Part shown: in pieces, positions 1-46,856 of the stretch | Position numbering within the stretch: the first letter of the stretch is position 1 | Layout of the letters: each line of letters begins with the position of its first letter | From: Lachnospiraceae bacterium A4 | GTDB taxonomy: Bacteria > Bacillota > Clostridia > Lachnospirales > Lachnospiraceae | Length of the DNA: 46,856 bases | Assembly: GCA_000403215.2 (NCBI GenBank) | Contig: KE159527.1 | Coordinates: forward strand, 209,741-256,596 | Direction of reading: 5' to 3' | Notes under the pieces: generated by a model | Database searches by the model: none | What the model was told of the DNA's origin: nothing | The model's input: only the letters and a program-made list of their open reading frames with translations | Position numbers and translations under genes: made by a program

Positions 1-213
1 AATAAGATAGAGGGGATGTTTTGCGCATTTTTTCAGATGTGGACAACTGAAAAGAAAAAAAGCTGTGAAGGCGGCAGGATGTCCAGATTCCGAACCGACT
101 GACAGCAAGTTCATAATAAATGATGTCGTTTGGAAGCCTTCGTGAAACAACCCTGATCGTTACGCTATCAAGGCTTTACACCTTTTATATGATCTGTTAT
201 GATAAAATTATAC

Positions 214-238
214 TGGCGGTCGAAAAGACTGACCGCCA
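214..238. other. Hairpin upstream of the broken AAA-ATPase
   Basis: An 8-bp perfect inverted repeat (TGGCGGTC at 214-221, GACCGCCA at 231-238) with a 9-nt loop lies just before the AAAGGAGAGG ribosome site of the next gene. No T-run follows, so it does not look like a terminator. It could be a leader structure or an operator. Confidence 0.3.
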
Positions 239-267
239 ATATAACGGGCAGCAAAGGAGAGGATGCT

Positions 268-870
268 ATGGGGCGTTTTCTGAACATAGGAAATAAAAAT
301 TTTGCGGAGTTTTCTGAGACGCAATATTTTGTCGATAAATCCAGACTGATCAATAAACTGATCAAAAAGGATATCACAGAAAAATTCGTCTGTAACAGCA
401 GAGCACGACGGTTTGGGAAGTCGGTCACGGCGGATATGCTTGTGGCATATTTCAGCAAGGGCGCCGATTCGAAAAGTCTGTTTGAACCGCTAAAATGCGT
501 GAAAGACACGCTGTTTCTTGAGAATATGCACGCGTATGATACGATCTTTGTAGACATTCAGGCCTGTTTTAAAGAAGCAGAGGAGATCATGGCAGCACCA
601 AATCAATATATTCGCAGTGGTTTGATCAACGAACTGAAAGCGGCGTATCCGAAATTCGTTTCAAAGAAGATGGCGCTGGCAGCAGCGCCGGAATCCATCT
701 ATAAGCAGACAGGCGAAAGGTTTGTTATCATCTTTGACGAATGAGACTATCCCATTAGAGAACTTGATGAGAGCAGTCCTGACAGACTGGCATACACAGA
801 AATGCTGCGTGGATTGTTCAAGAACAATGCCGCAAAGTCATATGTGCGATTAGCATATCTTACCGGCATC
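268..870 (+). pseudogene. AAA-ATPase-like (DUF1703-type) gene, nonsense-broken and truncated
   Basis: The product matches the N-terminal half of the AAA-ATPase-like proteins that usually carry a C-terminal PD-(D/E)XK nuclease domain. These are multicopy in Clostridia and have poorly known function. The start MGRFLNIGNKNF follows AAAGGAGAGG. The Walker A-like segment RARRFGKS lies at about residues 47-54, and the Walker B-like end reads VIIFDE. Codon 742-744 is TGA where the family has Trp; reading through gives DYPIRELDES and on to LAYLTGIL, so one G-to-A change explains the stop. At about 865-875 the homology ends abruptly and the DNA becomes an antisense glycosyltransferase fragment, so the C-terminal half is missing. 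It is almost certainly inactive. Confidence 0.8.
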
Positions 871-1136
871 CTGACCATCGCCAGATTCAAACCGCCCAGC
901 CGGATAAACGGCATCATAAACAAAGACGCCAAAACGCTCATCCCGCTTCCCCACACGGTGAGATAGACTGGATTGTGGTATCCCCACGAATCTATGCCAT
1001 CCATGAGCATAGAATACGCCTCATAACCTGCATACGCTTCATCGGCGTGGATTCCTACTGGATAGACACCTATTCCGATTGCGCGGCTTGCCACTGCAAG
1101 CATCAGAATCATAATAATGGTTACTCTGTATTTCAT
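868..1136 (-). pseudogene. N-terminal fragment of a membrane glycosyltransferase (GT39/ArnT-like)
   Basis: Translation from ATG at 1136 (GGAGAGG 8 nt upstream) begins MKYRVTIIMILMLAV, a first membrane segment. A region with HADEAYAGYEA, then SWGYHNPVYLTVWGSG, follows. This is the layout of the first extracytoplasmic loop of lipid-linked-sugar glycosyltransferases, where the acidic DEA residues are catalytic. After GLNLAMVRMP (about residue 89) the frame runs antisense into the AAA-ATPase remnant, so roughly four fifths of the enzyme is absent. Family membership is inferred from this N-terminus only. It belongs with the other surface-polysaccharide remnants to its right. Confidence 0.65.
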
Positions 1137-1138
1137 CT

Positions 1139-1216
1139 TTATTTCCTCTCCAATCCCGCCTTCTGGATGTCCTTGATCTCTTCCGCCAGCTGCCTTCTTT
1201 TCTTCCATTCTTCCAT
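1139..1216 (-). other. 25-codon reading frame ending 2 nt before the glycosyltransferase fragment
   Basis: A charged helix-like peptide starts MEEWKKRRQLAEEIK and ends two bases before the ATG of the next fragment. The frame is open upstream only to about 1259. It is probably the 3' tail of a lost upstream gene that was translationally coupled to the glycosyltransferase. The glycosyltransferase ribosome site lies inside it. A true short protein cannot be excluded. Confidence 0.35.
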
Positions 1217-1345
1217 TGAAAGTAATATGCTCGATTTTGTACTGAATAATGTATAATTACATCAAAAAAGTTCTCTGTATGATTTTAATTTCAGACAATG
1301 CACCCTCATAATTGATAAAATAATTCATGCAGAGTTCTATGCTCC

Positions 1346-2874
1346 TCACTCCGCAAATTTCACTACGACGACATCCTCCACTATTTTGATGGAGCCTGCC
1401 GCCGGGTATACTGGCATTTGTATGATTTCCTTACTGGTCAGATCTGCTTCTACAAACTCTGTATCAAAACCGCAGTAATATCTGATAAAATACTCGATAC
1501 TGTACGCCTCCGCCAGCACGGTGTCACGTCCGCTCATCTCAAATACTTCCATCACCTGATTTCTGTACAGACTCTGATCTTCGATCTGCCCGGAACCGAC
1601 CAATGCCGTTTTCATTCCCGGCTCATACCCGTCCAGCATCTTGATCTGCGTGATTACGCTTCCATAATATCCCGACGCCTGTTCATAGCCCAGATACATG
1701 CTGAGATACTGTGCATTTGCGAAATGACAATAACTCAGGATCCCGGCTGCCAGCACCAGCATTGCACTCCATTCTGTCCACAGCGCACACTGTATCCTTC
1801 GTTTTGATGCTGCATTCCGTTTATAACGGTCTAAAAGGCAGACTGGCAGAATTAGCAGGCATACATAAGCGTAGCGCATCAGCGAATACACCTCTTGAAT
1901 GACGATGTAAATGCTGTTCACTGCAACGGCAAATGCCACTGCCAGCACCGCAATCACTACAATCTTCAAATACTGCTGCTCTTTTAAAAACTGAAGGATA
2001 AACAACAAAAGCAGCAGACCAGACAAAAGGAACAGAAAAAGATACATTCCTTTGGTGACAATATTATAACTCAGCTCTAGGTCATTATTGTACACAATCC
2101 CGAAAAAATCGCTGAAAATCCTGCGAATAAAATCATTCTGCACCGTACCAGCACCTCTGTATCGTGAAAGCTTTTGTCTTGTAGCAATCAGTGAAAACTG
2201 CGTAATAATAATATAGAGTATACCGCCCGACAGTAGCTGGCTGAAATAGTAGACAGCCTTTTTTACTATTTCTATACAATCGTTTTCACGTTCTACAGAC
2301 ATCATCATCACTGCAATCACACAGATGGATGCCGCAAAGGGCATATATGCCTGATAAATCCCCATAGAGCATGCAAGCAGCAAAGAACCGGCCGCAAACC
2401 AGAACTTTCCTTTTCTTTTCACGGTACACCAGACGGCGCATACCGCCAAAAGCAGCGCAGCTCCATAATACGGCGCCGTAAACATAAAGAAAAATGTCGC
2501 TGTCCAGCTTGGATATACTGCCATTGCCGCACCGATTACAATATTGCCCGCAGTGCTTTTTACGCCTAACACATCCGCTGTAAGGCCTGCCGACAACGCG
2601 ATCAACACCAATGTAATAAATCCATTTACCCAAGGCAGGCTGTATACAAAGTCCAAGTGATATGCAGTCGCAGCCAAAAACCACAAAAACCACCTTCCCA
2701 GCCGAAATGTCGCCCCAAATCCATTGATTCCCATGTCATCATAATTTGGAAGCTTATTCATAAACATATACAAATGTGCCGCTATGCCAAAAAAACTGCC
2801 GCAAGAAACGCTGTTTTAAATGGCTTGGATAATCCGACATAAACTCCCTGCACTGTCTCATCTATAGATCGCAT
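1346..2874 (-). pseudogene. GtrII-like membrane glucosyltransferase, frameshifted at a T7 run
   Basis: The long part (about 474 residues) has many hydrophobic segments. It opens with LYMFMNKLPNYDDMG followed by GRWFLWFL, the characteristic first loop of GtrII-type glucosyltransferases, which add glucose to surface polysaccharides from an undecaprenyl-linked donor. The true N-terminus (MRSIDETVQGVYVGLSKPF) is in another frame starting at 2874, and an in-frame TTG at 2883 is better spaced from AAAGGAG. The two frames meet at seven T on the coding strand (A7 at 2789-2795). One extra T gives a continuous AAVFFGIAAHLYMF. Without it translation stops after about 25 residues. It is either a pseudogene, an on/off switch or a base-calling error; the C-terminus is intact. 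Confidence 0.75.
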
Positions 2875-2917
2875 TGTTCTCAAATGTATGGCTCCTTTCC
2901 ATTATTCTATCATTTTG

Positions 2918-3424
2918 TCAGCGAAGCGGTACCGCATGTTCTATCTGAAACACCGTTCCCACAATATACCCGTCTGCCTCATAATAATTCAAATCAAAAT
3001 CTTCCATATTTCCTGCAAGATACTCCTTTTCATCCGTTTTGAATAAATAGATACAGGAATCATCTAAATGCTGCATACTCTGCCAGGTTGTCTCATTGAC
3101 ATTAACTGCTCTGGCAAAATAGTAATTATTCATCGTCCAGCCATTGTCATACGCATATTTAGCAAAGTCCATAATTGGACCATCGTCAAGATTGTGCGAT
3201 ACCCACACGATATGTTCGATGGATTCCCTGCCTGCAAGCTCCTCCCAGACTGCGCTTTTTAGAGGCGTTTCGTATGCCCGTTCATACGCAAATGCCTGCC
3301 GCTGCATCGCCAGCTTATTTCCAATATCAAAGATCTGCAAAAAGATACACACGGCAAACAAGACCGTGGCAGTATGTTTTCCCCTGCAAAAAGAATGCCA
3401 AAATCTGTCATAAATCTGCTCCAT
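2918..3424 (-). pseudogene. C-terminal fragment of a DUF6311-like membrane protein
   Basis: About 168 residues contain one hydrophobic segment (TATVLFAVCIFLQIFDI) and a soluble tail ending YYEADGYIVGTVFQIE. I recall this arrangement from the C-terminal end of DUF6311-type multi-spanning proteins of Clostridia, but cannot confirm it by search. The large membrane domain normally in front is missing. The frame instead emerges out of the end of the MBOAT gene (WHGA motif) in a different phase. The ATG at 3424 has no convincing ribosome site and is probably not used. I read it as the downstream side of a deletion that joined two surface-glycan genes. Confidence 0.5.
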
Positions 3425-4409
3425 GCCACAGTCCGCATGCCAGAAATACCACGATCACATTTCTGTACTGACAGAGCTTCCCTTTCCTGCTGCCGCCTAG
3501 CGGGATATAGAGATAATCGCGAAACCATGTTGAAAGTGAAATATGCCACCGATGCCAAAACTCTCTGATTGATGCCGCAAAATACGGCGCAGAAAAATTA
3601 TCCACCAGCCGATATCCCATCACCTCTGCTGCTCCTTTTGCAATTAGAGTATAGCCTGCAAGGTCACTATAGATCTGAACGGCAAACAAAACTGTTGCGA
3701 GAATCACGAAAACACCCTCATAATGTGATGGCATATCAAAGACGGCGTTTACAAAAATTGCTGCTCGGTCTGCAATCATGAGTTTCAGAAAATATCCCCA
3801 TAACATCCTCATAAGCCCGTTCCTCATGGCATCAAAATCAAACCTATGCTCCTCGTCGATCTGCTGTATCAGATTTTTTGCGCGCTCGATTGGACCAGCC
3901 ATCAGTTGTGGGAAAAACGACAAAAATAATGCATATTTCAAAAAACTGCGTTCTGCCGGAATTTCACGCCTGTATACATCTACAAGATAACTAATCGAAT
4001 GAAAAATATAAAAAGAAATGCCGATTGGTAATATTAAATTGTTCTCTGGAATCGAAATAGAGAGACCGAACTGGTCTAAAATCGAATGGAGTCCCTGAAT
4101 TGAAAAATCAATGTATTTGAACAGAAGCCAAATACCCAGATTGAATACAATACCAAAAGATACGATAATCTTTGATATTGAATCAGATACGCAAAATACC
4201 CCCCCCCGAGTATTTTTCTATCCATAAACCGCTCACATACGTCACAACAGTCACAAACAATAACAGCAGTACAGCTCTTACATCCCAGCACATATAAAAG
4301 AAATAGCTGGCTGCCAGCAGCCATAACACCTGTTTCTTCTTTGGTAACAAAAAGTATATAACAACTACAATTGGAAAAAAAATAGAAAGCTGTATGAATT
4401 AAAGAACAA
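3408..4409 (-). pseudogene. MBOAT O-acyltransferase (DltB/AlgI-like), two homopolymer frameshifts and a lost 3' end
   Basis: The family acylates extracellular polymers from a membrane acyl donor. The start is TTG at 4409, seven bases after GAGGAGG, giving FFNSYSFLFFF. One extra T in the T8 run (A8 at 4375-4382) continues as PIVVVIYFLLPKKKQ. The frame holds to IEKYSGGG, where nine G (C9 at 4199-4207) would need to be ten to continue as DSISKIIVSFGIV. From there it is open through FFPQLMAGPIERAKN and REFWHRWHISLSTWFRDY (with the conserved His) to LACGLWHGADL, then a stop. The C-terminal membrane helices after WHGA are missing and replaced by the DUF6311-like tail. As sequenced, the enzyme cannot be made whole. 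Confidence 0.8.
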
Positions 4410-4639
4410 ATTTACACCTCCTCAATATTTCAAGTAGTGCTATTATATCATAAATTTATTTATAATTCTATCTATTTTTCCATTTCCTTCCATTTTCTTT
4501 GTTTTTTCTTTAGCTTCCTCTACTCGCCGCGCACCCCATGCGCCGCCTTAACGGCATACTTCCTCTGTGCGGGGCTGCGCACAAAAAGGATGCTAAGCTG
4601 ATAGACTTTGCACCCTCTTCATTTGCTGCTATTTACTTA

Positions 4640-6754
4640 TTAGTACTCCGCCCACGCGATCTTCCAGCTCCCAAGATCGGCGGCATGGCCGTCAATTGTA
4701 TATAAAATGCGGCGGTCGTAGTAATCATCTATGTGAATCCGCTGCCGCTGCTCCCCGGCAGGCACTTCGGCGAAGGTGCGCCCGTATGCCGCATGTGCTA
4801 TGCCAAATGCATCCAAAACCGTCGGCACGAGCTCCGCCTGCGTCACAGGCGCCTCACTGGTCTGCATGGCAGTGTGCTGTTCGTCAGGCAGCTTCACCAG
4901 CAGAAGCGGTCTTGAGGTCTGGTCTGGCTGGCCACTCGTTTTTTCAGTGTCCACGATCTTTCCCACCCCGTGATCGGCAGTGATAATGATGGTGGCATCC
5001 TCATATTTTCCGAGCGCCCTTAACTGTTCTAAATACGCATATACGATTTTCAGGCTGCCCGTTCCCTGTGCATTGCGCGATGACATTCTGCCAGTGGGTT
5101 CATATTTTAAATCATCTGTCAGATAAAACGGCGCGTGCGGCCCGCGCATGTGATAAAAGCGAAATGCACTCTTTTTCTCCTCAGAAACCTGCAAGCCGTT
5201 CTCCATCAAATTCTGATAAAATAACAAGTCATTGTCAATGCTCCAGACATTCTCATTGTAATACATCTCTTTAATATCAGATGTATAATATTCATACTGT
5301 TTTTTCAGGAAAAAAGGCATGGTCTTATACAAGGATGTCCGCAGCATCGTGCGGTATGTTTTGCCAGCATCATACTTCTGCACTGCATTCTCCGTATAAT
5401 TCTCCATATTCTGATACAGCTTCCTTGGCAGCAGCCCCAGATCTGTATATATTTCCACGTCGACACCCTGCGCGGCCAGACGCTCATAGACATCACTGTT
5501 CTGATAAGCATATTCATGATAACTGCCCGCATCCTCCTTCCACACCGCCCCGGTGAGCAGGCTGGTAATCCCATCACCTGTATGGGCAAACTGGGATGTG
5601 CTGTTCCTGTAATAGGTAAAGTCTGCCAATGGTTCTAAAATACGTTCATTCTCCCCGCAGAGCTCCTCGAACCAGCTACCGTCAAAATTATCAAGGACAA
5701 ACACAAGCACATTCTCCTTCTGTGCCAATTCCAGCGCGCCTTTTGTAGTAATCGCCGCATGGGTATGTTCACTTTTCAAGTCCGATGTCAGAAGAAGCCA
5801 GCCTAATGCTGCCAGTTGAATCAATGAAATATAGATGCAGACAATCCGGCACAGGGAACGAATAGATGTTTTGCGGCTTCCGCCGATCACAACTGCCAGC
5901 AGTATGACAAGCCATATGCCGCTGTTGAGCAGTAATTTGGGCATAGACCATGACTGTGCCTCGCCGTTCATGGCGTCGAGCGGACCATTGAGCACCATCT
6001 GTTGCAGATATCCCGCACAGCCAATTCCGGCCGCCACAAGATACGCTGCGCGAAAGCACCCTTTGGGCAAAAATATCACGAAAATAAAATCCAATAAGAA
6101 AATCATTACAATACTTCCTGTCAGCATAATGCCCAAAAATGGCAGAATACCGCCAGTAAACTCTTCTATATTATGAAGATACAGCTCACTGGGCAGATAG
6201 ATTCCTGTCATTACAACCCAGATGCTGATAAATGGCAGCGCCTCCACAAAATACTTCCAGTACTCTCCTGCTCCACAAAACGCCGGCTTCCATTGCCCGC
6301 TGCCCCGGTGAACGCCCAAGCCAAAAATCACGCCCGTCGCAAACAGGCATCCTATATATAAAATACAATACGCCCTGTTGTCTATCCTCTCAGACAGCAG
6401 AAGCATTCCCAGTACAGCCAAAACATACAGCAGGTCAAAAATCCGTAGAAACAGAACCCCAGCAGATGCAAACAACAGTTTCATTACAAGAAAAGCTGCC
6501 GCTGACACTGCCAAAAACACAATCCCGTAATGCAGATAGGTTATGCCCTCGGCATCCCAAAAGCTCTCTGACAAGGTACTTTGCGCCTCGCCCAGATACA
6601 GTTTGATGGCAGACGCTGTAAAGTAAATGCCTGCAAAGAAAAACAGGACTGCGCGCAGTCCGTCTGCCATCATGCCATTTTCACTCTTGCTGCGGTTGAA
6701 TCCTGCCCAGACTATCCCTGCTGCCATTCCAAAGAACAGTATATACCCTATCAT
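4640..6754 (-). CDS. Membrane alkaline-phosphatase-superfamily (sulfatase-fold) enzyme, last gene of phosphonate operon
   Basis: 704 residues. About nine hydrophobic segments fill residues 1-325. They are followed by a sulfatase-fold catalytic domain from about 345: NVLVFVLDNFDGSW (metal-ligand Asp near 355), FAHTGDGITSLLTG (candidate Thr nucleophile near 392), and IITADHGVGK (Asp593-His594). Relatives with this layout include LtaS and phosphoethanolamine transferases, which move a phospho-group onto an outer glycan or lipid; others are plain hydrolases. The start ATG at 6754 overlaps the stop of the decarboxylase gene as ATGA, implying coupled translation, so it belongs to the phosphonate pathway. 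Inference: it transfers or trims a phosphonate-bearing group outside the membrane. Its exact substrate cannot be read from sequence. Confidence 0.8.
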   Translation of the reverse strand: MIGYILFFGMAAGIVWAGFNRSKSENGMMADGLRAVLFFFAGIYFTASAIKLYLGEAQSTLSESFWDAEGITYLHYGIVFLAVSAAAFLVMKLLFASAGVLFLRIFDLLYVLAVLGMLLLSERIDNRAYCILYIGCLFATGVIFGLGVHRGSGQWKPAFCGAGEYWKYFVEALPFISIWVVMTGIYLPSELYLHNIEEFTGGILPFLGIMLTGSIVMIFLLDFIFVIFLPKGCFRAAYLVAAGIGCAGYLQQMVLNGPLDAMNGEAQSWSMPKLLLNSGIWLVILLAVVIGGSRKTSIRSLCRIVCIYISLIQLAALGWLLLTSDLKSEHTHAAITTKGALELAQKENVLVFVLDNFDGSWFEELCGENERILEPLADFTYYRNSTSQFAHTGDGITSLLTGAVWKEDAGSYHEYAYQNSDVYERLAAQGVDVEIYTDLGLLPRKLYQNMENYTENAVQKYDAGKTYRTMLRTSLYKTMPFFLKKQYEYYTSDIKEMYYNENVWSIDNDLLFYQNLMENGLQVSEEKKSAFRFYHMRGPHAPFYLTDDLKYEPTGRMSSRNAQGTGSLKIVYAYLEQLRALGKYEDATIIITADHGVGKIVDTEKTSGQPDQTSRPLLLVKLPDEQHTAMQTSEAPVTQAELVPTVLDAFGIAHAAYGRTFAEVPAGEQRQRIHIDDYYDRRILYTIDGHAADLGSWKIAWAEY

Positions 6755-7905
6755 CTTTCTTCCCCTGCCCCTATACACTCCTCTGACCACGCGCGCATAA
6801 AGTTCACCTTGTTTTCTGCCGCACACTCTTTGGGTCTGCCAAGATCTGCCCTTGAATCCAATGACACCATCACTTCAATCATGGAAAGTGCTCGGTTTGT
6901 CATCGCATCTTCCAGCGCTGTCTCCAATTCCTGTCCTGTTTTAGCCAGCACTGCACTGGAATATCCACAGGCTTTTGCTATGGATATATAGGTCTGTCCG
7001 CCATATCCTGTCGGTACCGCTCCCACAGACTCATGCGCTGCATTGTTGATCACGATATGAAGAAAGTTGCTGGGTGACTGCTTTGCCAAAACCGCCAGCG
7101 CCCCCATATGCATCAGCACTGCCCCGTCACCGTCAACACATACAATGCGCTTAGAAGCATCTGCCTGTGCCAGACCAAACGCGATCATCGAGGCATGCCC
7201 CATACCGCCCACTGTCATAAAAATCCTGTCATGATTCCCGTACATGGCATCGCACTGTTCATATAATTCCCTTGATATTTTACCGGTCGTGGAGACAATA
7301 AATGCCTGCTGATAGACCTTTTTTATCAGTATTTTCAAAACCTGCTCACGCACCAGCTCATAGCCATTGCTCCAGACAAATTCCGCTTCCTTTTCAAATG
7401 TACCTTTCCTGACAATGACCGCAAACTGCCTGTTATCCGCCATCGCATTTCTGGCTGCCGCGAGCACTTCTCCAAGCTGCTCCTTTGTCGTCGTGCTGTC
7501 TATCACAGCATAAGGCACATCCATCACTTCCAAGAGGGCGCAGGTTATTTTTCCCTGAAAAACATGCTGCGGTTCATCCGGTGTGCCTGGCTCACCACGC
7601 CAGCCGATGACAAACAGCATTGGAATGCCATATACCTCCTGATTTGCAATGGACGCCAAAGGATTGATCAGATTTCCAAGTCCCGAATTTTGCAGATAAA
7701 TCAGGCAAGGACGCCGCTGTGCCAGATAGATGCCCGTTGCCAGCCCGACTGCCGCTCCCTCATTTGCAGTCACGTAATGCTGAAATTCCCTGCCGTCGTC
7801 AAGACAGACTGCATCACAAAACGGCTTTAATGTAGAGTCCGGCACACCTGCAATGGTTCGAATTCCCAATTTTCTCACTTCCTGTAGAAAAGTACTAGCT
7901 CTCAT
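6751..7905 (-). CDS. ppd: Phosphonopyruvate decarboxylase
   Basis: 384 residues of the thiamine-diphosphate decarboxylase fold. It converts phosphonopyruvate to phosphonoacetaldehyde, the irreversible step that pulls the unfavourable PEP mutase reaction forward. Visible features are an early GVPDSTLKPF, the TANEGAAVGLATG segment with the catalytic Glu (near residue 50), and the ThDP/Mg site VDGDGAVLMHMG followed by IVINN (about residues 240-270). Length is normal for the family. The start ATG at 7905 follows AGGAG and overlaps the preceding nucleotidyltransferase gene by 11 bases. The stop overlaps the next gene by 4 bases. PepM upstream and the transaminase further up make the assignment firm; other ThDP decarboxylases are unlikely here. 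Confidence 0.93.
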   Translation of the reverse strand: MRASTFLQEVRKLGIRTIAGVPDSTLKPFCDAVCLDDGREFQHYVTANEGAAVGLATGIYLAQRRPCLIYLQNSGLGNLINPLASIANQEVYGIPMLFVIGWRGEPGTPDEPQHVFQGKITCALLEVMDVPYAVIDSTTTKEQLGEVLAAARNAMADNRQFAVIVRKGTFEKEAEFVWSNGYELVREQVLKILIKKVYQQAFIVSTTGKISRELYEQCDAMYGNHDRIFMTVGGMGHASMIAFGLAQADASKRIVCVDGDGAVLMHMGALAVLAKQSPSNFLHIVINNAAHESVGAVPTGYGGQTYISIAKACGYSSAVLAKTGQELETALEDAMTNRALSMIEVMVSLDSRADLGRPKECAAENKVNFMRAWSEECIGAGEER

Positions 7906-8626
7906 TGATGTATTCTCCTTCGTTCTGTTTCAATGCATTTTTATCCAGTAACATCAATTCCTCCACGGTGTCAACTTCCACAATCTGCCCCGGCTCTACC
8001 GGAAAAATTCGCAGTTGAAATTGATCCAGATTCCGGTCAACGACCTCATCCCAGAACAGCCCGGCATTCTCTTCTTTTATATAGGCCTCCGCAACGGCAT
8101 CTGCGAGCACACAGGCGTCTTTCTGCTGAAAATACGAGATTCCTACCATGTTATAGGTATCTGTCCCGCCTTTTCCCACTCTGGAAATAAAACCATCCTG
8201 CAAGTCAAAAACCCAGTCGTCCGAATATCCCTGCACCATCTTTCCATAATAGCCTGAGCCCTCAAGCTGTCTGTCAAAAACAGATGCGTCCGAAATCATC
8301 AAATCCGCCTCGCAGATCAGGCAGTCCGCAGTTCTGAGCACCTCTCTTGCCGCATAAATTGAAGCGATATTATTCATTGTTTCATAATCTGGATTCTCTA
8401 TCAAATGAACCTTTTCATAAGTATCGCACAAATAGGTGAATTGTTCCTTCCGATATCCCACCACGATATAGATTTCCAATACATCCCTGCGAAGCAGTCC
8501 TTCAATCACCGTCTCAATCAACGGCTTTCCAAACACTTTCACAAGAGGCTTTGGCGTATTCAATGTCAGCGGACGCATCCGCTCGCCCAGCCCGGCCGCC
8601 ATAATGATTCCGATCTCTTTTCCCAT
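7895..8626 (-). CDS. LicC-like nucleotidyltransferase, candidate CTP:2-aminoethylphosphonate cytidylyltransferase
   Basis: 243 residues. The N-terminus GIIMAAGLGERMRPLTLNTP is the sugar/choline-phosphate nucleotidyltransferase signature (GxGxRxxPLT...PK), binding the NTP. A lysine-containing KPLVKVFGKPL, the metal-ligand segment CEADLMI (Asp near 108) and a later FWDEVV follow. The ATG at 8626 is preceded by GAGAGG; a longer upstream extension lacks a ribosome site. In phosphonate clusters this family (PntC) makes CMP-aminoethylphosphonate from AEP and CTP. The gene sits between pepM and ppd, so that activity is the best inference. A choline-phosphate or sugar-phosphate substrate cannot be excluded by eye. 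Confidence 0.8.
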   Translation of the reverse strand: MGKEIGIIMAAGLGERMRPLTLNTPKPLVKVFGKPLIETVIEGLLRRDVLEIYIVVGYRKEQFTYLCDTYEKVHLIENPDYETMNNIASIYAAREVLRTADCLICEADLMISDASVFDRQLEGSGYYGKMVQGYSDDWVFDLQDGFISRVGKGGTDTYNMVGISYFQQKDACVLADAVAEAYIKEENAGLFWDEVVDRNLDQFQLRIFPVEPGQIVEVDTVEELMLLDKNALKQNEGEYINES

Positions 8627-8663
8627 TTTACACCTCTCAAAATTCCCAAAACTGTACAGCAGT

Positions 8664-9959
8664 TTACATATCATCAATGAGTGTAATAATCTCCTGAAAT
8701 GGCATCAGCTTCGCATCCACCTCGAGCGCTCTGTGGTTTTTCAGAATCTCGACTGCGGTGCTCTGCATCGCTGGAAATGCGCTCCTTGTGAGCTGGTTTG
8801 CATAGATGACGATATTGACGCCATGCTGCGCAAGCTCTGCCTCTGTCACACTGTTAAAGGATGTCGGCACGACTACTAACGGTGTGTTCTTGTCCTGACG
8901 TCGGAAGCGGTCGCAAAATTCAAAAATCTCCTCCGGTGACTTCTGCCTTGAATGGATCATGATCGCATCCGCGCCCGCACCGACATAGGCGGCTGCCCGC
9001 TGTAAGGCATCCTCCTGCCCTTTCTCCAAGATCAGACTCTCAATGCGGGCGATAATCATAAACTCTTCGGTGCGCTGCGCATTTTTTCCGGCGCGAATCT
9101 TGTTGCAGAAATTCTCTATAGAATCCTGTGTCTGCACCACATCCGTTCCAAACAGAGAATTTTTCTTTAATCCGGTCTTATCCTCGATAATGACAGCCGA
9201 CACCCCCATGCGCTCTAGCGTGCGCACATTGTATACAAAGTGCTCCACCAAGCCCCCTGTGTCGCCATCCAAGATAATAGGCTTCGTCGTCACTTCCATC
9301 ACATCATCAATCGTGCGCAGTCTGGAGGACAGATCGACAAGCTCGATATCCGGCTTTCCTTTTGCGGTGGAGTCGCACAGGCTGGACAGCCACATCGCAT
9401 CGAACTGATCCAACTCCCCATTGTGCGCTACGATGGTTTTCTCGGCAATGAGCCCTGTCAGTCCGCTATGTACTTCGATGGTCTTTACAACAGGACACAG
9501 CTTTATGAGCTGCCGCAGGCGGCGCCGCCTGTACTCTGGCATAGAGAGCCGTTCCCGGATATTGTCGTCGATTTTTCGAACACGTTCATTGCAGGTATAA
9601 GCAATTTCTATTAATTCTCCGCCATACTTTGCGAGATTTTGCAGTACATTCTCGCGGATTGCACGCTCTGGCCCCTCGCACCAGTTATCTCCATGAATCA
9701 CATAATCCGGCGAAAGTTCCGCGATAATCTCGTCGTACATGATCTCGTTTTGTATGAGAACCCACCGCGCAAGCCCGGTATCGCGCACTATCTGTTTCCG
9801 CTCTTCGATCGTGATTGTCGGAAAACGGTTGTATTTGATCATCGCCTCATCGCTCAGAATGCCAACGGTCACCTCACCGTACTTTGCCGCCTCGCGCAGC
9901 AGGTTCAAGTGTCCCTCATGAATCACATCCGTACAAAAGCAGGTGTATACTTTTTTCAT
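8664..9959 (-). CDS. pepM: Cytidylyltransferase-like domain fused to phosphoenolpyruvate mutase
   Basis: 431 residues. Residues 1 to about 135 form a TagD/GCT-type nucleotidyltransferase-like domain with CTDVIHEGHLNLL (HxGH near 14-17). The rest is PEP mutase, which isomerises PEP to phosphonopyruvate to create the C-P bond. The PepM signature EDKTGLKKNS lies at residues 259-268, with DGDTGG (231-236) and IARIE for metal and substrate binding. This variant of the EDKxxxKxNS motif separates true mutases from isocitrate-lyase relatives. The start at 9959 follows GAGGTGG. Whether the N-terminal domain is active is open; the operon also has a separate nucleotidyltransferase. It is the committed enzyme of the pathway. 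Confidence 0.93.
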   Translation of the reverse strand: MKKVYTCFCTDVIHEGHLNLLREAAKYGEVTVGILSDEAMIKYNRFPTITIEERKQIVRDTGLARWVLIQNEIMYDEIIAELSPDYVIHGDNWCEGPERAIRENVLQNLAKYGGELIEIAYTCNERVRKIDDNIRERLSMPEYRRRRLRQLIKLCPVVKTIEVHSGLTGLIAEKTIVAHNGELDQFDAMWLSSLCDSTAKGKPDIELVDLSSRLRTIDDVMEVTTKPIILDGDTGGLVEHFVYNVRTLERMGVSAVIIEDKTGLKKNSLFGTDVVQTQDSIENFCNKIRAGKNAQRTEEFMIIARIESLILEKGQEDALQRAAAYVGAGADAIMIHSRQKSPEEIFEFCDRFRRQDKNTPLVVVPTSFNSVTEAELAQHGVNIVIYANQLTRSAFPAMQSTAVEILKNHRALEVDAKLMPFQEIITLIDDM

Positions 9960-9968
9960 TACGCCACC

Positions 9969-11117
9969 TCAAGCCTTTCTGCGCCCATCTATATAACGAA
10001 TGGGAATCTGAACCCCATATTTGCGAAGCGCCTCCTCAAACACCACAAAAAATGCCTCGATATCCTTGACAGTGATCGCGCCCAATGCACAGATGCGGAA
10101 CGTGTTCTGCGTTGACACCTTGCCGGGATAGATGGTAAAACCGCGCTCATAACAGTAATCATGCACCTTCTCAAAATCCCAGTTCACATCATCGGGATAG
10201 CGCACAGACACCACCAGCCCCGCTTGCAGCTCCCTCTTTATAATGTCCTGAAAACCCAGCCGGTCAAGCCCTGCATGAATTGCCTCAAAAACGTCAAGAT
10301 GCCGCTGCCATTTCGCCTGCTCACCCTCCGCAAAATACTCATCCAACGCCTGTCTGGCGGCATAGACCGTCTGTACAGGCGGCGTGAAATGCATCTCTCC
10401 TGTTGTCTCAAAAAAATGATACTGCAAATAAAGATTGCAGTAATACGAACGTTTGGGATACTCTGCGGACTTTTCTATAAACGCTCTGTTTCCAACGATA
10501 AACGAAAGTCCTGTCATTGCCATCAGCCCTTTTTGCGCCGATGCCATACAAAAGTCTATATTGTCGTGTTCAATATCAATGGGACGCATCGCGTAGGTCG
10601 ATGTCGTATCCACTGTAAACACAGCGCCGTATTGATGCGCCAGCGCGCCGATTTCACGGATTGGATTCAAGATGCCTGTACCGGTCTCATTGTGTGTCGT
10701 GTGGACAAGTGCAATATCTGGATTTTCCCGTAAGACTGCCTCCACCTTCTCCAAATCCGGCAGCGCATCCACTGGGAAAGCCAGCTCTATCATCGGCAGG
10801 CCATAGTATTCACAGATTTCCGCTGCTCTTGCGCTGTAAGCGCCATTGTTGATGACAAGCACCTTCTTCCCCTCCGGCAGCAGGGAATTCAGACAGATAT
10901 CTATATTGATCGTGCCTGAACCGCAAAATAGTACGGCAGTATATTGATCTAAATCACCGTGAACAATACGTACCAAATCTTCGCGCATCTGTTTCATCAT
11001 GGAGGAAAACTCCTTCTCCCGCGGACAGATGTCAGGTACCACCTGTGCCATCTTCACAGTATCCGTCGTCGTTGCAGGTCCCGGATTCAATAAAATATTT
11101 CTTGTTATTTGCTGCAT
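9969..11117 (-). CDS. 2-Aminoethylphosphonate transaminase (class V PLP aminotransferase)
   Basis: 382 residues of the PhnW-like class V aminotransferase family. The N-terminus ILLNPGPATTTDTV is typical. FCGSGTINID binds the PLP phosphate, VDTTSTYAM carries the PLP-ring Asp (near 167), and ASAQKGLMAMTGLS holds the Schiff-base Lys (near 192). In this setting it would aminate phosphonoacetaldehyde to 2-aminoethylphosphonate; the same fold can run in the catabolic direction, but the linked PepM and Ppd argue for synthesis. Its ATG follows the YidC-fusion stop directly, and its ribosome site (GAGGAGGAAG) lies inside the poly-Glu codons of that gene. I leave the symbol blank because phnW and aepZ are both in use. 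Confidence 0.88.
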   Translation of the reverse strand: MQQITRNILLNPGPATTTDTVKMAQVVPDICPREKEFSSMMKQMREDLVRIVHGDLDQYTAVLFCGSGTINIDICLNSLLPEGKKVLVINNGAYSARAAEICEYYGLPMIELAFPVDALPDLEKVEAVLRENPDIALVHTTHNETGTGILNPIREIGALAHQYGAVFTVDTTSTYAMRPIDIEHDNIDFCMASAQKGLMAMTGLSFIVGNRAFIEKSAEYPKRSYYCNLYLQYHFFETTGEMHFTPPVQTVYAARQALDEYFAEGEQAKWQRHLDVFEAIHAGLDRLGFQDIIKRELQAGLVVSVRYPDDVNWDFEKVHDYCYERGFTIYPGKVSTQNTFRICALGAITVKDIEAFFVVFEEALRKYGVQIPIRYIDGRRKA

Positions 11118-13064
11118 TTAATATTCTTCTTCCTCCTCATGCTTTTTCTGATAATAGGCAAGACGCTCCATAATATACGAGGCGCCGACTTCTCCGCTGT
11201 GCCCTACGTGATAGATATACTTCTCACGGATGTCCGCAAGGGCTTCTTTGGAAAAGGCGTTATCGCTCAGCAATTCCTCCACAACCTCTGGCAGTGACGC
11301 AAGCTGGTCTGTCCCAATACTCCTGCCAATTTTATTGCGAAGCTCTATGTCGATTGGTGTGATGCCAAGCTCTACATAATCCTCATTCATGACTTTCATT
11401 GGTGTATTGATAAAAAGTGACGGCTTTAACGTCGCAAAGGAATATTCAAACGCAATGCTGGACCAGTCTGTGATCAGCACATCCGCCTCATACACAGTAC
11501 GATTTGAGGAAAAATCCGTCTGCAGCTCCATATTGCTGCGGGCGTCGATATGAAATTTTTCTCTCAGCGCATCCAGACGCTCTTGCTCATGGCGCACAAA
11601 CTGCGGATGCGGCCGGATAATGATATGATAGCCATATCCCTGCAAGCTGTTTAGCATCTCGTCAATACAGGTAGATAGAATATTATCCTTCTGCCATGAG
11701 GGTGCGATCAGGATCTCTTTGCACTTTTTTTCCTTTTTGTCCATCACTTTGTAAGACTGTATCATGTTATCAATGACACTCGAACCCCATGGGATAATAT
11801 TTTTCTGCGGCAGCTTGTACAGTTCCTCGCGCTTTCTGATTTCCGCTGTGCACAGACAGCCCGACGAGAAAATCGTATCAAAATGATCCAGTGCCTCCTT
11901 TCGAAATGTCAGGTTTGGACTGTTGACATCATGCGGCACATAGATATACTCATTGTCCTTGCGCACCAGCGAACGCTTGATATGAAAGCTCTCCAAATCC
12001 GGCGTTGTCATCACGACAATATCCGCCTCCATCTTCATCATCAGGACAATCAGCTTGTTTTCACCGATATAGTACGGCTTAAACCGCTCACTCTCCATCT
12101 CAAACACCTTGTCCTGCGGGTCGCTGGTAACATAGTTAATAATGACATCCGACTGTTCAAGAAGCGTCTCGATGATATTTTGAAAATATTTATAAAAACC
12201 GTTTTTCTCTGAATAAAAGACAAGCTGCATCTCATAATCCTTGAAAAACCGCTTGTAATCCGCGCGCTCTTTTTTCCGGTAAGGGTCTTTCCCGAATAGC
12301 TTCTTTTTGTGCTGGCTGTAAAACACACTGGCTGCCTTGAGCTCCTCACGGCTCTTCTCGAGCGCTTCATAGTCTATATAATGTTTGGGATTCATGACCA
12401 GATTCAGAAAATACAACTGCATCACAGAGAAGAGATTGCTAAACGTCCAGTAAATGCCAACACCGGTCTTGACAAAAAACCCCAGATACAGCGACAGTCC
12501 AATCGATAAGATCATGGTTCCCAACTGGTTCAGCTTTCCCTGTTCTGCCTGTAATACATTGATTTTATTCTGTATAAAGCACATAAACCACGCAGAAAAA
12601 GCAGCGATCAGCGGAATCAGATATGAGATTCCCCCAACCTCTGCGGGGACGGACGACAGGTCAAGACTTCCGAGCACAGTGTCAAGCACGCCTGATTTTC
12701 CGCGAAAAATGTGCTGTTCAGGATGATTGATCACGTCAATCACCCCCATCAGCAATATGAGCTGCAACGCAAGCGGTATCAAATCCGCCAATGGCTGATA
12801 ATGTTCTCTTTTATAGAGTTCATACTGCTCCTCAGAAATCTTTTCACCATTTCCATAATATTTTGCCTTGATCAAATTGATCTCAGGCTGCATTTTTACC
12901 ATCTTGATAGAATTTCTCTGTACCCACAAAGATACTGGCAGCAGGACGATCTTCGTGGCAAATGTAAACAGGATGATGGATATCAAATAATTTGGCAGAA
13001 TGCGGTAACAATAATACATGAGCCAGCCTAAAACACTGCCGATCAGACCTACTATATAATCCAT
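11118..13064 (-). CDS. YidC/Oxa1-like insertase domain fused to a CDP-glycerol-type glycerophosphotransferase
   Basis: 648 residues with an unusual architecture. Residues 1 to about 225 have the YidC/Oxa1 layout: a first helix, ILFTFATKIVLLPVSLW with a Lys near 38 at the place of the groove Arg of YidC, a charged hairpin, then several more helices ending YWTFSNLFSVMQLYFL. After a linker, about 275-630 is a Glyphos_transf (TagB/TagF-like) domain with IIIRPHPQF (484-487 RPHP) and EADVLITDWSSIAFEYS (TDWSS near 532-536), which normally moves a phosphopolyol from a CDP donor. The ATG at 13064 has CAGGAGAG in front. The fusion is not a normal YidC. Inference: the membrane part anchors or positions a transferase that uses a cytidylyl-activated phosphonate or glycerol phosphate. 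Confidence 0.88.
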   Translation of the reverse strand: MDYIVGLIGSVLGWLMYYCYRILPNYLISIILFTFATKIVLLPVSLWVQRNSIKMVKMQPEINLIKAKYYGNGEKISEEQYELYKREHYQPLADLIPLALQLILLMGVIDVINHPEQHIFRGKSGVLDTVLGSLDLSSVPAEVGGISYLIPLIAAFSAWFMCFIQNKINVLQAEQGKLNQLGTMILSIGLSLYLGFFVKTGVGIYWTFSNLFSVMQLYFLNLVMNPKHYIDYEALEKSREELKAASVFYSQHKKKLFGKDPYRKKERADYKRFFKDYEMQLVFYSEKNGFYKYFQNIIETLLEQSDVIINYVTSDPQDKVFEMESERFKPYYIGENKLIVLMMKMEADIVVMTTPDLESFHIKRSLVRKDNEYIYVPHDVNSPNLTFRKEALDHFDTIFSSGCLCTAEIRKREELYKLPQKNIIPWGSSVIDNMIQSYKVMDKKEKKCKEILIAPSWQKDNILSTCIDEMLNSLQGYGYHIIIRPHPQFVRHEQERLDALREKFHIDARSNMELQTDFSSNRTVYEADVLITDWSSIAFEYSFATLKPSLFINTPMKVMNEDYVELGITPIDIELRNKIGRSIGTDQLASLPEVVEELLSDNAFSKEALADIREKYIYHVGHSGEVGASYIMERLAYYQKKHEEEEEY

Positions 13065-13078
13065 AACACTCTCCTGAA

Positions 13079-13321
13079 TTAGTCCTCTTTTTCGTGATGC
13101 TTTTTCCGTGCACGCTTCTTCTTTTGGTTTCGGAAAAATTTCATGATCTTATGCCTGTAAACTGTACAGGCAGCGCCAACTGCAATCGCTACGCCCGCCA
13201 CTGCCTGAATCACATAGGTCACTGCGGATGGGTCTATGTACGCAAAAGACGTGTTCCCTAACAATACAAAAAAACACAGAAAAAAATATATAAATTTGCC
13301 TATTTTCAATCCTGTTTTCAT
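13079..13321 (-). CDS. Small IDPSA membrane protein, first gene of phosphonate operon
   Basis: 80 residues. An N-terminal hydrophobic segment with a possible signal cleavage after NTSFA is followed by the short motif YIDPSAVTYVIQAVAGVA and a second hydrophobic segment. A strongly basic tail (RNQKKKRARKKHHEKED) ends the protein. I recall similar IDPSA peptides of unknown function beside glycopolymer genes in Clostridia. The ATG at 13321 has AAAGGAT upstream, and the gene ends 14 bases before the YidC-fusion start, so both are probably one transcript. A small accessory subunit of the fused membrane transferase is plausible but unproven. Confidence 0.75.
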   Translation of the reverse strand: MKTGLKIGKFIYFFLCFFVLLGNTSFAYIDPSAVTYVIQAVAGVAIAVGAACTVYRHKIMKFFRNQKKKRARKKHHEKED

Positions 13322-13368
13322 TTTTTAAAATGATCCTTTCTTCTTTATACAAATTTCTATATGAAACC

Positions 13369-13397
13369 ACTTTAGACCAAAATGGGCTAAATGTCAA
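13369..13397 (-). promoter_or_regulatory. Promoter of the phosphonate operon
   Basis: On the minus strand a perfect -35 TTGACA (13392-13397) is followed after 17 bases by TAAAGT (13369-13374). It sits about 50 bases upstream of the small membrane protein gene. No other promoter is obvious down to the operon end. Confidence 0.65.
13371..13391. promoter_or_regulatory. Candidate operator dyad in the phosphonate promoter spacer
   Basis: TTTAGACC, five bases, then GGGCTAAA form an 8-bp inverted repeat with one mismatch. It fills the space between -35 and -10 of the phosphonate promoter. A protein bound here would block polymerase. The divergent XRE regulator next door is the natural candidate. 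Confidence 0.45.
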
Positions 13398-13409
13398 TAG
13401 AACTTTTTT

Positions 13410-13439
13410 TTGAACATTAAAATTAGATTAAAATTATAT
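13410..13439 (+). promoter_or_regulatory. Weak promoter of the XRE regulator gene
   Basis: TTGAAC at 13410-13415 and TTATAT at 13434-13439 are separated by 18 bases in an AT-rich stretch. The distance to the ribosome site (AAGGAGG) is under 10 bases, so the leader would be very short or the real -10 lies slightly upstream. Confidence 0.35.
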
Positions 13440-13458
13440 TAAAAAAGGAGGAACTGTT

Positions 13459-13662
13459 ATTTTCTACAGAATCAAAAACCTGCGTGAAGATGCCGATCTG
13501 ACACAGACAGAACTCAGCCAGCATCTTAATGTATCCCAGCGCGCCTACTCTCATTACGAGAACGGTACACGGGATATTCCAACCAATATTTTGATTGCTA
13601 TTGCTGACTACTACCATGTGAGTATCGACTATCTCCTAGAGCGCACCAACCGCAAAAACTAA
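13459..13662 (+). CDS. Short XRE-family HTH regulator with an apparent ATT start
   Basis: 67 residues beginning FYRIKNLREDADLTQTEL, a complete Cro/C1-type helix-turn-helix (LTQTELSQHLNVSQRAYSHYENG is split between helices 2 and 3). The end is VSIDYLLERTNRKN. Homologous short regulators typically begin MFYRIKNLRED, and here the codon in that place (13459-13461) is ATT, exactly seven bases after AAAGGAGG. No ATG, GTG or TTG lies at a usable spacing, so either ATT initiates or the start was mutated. It is divergent from the phosphonate operon and ends at a shared terminator with YitT. A role as repressor of that operon is inferred from position and the dyad at 13371-13391. Confidence 0.75.
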   Translation: MFYRIKNLREDADLTQTELSQHLNVSQRAYSHYENGTRDIPTNILIAIADYYHVSIDYLLERTNRKN

Positions 13663-13674
13663 ATGAAAGCAGTG

Positions 13675-13710
13675 AAAAAACGACGAGATTTCAAACACTC
13701 GTCGTTTTTT
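13675..13710. terminator. Bidirectional terminator between XRE gene and YitT gene
   Basis: AAAAAACGACGAG (13675-13687) and CTCGTCGTTTTTT (13698-13710) make a perfect stem with a 10-nt loop and T-runs on both strands. It serves the convergent regulator and YitT operon. Confidence 0.92.
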
Positions 13711-13711
13711 C

Positions 13712-14575
13712 TTATAATTTATTCTGCGTGATATCCTTATACCCCTCGCCAAAGATCTCACTCGCAGAAGATACAATCATAAATGCGGATGCATCCTCAT
13801 CCTTTACGACCTCCTCAAGTTTGGGATATACCTGCTTTCTCGTGACGATCATCAGCATCTCCTTCGGCGCATTCGTGTAGGCGCCCTTTGCCGGAATAAT
13901 GGTCGCCGTGAGATCGAGCTCGCCAAACAGTCGCTGCTTCACCTGCTCAGGCTTATCACAAATCACAAAGATCATCTTTGCCTCATCAGAGCCGTATAAT
14001 ATCTTATCCATCACAATTGAGTCCGTAATGACTGCAATGCCTGCATAAAAAGCCACTGTCAAATCTTGAAAGACCAGCCATGACGCAAGAATTACCATAC
14101 TGTCAAAGGCCAGGAACAAAATATTGGTTTTGATATGCTTGCGCTTCGTCCGTACCACCTTGACAATGATGTCAATGCCCCCTGTCGTCGCCCCTGCCTT
14201 AAACACGAGCGCCAGCGCAACGCCAATCAGTGCCCCGCCAAGCACTGCGGCAATCAGCAGATCATCGGTCACTGCCCCGTAAACTGCAAGAGAATTGATG
14301 AAGATGGTTATCAGCGCCAGCACATACATGGTCGAGCAGATAAACCGCCACCCAAATTTCCAAAATCCCAGCAGAACAATGGGGATATTGATCATCATAT
14401 TGACTGTACCGGTCGGTATCTTGGTAAAACGGTTTACCAGAATAGAAATACCCGTCACGCCTCCGGGTGCAATATTGTTCGGGTCCAAAAATAAACTAAT
14501 AGCAACGGCGTAAATGACTGCCGCTGCTGTCAGTATCACATAATTTTTCAGGTTTTTAACCGCTTTTTCTTTCAT
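13712..14575 (-). CDS. YitT family membrane protein (DUF2179)
   Basis: 287 residues. Five or so hydrophobic segments cover residues 10-175, with the family signature LFLDPNNIAPGGVTGIS in the first loop and GATTGGIDIIVKV around residue 130. A soluble DUF2179 domain follows (about 190-280) with TATIIPAKGAYTNAPKEML. The biochemical role of YitT proteins is not settled; proposals include transport. It starts 14 bases after the threonine ammonia-lyase gene and is the last gene of the CorC-YebC-FtsY-IlvA run, ending at a strong terminator. Confidence 0.88.
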   Translation of the reverse strand: MKEKAVKNLKNYVILTAAAVIYAVAISLFLDPNNIAPGGVTGISILVNRFTKIPTGTVNMMINIPIVLLGFWKFGWRFICSTMYVLALITIFINSLAVYGAVTDDLLIAAVLGGALIGVALALVFKAGATTGGIDIIVKVVRTKRKHIKTNILFLAFDSMVILASWLVFQDLTVAFYAGIAVITDSIVMDKILYGSDEAKMIFVICDKPEQVKQRLFGELDLTATIIPAKGAYTNAPKEMLMIVTRKQVYPKLEEVVKDEDASAFMIVSSASEIFGEGYKDITQNKL

Positions 14576-14589
14576 AACACCTCGCGAGA

Positions 14590-15810
14590 TTAGATATTTG
14601 TCCTTACCTGCTTTGGCTGATAGCCTTTCTCCTCTAGTGCCTTGATGATTTGGTTTTTATGTTCTGTGCCAAAGGTTTCCAGCGTGATCCGAAGCTCTAC
14701 TGCCGCATTTCTGTTAATGGAGACAAACTGGTTGTGCTCAAGCTTGATGACGTTGCCACTCTGTGACGCAATGACCTCTGACACCTTGGTCAGCTCGCCC
14801 GGCTTATCTGGCAGCAGCACAGATACTGTGAAAATACGGTCTCTAAAAATCAGCCCCTGCTGTACCACTGAGGACATCGTGATGATATCCATATTGCCGC
14901 CGCTCAAAATAGATACAATCCGCTTGTTCTTCACATCAAGATGACGCAGTGCCGCCACAGTAAGAAGCCCCGAATTTTCGACAATCATCTTGTGGTTTTC
15001 CACAATATCAAGGAAGGAAACCACAAGCTCTTCATCAGGTACGGTCACAATCTCATCTATATTATCTCTGATATAAGGAAAAATATTCTTTCCCGGTGTT
15101 TTCACTGCCGTGCCGTCTGCAATGGTGTTGACTCCGGGAAGTGTAACCACCTCTCCTGCCTTCAGGGATTCCTGCATACAGCTTGCGCCTGCCGGCTCTA
15201 CACCGATCACTTGAATCTTGGGATTGAGCAGTTTGGCAAGCGTCGATACCCCTGTTGCAAGACCGCCGCCGCCAATCGGCACTAATATGATATCTACCAA
15301 CGGCAGCTCCTTAAATATTTCCATTGCGATTGTTCCCTGTCCCGTTGCAACGGTCAGGTCATCAAACGGATGGATAAACGTATATCCGTGCTCCTCCGCG
15401 AGCTGGTATGCATACTCGCAAGCCTCATCATAGACATCTCCTTTTAGAATCACCTCTGCACCATAACCTTTTGTGCGGTTCACCTTCATGAGCGGTGTCG
15501 TCGTGGGCATCACAATCACTGCCTTCACGCCATATTTTTTTGCAGCGTAGGCGACACCTTGGGCGTGGTTGCCCGCCGATGCCGTGATTAGCCCTTTCTC
15601 GCGCTCCTCCGGCGAGAGTGTGCTTATTTTATAATATGCACCTCTGAGTTTATAGGCGCCTGTGAGCTGCATATTTTCTGGCTTGAGATAGACTTTATTG
15701 CCTGTCTGTCCGCTCAGGTACTCACTAAAGATCAGTTTTGTCTCTGACGTGACTTTCTTCACGAGCTCTGATGCCTCTTCAAATTTTTCAAGTGTAAGCA
15801 TATCTGACAT
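14590..15810 (-). CDS. ilvA: Threonine ammonia-lyase
   Basis: 406 residues. It deaminates threonine to 2-oxobutyrate, feeding isoleucine synthesis or fermentation. The PLP lysine is in LTGAYKLRGAYYKI (near 50), the phosphate-binding loop is GGGGLATG (near 175), and SGGNMD lies near 305. A single short ACT-like domain follows (about 325-400, SVLLPDKPGELTKV). That size fits the one-ACT form of IlvA or TdcB; the two cannot be separated by eye. The ATG at 15810 (MSDMLTLEKF) has AAGGAG eight bases upstream, within the end of ftsY, so the genes are co-transcribed. Confidence 0.9.
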   Translation of the reverse strand: MSDMLTLEKFEEASELVKKVTSETKLIFSEYLSGQTGNKVYLKPENMQLTGAYKLRGAYYKISTLSPEEREKGLITASAGNHAQGVAYAAKKYGVKAVIVMPTTTPLMKVNRTKGYGAEVILKGDVYDEACEYAYQLAEEHGYTFIHPFDDLTVATGQGTIAMEIFKELPLVDIILVPIGGGGLATGVSTLAKLLNPKIQVIGVEPAGASCMQESLKAGEVVTLPGVNTIADGTAVKTPGKNIFPYIRDNIDEIVTVPDEELVVSFLDIVENHKMIVENSGLLTVAALRHLDVKNKRIVSILSGGNMDIITMSSVVQQGLIFRDRIFTVSVLLPDKPGELTKVSEVIASQSGNVIKLEHNQFVSINRNAAVELRITLETFGTEHKNQIIKALEEKGYQPKQVRTNI

Positions 15811-15821
15811 TTCTTTTCTCC

Positions 15822-17120
15822 TTACTTCCAGAAAAACCATTTTCTCTTCTTAGGTTTCTCCGCTTCTTCTGCCGGACTGTCCTCCTCATGCTGCTCCTCT
15901 GAGTTTTGCATCGCCATGTCACCTTCCTCAGAAGTTATTGTGCTCTGTACGGCTTCCTCTGCGTGTTCACTGCCTGTTATGCGGCTCTCATCGGACACAG
16001 CGTCCTCAAATACTGCTGCTTTTGATACAGAAATCTCTGATTCAGAAGACTTTGATTCAAAAGGCTCTGATTCAAAAGTCTTTGATTCAACTGCTTCTGA
16101 TTTATATGATTCTGATCCGACAGCTTCCTGCACACATGTTTCTGATTCAACTGCTTCTGTTACAGGCATCTCTTGTGCTGCGGCTTCGTCCGTCTTGACA
16201 TCAAACAGCGCGTTTACAAATTCATCTGCATTAAACTTCTGCAAATCTTCTATCGTCTCACCGACGCCGATATATTTTACAGGCACATTCAGCTCTGACT
16301 GTATCGCTACCGCGATACCGCCCTTTGCTGTACCATCCATTTTGGTGAGAATCACGCCTGTGAGATTTGCCACCTCGCCAAATTCTCTCGCCTGTGCAAG
16401 TGCATTCTGCCCGGTTGTACCATCCAGCACGATCAAATTTTCTCTGTGGGCGTTGGGAAACTCCCGGTCGATGATGCGGTTCATCTTCTTGAGCTCTTCC
16501 ATCAAGTTTTTCTTGTTGTGGAGGCGCCCTGCGGTATCACAGATCAGCACATCCACATTTCTGGCTTTTGCCGCGTTGACTGCGTCAAAGATCACAGAGG
16601 CAGGGTCCGCGCCGTCCGTTCCGCCAATCATGTCCACCCCCGCGCGGTGTGCCCACTCTGCCAACTGGTCTCCGGCAGCAGCCCTGAAGGTGTCCGCGGC
16701 GGCAATCAGTACTTTTTTGCCCTGTTTTTTCAAGATACCTGCAAGTTTTCCGACAGAGGTAGTCTTGCCTACACCGTTGACTCCTATGATAAATATGACA
16801 GACTGCTCCTTCTCAAAGTCATATGCGGTCTCTCCGACACGCATCTGCTCCTTGATGCTCTCAACCAGCAGTTCCTTACACTCAAACGGATGCCGCAGAT
16901 GCTTCTTTTTCACTTCCTCCTTCATGCGCTCAATAATATCATTGGTCGCATTGACACCGATATCCCCCATAATCAGGATTTCCTCCAACTCCTCATAGAA
17001 GTCGTCGTCAATCTCAGATGCGCCATAGAACACAGCGTCAATCCCTGCCACGATATTATCTCTTGTCTTTGTTAACCCTTCTTTTAGACGGCTGAAAAAT
17101 CCCTTTTTCTCCTCTGCCAT
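15822..17120 (-). CDS. ftsY: Signal recognition particle receptor FtsY, with an acidic C-terminal tail
   Basis: 432 residues. The SRP receptor GTPase docks ribosome-nascent chain complexes at the membrane. The N-terminus (GFFSRLKEGLTKTRDNI) is an amphipathic membrane helix, the N domain runs to about 100, and the G domain has GVNGVGKTTSVGKLA (113-127), AADTFRAAAGDQL, DTAGR and TKMDGTAKGG. The NG core ends near 309 with FVNALFDVK. A 123-residue tail rich in Glu and Ser follows, ending in basic-aromatic PKKRKWFFWK. Acidic extensions of FtsY are usually N-terminal (A domain), so this placement is unusual. The start at 17120 has AAAGGGGG upstream. Confidence 0.95.
   Translation of the reverse strand: MAEEKKGFFSRLKEGLTKTRDNIVAGIDAVFYGASEIDDDFYEELEEILIMGDIGVNATNDIIERMKEEVKKKHLRHPFECKELLVESIKEQMRVGETAYDFEKEQSVIFIIGVNGVGKTTSVGKLAGILKKQGKKVLIAAADTFRAAAGDQLAEWAHRAGVDMIGGTDGADPASVIFDAVNAAKARNVDVLICDTAGRLHNKKNLMEELKKMNRIIDREFPNAHRENLIVLDGTTGQNALAQAREFGEVANLTGVILTKMDGTAKGGIAVAIQSELNVPVKYIGVGETIEDLQKFNADEFVNALFDVKTDEAAAQEMPVTEAVESETCVQEAVGSESYKSEAVESKTFESEPFESKSSESEISVSKAAVFEDAVSDESRITGSEHAEEAVQSTITSEEGDMAMQNSEEQHEEDSPAEEAEKPKKRKWFFWK
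16021..16163. repeat. Degenerate short tandem repeats encoding the FtsY acidic tail
   Basis: Units of about 15-18 bases built on TCTGATTCAA / TTTGATTCAA recur through this stretch and encode ESKTFESEPFESKSSESE-like peptide. The reading frame is kept throughout. Such repeats can expand or contract without killing the NG core, which lies upstream. Confidence 0.6.
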
Positions 17121-17142
17121 CAGTGCGCCCCCTTTATTATTA

Positions 17143-17874
17143 TTATGATTCTTCCCAGTTATGATATACCGCCTGTACGTCGTCGTCCTCGTCAAGCATA
17201 TCAAGGGTTCTGTTTAAATTTTTGACAGCGGTCTCGTCTGTGAGTGAGACATAATTCTGCGGTATCATCGTGACCTCTGCGCTTGCCATCTCGATCTGCT
17301 TCTCCTGAAGCGCCTTGTACACCACATCAAAATCCTCTGGCATTGTGAGAATTTCGAAGCTGTCCTCCTCCTCTGCAAAGTCCTCTGCGCCCGCATCGAG
17401 CGCAATCATCATAAGGTCATCTGCACTCATACTGCACTCTTCTTTGTCAATGATAATCTGCCCCTTTTCATCAAACATAAAGGAGACGCACCCCTGTGTA
17501 CCAATACTGCCATTTCCCTTTGTAAAGGCACTTCTGACGTTCGCTGCGGTTCTGTTCTTGTTGTCTGTCAGCGCCTCCACAATGATTGCAATGCCGTTTG
17601 GACCATATCCCTCATATGTAACATGTTCGTAATTTACTGCATTTCCATCGCCGGCAGCCTTCTTGATACCGCGGTCGATCGTATCGTTTGGCATGTTGTT
17701 TGCCTTCGCTTTGGCAATCACCTGCGCCAGTTTGAAATTATTGGCGGGGTCGGGGCCTCCCTCCTTCACTGCAACTGCGATCTCACGCCCGATAATCGTA
17801 AAGATTTTTCCTTTCGCCGCGTCGTTCTTCTCTTTTTTGTGCTTAATGTTTGCAAATTTTGAATGTCCTGACAT
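17143..17874 (-). CDS. YebC/PmpR/TACO1 family protein
   Basis: 243 residues. The start [25 protein letters not shown] is diagnostic. Members act as transcriptional regulators or, as shown for several relatives, help ribosomes translate proline stretches. The later [14 protein letters not shown] and a C-terminal DDVQAVYHN also fit. The ATG at 17874 is preceded by GAAGGGAG. It lies 47 bases after the CorC-like gene and 22 before ftsY. Confidence 0.93.
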
Positions 17875-17921
17875 GTTTTGTTCTCCCTTCACTTTTTCAA
17901 GTATTTCTATATCGCTTTGAT

Positions 17922-19304
17922 CTATGTATTTTCAGAGGTGCCTTCGTCCGCGTCTGCTTCCGGCTCCTCCTTTGCAGCTTTTGTGACCAGCACCGATTGT
18001 ATCACATTTTTCTCCACTTTTACAATCTTAAACAGATACCCGTCGATCTCAATCTCAGAGTTTTCATCTTCGTCCGGTATCCGGTCAAGTTTGGAGATCA
18101 GATATCCGTTGAGCGTCTCAAATTCTGTCTCGCCAAATGAAATGTCAAACCGTGCCTCCAAATCCTCCAGCTTCATGATGCCCTCAATGACATACTCGTT
18201 CTCACCCTTCTCCTCGATGTGATTTTCCTCGGGGTCGTACTCGTCCATGATATTACCGACAATCTCCTCCAGAATATCCTCCATCGTCACCAGGCCAGAA
18301 GTCTGCCCGTACTCGTCCATGACAATGACCATCTGATTCTTGCCCGACTGCATGCTTCGGAACAAATCGTCAATATTCTTGGTCTCAGGCACAAACACAG
18401 CCTCCCTCAGAAGCCCCTCCACAGTCCCGACCGGCTGATTCAAGCCCTCGTTATTGGTATGCATACGCATGGCGTCCTTCAAGTACAGCACCCCCACAAT
18501 GTGATCAAGGTTTTCTTCATAGACAGGATATCTGCTGTTGCTCTCCTCGAGCATAAAATCAAGTGCATCCTTAAACGGCATGGCACTGTCGATCGCCATA
18601 ATGTGATTGCGGTGTGTCATGATATCGTTTGCCTTCTTGTCGCCAAATTCAAAGATATTGGTGATCATCTCAACCTCTCCGGCTTCAAACACACCATGCT
18701 CATGCCCCTCCGTCACCATGGAGATGATTTCCTCCTCCGTGACATCCACCTGTTCCTCCTCATTGCGCAGCCCGAATATCCGCAGCAGGCCGTTTGCAGA
18801 GACCGCGATAATCCATGTGAGCGGATACAGCATCGTTCTTAGAAACTGTATATGGCGTATAAATTTGTACGCCCACGTATCCGGATATTTCTGCGCAAGC
18901 TTCTTGGGCAGGAGAATGCCAAACGTAAGAAGCACATACATGAGCAGGACAGACGCAAGAATCAGTGACAGCCAGCCCAAGAGCGTCTCACTGACCTCCT
19001 GCAGCACTGTCATCTGTTCAAGGCCCTTTCGGAGTGCTGCTGCCCATCTTGGCAGGAAAAAATACCCCATTACCAGCTCAATCAGCGTTGTAATCATCTG
19101 AATCGAATTGACATAGATGGTGGCGCGCTCAATAATCCGGTTCAGAAGAACGGACTTTTTGTCCTTGTCCTCCTCTGCCCTGCGGCTGATTTCCTTTTCA
19201 TTCATAAGGACGATCGCCTTGTTAAATCCAACAAGAACTGCCTCAATAAACAGCATCACCAAAAACAATATCACACTACCGGCCGAAGCCGCTCCATCGT
19301 CCAT
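17922..19304 (-). CDS. CorC/HlyC-type CNNM membrane protein
   Basis: 460 residues. A DUF21 membrane domain covers about 1-170 with hydrophobic helices and the conserved [14 protein letters not shown] cytoplasmic loop. Two CBS domains (about 205-330, [13 protein letters not shown] and [26 protein letters not shown]) follow, then a CorC_HlyC domain (about 350-430). The family is linked to magnesium or cobalt efflux rather than true haemolysis. The start at 19304 has AAAGGAGAG in front. It heads the run with yebC, ftsY, ilvA and YitT. A Glu/Asp-rich tail ends the protein. Confidence 0.9.
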
Positions 19305-19381
19305 TTTCTACTTTCTCTCCTTTTCACTTTTGAATGTTAATACTTTTCTATTTTTATGAACAGAACTGTGCATAAAAACAG

Positions 19382-19413
19382 AAGGTGTAAACTGCTCTTG
19401 CAGACTACACCTT
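19382..19413 (-). terminator. Terminator after mazF
   Basis: AAGGTGTA (19382-19389) pairs with TACACCTT (19406-19413), with an inner CTGC/GCAG stem and TCTT loop. On the minus strand it is followed shortly by a T5 run. It separates the mazF end from the CorC-like gene. Confidence 0.75.
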
Positions 19414-19456
19414 ACTAATATAACATTACTATTGATAAACGTCAATATCCAAAGCC

Positions 19457-19798
19457 CTATGTATCAAGCTCAAGACTAATCTGTAAGGCTCTGTTGACTC
19501 TCTGCATAATCGGCGAGTCCAGATGGCATACCTTATCCTTCAGACGTTTCTTATCAATCGTTCTCAACTGTTCGAGCAAGATAACTGAATCCTTTACCAT
19601 GTCGTAATGTCCCGCATTCAGTTCTATATGCGTAGGCAGGTTCGCCTTGTTCATCTTCGATGTGATCGCCGCGCAGATGACCGTCGGGCTGTGCTTATTT
19701 CCCACATCATTTTGTATGATAAGTACAGGTCTCACGCCTCCCTGTTCAGAGCCTACGACCGGTCTTAAATCTGCATAATAAATATCTCCTCTTCTCAT
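19457..19798 (-). CDS. mazF: MazF/PemK-type endoribonuclease toxin
   Basis: 113 residues from ATG 19798. MazF cuts mRNA at short sequence motifs. [30 protein letters not shown] is the family N-terminus (Arg and Gly of the active-site loop), with ICAAITSK and a C-terminal LRTIDKKRL also typical. An ATG six bases earlier (19804) sits too close to GAGAGG, so 19798 is preferred. The gene follows alr as in many Firmicutes. Here the antitoxin gene normally placed between alr and the toxin is not visible: only 82 bases separate them. Confidence 0.92.
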
Positions 19799-19880
19799 TC
19801 TCATACACCTCTCTGTTGTTGTATGATACTATTTTTTCCAGCGGAGAATTTTTTATACAATTCTAATCACAAAAATTAAA

Positions 19881-21041
19881 CTATTCATAGATAAAAGTGC
19901 CGTCCAGCTTATAAATCCTAGGAATGCGCTTCCCGATATCACAGGCTAGCTCATAGTTGAATCTGCCTGACAGCCGCCCGAGCTCTTCCATCGTGATACA
20001 GGCGTCACCGTCTGTTCCGATCAGCGTCACCGGCGTGCCCACACAGACCGGCAGCGATATGTCCGTCACATCAATCATAAACTGATCCATACAGACACGC
20101 CCCAAGATCGGCGCCCGCTGTCCTTCGACCAGCACATACCCTGTGTTCGAAAGGCTTCTCGGATACCCGTCGCCATATCCGATACAGATTGTCGCAACCC
20201 TTGTAGGACGCTTTGTCGTAAAGGTTCCGCCGTAGCTGATTTCCTGCCCAGCCGGAACCGTCTTGACATACACGACGCGCGATCTTAGCGACAGCATGGG
20301 TTTTAACTGTATCTTCTCATCGGACTGTACTGTCTCTGACGGCCATAACCCATACAGGATAATCCCTGCCCGTACCGCGTTCATCTGCGCCTTTGGCATT
20401 TCGACGATGCCTGCACTGTTTGAACAGTGCTTCATTGGAATCTTGATCCCCAGCTCACGCTCAATCCGCTCTGCAAAGTCCTGAAACAGCGTCATCTGAT
20501 GATACGCTTTTGTGCGGTCTGCCTCATCTGCTGTCGCAAAGTGTGTGAAAATACCTTCGATCTCCAATCCGGGCAGTGCAAGAAGCTGCCTGACCAATGC
20601 CAGCCCCTCCTCGTCGGGATAAATGCCAATGCGGGTCATGCCTGTGTCGAGCTTAATGTGCACGCTGCACCGCTTTCCCAGCTTTACAGCGGCACGCGAC
20701 AGTTCCTCCGCAGCCTCAAGGGTAAAAACGGTAGCGCGCACGCCCTCATAAACCAGACGTTCATAGCTGTACGGAAACGTATAGCCCAAGATCAGAAGCG
20801 GCTTGCGGATTCCCTCTTCTTTCAATGCAAATGCCTCCTCCGCAGTGGCAACTGCATAGCCCCATACCTGCCTGTCATTTTCCAGTATCCGCGCAAGCTG
20901 TACGGCGCCATGTCCGTACCCGTCTGTCTTTAATACTGCTATGATCTGTGTTGTCCCGTCAATGCATTTCTTAATTTCTTCTATATTAAAGCGCAGCGCA
21001 TCCAGATCAATCTCTGCCCAAGCCCTGTCATAATGTTTCAT
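19881..21041 (-). CDS. alr: Alanine racemase
   Basis: 386 residues. It makes D-alanine for peptidoglycan. The PLP lysine is in AVLKTDGYGHGAVQL (near 38), and the second base Tyr is in YGGTFTTKRP (near 268). CIGYGDGYPRSLS and RVCMDQFMIDVT are conserved C-terminal motifs. The start MKHYDRAWAEIDLDAL at 21041 follows GGAGAG. It lies 21 bases after NnrDE and upstream of mazF, a widespread Firmicute order. Confidence 0.96.
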   Translation of the reverse strand: MKHYDRAWAEIDLDALRFNIEEIKKCIDGTTQIIAVLKTDGYGHGAVQLARILENDRQVWGYAVATAEEAFALKEEGIRKPLLILGYTFPYSYERLVYEGVRATVFTLEAAEELSRAAVKLGKRCSVHIKLDTGMTRIGIYPDEEGLALVRQLLALPGLEIEGIFTHFATADEADRTKAYHQMTLFQDFAERIERELGIKIPMKHCSNSAGIVEMPKAQMNAVRAGIILYGLWPSETVQSDEKIQLKPMLSLRSRVVYVKTVPAGQEISYGGTFTTKRPTRVATICIGYGDGYPRSLSNTGYVLVEGQRAPILGRVCMDQFMIDVTDISLPVCVGTPVTLIGTDGDACITMEELGRLSGRFNYELACDIGKRIPRIYKLDGTFIYE

Positions 21042-21062
21042 GCTCCCTAACTCTCCATTTCC

Positions 21063-22577
21063 CTATGATGTAATATTCTTTAGCGATTTGATGATATCCT
21101 GTGCCATGATAAAATATGCGGAAGTTCTTTTTCTCGCGTCATCGCCGGCAAGTCCATGTGCGTAAGTCCCCATCACGGCCGCCTCAAACCCACTGTAACC
21201 CTGCGCCAAAAGCCCTGCTATAATGCCTGTGAGCACATCGCCCGAACCCGCTGTCGCCATGCCGTCGTTTCCGCTTCCATTTAGATAAGTCAGCTTCCCT
21301 CTCTTTGTCACGATAGATCTGGCGTCCTTGCAAACCAGAGAGATATCATATTTTTTGGTAAATGTTTTACAACTGCCAATCAAGTCCTTCTTAATCTCTG
21401 TCACCGGGCATTTCTTCAATCTGGCAAATTCGCCCAAATGCGGTGTAAAGATAACATCATTATCCTTTTTTCTGCGTCCGTACTCAAACCTTCTTAAAAG
21501 CTCCTCCTTCTGCGACAGTATATTCAGCGCATCTGCATCAAGCACCAACGGTTTGTCACAAGTTTCAAGCGTCATTTCCAAGATGGCGTTCGCCTTTGCC
21601 GACATTGAAAGCCCCGGGCCGACAGCAACCACATCTGCCCACTCGACTGCTGACTGGAGTGTAATGAAATCCTCCTCACACAAATCCTCGCCATAAGTAT
21701 CCACAATCGCCTCCGGCAGCTTTTTTAACAGGCTGTCACGGTTCTCGGCTGCTGTAAAAATCCGAACCATTCCCGCCCCGGACCGGTAAGCGCTCAAAGC
21801 GGAAAGGAAGCAAGCCCCGCCCATATTCCTGCTGCCAGCAACCAGCAGCAGCTTCCCAAACGTTCCTTTATTGCCCGCGGGATTGCGCTCTGGAAACCGA
21901 AGGTCTTCTTTTACATCTGTAAAAGTGACAACTCCTGTCCGCTTGTTCTCCGTCACTGCACGGGGAATGCCGATCGGCACACAGATGACTTCACCCGCGC
22001 ACGAAGCCCCCGGATACAGCATCAGGCCCAATTTTCTGTATGCAAATGTGACTGTCATGTCCGCCTTCACGGCGCACCCCATGATACGCCCGTCATCTGC
22101 ATTGACGCCTGACGGGATATCGACTGCCACAAGCTTTGCCTTCGACGCATTCACCGCCTCGACTGCCTTTCTGTATTTGCCCTCAATCTCGCGCGTAATG
22201 CCAATGCCAAACAGGGCATCGACGATCACGTCATACAATATATGCTGTACCCCGTAATGAATCGGAATCGTTAACTTTTTCGCAGTCTCAAGCTGAACTG
22301 CCGCCTCCGGCGACAGCTTCGCGGAATCACCAATCATATTGATCTCTACATGGACTCCTTCCTCATGAAGAAGCCGTGCGACGGCAATTCCATCGCCGCC
22401 ATTATTGCCGCTGCCTGCCATGACGCCCACATAGATATCCCTGCCAAACCGGTCTAACAGCACCCTGACCGTCTCCAGCGCAGCACGCTCCATCAGGACA
22501 AGCGCGCCTATGCCATATTCCTCAATTGCCTTCTGGTCACAGGCTTTCATTTCCGCCGATGTCAATACATATTCCAT
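21063..22577 (-). CDS. Bifunctional NAD(P)H-hydrate epimerase / ADP-dependent dehydratase
   Basis: 504 residues. It repairs hydrated NADH and NADPH. The N-terminal YjeF_N epimerase domain (about 1-215) has GSGNNGGDGIAVARLL (near 52-67) and VDIPSGVNADDG. The C-terminal kinase-like dehydratase domain (about 230-500) has GPGLSMSAKAN, LDADALNIL and GSGDVLTGIIAGLL with its catalytic Asp. The ATG at 22577 (MEYVLTSAEMKACDQ) has GGGAGGG close upstream; a longer N-terminal extension has no ribosome site. The fused form is the usual one in bacteria and is often called nnr. Confidence 0.94.
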   Translation of the reverse strand: MEYVLTSAEMKACDQKAIEEYGIGALVLMERAALETVRVLLDRFGRDIYVGVMAGSGNNGGDGIAVARLLHEEGVHVEINMIGDSAKLSPEAAVQLETAKKLTIPIHYGVQHILYDVIVDALFGIGITREIEGKYRKAVEAVNASKAKLVAVDIPSGVNADDGRIMGCAVKADMTVTFAYRKLGLMLYPGASCAGEVICVPIGIPRAVTENKRTGVVTFTDVKEDLRFPERNPAGNKGTFGKLLLVAGSRNMGGACFLSALSAYRSGAGMVRIFTAAENRDSLLKKLPEAIVDTYGEDLCEEDFITLQSAVEWADVVAVGPGLSMSAKANAILEMTLETCDKPLVLDADALNILSQKEELLRRFEYGRRKKDNDVIFTPHLGEFARLKKCPVTEIKKDLIGSCKTFTKKYDISLVCKDARSIVTKRGKLTYLNGSGNDGMATAGSGDVLTGIIAGLLAQGYSGFEAAVMGTYAHGLAGDDARKRTSAYFIMAQDIIKSLKNITS

Positions 22578-22608
22578 AAGCCCTCCCATCCGAAAAACTC
22601 CCTGACAG

Positions 22609-23259
22609 CTATTCCTGCCTGGGAGTTTTTCCGCCAATCAAATCCTTTTCCTTATTTAATACATTTTTGGGGTCGTATTTCATATCAAACATATTGATTA
22701 CATCTGGTCCGAATATATCATGCATATAATTATACATCTCATCATTCCAGATCTCCTTCTGCTGCCTTAGAATAATCTTTTTCTTGAGCTGTACCTTAAA
22801 ATCAGAAACCCACTGGTTAATCTCATTGATCTCCCGCACATTCTGCTGAAGCCTGCCATAACACACCCGCATACTTGCCAGCATCAGTGCAAGATTTGCC
22901 TCATCAATCTGTTTGGGAATCTCCATAAGCTCATCATTGTAGTCCTCCATCTTCTGTTTGGACTCCTCAATCATGCGCTTATTCTCCTCCATCTTCTTTT
23001 CCTTCGCAGAGCTGTCCGGAAGCTCCATGATCGAGACGATTTCCTGCATCAGCTTCTTTTTGAAGGCTGCGAGACTCTTCAGCTCCGTGTTGAGCTTTCC
23101 CTGACGTTTGAGCACCTCATTGAGTTCCTCTTCAAGACGCTGGATCTCCTCATTTTCTCCCGCCTGCGTAAACAGCTTGTGCCATTGGTTGTCAAGCGTT
23201 AGAATCGGTATCTTTTTACCGACTAATGCCTCCCGAAAGACCTCATCCTCCTGTTCCAT
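22609..23259 (-). CDS. Coiled-coil protein of unknown function
   Basis: 216 residues, no signal peptide or membrane segment. About residues 35-120 are heptad-like and rich in Glu, Lys and Leu (NEEIQRLEEELNEVLKRQ). The N-terminus REALVGKKIPILTLDNQWHKLF and the C-terminus YMHDIFGPDVINMFDMKYDP flank it. I do not recognise a named family. It is cytoplasmic by appearance and tightly packed, 25 bases from rex and 31 from the hydrate repair gene, so it is likely part of the same operon. Confidence 0.75.
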   Translation of the reverse strand: MEQEDEVFREALVGKKIPILTLDNQWHKLFTQAGENEEIQRLEEELNEVLKRQGKLNTELKSLAAFKKKLMQEIVSIMELPDSSAKEKKMEENKRMIEESKQKMEDYNDELMEIPKQIDEANLALMLASMRVCYGRLQQNVREINEINQWVSDFKVQLKKKIILRQQKEIWNDEMYNYMHDIFGPDVINMFDMKYDPKNVLNKEKDLIGGKTPRQE

Positions 23260-23284
23260 CCTATAACCTTCTTTCCTATTATTA

Positions 23285-23911
23285 TCATTGGTTCATAATA
23301 CCATACGATAGCTTCATAAGACTGTCGGAAAGGTGTACATTCTCCACAACGATGCTTTCCGGCACATTCAAATCCACATGCGCAAAATTCCAAATGGCTT
23401 TGATGCTGCACCTGACAAGTATTTCAGCAGTCTTGACAGCACCATCCTTGGGTATGGTGAGCACTGCGATATCAATGTCATTCTCCCTGATAAACCGCTC
23501 TATGTTCTCCACAGGCTGCACTGCAATTCCTCTGATTTCCTTTTCATATAATGCAGGATTCTTGTCAAATATTCCTCTCAGAATAAATCCGCTGCGCTCA
23601 AAATTCATATAATTTGCAAGCGCCTGTCCCAGATTTCCCGCACCTATGATAATAAGATTATGTGTCTTGTTGAGTCCGAGTATCTTTGCAATCTCCTCAT
23701 ACAGATACTCTACATTATAGCCGTATCCCTGCTGGCCAAAACCGCCAAAATTATTAAAGTCCTGCCGAATCTGCGACGCAGTAACCTTCATCAGCTTACT
23801 CAAATCCTGTGATGATATCCGCTCGATACCACTGTCCTTCAGCTCACCCAGATACCTGTAATATCTGGGCAGTCTCGAGACAACCGCCTGTGATATATTC
23901 TTATCATCCAC
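23285..23911 (-). CDS. rex: Redox-sensing transcriptional repressor Rex
   Basis: 208 residues from GTG 23911. Rex binds DNA when NADH is low and releases it when NADH rises. The winged helix (ISQAVVSRLPRYYRYLGEL ... KVTASQIRQDF) is followed by GGFGQQGYGYNVE and the Rossmann loop IIGAGNLGQALANY (near 90-103). The GTG has GGAGGT seven bases upstream and gives the usual Rex length; upstream in-frame ATGs would add an unneeded tail. A Rex-like operator lies just upstream at 23935-23952, suggesting self-control. Confidence 0.95.
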   Translation of the reverse strand: MDDKNISQAVVSRLPRYYRYLGELKDSGIERISSQDLSKLMKVTASQIRQDFNNFGGFGQQGYGYNVEYLYEEIAKILGLNKTHNLIIIGAGNLGQALANYMNFERSGFILRGIFDKNPALYEKEIRGIAVQPVENIERFIRENDIDIAVLTIPKDGAVKTAEILVRCSIKAIWNFAHVDLNVPESIVVENVHLSDSLMKLSYGIMNQ

Positions 23912-23934
23912 GAGTCCTACCTCCATATACATAG

Positions 23935-23952
23935 TTGCCAAAAAAATAACAA
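23935..23952. promoter_or_regulatory. Candidate Rex operator
   Basis: TTGCCAAAAAAATAACAA matches the Clostridia Rex consensus TTGTTAANNNNTTAACAA at 11 of 14 fixed positions. It lies between the rex promoter and the rex ribosome site, where binding would block elongation or clearance. Confidence 0.45.
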
Positions 23953-23965
23953 AATATATAGCATA

Positions 23966-23994
23966 AGTATACAATATCGTTAAATACTTGTCAA
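23966..23994 (-). promoter_or_regulatory. Promoter of the rex operon
   Basis: On the minus strand TTGACA (23989-23994), a 17-base spacer and TATACT (23966-23971) make a near-consensus housekeeping promoter about 55 bases before the rex GTG. Confidence 0.75.
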
Positions 23995-24029
23995 ATCTTT
24001 TTCCGCATACGTTTCGCATACGATTCCGA

Positions 24030-24058
24030 TTGCTTTTATTGCGATTCTCTTTTATAAT
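24030..24058 (+). promoter_or_regulatory. Promoter of the ABC-F gene
   Basis: A consensus TATAAT at 24053-24058 has TTGCTT 17 bases upstream (24030-24035). It lies 54 bases before the ATG and diverges from the rex promoter. Two copies of GCATACG lie just upstream at 24005-24022. Confidence 0.6.
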
Positions 24059-24112
24059 GGATACTGGCAGTTTATACATCTTGAATTACAAAATTACATA
24101 AGGAGGTTCCAC

Positions 24113-26020
24113 ATGATTCTGTCATGCAGTAATATAGATAAAACATTTGTAGACAACCATGTTATTAAAAATGCATCATTTCACATAGAAGATTACGAGA
24201 AAGCCGCTATCATTGGCATCAACGGCGCAGGCAAATCCACCCTGCTCAAGATTATAACAGGGCATCTGCCAGCCGACGCAGGGAGTGTAACCTTTGCCAA
24301 AGATAAAAATTATGGCTATCTGGCACAACATCAGGCAGTGGACAGCGAGAATACCATCTTCGACGAGCTTCTCACCGTGAAGCAGGAGGTGCTTGACCTA
24401 GAGGCCGCCATACGCCAGACAGAAGCCGATATGAAACTGGTTTCCGGCGACGAGCTAGAGCTTCTGCTGAAAAAATATGCAAACCTGACGCACCGTTTCG
24501 AGGACATGAACGGCTATGCCTGCAAAAGTGAAATCACAGGCATTTTAAAAGGTCTTGGCTTTACGGAAGAAGAATTTGTCAAGAAAGTCGCCACGCTCTC
24601 CGGCGGCCAGAAAACGCGCGTCGCGCTCGGCAAGCTGCTACTGCAAAAACCCGATCTCATCATGCTCGACGAGCCGACAAACCACCTCGACCTAAATTCA
24701 ATCGCGTGGCTTGAAACGTATCTGCTAAATTATAAGGGCGCTGTCATTATCGTCTCGCACGACCGCTATTTTCTGGACAAGATCGCCACGAAAATCATTG
24801 AGATTGACAACGGCGTTGTCTCTTCTTTTCATGGAAACTACTCCCAGTACGCCGTCCAGAAGGAGCACCTGCGCACAGAACAGATGAACGCCTACCTCAA
24901 CCAGCAGCGGGAGATCAAACATCAAGAGGAGGTCATAGATAAACTCAAGCAGTTTAATCGTGAGAAATCCATACGGCGCGCCGAGAGCCGCGAAAAGATG
25001 CTTGATAAAATCGAGCGGCTCGAAAAGCCCACAGAAGTCCGTTCAGACATGAAACTGGCGCTCACCCCGCACAGGACAAGCGGCAACGATGTCATGCAGG
25101 TTGAGGGACTTTCTAAACAATTCGGGCATCATCTGCTGTTTGAAAATGTATCGTTTGAGATCAAGCGCGGCGAACATGTCGCGGTCATAGGAGACAATGG
25201 GACAGGCAAGACGACCCTGTTAAAAATCATCAATGAACTTGTTCCCATGGACAGCGGCATGATCAAGCTGGGAACCAACGTCGAAATCGGCTACTATGAT
25301 CAGGAACACCACGTACTGCATATGGACAAGACACTGTTCGAAGAAATCAGCGACGATTATCCTGATCTGACCAACACGGAAATCAGAAATACACTCGCCG
25401 CCTTTTTGTTTACCGGGGAAGATGTCTTTAAGAAAATCAGCGCGTTAAGCGGCGGAGAGCGCGGGCGTGTATCCCTCGCAAAGCTCATGCTGTCCGAAGC
25501 AAATTTCCTCATTCTCGACGAGCCGACAAACCACCTTGATATCACCTCCAAAGAAATCTTGGAGACGGCGCTGAACGCCTACGAGGGAACGGTGCTCTAC
25601 GTCTCGCACGACCGCTATTTTATCAATAAGACAGCAACGCGTATCCTAGAGCTGACACACCAGCAGTTTGTGAACTATATCGGCAATTATGACTATTATC
25701 TCGAAAAAAAAGAGCTTCTAACGCCTGCGTCCAGCACAGAGAGCAGCGTCAAAACAGAGCAGCCCTCCGCCCAGAAGCTTGACTGGAAGCAGCAAAAAGA
25801 AACACAGGCACTGCTTCGCAAAAAAGAAAATGACCTCAAAAAGTGCGAAGAAAAAATCGAGACGCTCGAAGCCAGAAGTACTGCACTCGACGAGGAGATG
25901 GCAAAGCCAGAAATCGCCACAAACTCCGCAAGACTCCAAGAAATCGCCAAAGAAAAAGAAGCGCTCGGAAATGAACTTGCAGCGCTCTACGCCAAGTGGG
26001 AGGAATTACTGGAAAACTGA
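24113..26020 (+). CDS. ABC-F family ribosome-associated ATPase
   Basis: 635 residues, soluble, with two ATP-binding cassettes and no membrane segment. ABC-F proteins act on the ribosomal E site, as translation factors or antibiotic-protection proteins. Cassette 1 has GINGAGKST (near 35), LSGGQKTRVALGKLL and MLDEPTNHLD. Cassette 2 has GDNGTGKTT (near 363), LSGGERGRVSLAKLM and ILDEPTNHLD. The charged linker (about 240-300) and a C-terminal coiled coil (about 560-635) are typical of the Uup/YdiF group. The ATG follows AAGGAGG. An A8 run at about 25705 is kept in frame. Resistance function cannot be judged by eye. Confidence 0.93.
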   Translation: MILSCSNIDKTFVDNHVIKNASFHIEDYEKAAIIGINGAGKSTLLKIITGHLPADAGSVTFAKDKNYGYLAQHQAVDSENTIFDELLTVKQEVLDLEAAIRQTEADMKLVSGDELELLLKKYANLTHRFEDMNGYACKSEITGILKGLGFTEEEFVKKVATLSGGQKTRVALGKLLLQKPDLIMLDEPTNHLDLNSIAWLETYLLNYKGAVIIVSHDRYFLDKIATKIIEIDNGVVSSFHGNYSQYAVQKEHLRTEQMNAYLNQQREIKHQEEVIDKLKQFNREKSIRRAESREKMLDKIERLEKPTEVRSDMKLALTPHRTSGNDVMQVEGLSKQFGHHLLFENVSFEIKRGEHVAVIGDNGTGKTTLLKIINELVPMDSGMIKLGTNVEIGYYDQEHHVLHMDKTLFEEISDDYPDLTNTEIRNTLAAFLFTGEDVFKKISALSGGERGRVSLAKLMLSEANFLILDEPTNHLDITSKEILETALNAYEGTVLYVSHDRYFINKTATRILELTHQQFVNYIGNYDYYLEKKELLTPASSTESSVKTEQPSAQKLDWKQQKETQALLRKKENDLKKCEEKIETLEARSTALDEEMAKPEIATNSARLQEIAKEKEALGNELAALYAKWEELLEN

Positions 26021-26105
26021 TCTTCCCCTTAGATTCATAAACGCTTTATAATAACCTGTCACGCATTATTCATTCGCATTATTATAGAAAGGTATGGTAT
26101 CTATC

Positions 26106-27146
26106 ATGAAAAAATTTTTGATAATCGACGGCTCGTCTATGCTCAGCACCTCCTACTATGGGAATCTCCCCAAGTCTGTGCTCTTTGCCAAGACCGATGA
26201 GGAGAAAGAAAAACACTACGCCGAAATCCTGCGCACCTCCAAGGGCGAGTACACCAATGCCCTTTTCACGATGCTTAGAACCCTGATCTCCCTTCACAAG
26301 AAAGTCAAGCCAGACTATGTGGCAGTCGCCTTTGATGTGTCTCGGGACACTTTTCGGCGTACCCAGCTCGGCGCGGACTCCTACAAGGCAAACCGCAAGG
26401 AAGCCCCCGCACCGCTCAGGGAACAGTTTATCGCCATGGAAAACCTTCTGCAAGACATAGGCTGTCAGGTGCTGATGGACAAGGACTATGAAGCCGACGA
26501 CTTCGCCGCCTCCCTCGTAAAAAAGTTCGAGTCCCCCGACCTCGAAACTTATGTTCTTACTAAAGACCATGATTATTTCCAGCTGGTGAGTCCGCACACT
26601 AGGCTGTGGCGCGTCACAGACAAGGATAAAGTCAGGGACATGCAGCAGCGCTACGGCCTCTGTGCCGGCAAGGAGGGCTATGCTTCTCTCCCGGCGGGCA
26701 TCTTTGAGTACACTGCCGATACGGTCTATTCGGAGGAGGGCGTATATCCTGAAAATATCGTCACGCTGCTCTCCATCACGGGCGACCCCGGCGACGGGAT
26801 TCCCGGCTGCAAAGGCGTCTCCTCGGCAGCAGCCCCGCTCGTCAATGAATATGGCTCTCTCGATGCCATCTATGCGGCAATCGAGGACTGCGAGGGAAAC
26901 AAGAAGAAAGAGAAGGCGCTCACAGACTTCTGGAAAAAGAATCTTGGCATCGGGCGGAGTCCGCTCAATGCGTTAAAAGAAAATAAAGAAACCGTCTATC
27001 TAAGCTATCAGCTTGCCAAGATGAAGGACGATATTCCCATCGCACAGACCTTGGAGGATTTCGCGCTGCATATTGACAAAGCTGCCTTAAAAAAAGCGCT
27101 CACGCACTATGAGATGAACAGCTTGATCACAGAGTTAAGACTGTAA
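26106..27146 (+). CDS. Stand-alone 5'-3' exonuclease (PolA N-terminal/FEN-like)
   Basis: 346 residues. The fold is the 5' nuclease of DNA polymerase I, used in flap and RNA-primer removal. Acidic metal ligands appear in order: IIDGSSML (near 6), VAFDVSRDTFRR (near 75), DKDYEADDFAASL (near 125-132), LTKDHDYFQL, and the helix-hairpin-helix ITGDPGDGIPGCKGVS (near 226-241). A polymerase domain is absent. An insertion relative to standard forms sits before the hairpin (about 185-215). The ATG at 26106 is better spaced from AGAAAGG than the one at 26094. It ends at a strong terminator. Confidence 0.88.
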   Translation: MKKFLIIDGSSMLSTSYYGNLPKSVLFAKTDEEKEKHYAEILRTSKGEYTNALFTMLRTLISLHKKVKPDYVAVAFDVSRDTFRRTQLGADSYKANRKEAPAPLREQFIAMENLLQDIGCQVLMDKDYEADDFAASLVKKFESPDLETYVLTKDHDYFQLVSPHTRLWRVTDKDKVRDMQQRYGLCAGKEGYASLPAGIFEYTADTVYSEEGVYPENIVTLLSITGDPGDGIPGCKGVSSAAAPLVNEYGSLDAIYAAIEDCEGNKKKEKALTDFWKKNLGIGRSPLNALKENKETVYLSYQLAKMKDDIPIAQTLEDFALHIDKAALKKALTHYEMNSLITELRL

Positions 27147-27179
27147 AAACAGGGGAAGGTATTTTACCTTCCCCTGTTT
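27147..27179. terminator. Bidirectional terminator between the nuclease gene and icd
   Basis: A 15-bp perfect stem (AAACAGGGGAAGGTA at 27147-27161 with its complement at 27165-27179) closes a 3-nt loop. It overlaps the TAA of the nuclease gene by position and serves the convergent icd operon. Confidence 0.9.
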
Positions 27180-27218
27180 GTGTTCGAACTTTCGTTTATC
27201 TTCTCTGAATAAATTCTG

Positions 27219-28430
27219 TTATCCCTGTAAAGACTCAAAGGTCTCCCGAATCGCCTTGATAAAGTCCAGACTGTTCAAAATCACTGGCTTCTCACAGGTT
27301 GAGATCAGCGACAGACTCTTTGTCATCTTGCCGTCCTCCACAGTCTTGATACATGCCTTGTCCAGCCGGTCTGCAAACTCTTGAAGCTCTTTGATGCCAT
27401 CTAATTCACCGCGCTTGCGGAGTGCACCTGTCCATGCAAAAATTGTCGCAATCGAGTTCGTGGACGTCTCCTCACCCTTCAGGTGCTTATAGTAATGGCG
27501 CTGCACTGTTCCGTGTGCCGCCTCGTATTCATAGACACCGCTCGGCGATACCAGCACAGAAGTCATCATGGACAAATCGCCGTATGCCGTCGCTACCATG
27601 TCGGACATGACATCGCCGTCATAATTTTTGCACGCCCAGATAAATCCGCCCTCCGATCGAATCACGCGCGCAACGGCATCATCAATCAGCGTATAGAAGT
27701 ATTCGATGCCCAGCTTCTCAAACTGCTCTTTGTACTCTGCGTCATATATTTCCTGAAAAATATCCTTGAACGTATGGTCATATTTCTTGGAAATCGTATC
27801 TTTGGTCGCAAACCACAAATCCTGCTTGGTGTCAATGGCATAGCCGAAACATGCCCTTGCAAAGCTCGAGATAGACTCTTTGGTATTATGAATGCCCTGA
27901 ATGATTCCGGCGCCCTCAAAATTATGAATCAGCTCTCTCGTCTCTGTTCCGTCCTCCGCTGTAAATACCAGCTCTGCCTTTCCTTTTCCCGGAATCTTGA
28001 TCTCTGTATTCTTGTATACATCACCGTAGGCATGACGTGCGATCGTGATGGGCTTGGTCCAGTTTTTCACATACGGTACAATCCCCTTGATTAAAATGGG
28101 TGCACGGAAAACTGTTCCGTCGAGAATCGCTCTGATTGTGCCGTTTGGACTTTTCCACATCTCCTTGAGATTGTACTCTGTCATTCTGGCTGCGTTTGGC
28201 GTGATGGTCGCACATTTCACTGCCACGCCATATTTTTTGGTCGCCTCCGCAGAATCCACCGTCACTTGGTCGTTTGTCTCATTGCGGTATTCCAGACCAA
28301 GGTCATAGTACTCTGTCTTTAAATCAACATACGGAAGAATCAGCTCATCCTTAATCATCTTCCAGAGGATTCGGGTCATCTCGTCCCCGTCCATCTCTAC
28401 CAAAGGTGTTGTCATTTGAATTTTTGCCAT
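27219..28430 (-). CDS. icd: NADP-type isocitrate dehydrogenase
   Basis: 403 residues of the homodimeric, eukaryote-like subfamily. It converts isocitrate to 2-oxoglutarate for glutamate synthesis. The N-terminus [13 protein letters not shown], substrate loop [17 protein letters not shown], metal ligands in [15 protein letters not shown] (and DGDVMSD), and the NADP-site segment [12 protein letters not shown] are all visible. The ATG at 28430 follows GTAGGAGGAG. It is the last gene behind the citrate synthase and GntR genes, giving an incomplete oxidative branch; no aconitase is present in the window. Confidence 0.96.
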
Positions 28431-28457
28431 ACTTGTCTCCTCCTACTTTGAATCCGT

Positions 28458-29141
28458 TTACTCGTGTTTTGTGCTCAAACCACATTTTACCATATTTCGA
28501 TACGCATTACAAATATGTTCGTCCGCAAGTTTTTCTGCAAGCTGGGCATTGCCGTCACGCATCGCCTCCATGATGCTCTTGTGCTCCTGCACAGCCGCCG
28601 CACTCCTCGCCCTGTCAGAGAGCGTCTGCTGTCTCTCCTTCTGCACATACTGGTGAAAATCCTTTAACAGATGAATCAGCATCTTGCTCTCACACGCTTC
28701 ATACAAGTGCATATGAAACCGGTTGTCCAGCTCAATCAACTGCTCGTAATGCTCTTTGGACAAATGAAATTCGCTCAGCAGAATAATCTCCTCCAGCGCC
28801 TCGATTTTTTCCTTTGTGATTTTCTCCGTCGCCCATCTCGCGCACAGCCCTTCCAAAAGCGAACGGATTTCATAGATATCTGCCACATCGGCCGCGGAAA
28901 TTCCCGTGACATACGCCCCTTTGTTCGGCACAATCTGAATCAGCCCTTCTAGTTCAAGCTGTCGGAACGCCTCGCGAACTGGCGTTCTACTCACACCAAG
29001 CTCCTCTGCGATTGCTGCCTCCTTCAGCTCGTCCTTCTCCTGATAAGAGCCATTCAAAATCGCTTCCCGCAGCTTCCGAAATACCCTGCCACGCAGTGAA
29101 TACTTGTCCGATGCATCATGCTTCACATCATACTCACTCAT
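28458..29141 (-). CDS. GntR-family regulator, FCD subgroup
   Basis: 227 residues from ATG 29141 (AAGGAG seven bases upstream). A winged helix (about 15-80: LRGRVFRKLREAILNG, DELKEAAIAEELGVSRTPVREAFRQLELEGLI) precedes an all-helical FCD ligand domain (about 85-215) with the metal-ligand Asp/His pattern (ELDNRFHMHLYEA and a later VQEHKSIMEAM). FCD regulators sense small organic acids. It sits between the citrate synthase and icd genes, so control of that operon by a related metabolite is likely. The TTGTATACAA palindrome in the promoter is the obvious site. Confidence 0.9.
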   Translation of the reverse strand: MSEYDVKHDASDKYSLRGRVFRKLREAILNGSYQEKDELKEAAIAEELGVSRTPVREAFRQLELEGLIQIVPNKGAYVTGISAADVADIYEIRSLLEGLCARWATEKITKEKIEALEEIILLSEFHLSKEHYEQLIELDNRFHMHLYEACESKMLIHLLKDFHQYVQKERQQTLSDRARSAAAVQEHKSIMEAMRDGNAQLAEKLADEHICNAYRNMVKCGLSTKHE

Positions 29142-29200
29142 TTCTATACTCCTTGCATTCAATAGCCTGAAAATGCTCTTCTCTCAAACCTGCCACCTCG

Positions 29201-30619
29201 TCATTGATTTCCCAGCGTGACGCCGAGTGTCTCACAGCCCTCAGCGATCACGGAGAGCAGCTCATCATCTGTGAGCACTGTAACTCTGCCGCTCTCATAC
29301 TCTGCATCTACCCATGTCTTTACATACGCCACAAGCTCGGAGGATTTGCTGATCTTCGCATCGTCATTTAACTTATAATACGTATTAATCCAGTGTGCAA
29401 TGCCCGCAAGTCCTGAGGTGTTCGACACCGCGCAGAGCACAGGGCGGTTGAGAAACTTTTCTGTGTCAAAAATATTGTAGATTTCCTCATTTTTCAGCAG
29501 TCCATCCGCATGAATCCCCGCTCTTGTGACATTGAAGTTCTTCCCGACAAACGGCGTCCGCTCCGGTATATGGTATCCAATCTCTTTCTCATAATATTCT
29601 GCAAGTTCCGTGATGACGGTCGTGTCCATGCCATTTAACGTACCTTTGAGCTGTGCATACTCGAATATCATCGCCTCGAGCGGCGTATTTCCAGTGCGTT
29701 CCCCGATGCCAAACAGTGAAGTATTGACGCCAGAACAGCCATATAGCCACGCAGTCGTTGAATTCGTGACTGCTTTGTAAAAATCATTGTGCCCATGCCA
29801 CTCAATCCATTCATGCGGCACGCCTGCATGGGTGTACAATGCATAGATTATTCCCTGTACACTTCTTGGAATCACCGCGCCTGCATAATTCACGCCATAT
29901 CCCATAGTATCGCAGGCACGCACCACGATGGGAAGCCGATACTGCTCTGACAACCGCATTAACTCCTGACAGAATGGAACCACATATCCATAAATATCCG
30001 CTCTCGTGATATCCTCCAGATGACAGCGCACACTGATGCCCTCCTCAAGACAGTCCCGCACAACAGACAGATAGTGTTCCATCGCCTGCCGCCTTGTCAT
30101 TCGAAGCTTCAGGAAAATATGGTAATCTGAGCAGCTTACAAGGATACCTGTCTGCTTCATGCCAATCTCCTTGACCAGCTTGAAATCCTCTTTGCTGGCA
30201 CGAATCCACGATGTCACCTCCGGGAACTGGTAGCCGCGCTCCATACACTTGTAGACCGCGTCTCTGTCCTTCTGGCTGTACAGGAAGAACTCACTCTGCC
30301 GAATCATACCGTTCGGCCCGCCAAGCCGATGCAGATAATCATAAATCTTAACAATCTGCTCTGTGCTGTACGGTGCTCTCGACTGCTGTCCATCTCGAAA
30401 TGTCGTGTCTGTAATCCAGATTTCCTTTGGCATATTGTGCGGAACCACTCTGTCATTAAAGGGTATCTTTGGTATCTCGTCATAGGGAAACATATTGCGG
30501 AACGCATTGGGCTTCTCCACATCTTGAAGCTGAAACATATGCTCCTCAATCTGCAAAAGGTTATTATGTTCATTCATGGTAACAGGTCGGTTTTCAAAAT
30601 ATTCACTCTTGTCTGCCAT
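29201..30619 (-). CDS. Homocitrate/isopropylmalate-synthase-like enzyme, probable Re-citrate synthase
   Basis: 472 residues of the DRE-TIM metallolyase family. ITDTTFRDGQQSRAPYS (near 69-85) holds the metal Asp and catalytic Arg, and IEWHGHNDFYKAV holds the HxH metal pair (near 268-270). GIGERTGNTPLE is the conserved loop. A unique long N-terminus (about 65 residues) is present, and no regulatory LeuA dimer domain is evident. Relatives with this size in Clostridia are Re-face citrate synthases. The operon partner Icd supports citrate synthesis for glutamate rather than leucine or lysine synthesis. Homocitrate synthase remains possible. The ATG at 30619 follows GAGGAGG. Confidence 0.8.
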   Translation of the reverse strand: MADKSEYFENRPVTMNEHNNLLQIEEHMFQLQDVEKPNAFRNMFPYDEIPKIPFNDRVVPHNMPKEIWITDTTFRDGQQSRAPYSTEQIVKIYDYLHRLGGPNGMIRQSEFFLYSQKDRDAVYKCMERGYQFPEVTSWIRASKEDFKLVKEIGMKQTGILVSCSDYHIFLKLRMTRRQAMEHYLSVVRDCLEEGISVRCHLEDITRADIYGYVVPFCQELMRLSEQYRLPIVVRACDTMGYGVNYAGAVIPRSVQGIIYALYTHAGVPHEWIEWHGHNDFYKAVTNSTTAWLYGCSGVNTSLFGIGERTGNTPLEAMIFEYAQLKGTLNGMDTTVITELAEYYEKEIGYHIPERTPFVGKNFNVTRAGIHADGLLKNEEIYNIFDTEKFLNRPVLCAVSNTSGLAGIAHWINTYYKLNDDAKISKSSELVAYVKTWVDAEYESGRVTVLTDDELLSVIAEGCETLGVTLGNQ

Positions 30620-30716
30620 CGCTTTTCCTCCTCAGTTTTTCACACAAGTGCGCCCGGATACTGCCATCTGTACTCGACTGAAACAGCGAGAACACGCGCA
30701 AGTGCATTTTTGTATT

Positions 30717-30745
30717 ATTGTATACAAATATACAGTTGTTGTCAA
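30717..30745 (-). promoter_or_regulatory. Promoter of the citrate synthase-GntR-icd operon with overlapping palindrome
   Basis: On the minus strand TTGACA (30740-30745), 17 bases, then TACAAT (30717-30722). A perfect 10-bp palindrome TTGTATACAA (30718-30727) covers the -10 element. Its form fits FCD-type GntR operators, and the gene for such a regulator is in the operon. Confidence 0.65.
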
Positions 30746-30752
30746 TATGTAA

Positions 30753-31688
30753 TTAGAAATATCCTTGCGCGAGCAGACTGTCGATTCGAAGCATCCCTGC
30801 TCCCTGAACGCCCCAGCTCTCGCCCATATCCATCGCGGAACCCAGCAAAAGCCGCCGTAACTCCCGATTCGTAAGCTGAGGATACTTTTGCAGGCACAGT
30901 GCACATGCACCGCTGACAATAGGCGCCGACATGGAGGTTCCGCTCTTAGAGATGTACGGCGTCGTCCGATAATGTGTGCCGCACGACACAATATCGGTTC
31001 CCGGCGCCACGATATCGGGCTTCTTCAACGGATTGATCAAATTGATGAACGAGGTATCCTTACCAGGTCCCCTACTGGAATATTCATTGCACAGCCGCCC
31101 GGTCTTTGGCTTGTAATCCCCATCATGACACCCCACACAGACACAACCCGCGCATTCACCGATCGGTGACAGCGTCATAGGATTTGGTCCCTTGTTTCCT
31201 GCCGCTGCGACAATCATAATATTCCTGTCCCACAAATATCGAATATATTTTCGAAACTGTTCCCAATCCTCCGGCGCAATACCATCCTCCGATTCCATCT
31301 CAATAGAAATGTTGAGAATCTTTATTGGAACCGTCCTGATCAGCTCAGAAATCCAAATCAATCCCTTCGTGAGATTTTTGAGGCTGCCGCCGCCCTCTTT
31401 GTCCAATACCTTTCCACAGACCAGCATACATTCTGGCGCAATGCCGCGATATCTGCCCTTGGACACCGCACCGCTTCCAGCCAGAATACCACACACATGG
31501 GTTCCATGCCCATTGTCGTCATACGCCATATTCTTATTCGACACAAAATCCTTAAAGACTGCAATCCTCCCCCGCAAATCTGGATGCGCTGCCACACCGC
31601 TATCTAGTACTGCTGCATAAATTCCCTTTCCCGTATAAGGCGTCACCTCTCTGTGGTCACAGCCTGTCATTCTGCGTACTCTATCCAT
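30753..31688 (-). CDS. Subtilisin-like serine protease, probably intracellular
   Basis: 311 residues. Catalytic residues are clear: Asp in YAAVLDSGVAAHPDL (near 29), His in DNGHGTHVCGILAG (near 62), oxyanion Asn in VAAAGNKGPNP, and Ser in KSGTSMSAPIVSG (near 252). There is no signal peptide, membrane helix or obvious long propeptide, as in intracellular subtilisins. ATG 31688 has better spacing from AGAGGG than the ATG at 31694. It is Cys-rich in its middle part (ECAGCVCVGCHDG). A terminator of the upstream operon lies in the gap before it, so it probably has its own promoter, which I could not identify. Confidence 0.88.
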   Translation of the reverse strand: MDRVRRMTGCDHREVTPYTGKGIYAAVLDSGVAAHPDLRGRIAVFKDFVSNKNMAYDDNGHGTHVCGILAGSGAVSKGRYRGIAPECMLVCGKVLDKEGGGSLKNLTKGLIWISELIRTVPIKILNISIEMESEDGIAPEDWEQFRKYIRYLWDRNIMIVAAAGNKGPNPMTLSPIGECAGCVCVGCHDGDYKPKTGRLCNEYSSRGPGKDTSFINLINPLKKPDIVAPGTDIVSCGTHYRTTPYISKSGTSMSAPIVSGACALCLQKYPQLTNRELRRLLLGSAMDMGESWGVQGAGMLRIDSLLAQGYF

Positions 31689-31778
31689 CTTCATTCCCTC
31701 TGTAATGATCTGGCAGGCAAATCATTACGTTGTATCTTCACATTAATATATGTTGGGAATGCTTTAAAGTACACAAAA

Positions 31779-31803
31779 GGAGCTTCTCTTTTTGAGAAGC
31801 CCC
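31779..31803 (-). terminator. Terminator after the ABC exporter-like operon
   Basis: The minus-strand RNA folds GGGGCTTCTC, A5 loop, GAGAAGCTCC, then T4. One G-U pair is present. It lies 11 bases after the permease stop. Confidence 0.85.
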
Positions 31804-31814
31804 TCTTTTCACTG

Positions 31815-33203
31815 CTATTCGTTGCGGATTGCCGCCAGCGGGCTCAGCCGCATCGCCCTCAGGGACGGAATAAAGCCTGCAATCATACCGATCACAATCG
31901 CAAACACAATCGCCAGCGGACTCAGCCACAGCGGAATCCGGCAGATGGCGCCTGTGATGCCCATATTGGCAGTCGCCTCACTCCCGGCCACCAGTCCATT
32001 GATCACCAGACTCAGCCCATAGCTGAAGCCGACGCCAACCACACCGCCGATAAAGCCAATAAATCCAGCCTCCATCAAAAACAGACCCTGTATATTGCGG
32101 ATATCGCAGCCTAACACCTTCATGACGCCGATCTCCTTAGTACGCTCATAGATGGACATCATCATGGTATTGGTGATACTGATCGCTGCAACCAGCATGG
32201 CAACTGCACCGATCGCGCCGAGCACTGCCTGAATCATGTTCATCGTGTCAAGCTCCTGCTGAATCCACTCTGCGGAGCTGTATGCATTATAGCCGCTGTC
32301 CTTCAGCCATGTCGTCAGCTCTGTCACATTTGCCATGTCATCGACCTGAACAATGATTTCTGAATAGAACAGCTCATTGTAGGGTTTTCCATTTTTTCTG
32401 GTTGGCTGTCCTGGTATCGGATTTTTCTTGAAGATGCGTTTTAGCTCTGCCTTCAATGCCTCCATGTTGCAAAGCACACTCTGGCTGTTATTGTTATTCC
32501 ACTCTCCAAGCTCACCCTCCATGATACCACACGCTTCTATCAGATATTTCTTGGGCTGTTTGACCGGTGTGCCGTCCGGATCGCTGCCGCCTCCTTGAGA
32601 TCCCCAGTATGCATCTGTATCAAAGATGACAAAGATAGGGTCCTCCATCAAATCAATATCTGGCGCCTCCCCTGTCTCCCAGAAGGAATACGTGTTTGTC
32701 TTTTCTATATAAAAATTTGTGAGCACGTTATTTCCATAGAAAAATTGCAGCTCCGTATCGGAATCCGGCAGCCTGCCTTTTCCGATTGATATGTTCATTG
32801 TATTAAACTCTTCTTGGGTAATGCCATAGATATCCAGATACCCTGCATACTTTCCAATCTTTGCCATCGCTGAGATATTCAGGCGGGGATAGACTTCCTT
32901 GACGTGTTCCATTCCCTGAAGCTGCTGGACAAACGCATCATCGAGCCGTTTCTCCTCATCCTGACTGCTGCCGCCGCTGCTGCTGGTAGAAAAGTAATAT
33001 CCGCCGCCAGAAATCTGAATCTGTGTCATCGAGTTGTAATTAGAATAGTTATCCAGCATGGACTCCTTGAGGCCATTTCCAAGTGCAACCATCACGACGA
33101 TCGAGGTAATACCAATCACCACACCCAGCACTGTCAGCACTGTACGAAGCTTTCGTTTCCACAGATTCGAGATGCTCATGCGCAATAAATCAAAGAATTT
33201 CAT
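31815..33203 (-). CDS. MacB/FtsX-type ABC permease
   Basis: 462 residues. The N-terminal WKRKLRTVLTVLGVVIGITSIVVMVALGNGL is the MacB/LolC first helix (about residues 16-40). A large extracytoplasmic domain of about 280 residues follows, containing Gly/Ser-rich SGGGYYFSTSSSGGSS. The C-terminal three-helix FtsX core starts near 330 (VLGAIGAVAMLVAAISITNTMMMSIYERTKEIGVMKVLG) and ends LRAMRLSPLAAIRNE. Such permeases use ATP to move the periplasmic or exoplasmic domain rather than to import solutes. The start overlaps the preceding stop as TAATG. Confidence 0.92.
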   Translation of the reverse strand: MKFFDLLRMSISNLWKRKLRTVLTVLGVVIGITSIVVMVALGNGLKESMLDNYSNYNSMTQIQISGGGYYFSTSSSGGSSQDEEKRLDDAFVQQLQGMEHVKEVYPRLNISAMAKIGKYAGYLDIYGITQEEFNTMNISIGKGRLPDSDTELQFFYGNNVLTNFYIEKTNTYSFWETGEAPDIDLMEDPIFVIFDTDAYWGSQGGGSDPDGTPVKQPKKYLIEACGIMEGELGEWNNNNSQSVLCNMEALKAELKRIFKKNPIPGQPTRKNGKPYNELFYSEIIVQVDDMANVTELTTWLKDSGYNAYSSAEWIQQELDTMNMIQAVLGAIGAVAMLVAAISITNTMMMSIYERTKEIGVMKVLGCDIRNIQGLFLMEAGFIGFIGGVVGVGFSYGLSLVINGLVAGSEATANMGITGAICRIPLWLSPLAIVFAIVIGMIAGFIPSLRAMRLSPLAAIRNE

Positions 33204-34864
33204 TATTCATCATCCCCATCCAGTAAATCCATATCCTCCTGATGCTTCTTGGCCTTTCTCTTTTTAGAGACAATCACGATCACTGCCACAATCACCGCCA
33301 CTGCCGCAGCACCGCCAATGATTCCAACCAGCGGCAATCCCTTCTTTTTCGGCTCTTCCTCCACAGGCTCTACAGGCATATCCTCCATCATTCCGTTGTC
33401 CATCACCATCTCATAGACCATCAGATTCAGGTCCTTTTCAAAACGTGTCTCATTTCCTGCCTCGTCCTCATAGGTAATCACTGCCTTGACAATTCCTTCT
33501 CCCGTATCCGGCGCAATACCTGTCAGCATGGAATCAACATTCTGTGTTGCACCCGGCGCAATATTTCCAAGATATGTGATACCGCTCTCCACCGATGCGC
33601 TCTCATATGTGACTTTTACGTTGTAAAGTGTTGTCTTACCTGTATTAAATACACTGAACATTACATTGGACTGCTCGCCCACTGCAATCGACTCTGGCAT
33701 AATCTCCGCCGCGCCAGTGTCAATCTTTGCCTCCTGTTTAATCGGCACAGACACATGCGCGACATCCGACATATTAATCTGATCTTCTGTGTCATATTTC
33801 ATATTGACTGTCAGCACATACGGCTTCTGGGACAAGTCTGATTTTGCCTCCATCTCGATGCTCATATCATAAGTTTCACCCGGCGAAATGCGCTCTGTGT
33901 AGACCGAGCTGGAACCAGATGTCGGCAGAAACGCAGAATATGTCGCATCTGCGTCCTTTCCTTCTACAGTTGCCTCCAGGTTGAACAGGACATTCTCAAC
34001 GGCGGTCGCCTTCGATGTATTTTTTACACTCACCGACAGCTTAAAAGTAGATCCTGCATAGACTACCTCTGGCTCTGTGCGGTATCCTGTTACAATAATT
34101 CTCGGATTGGAAGCTTTCTTATCTGGATCCTCTATCAATGTTTTGCTGGGATTAGCACCCTTTATATTAATATACGTCGTGACATCTGTCTCCACCAGCG
34201 CACCGCTCTGATAATACGTCGCATGGAAGGTCAAAGGATAGCATCCTGTGAGCACATCCTGTCTGACATTAAAGTACCAGCCAATGTCCATGCGTTTATT
34301 AAATGCATCTGTCGTGTCATTTGACGCCTGTATGATCTGAATTGTCTGGGCATCATATGCCTGCTGAATATCAAACGGCCACTTTGTCCTGTCGTTGGAT
34401 ACTGTTGGCGTCACCACAACGTCTGTGATATCTGTCTTGCCCAGATTGATCAGCGACAGCACGACAAAAGTCTGCTCACCATATTTTGCATCTAAAATAG
34501 GCACTTCATTGGAGAGCATCAAAAATTTCTCTGTGCCCGATGTGTTTTCCTTGGCAATCTCACTCAGATAGCCTTCAATCTCCGATTCGTAGCTTGTCAG
34601 CTCTGACATAGTAAGCCCTGCGTTTTTCATGTATGTCATCGCGCTGTTATAGATTTTATCCATACGCTTAATCTTTTCATCTGTCAAGTTGTAAATCATC
34701 TTTAAATCACTATAAAAACGATTGAGCTGCCCCCTGATTTGGTCCTTCCATTCGTCCGATACATATTCTGGCGAATCTCCCTCTGTCGCAAAAACAGTCA
34801 GCGTGTTGCCGCACAGCATCACGGCCATCAGCATCATGACCAGTATTTTTTTTAATTGTCTCAT
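33203..34864 (-). CDS. Membrane-anchored exoprotein with CARDB-like repeats, ABC partner
   Basis: 553 residues. A signal peptide (about 1-26, ending VFATEG) leads to a helical segment and then at least two CARDB/Ig-like beta modules (about 110-230, 250-380 and 390-480; motifs such as GEQSNVMFSVFNTGKTTLYNVKV). A C-terminal helix GLPLVGIIGGAAAVAVIVAV near 515-540 and a basic-acidic cytoplasmic tail anchor it. It lies between the ATPase and the permease and overlaps the permease start, so it probably works with the transporter as an outer adaptor or sensor. Its ligand cannot be inferred. The ATG follows GGAGG. Confidence 0.82.
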   Translation of the reverse strand: MRQLKKILVMMLMAVMLCGNTLTVFATEGDSPEYVSDEWKDQIRGQLNRFYSDLKMIYNLTDEKIKRMDKIYNSAMTYMKNAGLTMSELTSYESEIEGYLSEIAKENTSGTEKFLMLSNEVPILDAKYGEQTFVVLSLINLGKTDITDVVVTPTVSNDRTKWPFDIQQAYDAQTIQIIQASNDTTDAFNKRMDIGWYFNVRQDVLTGCYPLTFHATYYQSGALVETDVTTYINIKGANPSKTLIEDPDKKASNPRIIVTGYRTEPEVVYAGSTFKLSVSVKNTSKATAVENVLFNLEATVEGKDADATYSAFLPTSGSSSVYTERISPGETYDMSIEMEAKSDLSQKPYVLTVNMKYDTEDQINMSDVAHVSVPIKQEAKIDTGAAEIMPESIAVGEQSNVMFSVFNTGKTTLYNVKVTYESASVESGITYLGNIAPGATQNVDSMLTGIAPDTGEGIVKAVITYEDEAGNETRFEKDLNLMVYEMVMDNGMMEDMPVEPVEEEPKKKGLPLVGIIGGAAAVAVIVAVIVIVSKKRKAKKHQEDMDLLDGDDE

Positions 34865-34937
34865 CTTCGTCCTCCATTCATGAGTTCTTCAACGTTTTCC
34901 CCTTTTGCATTACACTTTTTCTCACACTACTTTTATG

Positions 34938-35735
34938 TTATTTCTTTTCCGTTTGTTCTGCTTCTTTGTTCTCTGCGGTGCTCTGTACAGTTTCAGAAGC
35001 AGCCGGCGGCGCTTTTTCTGTATTATCAACCATATCTACTATCTTGCCATCTACAATGCGGATAATCTTATCTGCAAAACTTGCCAGCGTATTGTCATGT
35101 GTTACCATAATCAGCGTTCGCTTCTGCTCCCGCACGACATTCTGCATCAGGTTCATAATCTCCCGCGACGTGTTGGAATCAAGATTTCCAGTCGGCTCAT
35201 CCGCAAAGATAATCTCAGGATTCACCACAAGCGCCCGCGCGACGCCGACACGCTGCTGCTGTCCGCCGGACATCTGATTGGGCCGGTGATCCCAGTATTT
35301 GTCCAGTCCTACCATATGTACCATCTTCTTTGCCCGCTTCATGCGCTCTCTCTTGGACACTCCCTGAAAAGTCAGTGGAAGTGCTACATTCTCCACCGCA
35401 TTCATCGTTCCCATCAGATTAAACGATTGAAAAATAAATCCAATATGCTCACGCCGGAACCGGACAAGCTGGTTTTCGTTTTTTTTCTCCATATGCTCAC
35501 CAATGATGACGATTTCGCCCTTCGTCGGTTTTTCCAAACCTGCAAGCATATTGAGCAGTGTTGATTTACCCGAACCGGAAGTTCCCACAATGGCGCAGAA
35601 TTCGCCGCGGTTGATGCTAAAGCTCACGCCATTTAGGGCGCGCACCCTGTTCTCACCGATGCGGTACACTTTATACAAATCCTTCACCACAATGACCGGT
35701 TTGGTTTTTTCCTTTCCCTTTTCTACCCCAGACAT
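34938..35735 (-). CDS. LolD/MacB-type ABC ATPase
   Basis: 265 residues. Walker A is GTSGSGKSTLL (near 51-61), the Q-loop is GFIFQSFNLMGTMNAVENVALPL, the signature is MSGGQQQRVGVARALV (near 159), and Walker B with the D-loop is IIFADEPTGNLDSNT. This pattern is typical of exporter and mechanotransmission ATPases in the MacB superfamily. A 35-residue tail rich in Ala, Glu and Thr follows the fold. It is the first gene of the trio with the anchored protein and the permease. The ATG is preceded by GGGGGC. Confidence 0.94.
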   Translation of the reverse strand: MSGVEKGKEKTKPVIVVKDLYKVYRIGENRVRALNGVSFSINRGEFCAIVGTSGSGKSTLLNMLAGLEKPTKGEIVIIGEHMEKKNENQLVRFRREHIGFIFQSFNLMGTMNAVENVALPLTFQGVSKRERMKRAKKMVHMVGLDKYWDHRPNQMSGGQQQRVGVARALVVNPEIIFADEPTGNLDSNTSREIMNLMQNVVREQKRTLIMVTHDNTLASFADKIIRIVDGKIVDMVDNTEKAPPAASETVQSTAENKEAEQTEKK

Positions 35736-35830
35736 TTCAGCCCCCTGTATTTGCGAGTGTCTTAGAATGGTATACTTCTACATACTAGGACGCTCAGAAA
35801 CCTATAGTTGATATTTACACAGAAACCGCA

Positions 35831-35857
35831 AACTGTATCACATGACTTAATACAGTT
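35831..35857. promoter_or_regulatory. Inverted repeat in the leader of the ABC operon
   Basis: AACTGTAT (35831-35838) and ATACAGTT (35850-35857) are perfect complements across 11 bases. The repeat lies just downstream of the -10 element of the operon promoter, so it could be an operator or a 5' leader hairpin. Confidence 0.45.
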
Positions 35858-35875
35858 CGTACGATTTCCATTGAA

Positions 35876-35904
35876 ATCATAGCACACATTATACAAAGTT
35901 GCAA
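35876..35904 (-). promoter_or_regulatory. Promoter of the ABC operon
   Basis: On the minus strand TTGCAA (35899-35904), 17 bases, then TATGAT (35876-35881) with an extended TGC just before it. It implies a leader of about 130 bases before the ATPase ATG. Confidence 0.6.
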
Positions 35905-35936
35905 CCTAAATAAGAAAAAATAAGATTTAAAAAACA

Positions 35937-35963
35937 GGGGATAAGACGCTTAATCTTATCCCC
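35937..35963 (-). terminator. Terminator after the SH3 protein gene
   Basis: GGGGATAAGA (35937-35946) pairs with TCTTATCCCC (35954-35963), loop 7 nt. On the minus strand a T6 run follows. It ends the BspA/SH3 gene set. Confidence 0.88.
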
Positions 35964-35979
35964 GTTTTTACTCTATAGC

Positions 35980-36972
35980 TCAATACTCATAGTCCACATA
36001 CTCTGTATCTTTGCGGAGTTTTCCGTGCACAATATTATTTCTGTACGCACTGTCGTCATCACTCTGATATTTTATCCCTTTTCTGAAATCTGACATAATA
36101 TCCCGCTCGTCAGCCAAAAGAGAACTTGCTGTCTCTGTCTCCACAATTGCGATGCTGGCTACCTGTGTCATTGGGGCATATGCAAACTCGCTGAACTCTG
36201 TCCAGTAATTATTCATATGCTCATACGAATCGGTATATTCCACATCATAGGGAAAAATCTCCACAATCTTATCATATCCCGTCTTAAACTGGAAGATGGC
36301 AAGCTGTCCCTTCAGCTCGACCGGATTATTGAACTGATAATACACCACCCGCGAAGCCTCTGATACTGGCGGCGGTGTCGGCACTGGCGCTGCCGAAGGA
36401 GACCACTGCGATGTGTACTCATACTTGGTCACATTCAGGTCGAGGTCTCTTTTAATCGGATCCTCATAGAGCATCTTAAAGGAAATACCCAGCTCGTCAT
36501 TGATCTTGGCGTAGAGCATTACCTTTTTTCCGACATAACTGTTGTAGATGTCCTTCTTGATCACCTTCTGTTTATTCAAGGTGAGATAGACAAACTCATA
36601 TCCCAGCTCTGCCGCTGTCCGCTGCGCGTCCGCAACCTGCTTGTCGTCATTTTTCTTGATGCCGATTGCCCCCGCAGAAGTGACAGAGTCCATCTTGACA
36701 TAGGCAATCACGCCAAGATTAATCCGATACCATCCATTCGAATACATGCCGACAACACGCACAGGAACATTGGCGCCTATTGTCGTCAGAACTGTTGATT
36801 CATAACTCGGCTCTGCATAGACAACACAATTATCTTTTGTGTAATATACGTCCTGCATCGCTGTATAGGTAGGCCCCTTCGCATATGCCACCAACTCTGT
36901 CTGTACAGATGTAAACAACATTGCGGCTGCCATCATAACCGCTGCGGCTTTTTTTCTAAAACTCTTTCGCAT
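35980..36972 (-). CDS. Secreted SH3-domain protein
   Basis: 330 residues. The signal peptide (about 1-30, MRKSFRKKAAAVMMAAAMLF) is cleaved near VAYAKG. A bacterial SH3 domain follows at about 40-98 (NCVVYAEPSYESTVLTTIG then RINLGVIAYVKMDS); these domains usually bind peptidoglycan. A lysine-rich middle section, a short Pro linker (VPTPPPVSE, near 197) and a C-terminal domain of unknown fold complete it. The gene ends a set of BspA-like surface genes and starts 17 bases after the 479-aa LRR gene, so it may attach or organise them at the wall. No known catalytic residues are seen. Confidence 0.82.
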   Translation of the reverse strand: MRKSFRKKAAAVMMAAAMLFTSVQTELVAYAKGPTYTAMQDVYYTKDNCVVYAEPSYESTVLTTIGANVPVRVVGMYSNGWYRINLGVIAYVKMDSVTSAGAIGIKKNDDKQVADAQRTAAELGYEFVYLTLNKQKVIKKDIYNSYVGKKVMLYAKINDELGISFKMLYEDPIKRDLDLNVTKYEYTSQWSPSAAPVPTPPPVSEASRVVYYQFNNPVELKGQLAIFQFKTGYDKIVEIFPYDVEYTDSYEHMNNYWTEFSEFAYAPMTQVASIAIVETETASSLLADERDIMSDFRKGIKYQSDDDSAYRNNIVHGKLRKDTEYVDYEY

Positions 36973-36989
36973 CTCTCCACCTCCTGCGG

Positions 36990-38429
36990 TTAATAATTGT
37001 TAATTTTCACAGTTGACTCAAACGAATCATCCTGATAAGAGCTTTTTGCATTGATTGTCACCTCTTTGAACGTACAGTCCGCAAAGGCAGAGGTACCAAT
37101 ACTAAGTGTATTCTTCGGGATTGTCACGCTTGCAAGCGCTGTACAGCCGTTAAACGCACTGTCACCGATACTGATTACCGACTTGGGAAATGTCACTTCC
37201 GGTATCCCTGTACAGCCGCTGAATGCACTTTCTGGTATTGCCTCAATACCAGTCTTGATACTGAGCGATTTAATGCCCACACAGTTTAGAAATGCACTTT
37301 CCATCATGGTCCGCATTGTACCCGGAAGCTTTACTTCGGAGATCGCTGCACATTCTGCAAAGGCGCTCTCTCCTATCACCTCCAGCCCGTTAGGCCATTT
37401 CTCTATATCCATCGCTGCGCAGCCGTTAAATGCTTCCTTCTCAATCCTTTTCAATGAGGAGGGAAGCTTCGACAGCTCCATTTTCGCACAGTTATTAAAC
37501 GCCTGTTCCTCGATGGTTTCTATATTATTGCTAAGTTTGACCGTCTTGAGTGATTCGCACTCATTGAACAGCTTCTTGCCAAGCTTTGTCACACCGTCTG
37601 GGATTGTGACACGTGTAAGCTTCGAACAACTGTCAAAAACGCCCTCTCCCATCTCGGTCAGCTCATCTGGCAGACTGACATCCACCAAAAGTTCACTGCT
37701 CTTAAATACATTGCTGCCAAGCTTCGTCACATCATCAGGAATGGATACCCTGACAAGTGTTTTAGAACTTGCAAACGCTGAATCCATAATCTCTGTCACA
37801 GGCTTGCCGTCAATCGAATCAGGAATATCGAGCGTGGACGCTGTGCCAACATACTTTTTGATTGCCACATGATCCTTATACAATGTATACTCGTATTCGC
37901 TGTTCTTCTTCTCTTCTGTCTTGTATTCCTCTGTGGAGGACTCCTCCTCGCTGGACTCCTCTGTCTCAGTCACTTCCTCAGAAGGATTTTCTAGAAAATA
38001 CTCATGATTATCATTTCGATTGCCATCCACAGAACCATTTGTTTTCGGATTACTGCCCGATGAACCCGCTGACGGCGTATTGGTGCTTGATGTAGTGCCC
38101 GAATTTGACGCAGTGCCTGAACTGTTTGTCGTTCCCTGCGGCTTTGAGGCTTCCGCCGATTCTTCCTCAAACACCTGCATCGCCTGTGAATAATTCTTCT
38201 GTGAGTCCTCGATGATTGACTGGATATCCGCCGGAAATTCACCATTCACAGCCAGCGTCATCTCCTCGGTGCCCGTGATGGTCTCCGTCTCTGTCTCGAG
38301 CTCTGATACAATCTCTGTCGAACTTTCAGGCTCTGCGCCGATCACTCCCGTTTTATTCAGATACATTCCAAGCAAGATTGCAAATGCAACAGTGCATCCG
38401 CCTACCATTCCCCAAAAAAGTTTTTCCAT
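36990..38429 (-). CDS. BspA-like leucine-rich repeat surface protein, N-terminal membrane anchor
   Basis: 479 residues. An N-terminal helix (about 5-24, MVGGCTVAFAILLGMYL) without a clear cleavage site probably anchors it. A Ser/Thr/Glu/Asn-rich stalk follows (about 28-185). The rest (about 193-466) is LRR_5 repeats of about 23 residues, with the recurrent pattern AFxxCxxLxxVxIPxxVxxIG. These repeats resemble those of Bacteroides and oral bacterial BspA adhesins. Fibronectin or host binding is known for some family members but is not shown here. It has GGGGAA before the ATG. Confidence 0.88.
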   Translation of the reverse strand: MEKLFWGMVGGCTVAFAILLGMYLNKTGVIGAEPESSTEIVSELETETETITGTEEMTLAVNGEFPADIQSIIEDSQKNYSQAMQVFEEESAEASKPQGTTNSSGTASNSGTTSSTNTPSAGSSGSNPKTNGSVDGNRNDNHEYFLENPSEEVTETEESSEEESSTEEYKTEEKKNSEYEYTLYKDHVAIKKYVGTASTLDIPDSIDGKPVTEIMDSAFASSKTLVRVSIPDDVTKLGSNVFKSSELLVDVSLPDELTEMGEGVFDSCSKLTRVTIPDGVTKLGKKLFNECESLKTVKLSNNIETIEEQAFNNCAKMELSKLPSSLKRIEKEAFNGCAAMDIEKWPNGLEVIGESAFAECAAISEVKLPGTMRTMMESAFLNCVGIKSLSIKTGIEAIPESAFSGCTGIPEVTFPKSVISIGDSAFNGCTALASVTIPKNTLSIGTSAFADCTFKEVTINAKSSYQDDSFESTVKINNY

Positions 38430-38468
38430 TCTGTATTCCCCGGTTACTTTCTCATTTTATAATATACC

Positions 38469-40394
38469 TTACTTCTTAAAATCGTCCTCCGAAATCTGTG
38501 TTCCATAAAACGCACCGCGCACAACGGTCTTTAAGCCTTCGCATCCTGTCAGGCCTGTCAGTGAACTACAGTTTCGGAAAGCCTCGGCACAAATCTTCTC
38601 CACGGAAGCCGGCACTGCCACATCAAGGATTTCTTTGTGTCCCTTAAATGTCTCTGAACCAATCTGCTTCACGCCATCGGGAATCTCCACATGCTCACTG
38701 CTTCCTCTGTACGCCATCAGAATGCCGTCGCCCACAATCAGGAAGTCTCCGTCCTCAGTGCCAGCTGTACCGTCAAGCCATTCTTTCAGCCACGGCGTCC
38801 CCTCGAAAGCCTTGGTTCCGATTACGGAAACCGTGTCGGGTATCGTCACCTCTTTTAGATTTGCACATGCCATAAATGCACCGTATTCAATCTCTGTAAT
38901 ATTTTCAGGAATGACAACTGACTTTAGGCCGCTCTCTGCAAATGCCAGTCTGCCAATTGTTTTAATATTCTCCTCAAACTGAATCTCTGTCAAATCCTTC
39001 TGCTTATAGAATTTACGCTGTGCGATGCTGTCCTCTCCGCTTCGCTCGTAGCTCACGCTGATTGAATGTTCTGTCTTGTCTGGCTCAGTTTGTGTCTCCG
39101 CCTCTGTCGAAGCCTCCTCCACAACGTCCGCCTCTGTTCCCTCTGGGATGCCATACACCTGTCCTTTGTGGTTATCCATCAGCACCACTGCCTTTCCTGC
39201 CACAATGACCGTCTTTCCAAGAACATTATCCTTCTCTGGTACATCAAGCGGATGGATATAGTTTGCCGTGCTCTCAAACTCTGAAGGCTTCTGTTGTGTT
39301 TTATTCTCACTGCTCTCATCATCTGACGAGGTATCATCTTCTGACCCCGCAGAAGTTGTTGCCTGCGAATCCTCATTTTCGTCTGTATCAGAAGTATTTG
39401 TATCAGAATTATCCGCATCAGAAGTATTCGTATCAGAACTGTCGCCCACATTGGGCTTCTGCTCCATTCCGGCATTGCTGTCCATAAAATCATCTGGATA
39501 TTCATCTGCCTTATAAATCACTTCAATGCTGTTCTCATTACCATAAGTATCTGCTGCGCTGGACTTGCTGGTACAAATCTTAAAGTCCGGACTGCCGGAA
39601 AATGCCTTTTTGTCGATCGAAACGACAGAAGCTGGTATCACAACCTGCTTGAGATTTGCGTTGTTCGCAATCGCACGTTCCCCAATGCCTGTCGTCGGCT
39701 CCTGTATCACGACATTTTCCACACTCCCCATGCTGGACATTGCCTGTCTGGGAATGGCGGCAACCTTAGACGAAACCTTCACATTTTTGGTATTCTGAAG
39801 ATTCCAGAACGCGTAAGTATCAATGTTCTCTACCGTTTCGGGCATCACATAGTTCTCGCCTTCGCGCGCTGGGAGCACCTGATACAGCATTGTCATATTT
39901 CCATTATATATTGCACCATTATAATAAGTAAGGTACTCATTGTCCTCATCAATAGTGACTTTTGCAAGACTGTCACAGTTGGCAAACACACCTGAACCCC
40001 ATGCACGCACATGTGCGCCAATCTGGACGGAGGTGAGTGCCGTACAGCCCTCAAAAGCGCCCGGTCCCACCTTCTCAACTGATGCCGGCAGAATCACGCT
40101 CTTGAGCGCTGTACAGTTTTTAAATGCATTGTATGAAATCTGTTCTACAGAACTGGGAATTTCGATACTTGTGAGTGTCTCATTTCCTGAAAACGCCTCA
40201 TCGCCAATGCTTGAAACCGTATCCGGGACACTGACAAAAGTGTCAGTTCCCAGATATTTTGTCAATGTCGTTCCCTTTATGCGGAATCTGTCATCCTCCG
40301 CGGCCGTCACGCCGCCGATTCCGTGGGCAACTGTCACAAGCACAAGGATTCCCAATAATACCATGCTTGCAATCGCAATGTGTAATCTTTTCAT
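38469..40394 (-). CDS. BspA-like leucine-rich repeat surface protein, two LRR blocks
   Basis: 641 residues. A signal-like helix at 5-28 (IAIASMVLLGILVLVTVAHG) is followed by an LRR_5 block (about 45-285). An acidic Ser/Asp/Thr linker (about 305-375, with SDTNTSD repeats) and a short middle segment lead to a second LRR_5 block (about 461-641). No C-terminal anchor motif is seen, so it may be secreted or held by its N-terminal helix. It is placed between the 1941-aa and 479-aa LRR genes with gaps of 27 and 39 bases, strongly suggesting one operon. The ATG has AAAAGGAG upstream. Confidence 0.88.
   Translation of the reverse strand: MKRLHIAIASMVLLGILVLVTVAHGIGGVTAAEDDRFRIKGTTLTKYLGTDTFVSVPDTVSSIGDEAFSGNETLTSIEIPSSVEQISYNAFKNCTALKSVILPASVEKVGPGAFEGCTALTSVQIGAHVRAWGSGVFANCDSLAKVTIDEDNEYLTYYNGAIYNGNMTMLYQVLPAREGENYVMPETVENIDTYAFWNLQNTKNVKVSSKVAAIPRQAMSSMGSVENVVIQEPTTGIGERAIANNANLKQVVIPASVVSIDKKAFSGSPDFKICTSKSSAADTYGNENSIEVIYKADEYPDDFMDSNAGMEQKPNVGDSSDTNTSDADNSDTNTSDTDENEDSQATTSAGSEDDTSSDDESSENKTQQKPSEFESTANYIHPLDVPEKDNVLGKTVIVAGKAVVLMDNHKGQVYGIPEGTEADVVEEASTEAETQTEPDKTEHSISVSYERSGEDSIAQRKFYKQKDLTEIQFEENIKTIGRLAFAESGLKSVVIPENITEIEYGAFMACANLKEVTIPDTVSVIGTKAFEGTPWLKEWLDGTAGTEDGDFLIVGDGILMAYRGSSEHVEIPDGVKQIGSETFKGHKEILDVAVPASVEKICAEAFRNCSSLTGLTGCEGLKTVVRGAFYGTQISEDDFKK
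39387..39442. repeat. Short tandem repeats encoding the SDTNTSD linker
   Basis: Near-identical units of about 30 bases built around TCAGAAGTATTYGTATCAGAA encode Ser-Asp-Thr-Asn repeats in the 641-aa protein. The frame is kept. It is length-variable in principle. Confidence 0.6.
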
Positions 40395-40421
40395 AGTGGC
40401 TCCTTTTCCCTTGTCTCATAT

Positions 40422-43400
40422 TTATGCTGCCCTGAAATTTTTACGCTTCCGTCCATCACTTGTGACAAACAGTAAGATGGAAATACATGCCATACCGATT
40501 GCCGCAAACCACTTCGGATGAATCGGGTCCCCTGTTGCCGGCGTCGCGTCAAGCATCTGGCCCGCGGTTAAGTTGTTGGTATCGACATAAATCACATACG
40601 GTGAAAAATGTGGTGGTACGAACGAAATACATGCAATTCCGTCAATCGTTGTAAATCTCGGTGTCAACTGCTGTAAATTGCCATTGTCTGCCGCTGCCAC
40701 ACGCGCATTTCCGCCATACTGGATCAGCACATCCGGGATTGGCATTGTCACCGTGATATTTAAACCATAGGTATCTGTAATCTTATTCTGGCCTGTCGAG
40801 TCATAGAGTGATATATCCATCGGGAAGTACGCCAGCCCGTCAAGCGAGCCATACATGTTTCGAAGTGATTCCTCCACTGCCGCTGTTGCCTCCGCGGACT
40901 CTGTAATGCGCACGATAAAGTTATCGGTAGAGCCATCGACAGAAATCGAAGCCACATCTTTATTCGACACACCATTCTTCGTAATATAAATCTTGTTGCC
41001 GTCATTGTTGTTCGTGCCTGCCGTACTATCATTTGACGGACTGGTCACGGGGCCTGTCGTGCCCGGCGTTGTTGACGAGTTTCCGGGTCTGTTGTCAACC
41101 GTTGTCGTATTCGTGTTGCTTCCCGGTCTCTTGGACGGTCTGTCGTCGTCATCATCGTCGTCATCGTCTGAGCGCAGCTTATAGTTCGCCGTTACAGTTA
41201 CGTCCGCCGCCGGCATAATAAATGACGTGGTTGAGGAGTTTGCATTGGCAAATCCTAAGCCTGAATTATTGGTGGTCCATTTCGAAAATACTCTGCTGGA
41301 GGACTCTGGTGCATATGCCGAGATATTGACAGTCGCTCCTGCCGCATACTCGCCGCTTCCTGAACCATAGTTGACTGTTACCTTATATTTTGTTCCGCTG
41401 TCACCGCCCGGCTGTCCGCCTGAGCCATCACTAAAGTTTGCCGTCACAGTTACATTCGAGGAAGGCATCACAAATGTTGTCACTGCGGATTTTGCATTGG
41501 CAAGCGTAACTCCTGCTGTCGCTGTTGTCCAGTTTACAAAGGAAGCGCCTGCATTCGGGGTGTTTGCTGTAATTGTTACTGTAGTACCCGGTGCAAACTG
41601 TCCGCCGCCTCTGCCGTTCACAACTGTAACAGTGTACTTTCCGTCCGGCCCCGGCGTATTTCCGCCTGAACCGCCGCTGAAATTCGCTGTCAATGTCACA
41701 TTTTCATTTGGCATGATAAATGTCGTGCTTGCAGTGGAAACCCCGTCAACCAGTAAATTTGCATAAGACGCTGGCTCAACTGTCCAGTATGTAAACTGGC
41801 TTCCGTCTGTTCTGCTCTCTGCGGCAACTAAGATTCTGTCACCGCCCTTTGCCGTAATCGGCTCTGTCTTACCGTTGGCAGTACCATTCTTGATGGTCAG
41901 TGTATACTCATTGCCATCTGGCACAACAATATTTGAATTTGGCTTATAAACTGCCTGAATAATTCTGTCCTCTGTTACATTTAACCATGGATCTCCTGAG
42001 CCTGTAAACTGTGTACCGTCTGACAAGATACACTTCCATGCAGAGAACTCATATCCTGAACGCTCTGGTCTTGCCACGCAGATCGCATCTGCGCCATGGT
42101 CTACATACTGAGGATTCTGAACCTCCGGATCCACAATCAGGGAGGTATCATAGTCAATAAATGTCACTTTATGCTTATCTTCTGAGACAAAGATAATGTT
42201 CTCTTCTTTCCCCTGTGGCCTGAGTTTGTCTTTCATTTTCAGATAGAAGTTATAAATCGCACTGTTTCTTGTACCGGAAGCATCAAACTGCGGTCCTCTG
42301 ATCGTAACCTTGCGGTTGCCGTCAAAGTTAAAAGCAGTCTCGCCAATCGCACAGCTTGGATTCGGAATTGTAATCTCCATGTTGTCGCTGGTGTCAAGAA
42401 ATGCTTCCGCACCGATCGTCTCAATGCTCTCTGGAAGCTTCACTGTACCAAGCTTTCCTGATTTGTAGAAGCACCGCTCTGGAATCTGTGTGACAGAAGA
42501 TGCTGTCAAATCCACTTCTGTGATCTCTTCACAGTATGAGAATGCTTCATTGTCAATGCTGACAACATTTGCTAACAGCGGGTCTCCTGAGTCCACGCCG
42601 ACCTTGAACGAACCGCTCGCGCCGCTGCCGCTTCCTCTGCCCTCAAGACACTGGATAATCTCAAGGCCATTCGCCGGGGTCTGGGTTTTCCGAAACAGAA
42701 TCATATTGCCAAACTGCACATATGGATTTTCTGCCGGGATAGAAATATTTGTCAGGTTTTTGCAGTTTCTGTAGGGCAATGCGCCGATCTCCTGCATCTG
42801 AGGCCCGTAAGCAGTTGACAGCAGGTTCTCACAGCTCATAAATGCATAGTCTGGCAGTGACCTGATGGTCTTTAAATCAATCGTTGTCAGATAGTCGTTG
42901 CCGATCACTGAATTTTCAACATAAGAATGTCCGTTATAGGTACGCCATATAATTCCCGGTATATCATCTGTAATCCTTGTAATATCAGTACTTAGCTCAG
43001 ACTCTGCCAAAAATCCGCTGAACAAGCCGGCTTTCTGTCCAAACTCATCCAAATCCTTGTCTGCTATGTACTTATCATCAGAGTACACACTTCTGACATC
43101 GCCATATCTGCTGTAACTCCGCTTCTGGTTGATATTTCTCTCTAAGCTGTCCGACTCTCCCTTGATACCGATCTCAATCTCCTTGCCGTTTGCCAGCTTT
43201 GTCTCCGGTGTATAGCTTCTGCTCAGATATGCCAGATCACTTGCGTTCTGCGTCTCATTGTAGTACGCGTTCGCGTCAATGCTGTCAATACCTCTTGGTA
43301 TTGTCATAAACAGTGTATACAATGGAATATCTTCTTCGCTGAAATTCTTATATTTATTGTAAGGTCTCTCTGCATAGTTCGGGTCCGTCGTATTTCTCAG

Positions 43401-46247
43401 GCTGTTCCACTCCTCGAACTTGTCTGTAATACTATAACCGCTGTCACCTTTTGCCCACAACTGAATCAGATTTTTATTGATGGTATCAATCTCCTCATAA
43501 TGAGGGTAATCGATCAGTGTGCTCAAGCCTGTAGCATTGTCACGCAATATTGTCAAGTTTGTCGGCGCATCAGTCTTGTAGCAAATCTGAAGGCTTGAAC
43601 CTGTCATGGATTTGCTTTCTTCACTCATTGCCAGCTTATAGGGTGCATACTCCGGATGAACTGCACCGTGGAAGGTAAGGAAGTCGGAACCTGTCTTAAA
43701 CGCATTCTGCTCGATGGTCAGCGCGTCCTTCCAGTAAGAGTCCTCATCGCCAAAAAGTGCTGTCTGAGTCTGGCTGAAAAATACATTTTCAAGGCTCTTG
43801 CAGCCCTCAAATGCGCTTGCACCGATATAGCTCACGGAATCGCCAAGCTCTACCCACTGAAGCTTATCACAGCCCCTGAATGCATTGGCATTAATCTTTT
43901 TTACAGTGCCATCAGATATAATCACCTTGTAAATGATATCGCTGACATCTTCAAAACAGCCGTCTGCAATCTCCACAATCGTATAACCGCCCACGGTTTC
44001 TGGAACCACTACCGCAAGCGGATTGCCTGTCGGGCGGTTCTCTGTATACCCTGACAGACTGGCTGTCTTTGCGTTTGCGTCGAGAATATCAATCGTTGCA
44101 ATATAATCGTCACGGTTTTCCTCACCGACACCGATTTCCATGTGCTCTTTGCCGTCTGCACCCGTATAGACATAGGGTACAACGCCGCTCTTGCCATCTT
44201 CTGTGAGATAGCCGGGGATAGCGTTCCATGTACACTTTCTAGGCTCTGCTACAGAACCGCTGCCAGAACCGGACTCCGGTCCTCTGACATAAAACTGGTC
44301 ATTATAAACACCCTTAAATAGTACATTCGGATCATAAGTTGCATTGTATGCGTCCTTTGGAAATTCAACACACTCAAGATTTTTACAGCCTGCAAATGTA
44401 TTGTCCGGCACTTTTCTGCCTGTATCCTCAGAGACACTGTTTCCAAGCCTGCCGGGAAGTACTACTGTTTTCAAGCCTTCCCTGCCTGCAAGAATAAAAT
44501 CATTTTTATCTCTATCATTACTTTGCTGTAACCGGTTCATATAGGAAGGAAATGCAAAATTAACAAGCGCTCCGCCATCCTGATCCGCAGTCAGGGCAAA
44601 GGCAGCCCTTCCAATCTTAAAGTCTGTACTTTCACCTGCAAAATTGACTTTACTCAGCTTATCACAGCCAAAAAATGCATAGTTTTCAATTGTTAATGTA
44701 CCATTTCGAGCCCCTCCCATTGTCATCTCTGTAATTCCAGAAAGGTAAAGACATCCTGCACCAATTTGCTCCACAAATTCTGGAAAGACAATACTGTTTA
44801 ACAAAGTATTGTAAAATGCCATGCTGCCAATTGTCGCAAGCTTCGAATTGCCACTCGTAAATTTGACTGAGACAAGTTTTTCACAACCCGAAAAAGCCTC
44901 ATCACCCAAAATTCTACAGTTGCTGTCGTCGATTGTTACCTCTTTTAAGAACTTAGAATTTGCAAATGCTCTAGTTCCTATAAAAGTTACCGATGGCGGA
45001 ATCGTTAAAGCTCCTACTTCACCATCATCATCATCCGTATGAGCATCATGTTTGGGATTAAATGCATTTGTTTTAATACCCTTAATTGTAGCTTTACCAC
45101 CTGCCAAATAGCCTTGTGTATCATTTACCTGACTCCCTTCTGGTCCCTGACCGCTGGTATTTACAGGTACATAAACAATGGCATCTGTCGGCGTTGTCAG
45201 ACGCTTGAGCGCATATCTTTGCAATGACGTACTTTTGCTGCTCATCCTCTGACAAATGGTATAATCGACAAGGTCCTGAAGGCTGTTTTTATCCCCATCA
45301 ATTGAGGATTCTGTTGAACGGATATCTGCAAATGTTTTGGATATGATTCTAAATGCATCATCATTTGTTGAATTTAATTTATTGATCTCTGCTATTGCCT
45401 TATTCCAATTGTCCACATCCTGTTGTGTGACATTATTTCCTTTCGCATCAATACCAGCTAATACATCTGTATAAACCTTCATATCAGTATTGAATTTATT
45501 GAGCTTATCTGTATGTTCCTTTAACATATTAGGTGCATACTCTCTATAAATCTTTACCACATCTGGCCTTGTACTATTAATATCTATATATGAATTTTTA
45601 CTAGTAATACTTAATGAACCTGTTACTAAATTCGAAGTTGCTCCTGTCGGTTCCGTATCCATATCAACACTTCCAGCAGTAACTGCAGCAAATGTCAATG
45701 TTATAGGATTTCCATTTAAAGTTGTGTTCACAGTTTTTTCAGTATAGGTAGTCTCTTTTTTAGAATATTTTAACTCATATGTTTCGTTTTGAAAATGAGC
45801 ATATAATTTTTCTAAATAATCAGAATCCATATAAATATAGTCATAATATTCTTCTTCATATATATCAAATTTTTCTAAATCTGCCTTGAAAACACTTTTT
45901 GAGATCATGGCATCATTACTGCTATTAGGTCTTAATGTTATCTCATAGGCATCAATAAAACTATCACCCTCGATATGTTGTGCTGTCTTTACATCACCAC
46001 CATTATACAAATCTTCATTATCTTTTGCGTTGTATAAAGGATTTTTTAAAGTTTGATCTGTATTCCATAGATACTCTTCCGCGTCAGCTTTCAGATTCAC
46101 CCTATCCACGCCAGACGCCTGCATCGTACCATAGTTCTCGACTGGTATCGCAGCCACGACAACCGCCATGACCATTGTGAGTGCTGCAATCGTCCGCATT
46201 ACTCTCCTTCTTAACTTGTAGTTCTTTTTCTTTCTACTCTTTGCCAT
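40422..46247 (-). CDS. Giant BspA-like surface protein with InlB-type repeats and a C-terminal sorting-like signal
   Basis: 1941 residues from ATG 46247 (GGGGAG in front; the upstream GTG is less well placed). A basic N-terminus and signal helix (about 10-36) lead to a helical region. Three LRR_5 areas follow at about 409-600, 752-822 and 1109-1309. About 1364-1410 resembles a Listeria-Bacteroides (Flg_new) repeat, and three divergent InlB-like B-repeats (about 1442-1689) share the pattern FIMPxxxVTxTANF. A nine-Asp run, a Thr/Ser/Pro/Asn linker, a compact domain and TPATGDPIHPKWF followed by a hydrophobic helix and RKRKNF end it. The last resembles a sortase signal variant, though no LPXTG is present. 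Confidence 0.88.
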   Translation of the reverse strand: MAKSRKKKNYKLRRRVMRTIAALTMVMAVVVAAIPVENYGTMQASGVDRVNLKADAEEYLWNTDQTLKNPLYNAKDNEDLYNGGDVKTAQHIEGDSFIDAYEITLRPNSSNDAMISKSVFKADLEKFDIYEEEYYDYIYMDSDYLEKLYAHFQNETYELKYSKKETTYTEKTVNTTLNGNPITLTFAAVTAGSVDMDTEPTGATSNLVTGSLSITSKNSYIDINSTRPDVVKIYREYAPNMLKEHTDKLNKFNTDMKVYTDVLAGIDAKGNNVTQQDVDNWNKAIAEINKLNSTNDDAFRIISKTFADIRSTESSIDGDKNSLQDLVDYTICQRMSSKSTSLQRYALKRLTTPTDAIVYVPVNTSGQGPEGSQVNDTQGYLAGGKATIKGIKTNAFNPKHDAHTDDDDGEVGALTIPPSVTFIGTRAFANSKFLKEVTIDDSNCRILGDEAFSGCEKLVSVKFTSGNSKLATIGSMAFYNTLLNSIVFPEFVEQIGAGCLYLSGITEMTMGGARNGTLTIENYAFFGCDKLSKVNFAGESTDFKIGRAAFALTADQDGGALVNFAFPSYMNRLQQSNDRDKNDFILAGREGLKTVVLPGRLGNSVSEDTGRKVPDNTFAGCKNLECVEFPKDAYNATYDPNVLFKGVYNDQFYVRGPESGSGSGSVAEPRKCTWNAIPGYLTEDGKSGVVPYVYTGADGKEHMEIGVGEENRDDYIATIDILDANAKTASLSGYTENRPTGNPLAVVVPETVGGYTIVEIADGCFEDVSDIIYKVIISDGTVKKINANAFRGCDKLQWVELGDSVSYIGASAFEGCKSLENVFFSQTQTALFGDEDSYWKDALTIEQNAFKTGSDFLTFHGAVHPEYAPYKLAMSEESKSMTGSSLQICYKTDAPTNLTILRDNATGLSTLIDYPHYEEIDTINKNLIQLWAKGDSGYSITDKFEEWNSLRNTTDPNYAERPYNKYKNFSEEDIPLYTLFMTIPRGIDSIDANAYYNETQNASDLAYLSRSYTPETKLANGKEIEIGIKGESDSLERNINQKRSYSRYGDVRSVYSDDKYIADKDLDEFGQKAGLFSGFLAESELSTDITRITDDIPGIIWRTYNGHSYVENSVIGNDYLTTIDLKTIRSLPDYAFMSCENLLSTAYGPQMQEIGALPYRNCKNLTNISIPAENPYVQFGNMILFRKTQTPANGLEIIQCLEGRGSGSGASGSFKVGVDSGDPLLANVVSIDNEAFSYCEEITEVDLTASSVTQIPERCFYKSGKLGTVKLPESIETIGAEAFLDTSDNMEITIPNPSCAIGETAFNFDGNRKVTIRGPQFDASGTRNSAIYNFYLKMKDKLRPQGKEENIIFVSEDKHKVTFIDYDTSLIVDPEVQNPQYVDHGADAICVARPERSGYEFSAWKCILSDGTQFTGSGDPWLNVTEDRIIQAVYKPNSNIVVPDGNEYTLTIKNGTANGKTEPITAKGGDRILVAAESRTDGSQFTYWTVEPASYANLLVDGVSTASTTFIMPNENVTLTANFSGGSGGNTPGPDGKYTVTVVNGRGGGQFAPGTTVTITANTPNAGASFVNWTTATAGVTLANAKSAVTTFVMPSSNVTVTANFSDGSGGQPGGDSGTKYKVTVNYGSGSGEYAAGATVNISAYAPESSSRVFSKWTTNNSGLGFANANSSTTSFIMPAADVTVTANYKLRSDDDDDDDDDRPSKRPGSNTNTTTVDNRPGNSSTTPGTTGPVTSPSNDSTAGTNNNDGNKIYITKNGVSNKDVASISVDGSTDNFIVRITESAEATAAVEESLRNMYGSLDGLAYFPMDISLYDSTGQNKITDTYGLNITVTMPIPDVLIQYGGNARVAAADNGNLQQLTPRFTTIDGIACISFVPPHFSPYVIYVDTNNLTAGQMLDATPATGDPIHPKWFAAIGMACISILLFVTSDGRKRKNFRAA
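41142..41168. repeat. Nine consecutive Asp codons
   Basis: GAC and GAT codons alternate irregularly, giving an uninterrupted acidic run between the last B-repeat and the Ser/Thr/Pro linker of the giant surface protein. The trinucleotide repeat could vary by whole codons. Confidence 0.8.
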
Positions 46248-46331
46248 GTTGTTTCTCCCCACTTTTGTTATTTATATTCCCTCTTAATTGCAACATCATT
46301 TATTTACACATATAATTCTGTGCCCCCAATC

Positions 46332-46856
46332 TCAATGGATTTCCTTTGTCAGCGCCAATCCAACAGCCTGCTCAAAGTCCTCTATGCTTTCTGCCTTTGC
46401 CGCGGCTCTGTGCCACCTCCGCAGTATTTCCAGCTCTGTCTGTTCCATAATATATTCTTTAAGCTGTTGGGTGGGTTCCCCGATATCTTCAAGAAGTTCT
46501 ATCACAGCTTCTGCTCTTTCTTTTGTTCTGCCTTCTGCTTTTCCTTCTGCCCTGCCCTCTGCTTTTCCTTCTGCCCTGCCCTCTGCTTTTCCTTCTGCCC
46601 TGCCTTCTGCCTTTTCTTTATCCAGCAGTTGTCCAAATGAACTACACATCGCTTTTTCGTCCCCTTCCCTGAGCTGTTGTATTAGGGTTCTCCGTTCACC
46701 CTCATTCAATTCCCGTATCACATTCGAGAACCATGTTATCCACTCATTCAGGTCATTCTGCTCCATTTTTCTGATGCGCTGGACCAGCTCTAAGATGCCA
46801 AGATCTGTCCACGCTTCTCTTGTTCTTTTCTTATCCGCCAGCAGGATATTGTCAAT
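46332..46856 (-). CDS. Rpn-family (PD-(D/E)XK) nuclease, 3' part only
   Basis: 174 residues are visible; the frame is open to the window edge, so the N-terminal nuclease domain lies beyond it. The last residues visible at the edge (NILLADKKRTREAW) and the tail with repeated AEGRAEGK units are typical of Rpn/DUF4351-like recombination-promoting nucleases of gut Firmicutes. A helical tail (ELEILRRWHRAAAKAESIEDF) follows. ATG 46766 is internal. Assignment rests on the tail and the edge segment, so family identity is likely but not certain. Confidence 0.6.
   Translation of the reverse strand: MDNILLADKKRTREAWTDLGILELVQRIRKMEQNDLNEWITWFSNVIRELNEGERRTLIQQLREGDEKAMCSSFGQLLDKEKAEGRAEGKAEGRAEGKAEGRAEGKAEGRTKERAEAVIELLEDIGEPTQQLKEYIMEQTELEILRRWHRAAAKAESIEDFEQAVGLALTKEIH
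46531..46602. repeat. Three tandem 24-bp repeats in the Rpn-like gene
   Basis: Three copies (46531-46554, 46555-46578, 46579-46602) differ by one base and are followed by a partial fourth. Each encodes the octapeptide AEGRAEGK. The unit is a multiple of three, so copy change keeps the frame. Confidence 0.9.

Follow-up and report, generated by a model that had tools for sequence, protein, structure and literature searches.

The 648-aa fusion protein encoded by Lachnospiraceae bacterium A4, in which a YidC/Oxa1 domain is joined to a TagF-like transferase domain, looks like one of four parts that move charged headgroups such as aminoethylphosphonate (AEP) towards the cell surface. Its gene lies in a phosphonate operon of the 46,856-nucleotide stretch of contig KE159527.1 analysed here (the window). 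The initial annotation had described one frame joining a YidC fold to a TagF-like transferase in a pepM operon, and this was confirmed by Pfam (PF02096 and PF04464) and fold comparison. PF02096 (60KD_IMP) matched the fusion at 102.7 bits (cut-off, 35) over profile positions 1–162 of 163, and the N-terminal half contained the whole YidC fold, including the cytosolic helical hairpin. PF04464 (Glyphos_transf) matched at 35.9 bits (cut-off, 22.1), and the second half had the TagF fold.

Table 1 Genes and domains of the phosphonate operon in the window.
Feature	Position	Strand	Evidence
YIDP microprotein, 80 aa	13079..13321	-	14 bp upstream of fusion; homologue search, motif by eye
Fusion of YidC-like domain and TagF-like (Glyphos_transf) transferase, 648 aa	11118..13064	-	Pfam, fold comparison
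YidC/Oxa1 domain, residues 1-232 of fusion	12369..13064	-	
TagF/TarL-type transferase domain, residues ~262-648 of fusion	11118..12281	-	
2-Aminoethylphosphonate aminotransferase (PhnW/AepZ type)	9969..11117	-	TIGR03301, 470 bits (cut-off 360.8)
PEP mutase (PepM), N-terminal CTP_transf_like domain	8664..9959	-	TIGR02320, 410.7 bits (cut-off 319.55); PF01467 and PF13714 above cut-off
MobA/LicC-like nucleotidyltransferase, likely PntC-type	7895..8677	-	PF12804 and PF00483 above cut-off
Phosphonopyruvate decarboxylase	6751..7905	-	TIGR03297, 442.3 bits (cut-off 312.5)
Membrane sulfatase-fold (alkaline phosphatase superfamily) enzyme, 728 aa	4640..6826	-	PF00884, 46.2 bits (cut-off 25)

On the minus strand, the genes are arranged in the order microprotein, fusion, AEP aminotransferase, PepM, nucleotidyltransferase, decarboxylase, and sulfatase-fold protein. 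By coordinates, the first four genes are separated by 14, 0, and 9 bp, and the nucleotidyltransferase and decarboxylase frames overlap by 11 nt. The true starts of the nucleotidyltransferase and sulfatase-fold genes are probably at 8626 and 6754, respectively; if the latter begins there, the decarboxylase stop overlaps it by 4 nt. PntC-type nucleotidyltransferases produce CMP-AEP, and pepM likewise occurs with nucleotidyltransferase domains for CMP-AEP in the pathways described for the phosphonate cytidylyltransferase PntC (PMC6697681). Since the window encodes a likely PntC-type enzyme, the activated phosphonate should be available in the cell. Two other regions of the minus strand were recorded. 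Positions 36990–46262 encode three adjacent BspA-type leucine-rich repeat proteins of 479, 641, and 1946 aa; InlB-like B-repeats are present in the 1946-aa protein. Positions 2918–3941 hold an apparently fragmented MBOAT acyltransferase gene, in which a 177-aa frame corresponds to profile positions 83–277 of 337 and the following frame is matchless, possibly a remnant.

The lysine that the initial annotation placed at the groove arginine position of YidC is present (K38), but it does not define a special groove. The position was occupied by K in 26 and R in 3 of 29 representative fusions, and is thus positive in all 29, while in 20 ordinary YidCs of the class it was R in 9, K in 5, Y in 5, and M in 1. 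Lysine, and even tyrosine, is therefore common in ordinary YidCs, and K38 was rejected as a special mark. In YidC-sulfatase proteins, the same position was N, S, Q, or T in 10 of 10. Because a second, ordinary YidC is encoded elsewhere in the genome, the fused copy is unlikely to serve as the housekeeping insertase. A search of the PDB with profile A1 returned YidC chains only (7 sequences at E 0.01). The fusion YidC domains grouped into a single clade (29/29 representatives; SH-aLRT, 100) in a quick tree of 59 rows, separate from that of the sulfatase-fused YidCs. Two separate recruitments of YidC were considered but are not supported, as the AU test is compatible with a single clade (p = 0.48; 0.44 when locus L052 is omitted); tree and AU test do not tell one recruitment from two. 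The module has in common with the YidC/Oxa1/Alb3 insertases the whole fold and the Pfam domain, whereas it differs from them in forming its own clade in the quick tree, in being a second copy beside the housekeeping YidC, and in its linkage to an enzyme. The C-terminus of YidC is cytosolic, on the same side of the membrane as CMP and CDP donors.

Matching the transferase half to the PDB required a transferase-specific profile. Fold alignments to the TagF/TarL polymerases and TagF-like Cps3D gave 15–18% identity, and in profile alignments the RPHP region aligned with KMHP of TarL, and the TDWSS region with TDYSS of Cps3D and SDYSS of TarL. K363, S365, H378, RPHP, D533, and S535 (numbered in the window's fusion protein) did not vary across 20 fused and standalone forms; although H378 is invariant, the profile alignments begin past it and give no residue-level pairing with the first catalytic His of TagF, H444. 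The fusion belongs to the same Pfam family as the TagF/TarL teichoic acid polymerases and the TagF-like Cps3D, but it differs from them in its N-terminal YidC domain and in its predicted donors. AEP, phosphoethanolamine, and phosphocholine have no free hydroxyl of the kind needed by a TagF-type polymerase. Since such headgroups cannot be chained, decoration rather than polymerisation would be expected, unlike in TagF. A transferase without the YidC domain (38% identity) was found inside an AEP operon (L207, genome G846), which suggests that catalysis is probably independent of the YidC part.

To describe the surroundings of the fusion, a scan of genome contigs yielded 513 stretches encoding relatives, of which the best 80, the nearest relatives only, were analysed; 68 of these 80 are titled Lachnospiraceae. 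Donor cassettes were scored at 100 bits within 10 kb of the fusion. Among these best 80 of 513 loci, a pepM cassette was present in 46, a nucleotidyltransferase with a CobD-like PLP decarboxylase in 11, and a choline-kinase/LicC-like cassette in 4; none of the three lay within the available flank in 19, and no locus (0/80) had two kinds. A headgroup cassette of any kind thus accompanied 61 of the best 80 of 513 loci, compared with 0 of 20 control loci of ordinary YidC genes, which extended up to ~10 kb on either side and form a soft control, just three coming from genomes with both fusion and pepM. The 20 control loci lacked matches to pepM, to CobD-like, choline kinase, and BCCT genes, and to sulfatase, and only two weak class V aminotransferase matches appeared. 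An essential role of phosphonate is not supported: 15 of the best 80 of 513 loci have non-phosphonate cassettes and 19 have none of the three, so that the opposing case, fusions standing apart from phosphonate genes, is in part what was found. Several of the 19 are cut by a contig end or have a partial cassette (L083, L094, L097, and L101). In L084, positions 6076–8539 encode a class V aminotransferase and a CTP_transf_like–GFO_IDH_MocA (oxidoreductase) fusion, a possible fourth donor cassette; in L130, the PLP and nucleotidyltransferase genes are separate. Outside the 80, a locus from another family of the order (L052; 36–37% identity) carries the fusion with choline kinase family, LicC-like, and BCCT transporter genes.

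The CobD-like part matched TIGR01140 at 119.2 bits, under its cut-off of 290.55. Cj1436 of C. jejuni is presumably a PLP enzyme. It is cited as a comparison for the CobD-like part (PMC12409886). By analogy, this cassette would probably supply CDP-ethanolamine. On a quick IQ-TREE tree of the transferase (83 rows, some with long branches), the three cassette labels required at least seven changes, and the transferase therefore appears to adapt to the activated headgroup that the adjacent genes supply. Because the cassettes swap in this way, the fusion looks, from its gene neighbourhoods, like a donor-flexible, LicD-like enzyme. The initial proposal of a polymer-modifying enzyme using a cytidylyl-activated phosphonate accordingly names the natural donor in the window and is too narrow elsewhere, where other donor cassettes occur. 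Beside choline kinase, LicC-like, and BCCT transporter genes (L052, L091, L100, and L108), the fusion fills the transferase place held by LicD in lic operons. Unlike the LicD phosphocholine transferases, it has a different fold, is membrane-embedded, and gave no LicD (PF04991) match when scanned against Pfam at E 0.1; the window's genome has three LicD genes at other sites. Two further arrangements were observed. In L108 (11141–12907) and L114 (11846–13684), LicC-like and choline kinase domains are fused behind a winged-helix domain. In L080, L087, L092, and L096, the fusion and microprotein are flanked by an ABC-F-like gene on one side and a ksgA-like gene on the other (names assigned by eye), and no cassette was found there.

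Among 98 genomes searched, including that of the window, 29 had a full-length fusion, or 30 when a contig-end fragment in G015 is counted. pepM was located within 10 kb on the same contig in 20 of the 29, and was present in 22 of the 30 fusion genomes of these 98. Conversely, the fusion was absent from 8 of 30 pepM genomes, one of which (G041) has a standalone transferase adjoining pepM. Therefore, AEP use does not require the fusion. In a sample of the class (391 genomes), the fusion was matched in four genomes besides the window's own (G059, G329, G233, and G422); in a sample of the phylum (398 genomes; E 1e-32), it was matched only in G233 besides the window's own, and standalone transferases were found in G846, G791, and G209. 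At most three candidates were scored per genome in both samples, so misses are possible. A plasmid search returned one record, covering the YidC part only. Matches also came from four 'Bacteriophage sp.' records of human faecal origin that lack annotation, and in three of them the match spanned ≥80% of the query; MT838376.1, MT836777.1, and MT836947.1 contain near full-length relatives (46–48% identity) and may be bacterial contigs.

The microprotein shows by eye a signal-like segment, YIDPSAVTYVIQAVAGVAIAVGAA, the motif YIDPSAVTY, one hydrophobic helix, and a basic tail. Searches of Pfam (at its cut-offs) and NCBIfam (at E 0.01) placed it in no family. A search profile derived from 60 upstream copies detected one copy each in 74 of the best 80 of 513 fusion loci, 60 of which had seeded the profile and 14 of which were new. 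Relative to the fusion match, 62 copies were upstream, 10 downstream, and 2 overlapping; in L105 and L120 the distance exceeded 1.2 kb. The profile did not find it in L060, L093, L097, L099, L104, and L131, L060 having just 106 upstream bases. The remaining profile matches among 28,871 frames searched were all in transferase-bearing loci, and the 20 ordinary YidC loci gave none. With the window's microprotein as query against 60 genomes, it was present in 26, all among the 27 with the fusion. Of its 27 places, 26 were 12–354 bp from the fusion match and one (G022) was on another contig. The sole fusion genome without a single-query match, G081, has a weak profile copy (L052, E 0.0038).

A sulfatase-like gene (50 bits) lay within 10 kb of the fusion in 47 of the best 80 of 513 loci, with no match in 33, compared with 0 of 20 controls. 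D379, T416, H564, D618, and H619 of the window's sulfatase-fold protein were kept in 70, 71, 75, 75, and 75 of 75 aligned rows, respectively, these rows having been collected by likeness to two query domains. T416 is the residue that we take to be the nucleophile, and the conserved residues fit an LtaS/EptA-like transferase with a Thr nucleophile. With such enzymes the partner shares the Sulfatase domain, the Thr where the nucleophile is expected, and the DHG motif, and it is presumably kin to LtaS and EptA themselves; unlike them, it accompanies a YidC module and a cytosolic nucleotide-dependent transferase, to which it is fused at some loci. YidC, transferase, and sulfatase occur in this order in one protein in L103 (1359 aa) and L109 (1241 aa), and as sulfatase–YidC–transferase in L118 (1200 aa), all nine domain matches exceeding the curated cut-offs. 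In the model of L118, the sulfatase half had pLDDT mostly <50 and was unusable for fold comparison.

Twelve standalone transferases (~24–30% identical) all carry YIDPGTG near the N-terminus. The genes of eight directly adjoin a gene for an 850–940 aa protein with a YidC-like start; a ninth (L166, 6579–7859) is ~4 kb from such a protein, and L164, L182, and L208 are without one. Among eight of these large proteins scanned with Pfam, 60KD_IMP exceeded its cut-off in all eight, and Sulfatase matched at E ≤0.01 in all eight, over the curated cut-off in five. In L175, the YIDP element opens the sulfatase protein, beside a YidC-transferase, while in L207 the YIDPGTG start is absent and two sulfatase-domain proteins follow. 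These several combinations of YidC, transferase, sulfatase, and YIDP suggest that the four belong to one machine.

Domain content, operon, cassette swapping, co-occurrence with YIDP, and fusion combinations are properties of the sequences themselves; what they do together is modelled as follows. We consider it fairly probable that the fusion is a membrane-anchored transferase which, together with its YidC module, YIDP, and the sulfatase-fold enzyme, uses a cytidine-nucleotide donor to attach a small headgroup to a lipid or a glycan carried on a lipid. The donor, here CMP-AEP, would be made in the cytosol, and activated AEP is probably the substrate in the window. The transferase would then add the zwitterionic headgroup to its acceptor on the cytosolic side of the membrane; that the acceptor is a lipid is an even call. 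The YidC module may move or present the intermediate across the membrane, or dock the partners via the YIDP helix, and its moving or presenting role is put forward tentatively. Finally, the sulfatase-fold membrane enzyme might complete the process on the outer face, in the manner of LtaS- or EptA-type enzymes, a step for which the chances seem balanced. The YidC-module and outer-transfer steps are the least certain of these. E. coli YidC and other Oxa1-family insertases are described in a preprint as scrambling lipids in vitro (PMC10491306). In a stronger form of the model, which is possible though doubtful, the YidC module would no longer insert proteins and, with the YIDP helix, would carry a lipid loaded with AEP, phosphoethanolamine, or phosphocholine across, whereupon the sulfatase-fold enzyme would pass the headgroup to an outer glycan.

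The module could instead be a docking scaffold only, its groove holding the YIDP helix and so joining transferase and sulfatase-fold enzyme, with neither scrambling nor insertion. In the profile matches and the 12 standalone transferases, YIDP never shares a polypeptide with YidC, yet each is fused to either enzyme; YIDP-transferase pairs with YidC-sulfatase, and YIDP-sulfatase with YidC-transferase (L175). Small one-helix proteins are bound by YidC, and the microprotein is of this type. However, its link to the YIDPGTG ends of the standalone transferases is a weak likeness (no profile match better than E 0.07; by hhalign, a probability of 38.8, compared with 1.1 when the control was reversed), and we regard this explanation as rather unlikely.

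A dedicated insertase, fused by chance of operon life, might also insert the microprotein or sulfatase-fold enzyme while the transferase alone, like LicD, decorates a cytosolic lipid-linked glycan. The complete fold with its cytosolic hairpin, the positive groove residue in 29/29 fusions, and the transferase domain lacking YidC in L207 agree with this. Against it stand the other YidC of the genome, the N, S, Q, or T at the groove position of all 10 YidC-sulfatase proteins, and the fusion to a catalytic domain and the triple fusions with sulfatase, which suggest a shared pathway; we judge it unlikely. An ordinary polymerase of the TagF type, making capsule or teichoic acid, with an odd anchor and coincidental phosphonate genes nearby would suit the CDP-glycerol glycerophosphotransferase family assignment by Pfam and fold, and some cassette-less loci resembling polysaccharide clusters by eye (L101, L115, and L129), but is very improbable given the cassettes in 61 of the best 80 of 513 loci against none of 20 controls, and donors that cannot be chained.

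No account of a YidC-transferase or YidC-sulfatase fusion was found among the matches listed in open-access PMC titles and abstract starts. The study of PntC pathways by Rice et al. (2019) names LicD-like transferases, the terms 'YidC' and 'CDP-glycerol' being absent from its main text, and there the later steps of surface phosphonate assembly were termed enigmatic (PMC6697681). The component families are known, and their four-part combination with the microprotein is apparently undescribed. It offers a concrete gene set in which to look for such a phosphonate assembly step in gut Clostridia, a non-homologous counterpart of LicD in the fusion, and a conserved, unannotated microprotein in addition. 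To our knowledge, a non-insertase job for a bacterial YidC fold would be a first, and we know of no natural system that exploits lipid scrambling by YidC. The fusion system is a natural candidate for a use of this activity, as described in vitro (PMC10491306, preprint).
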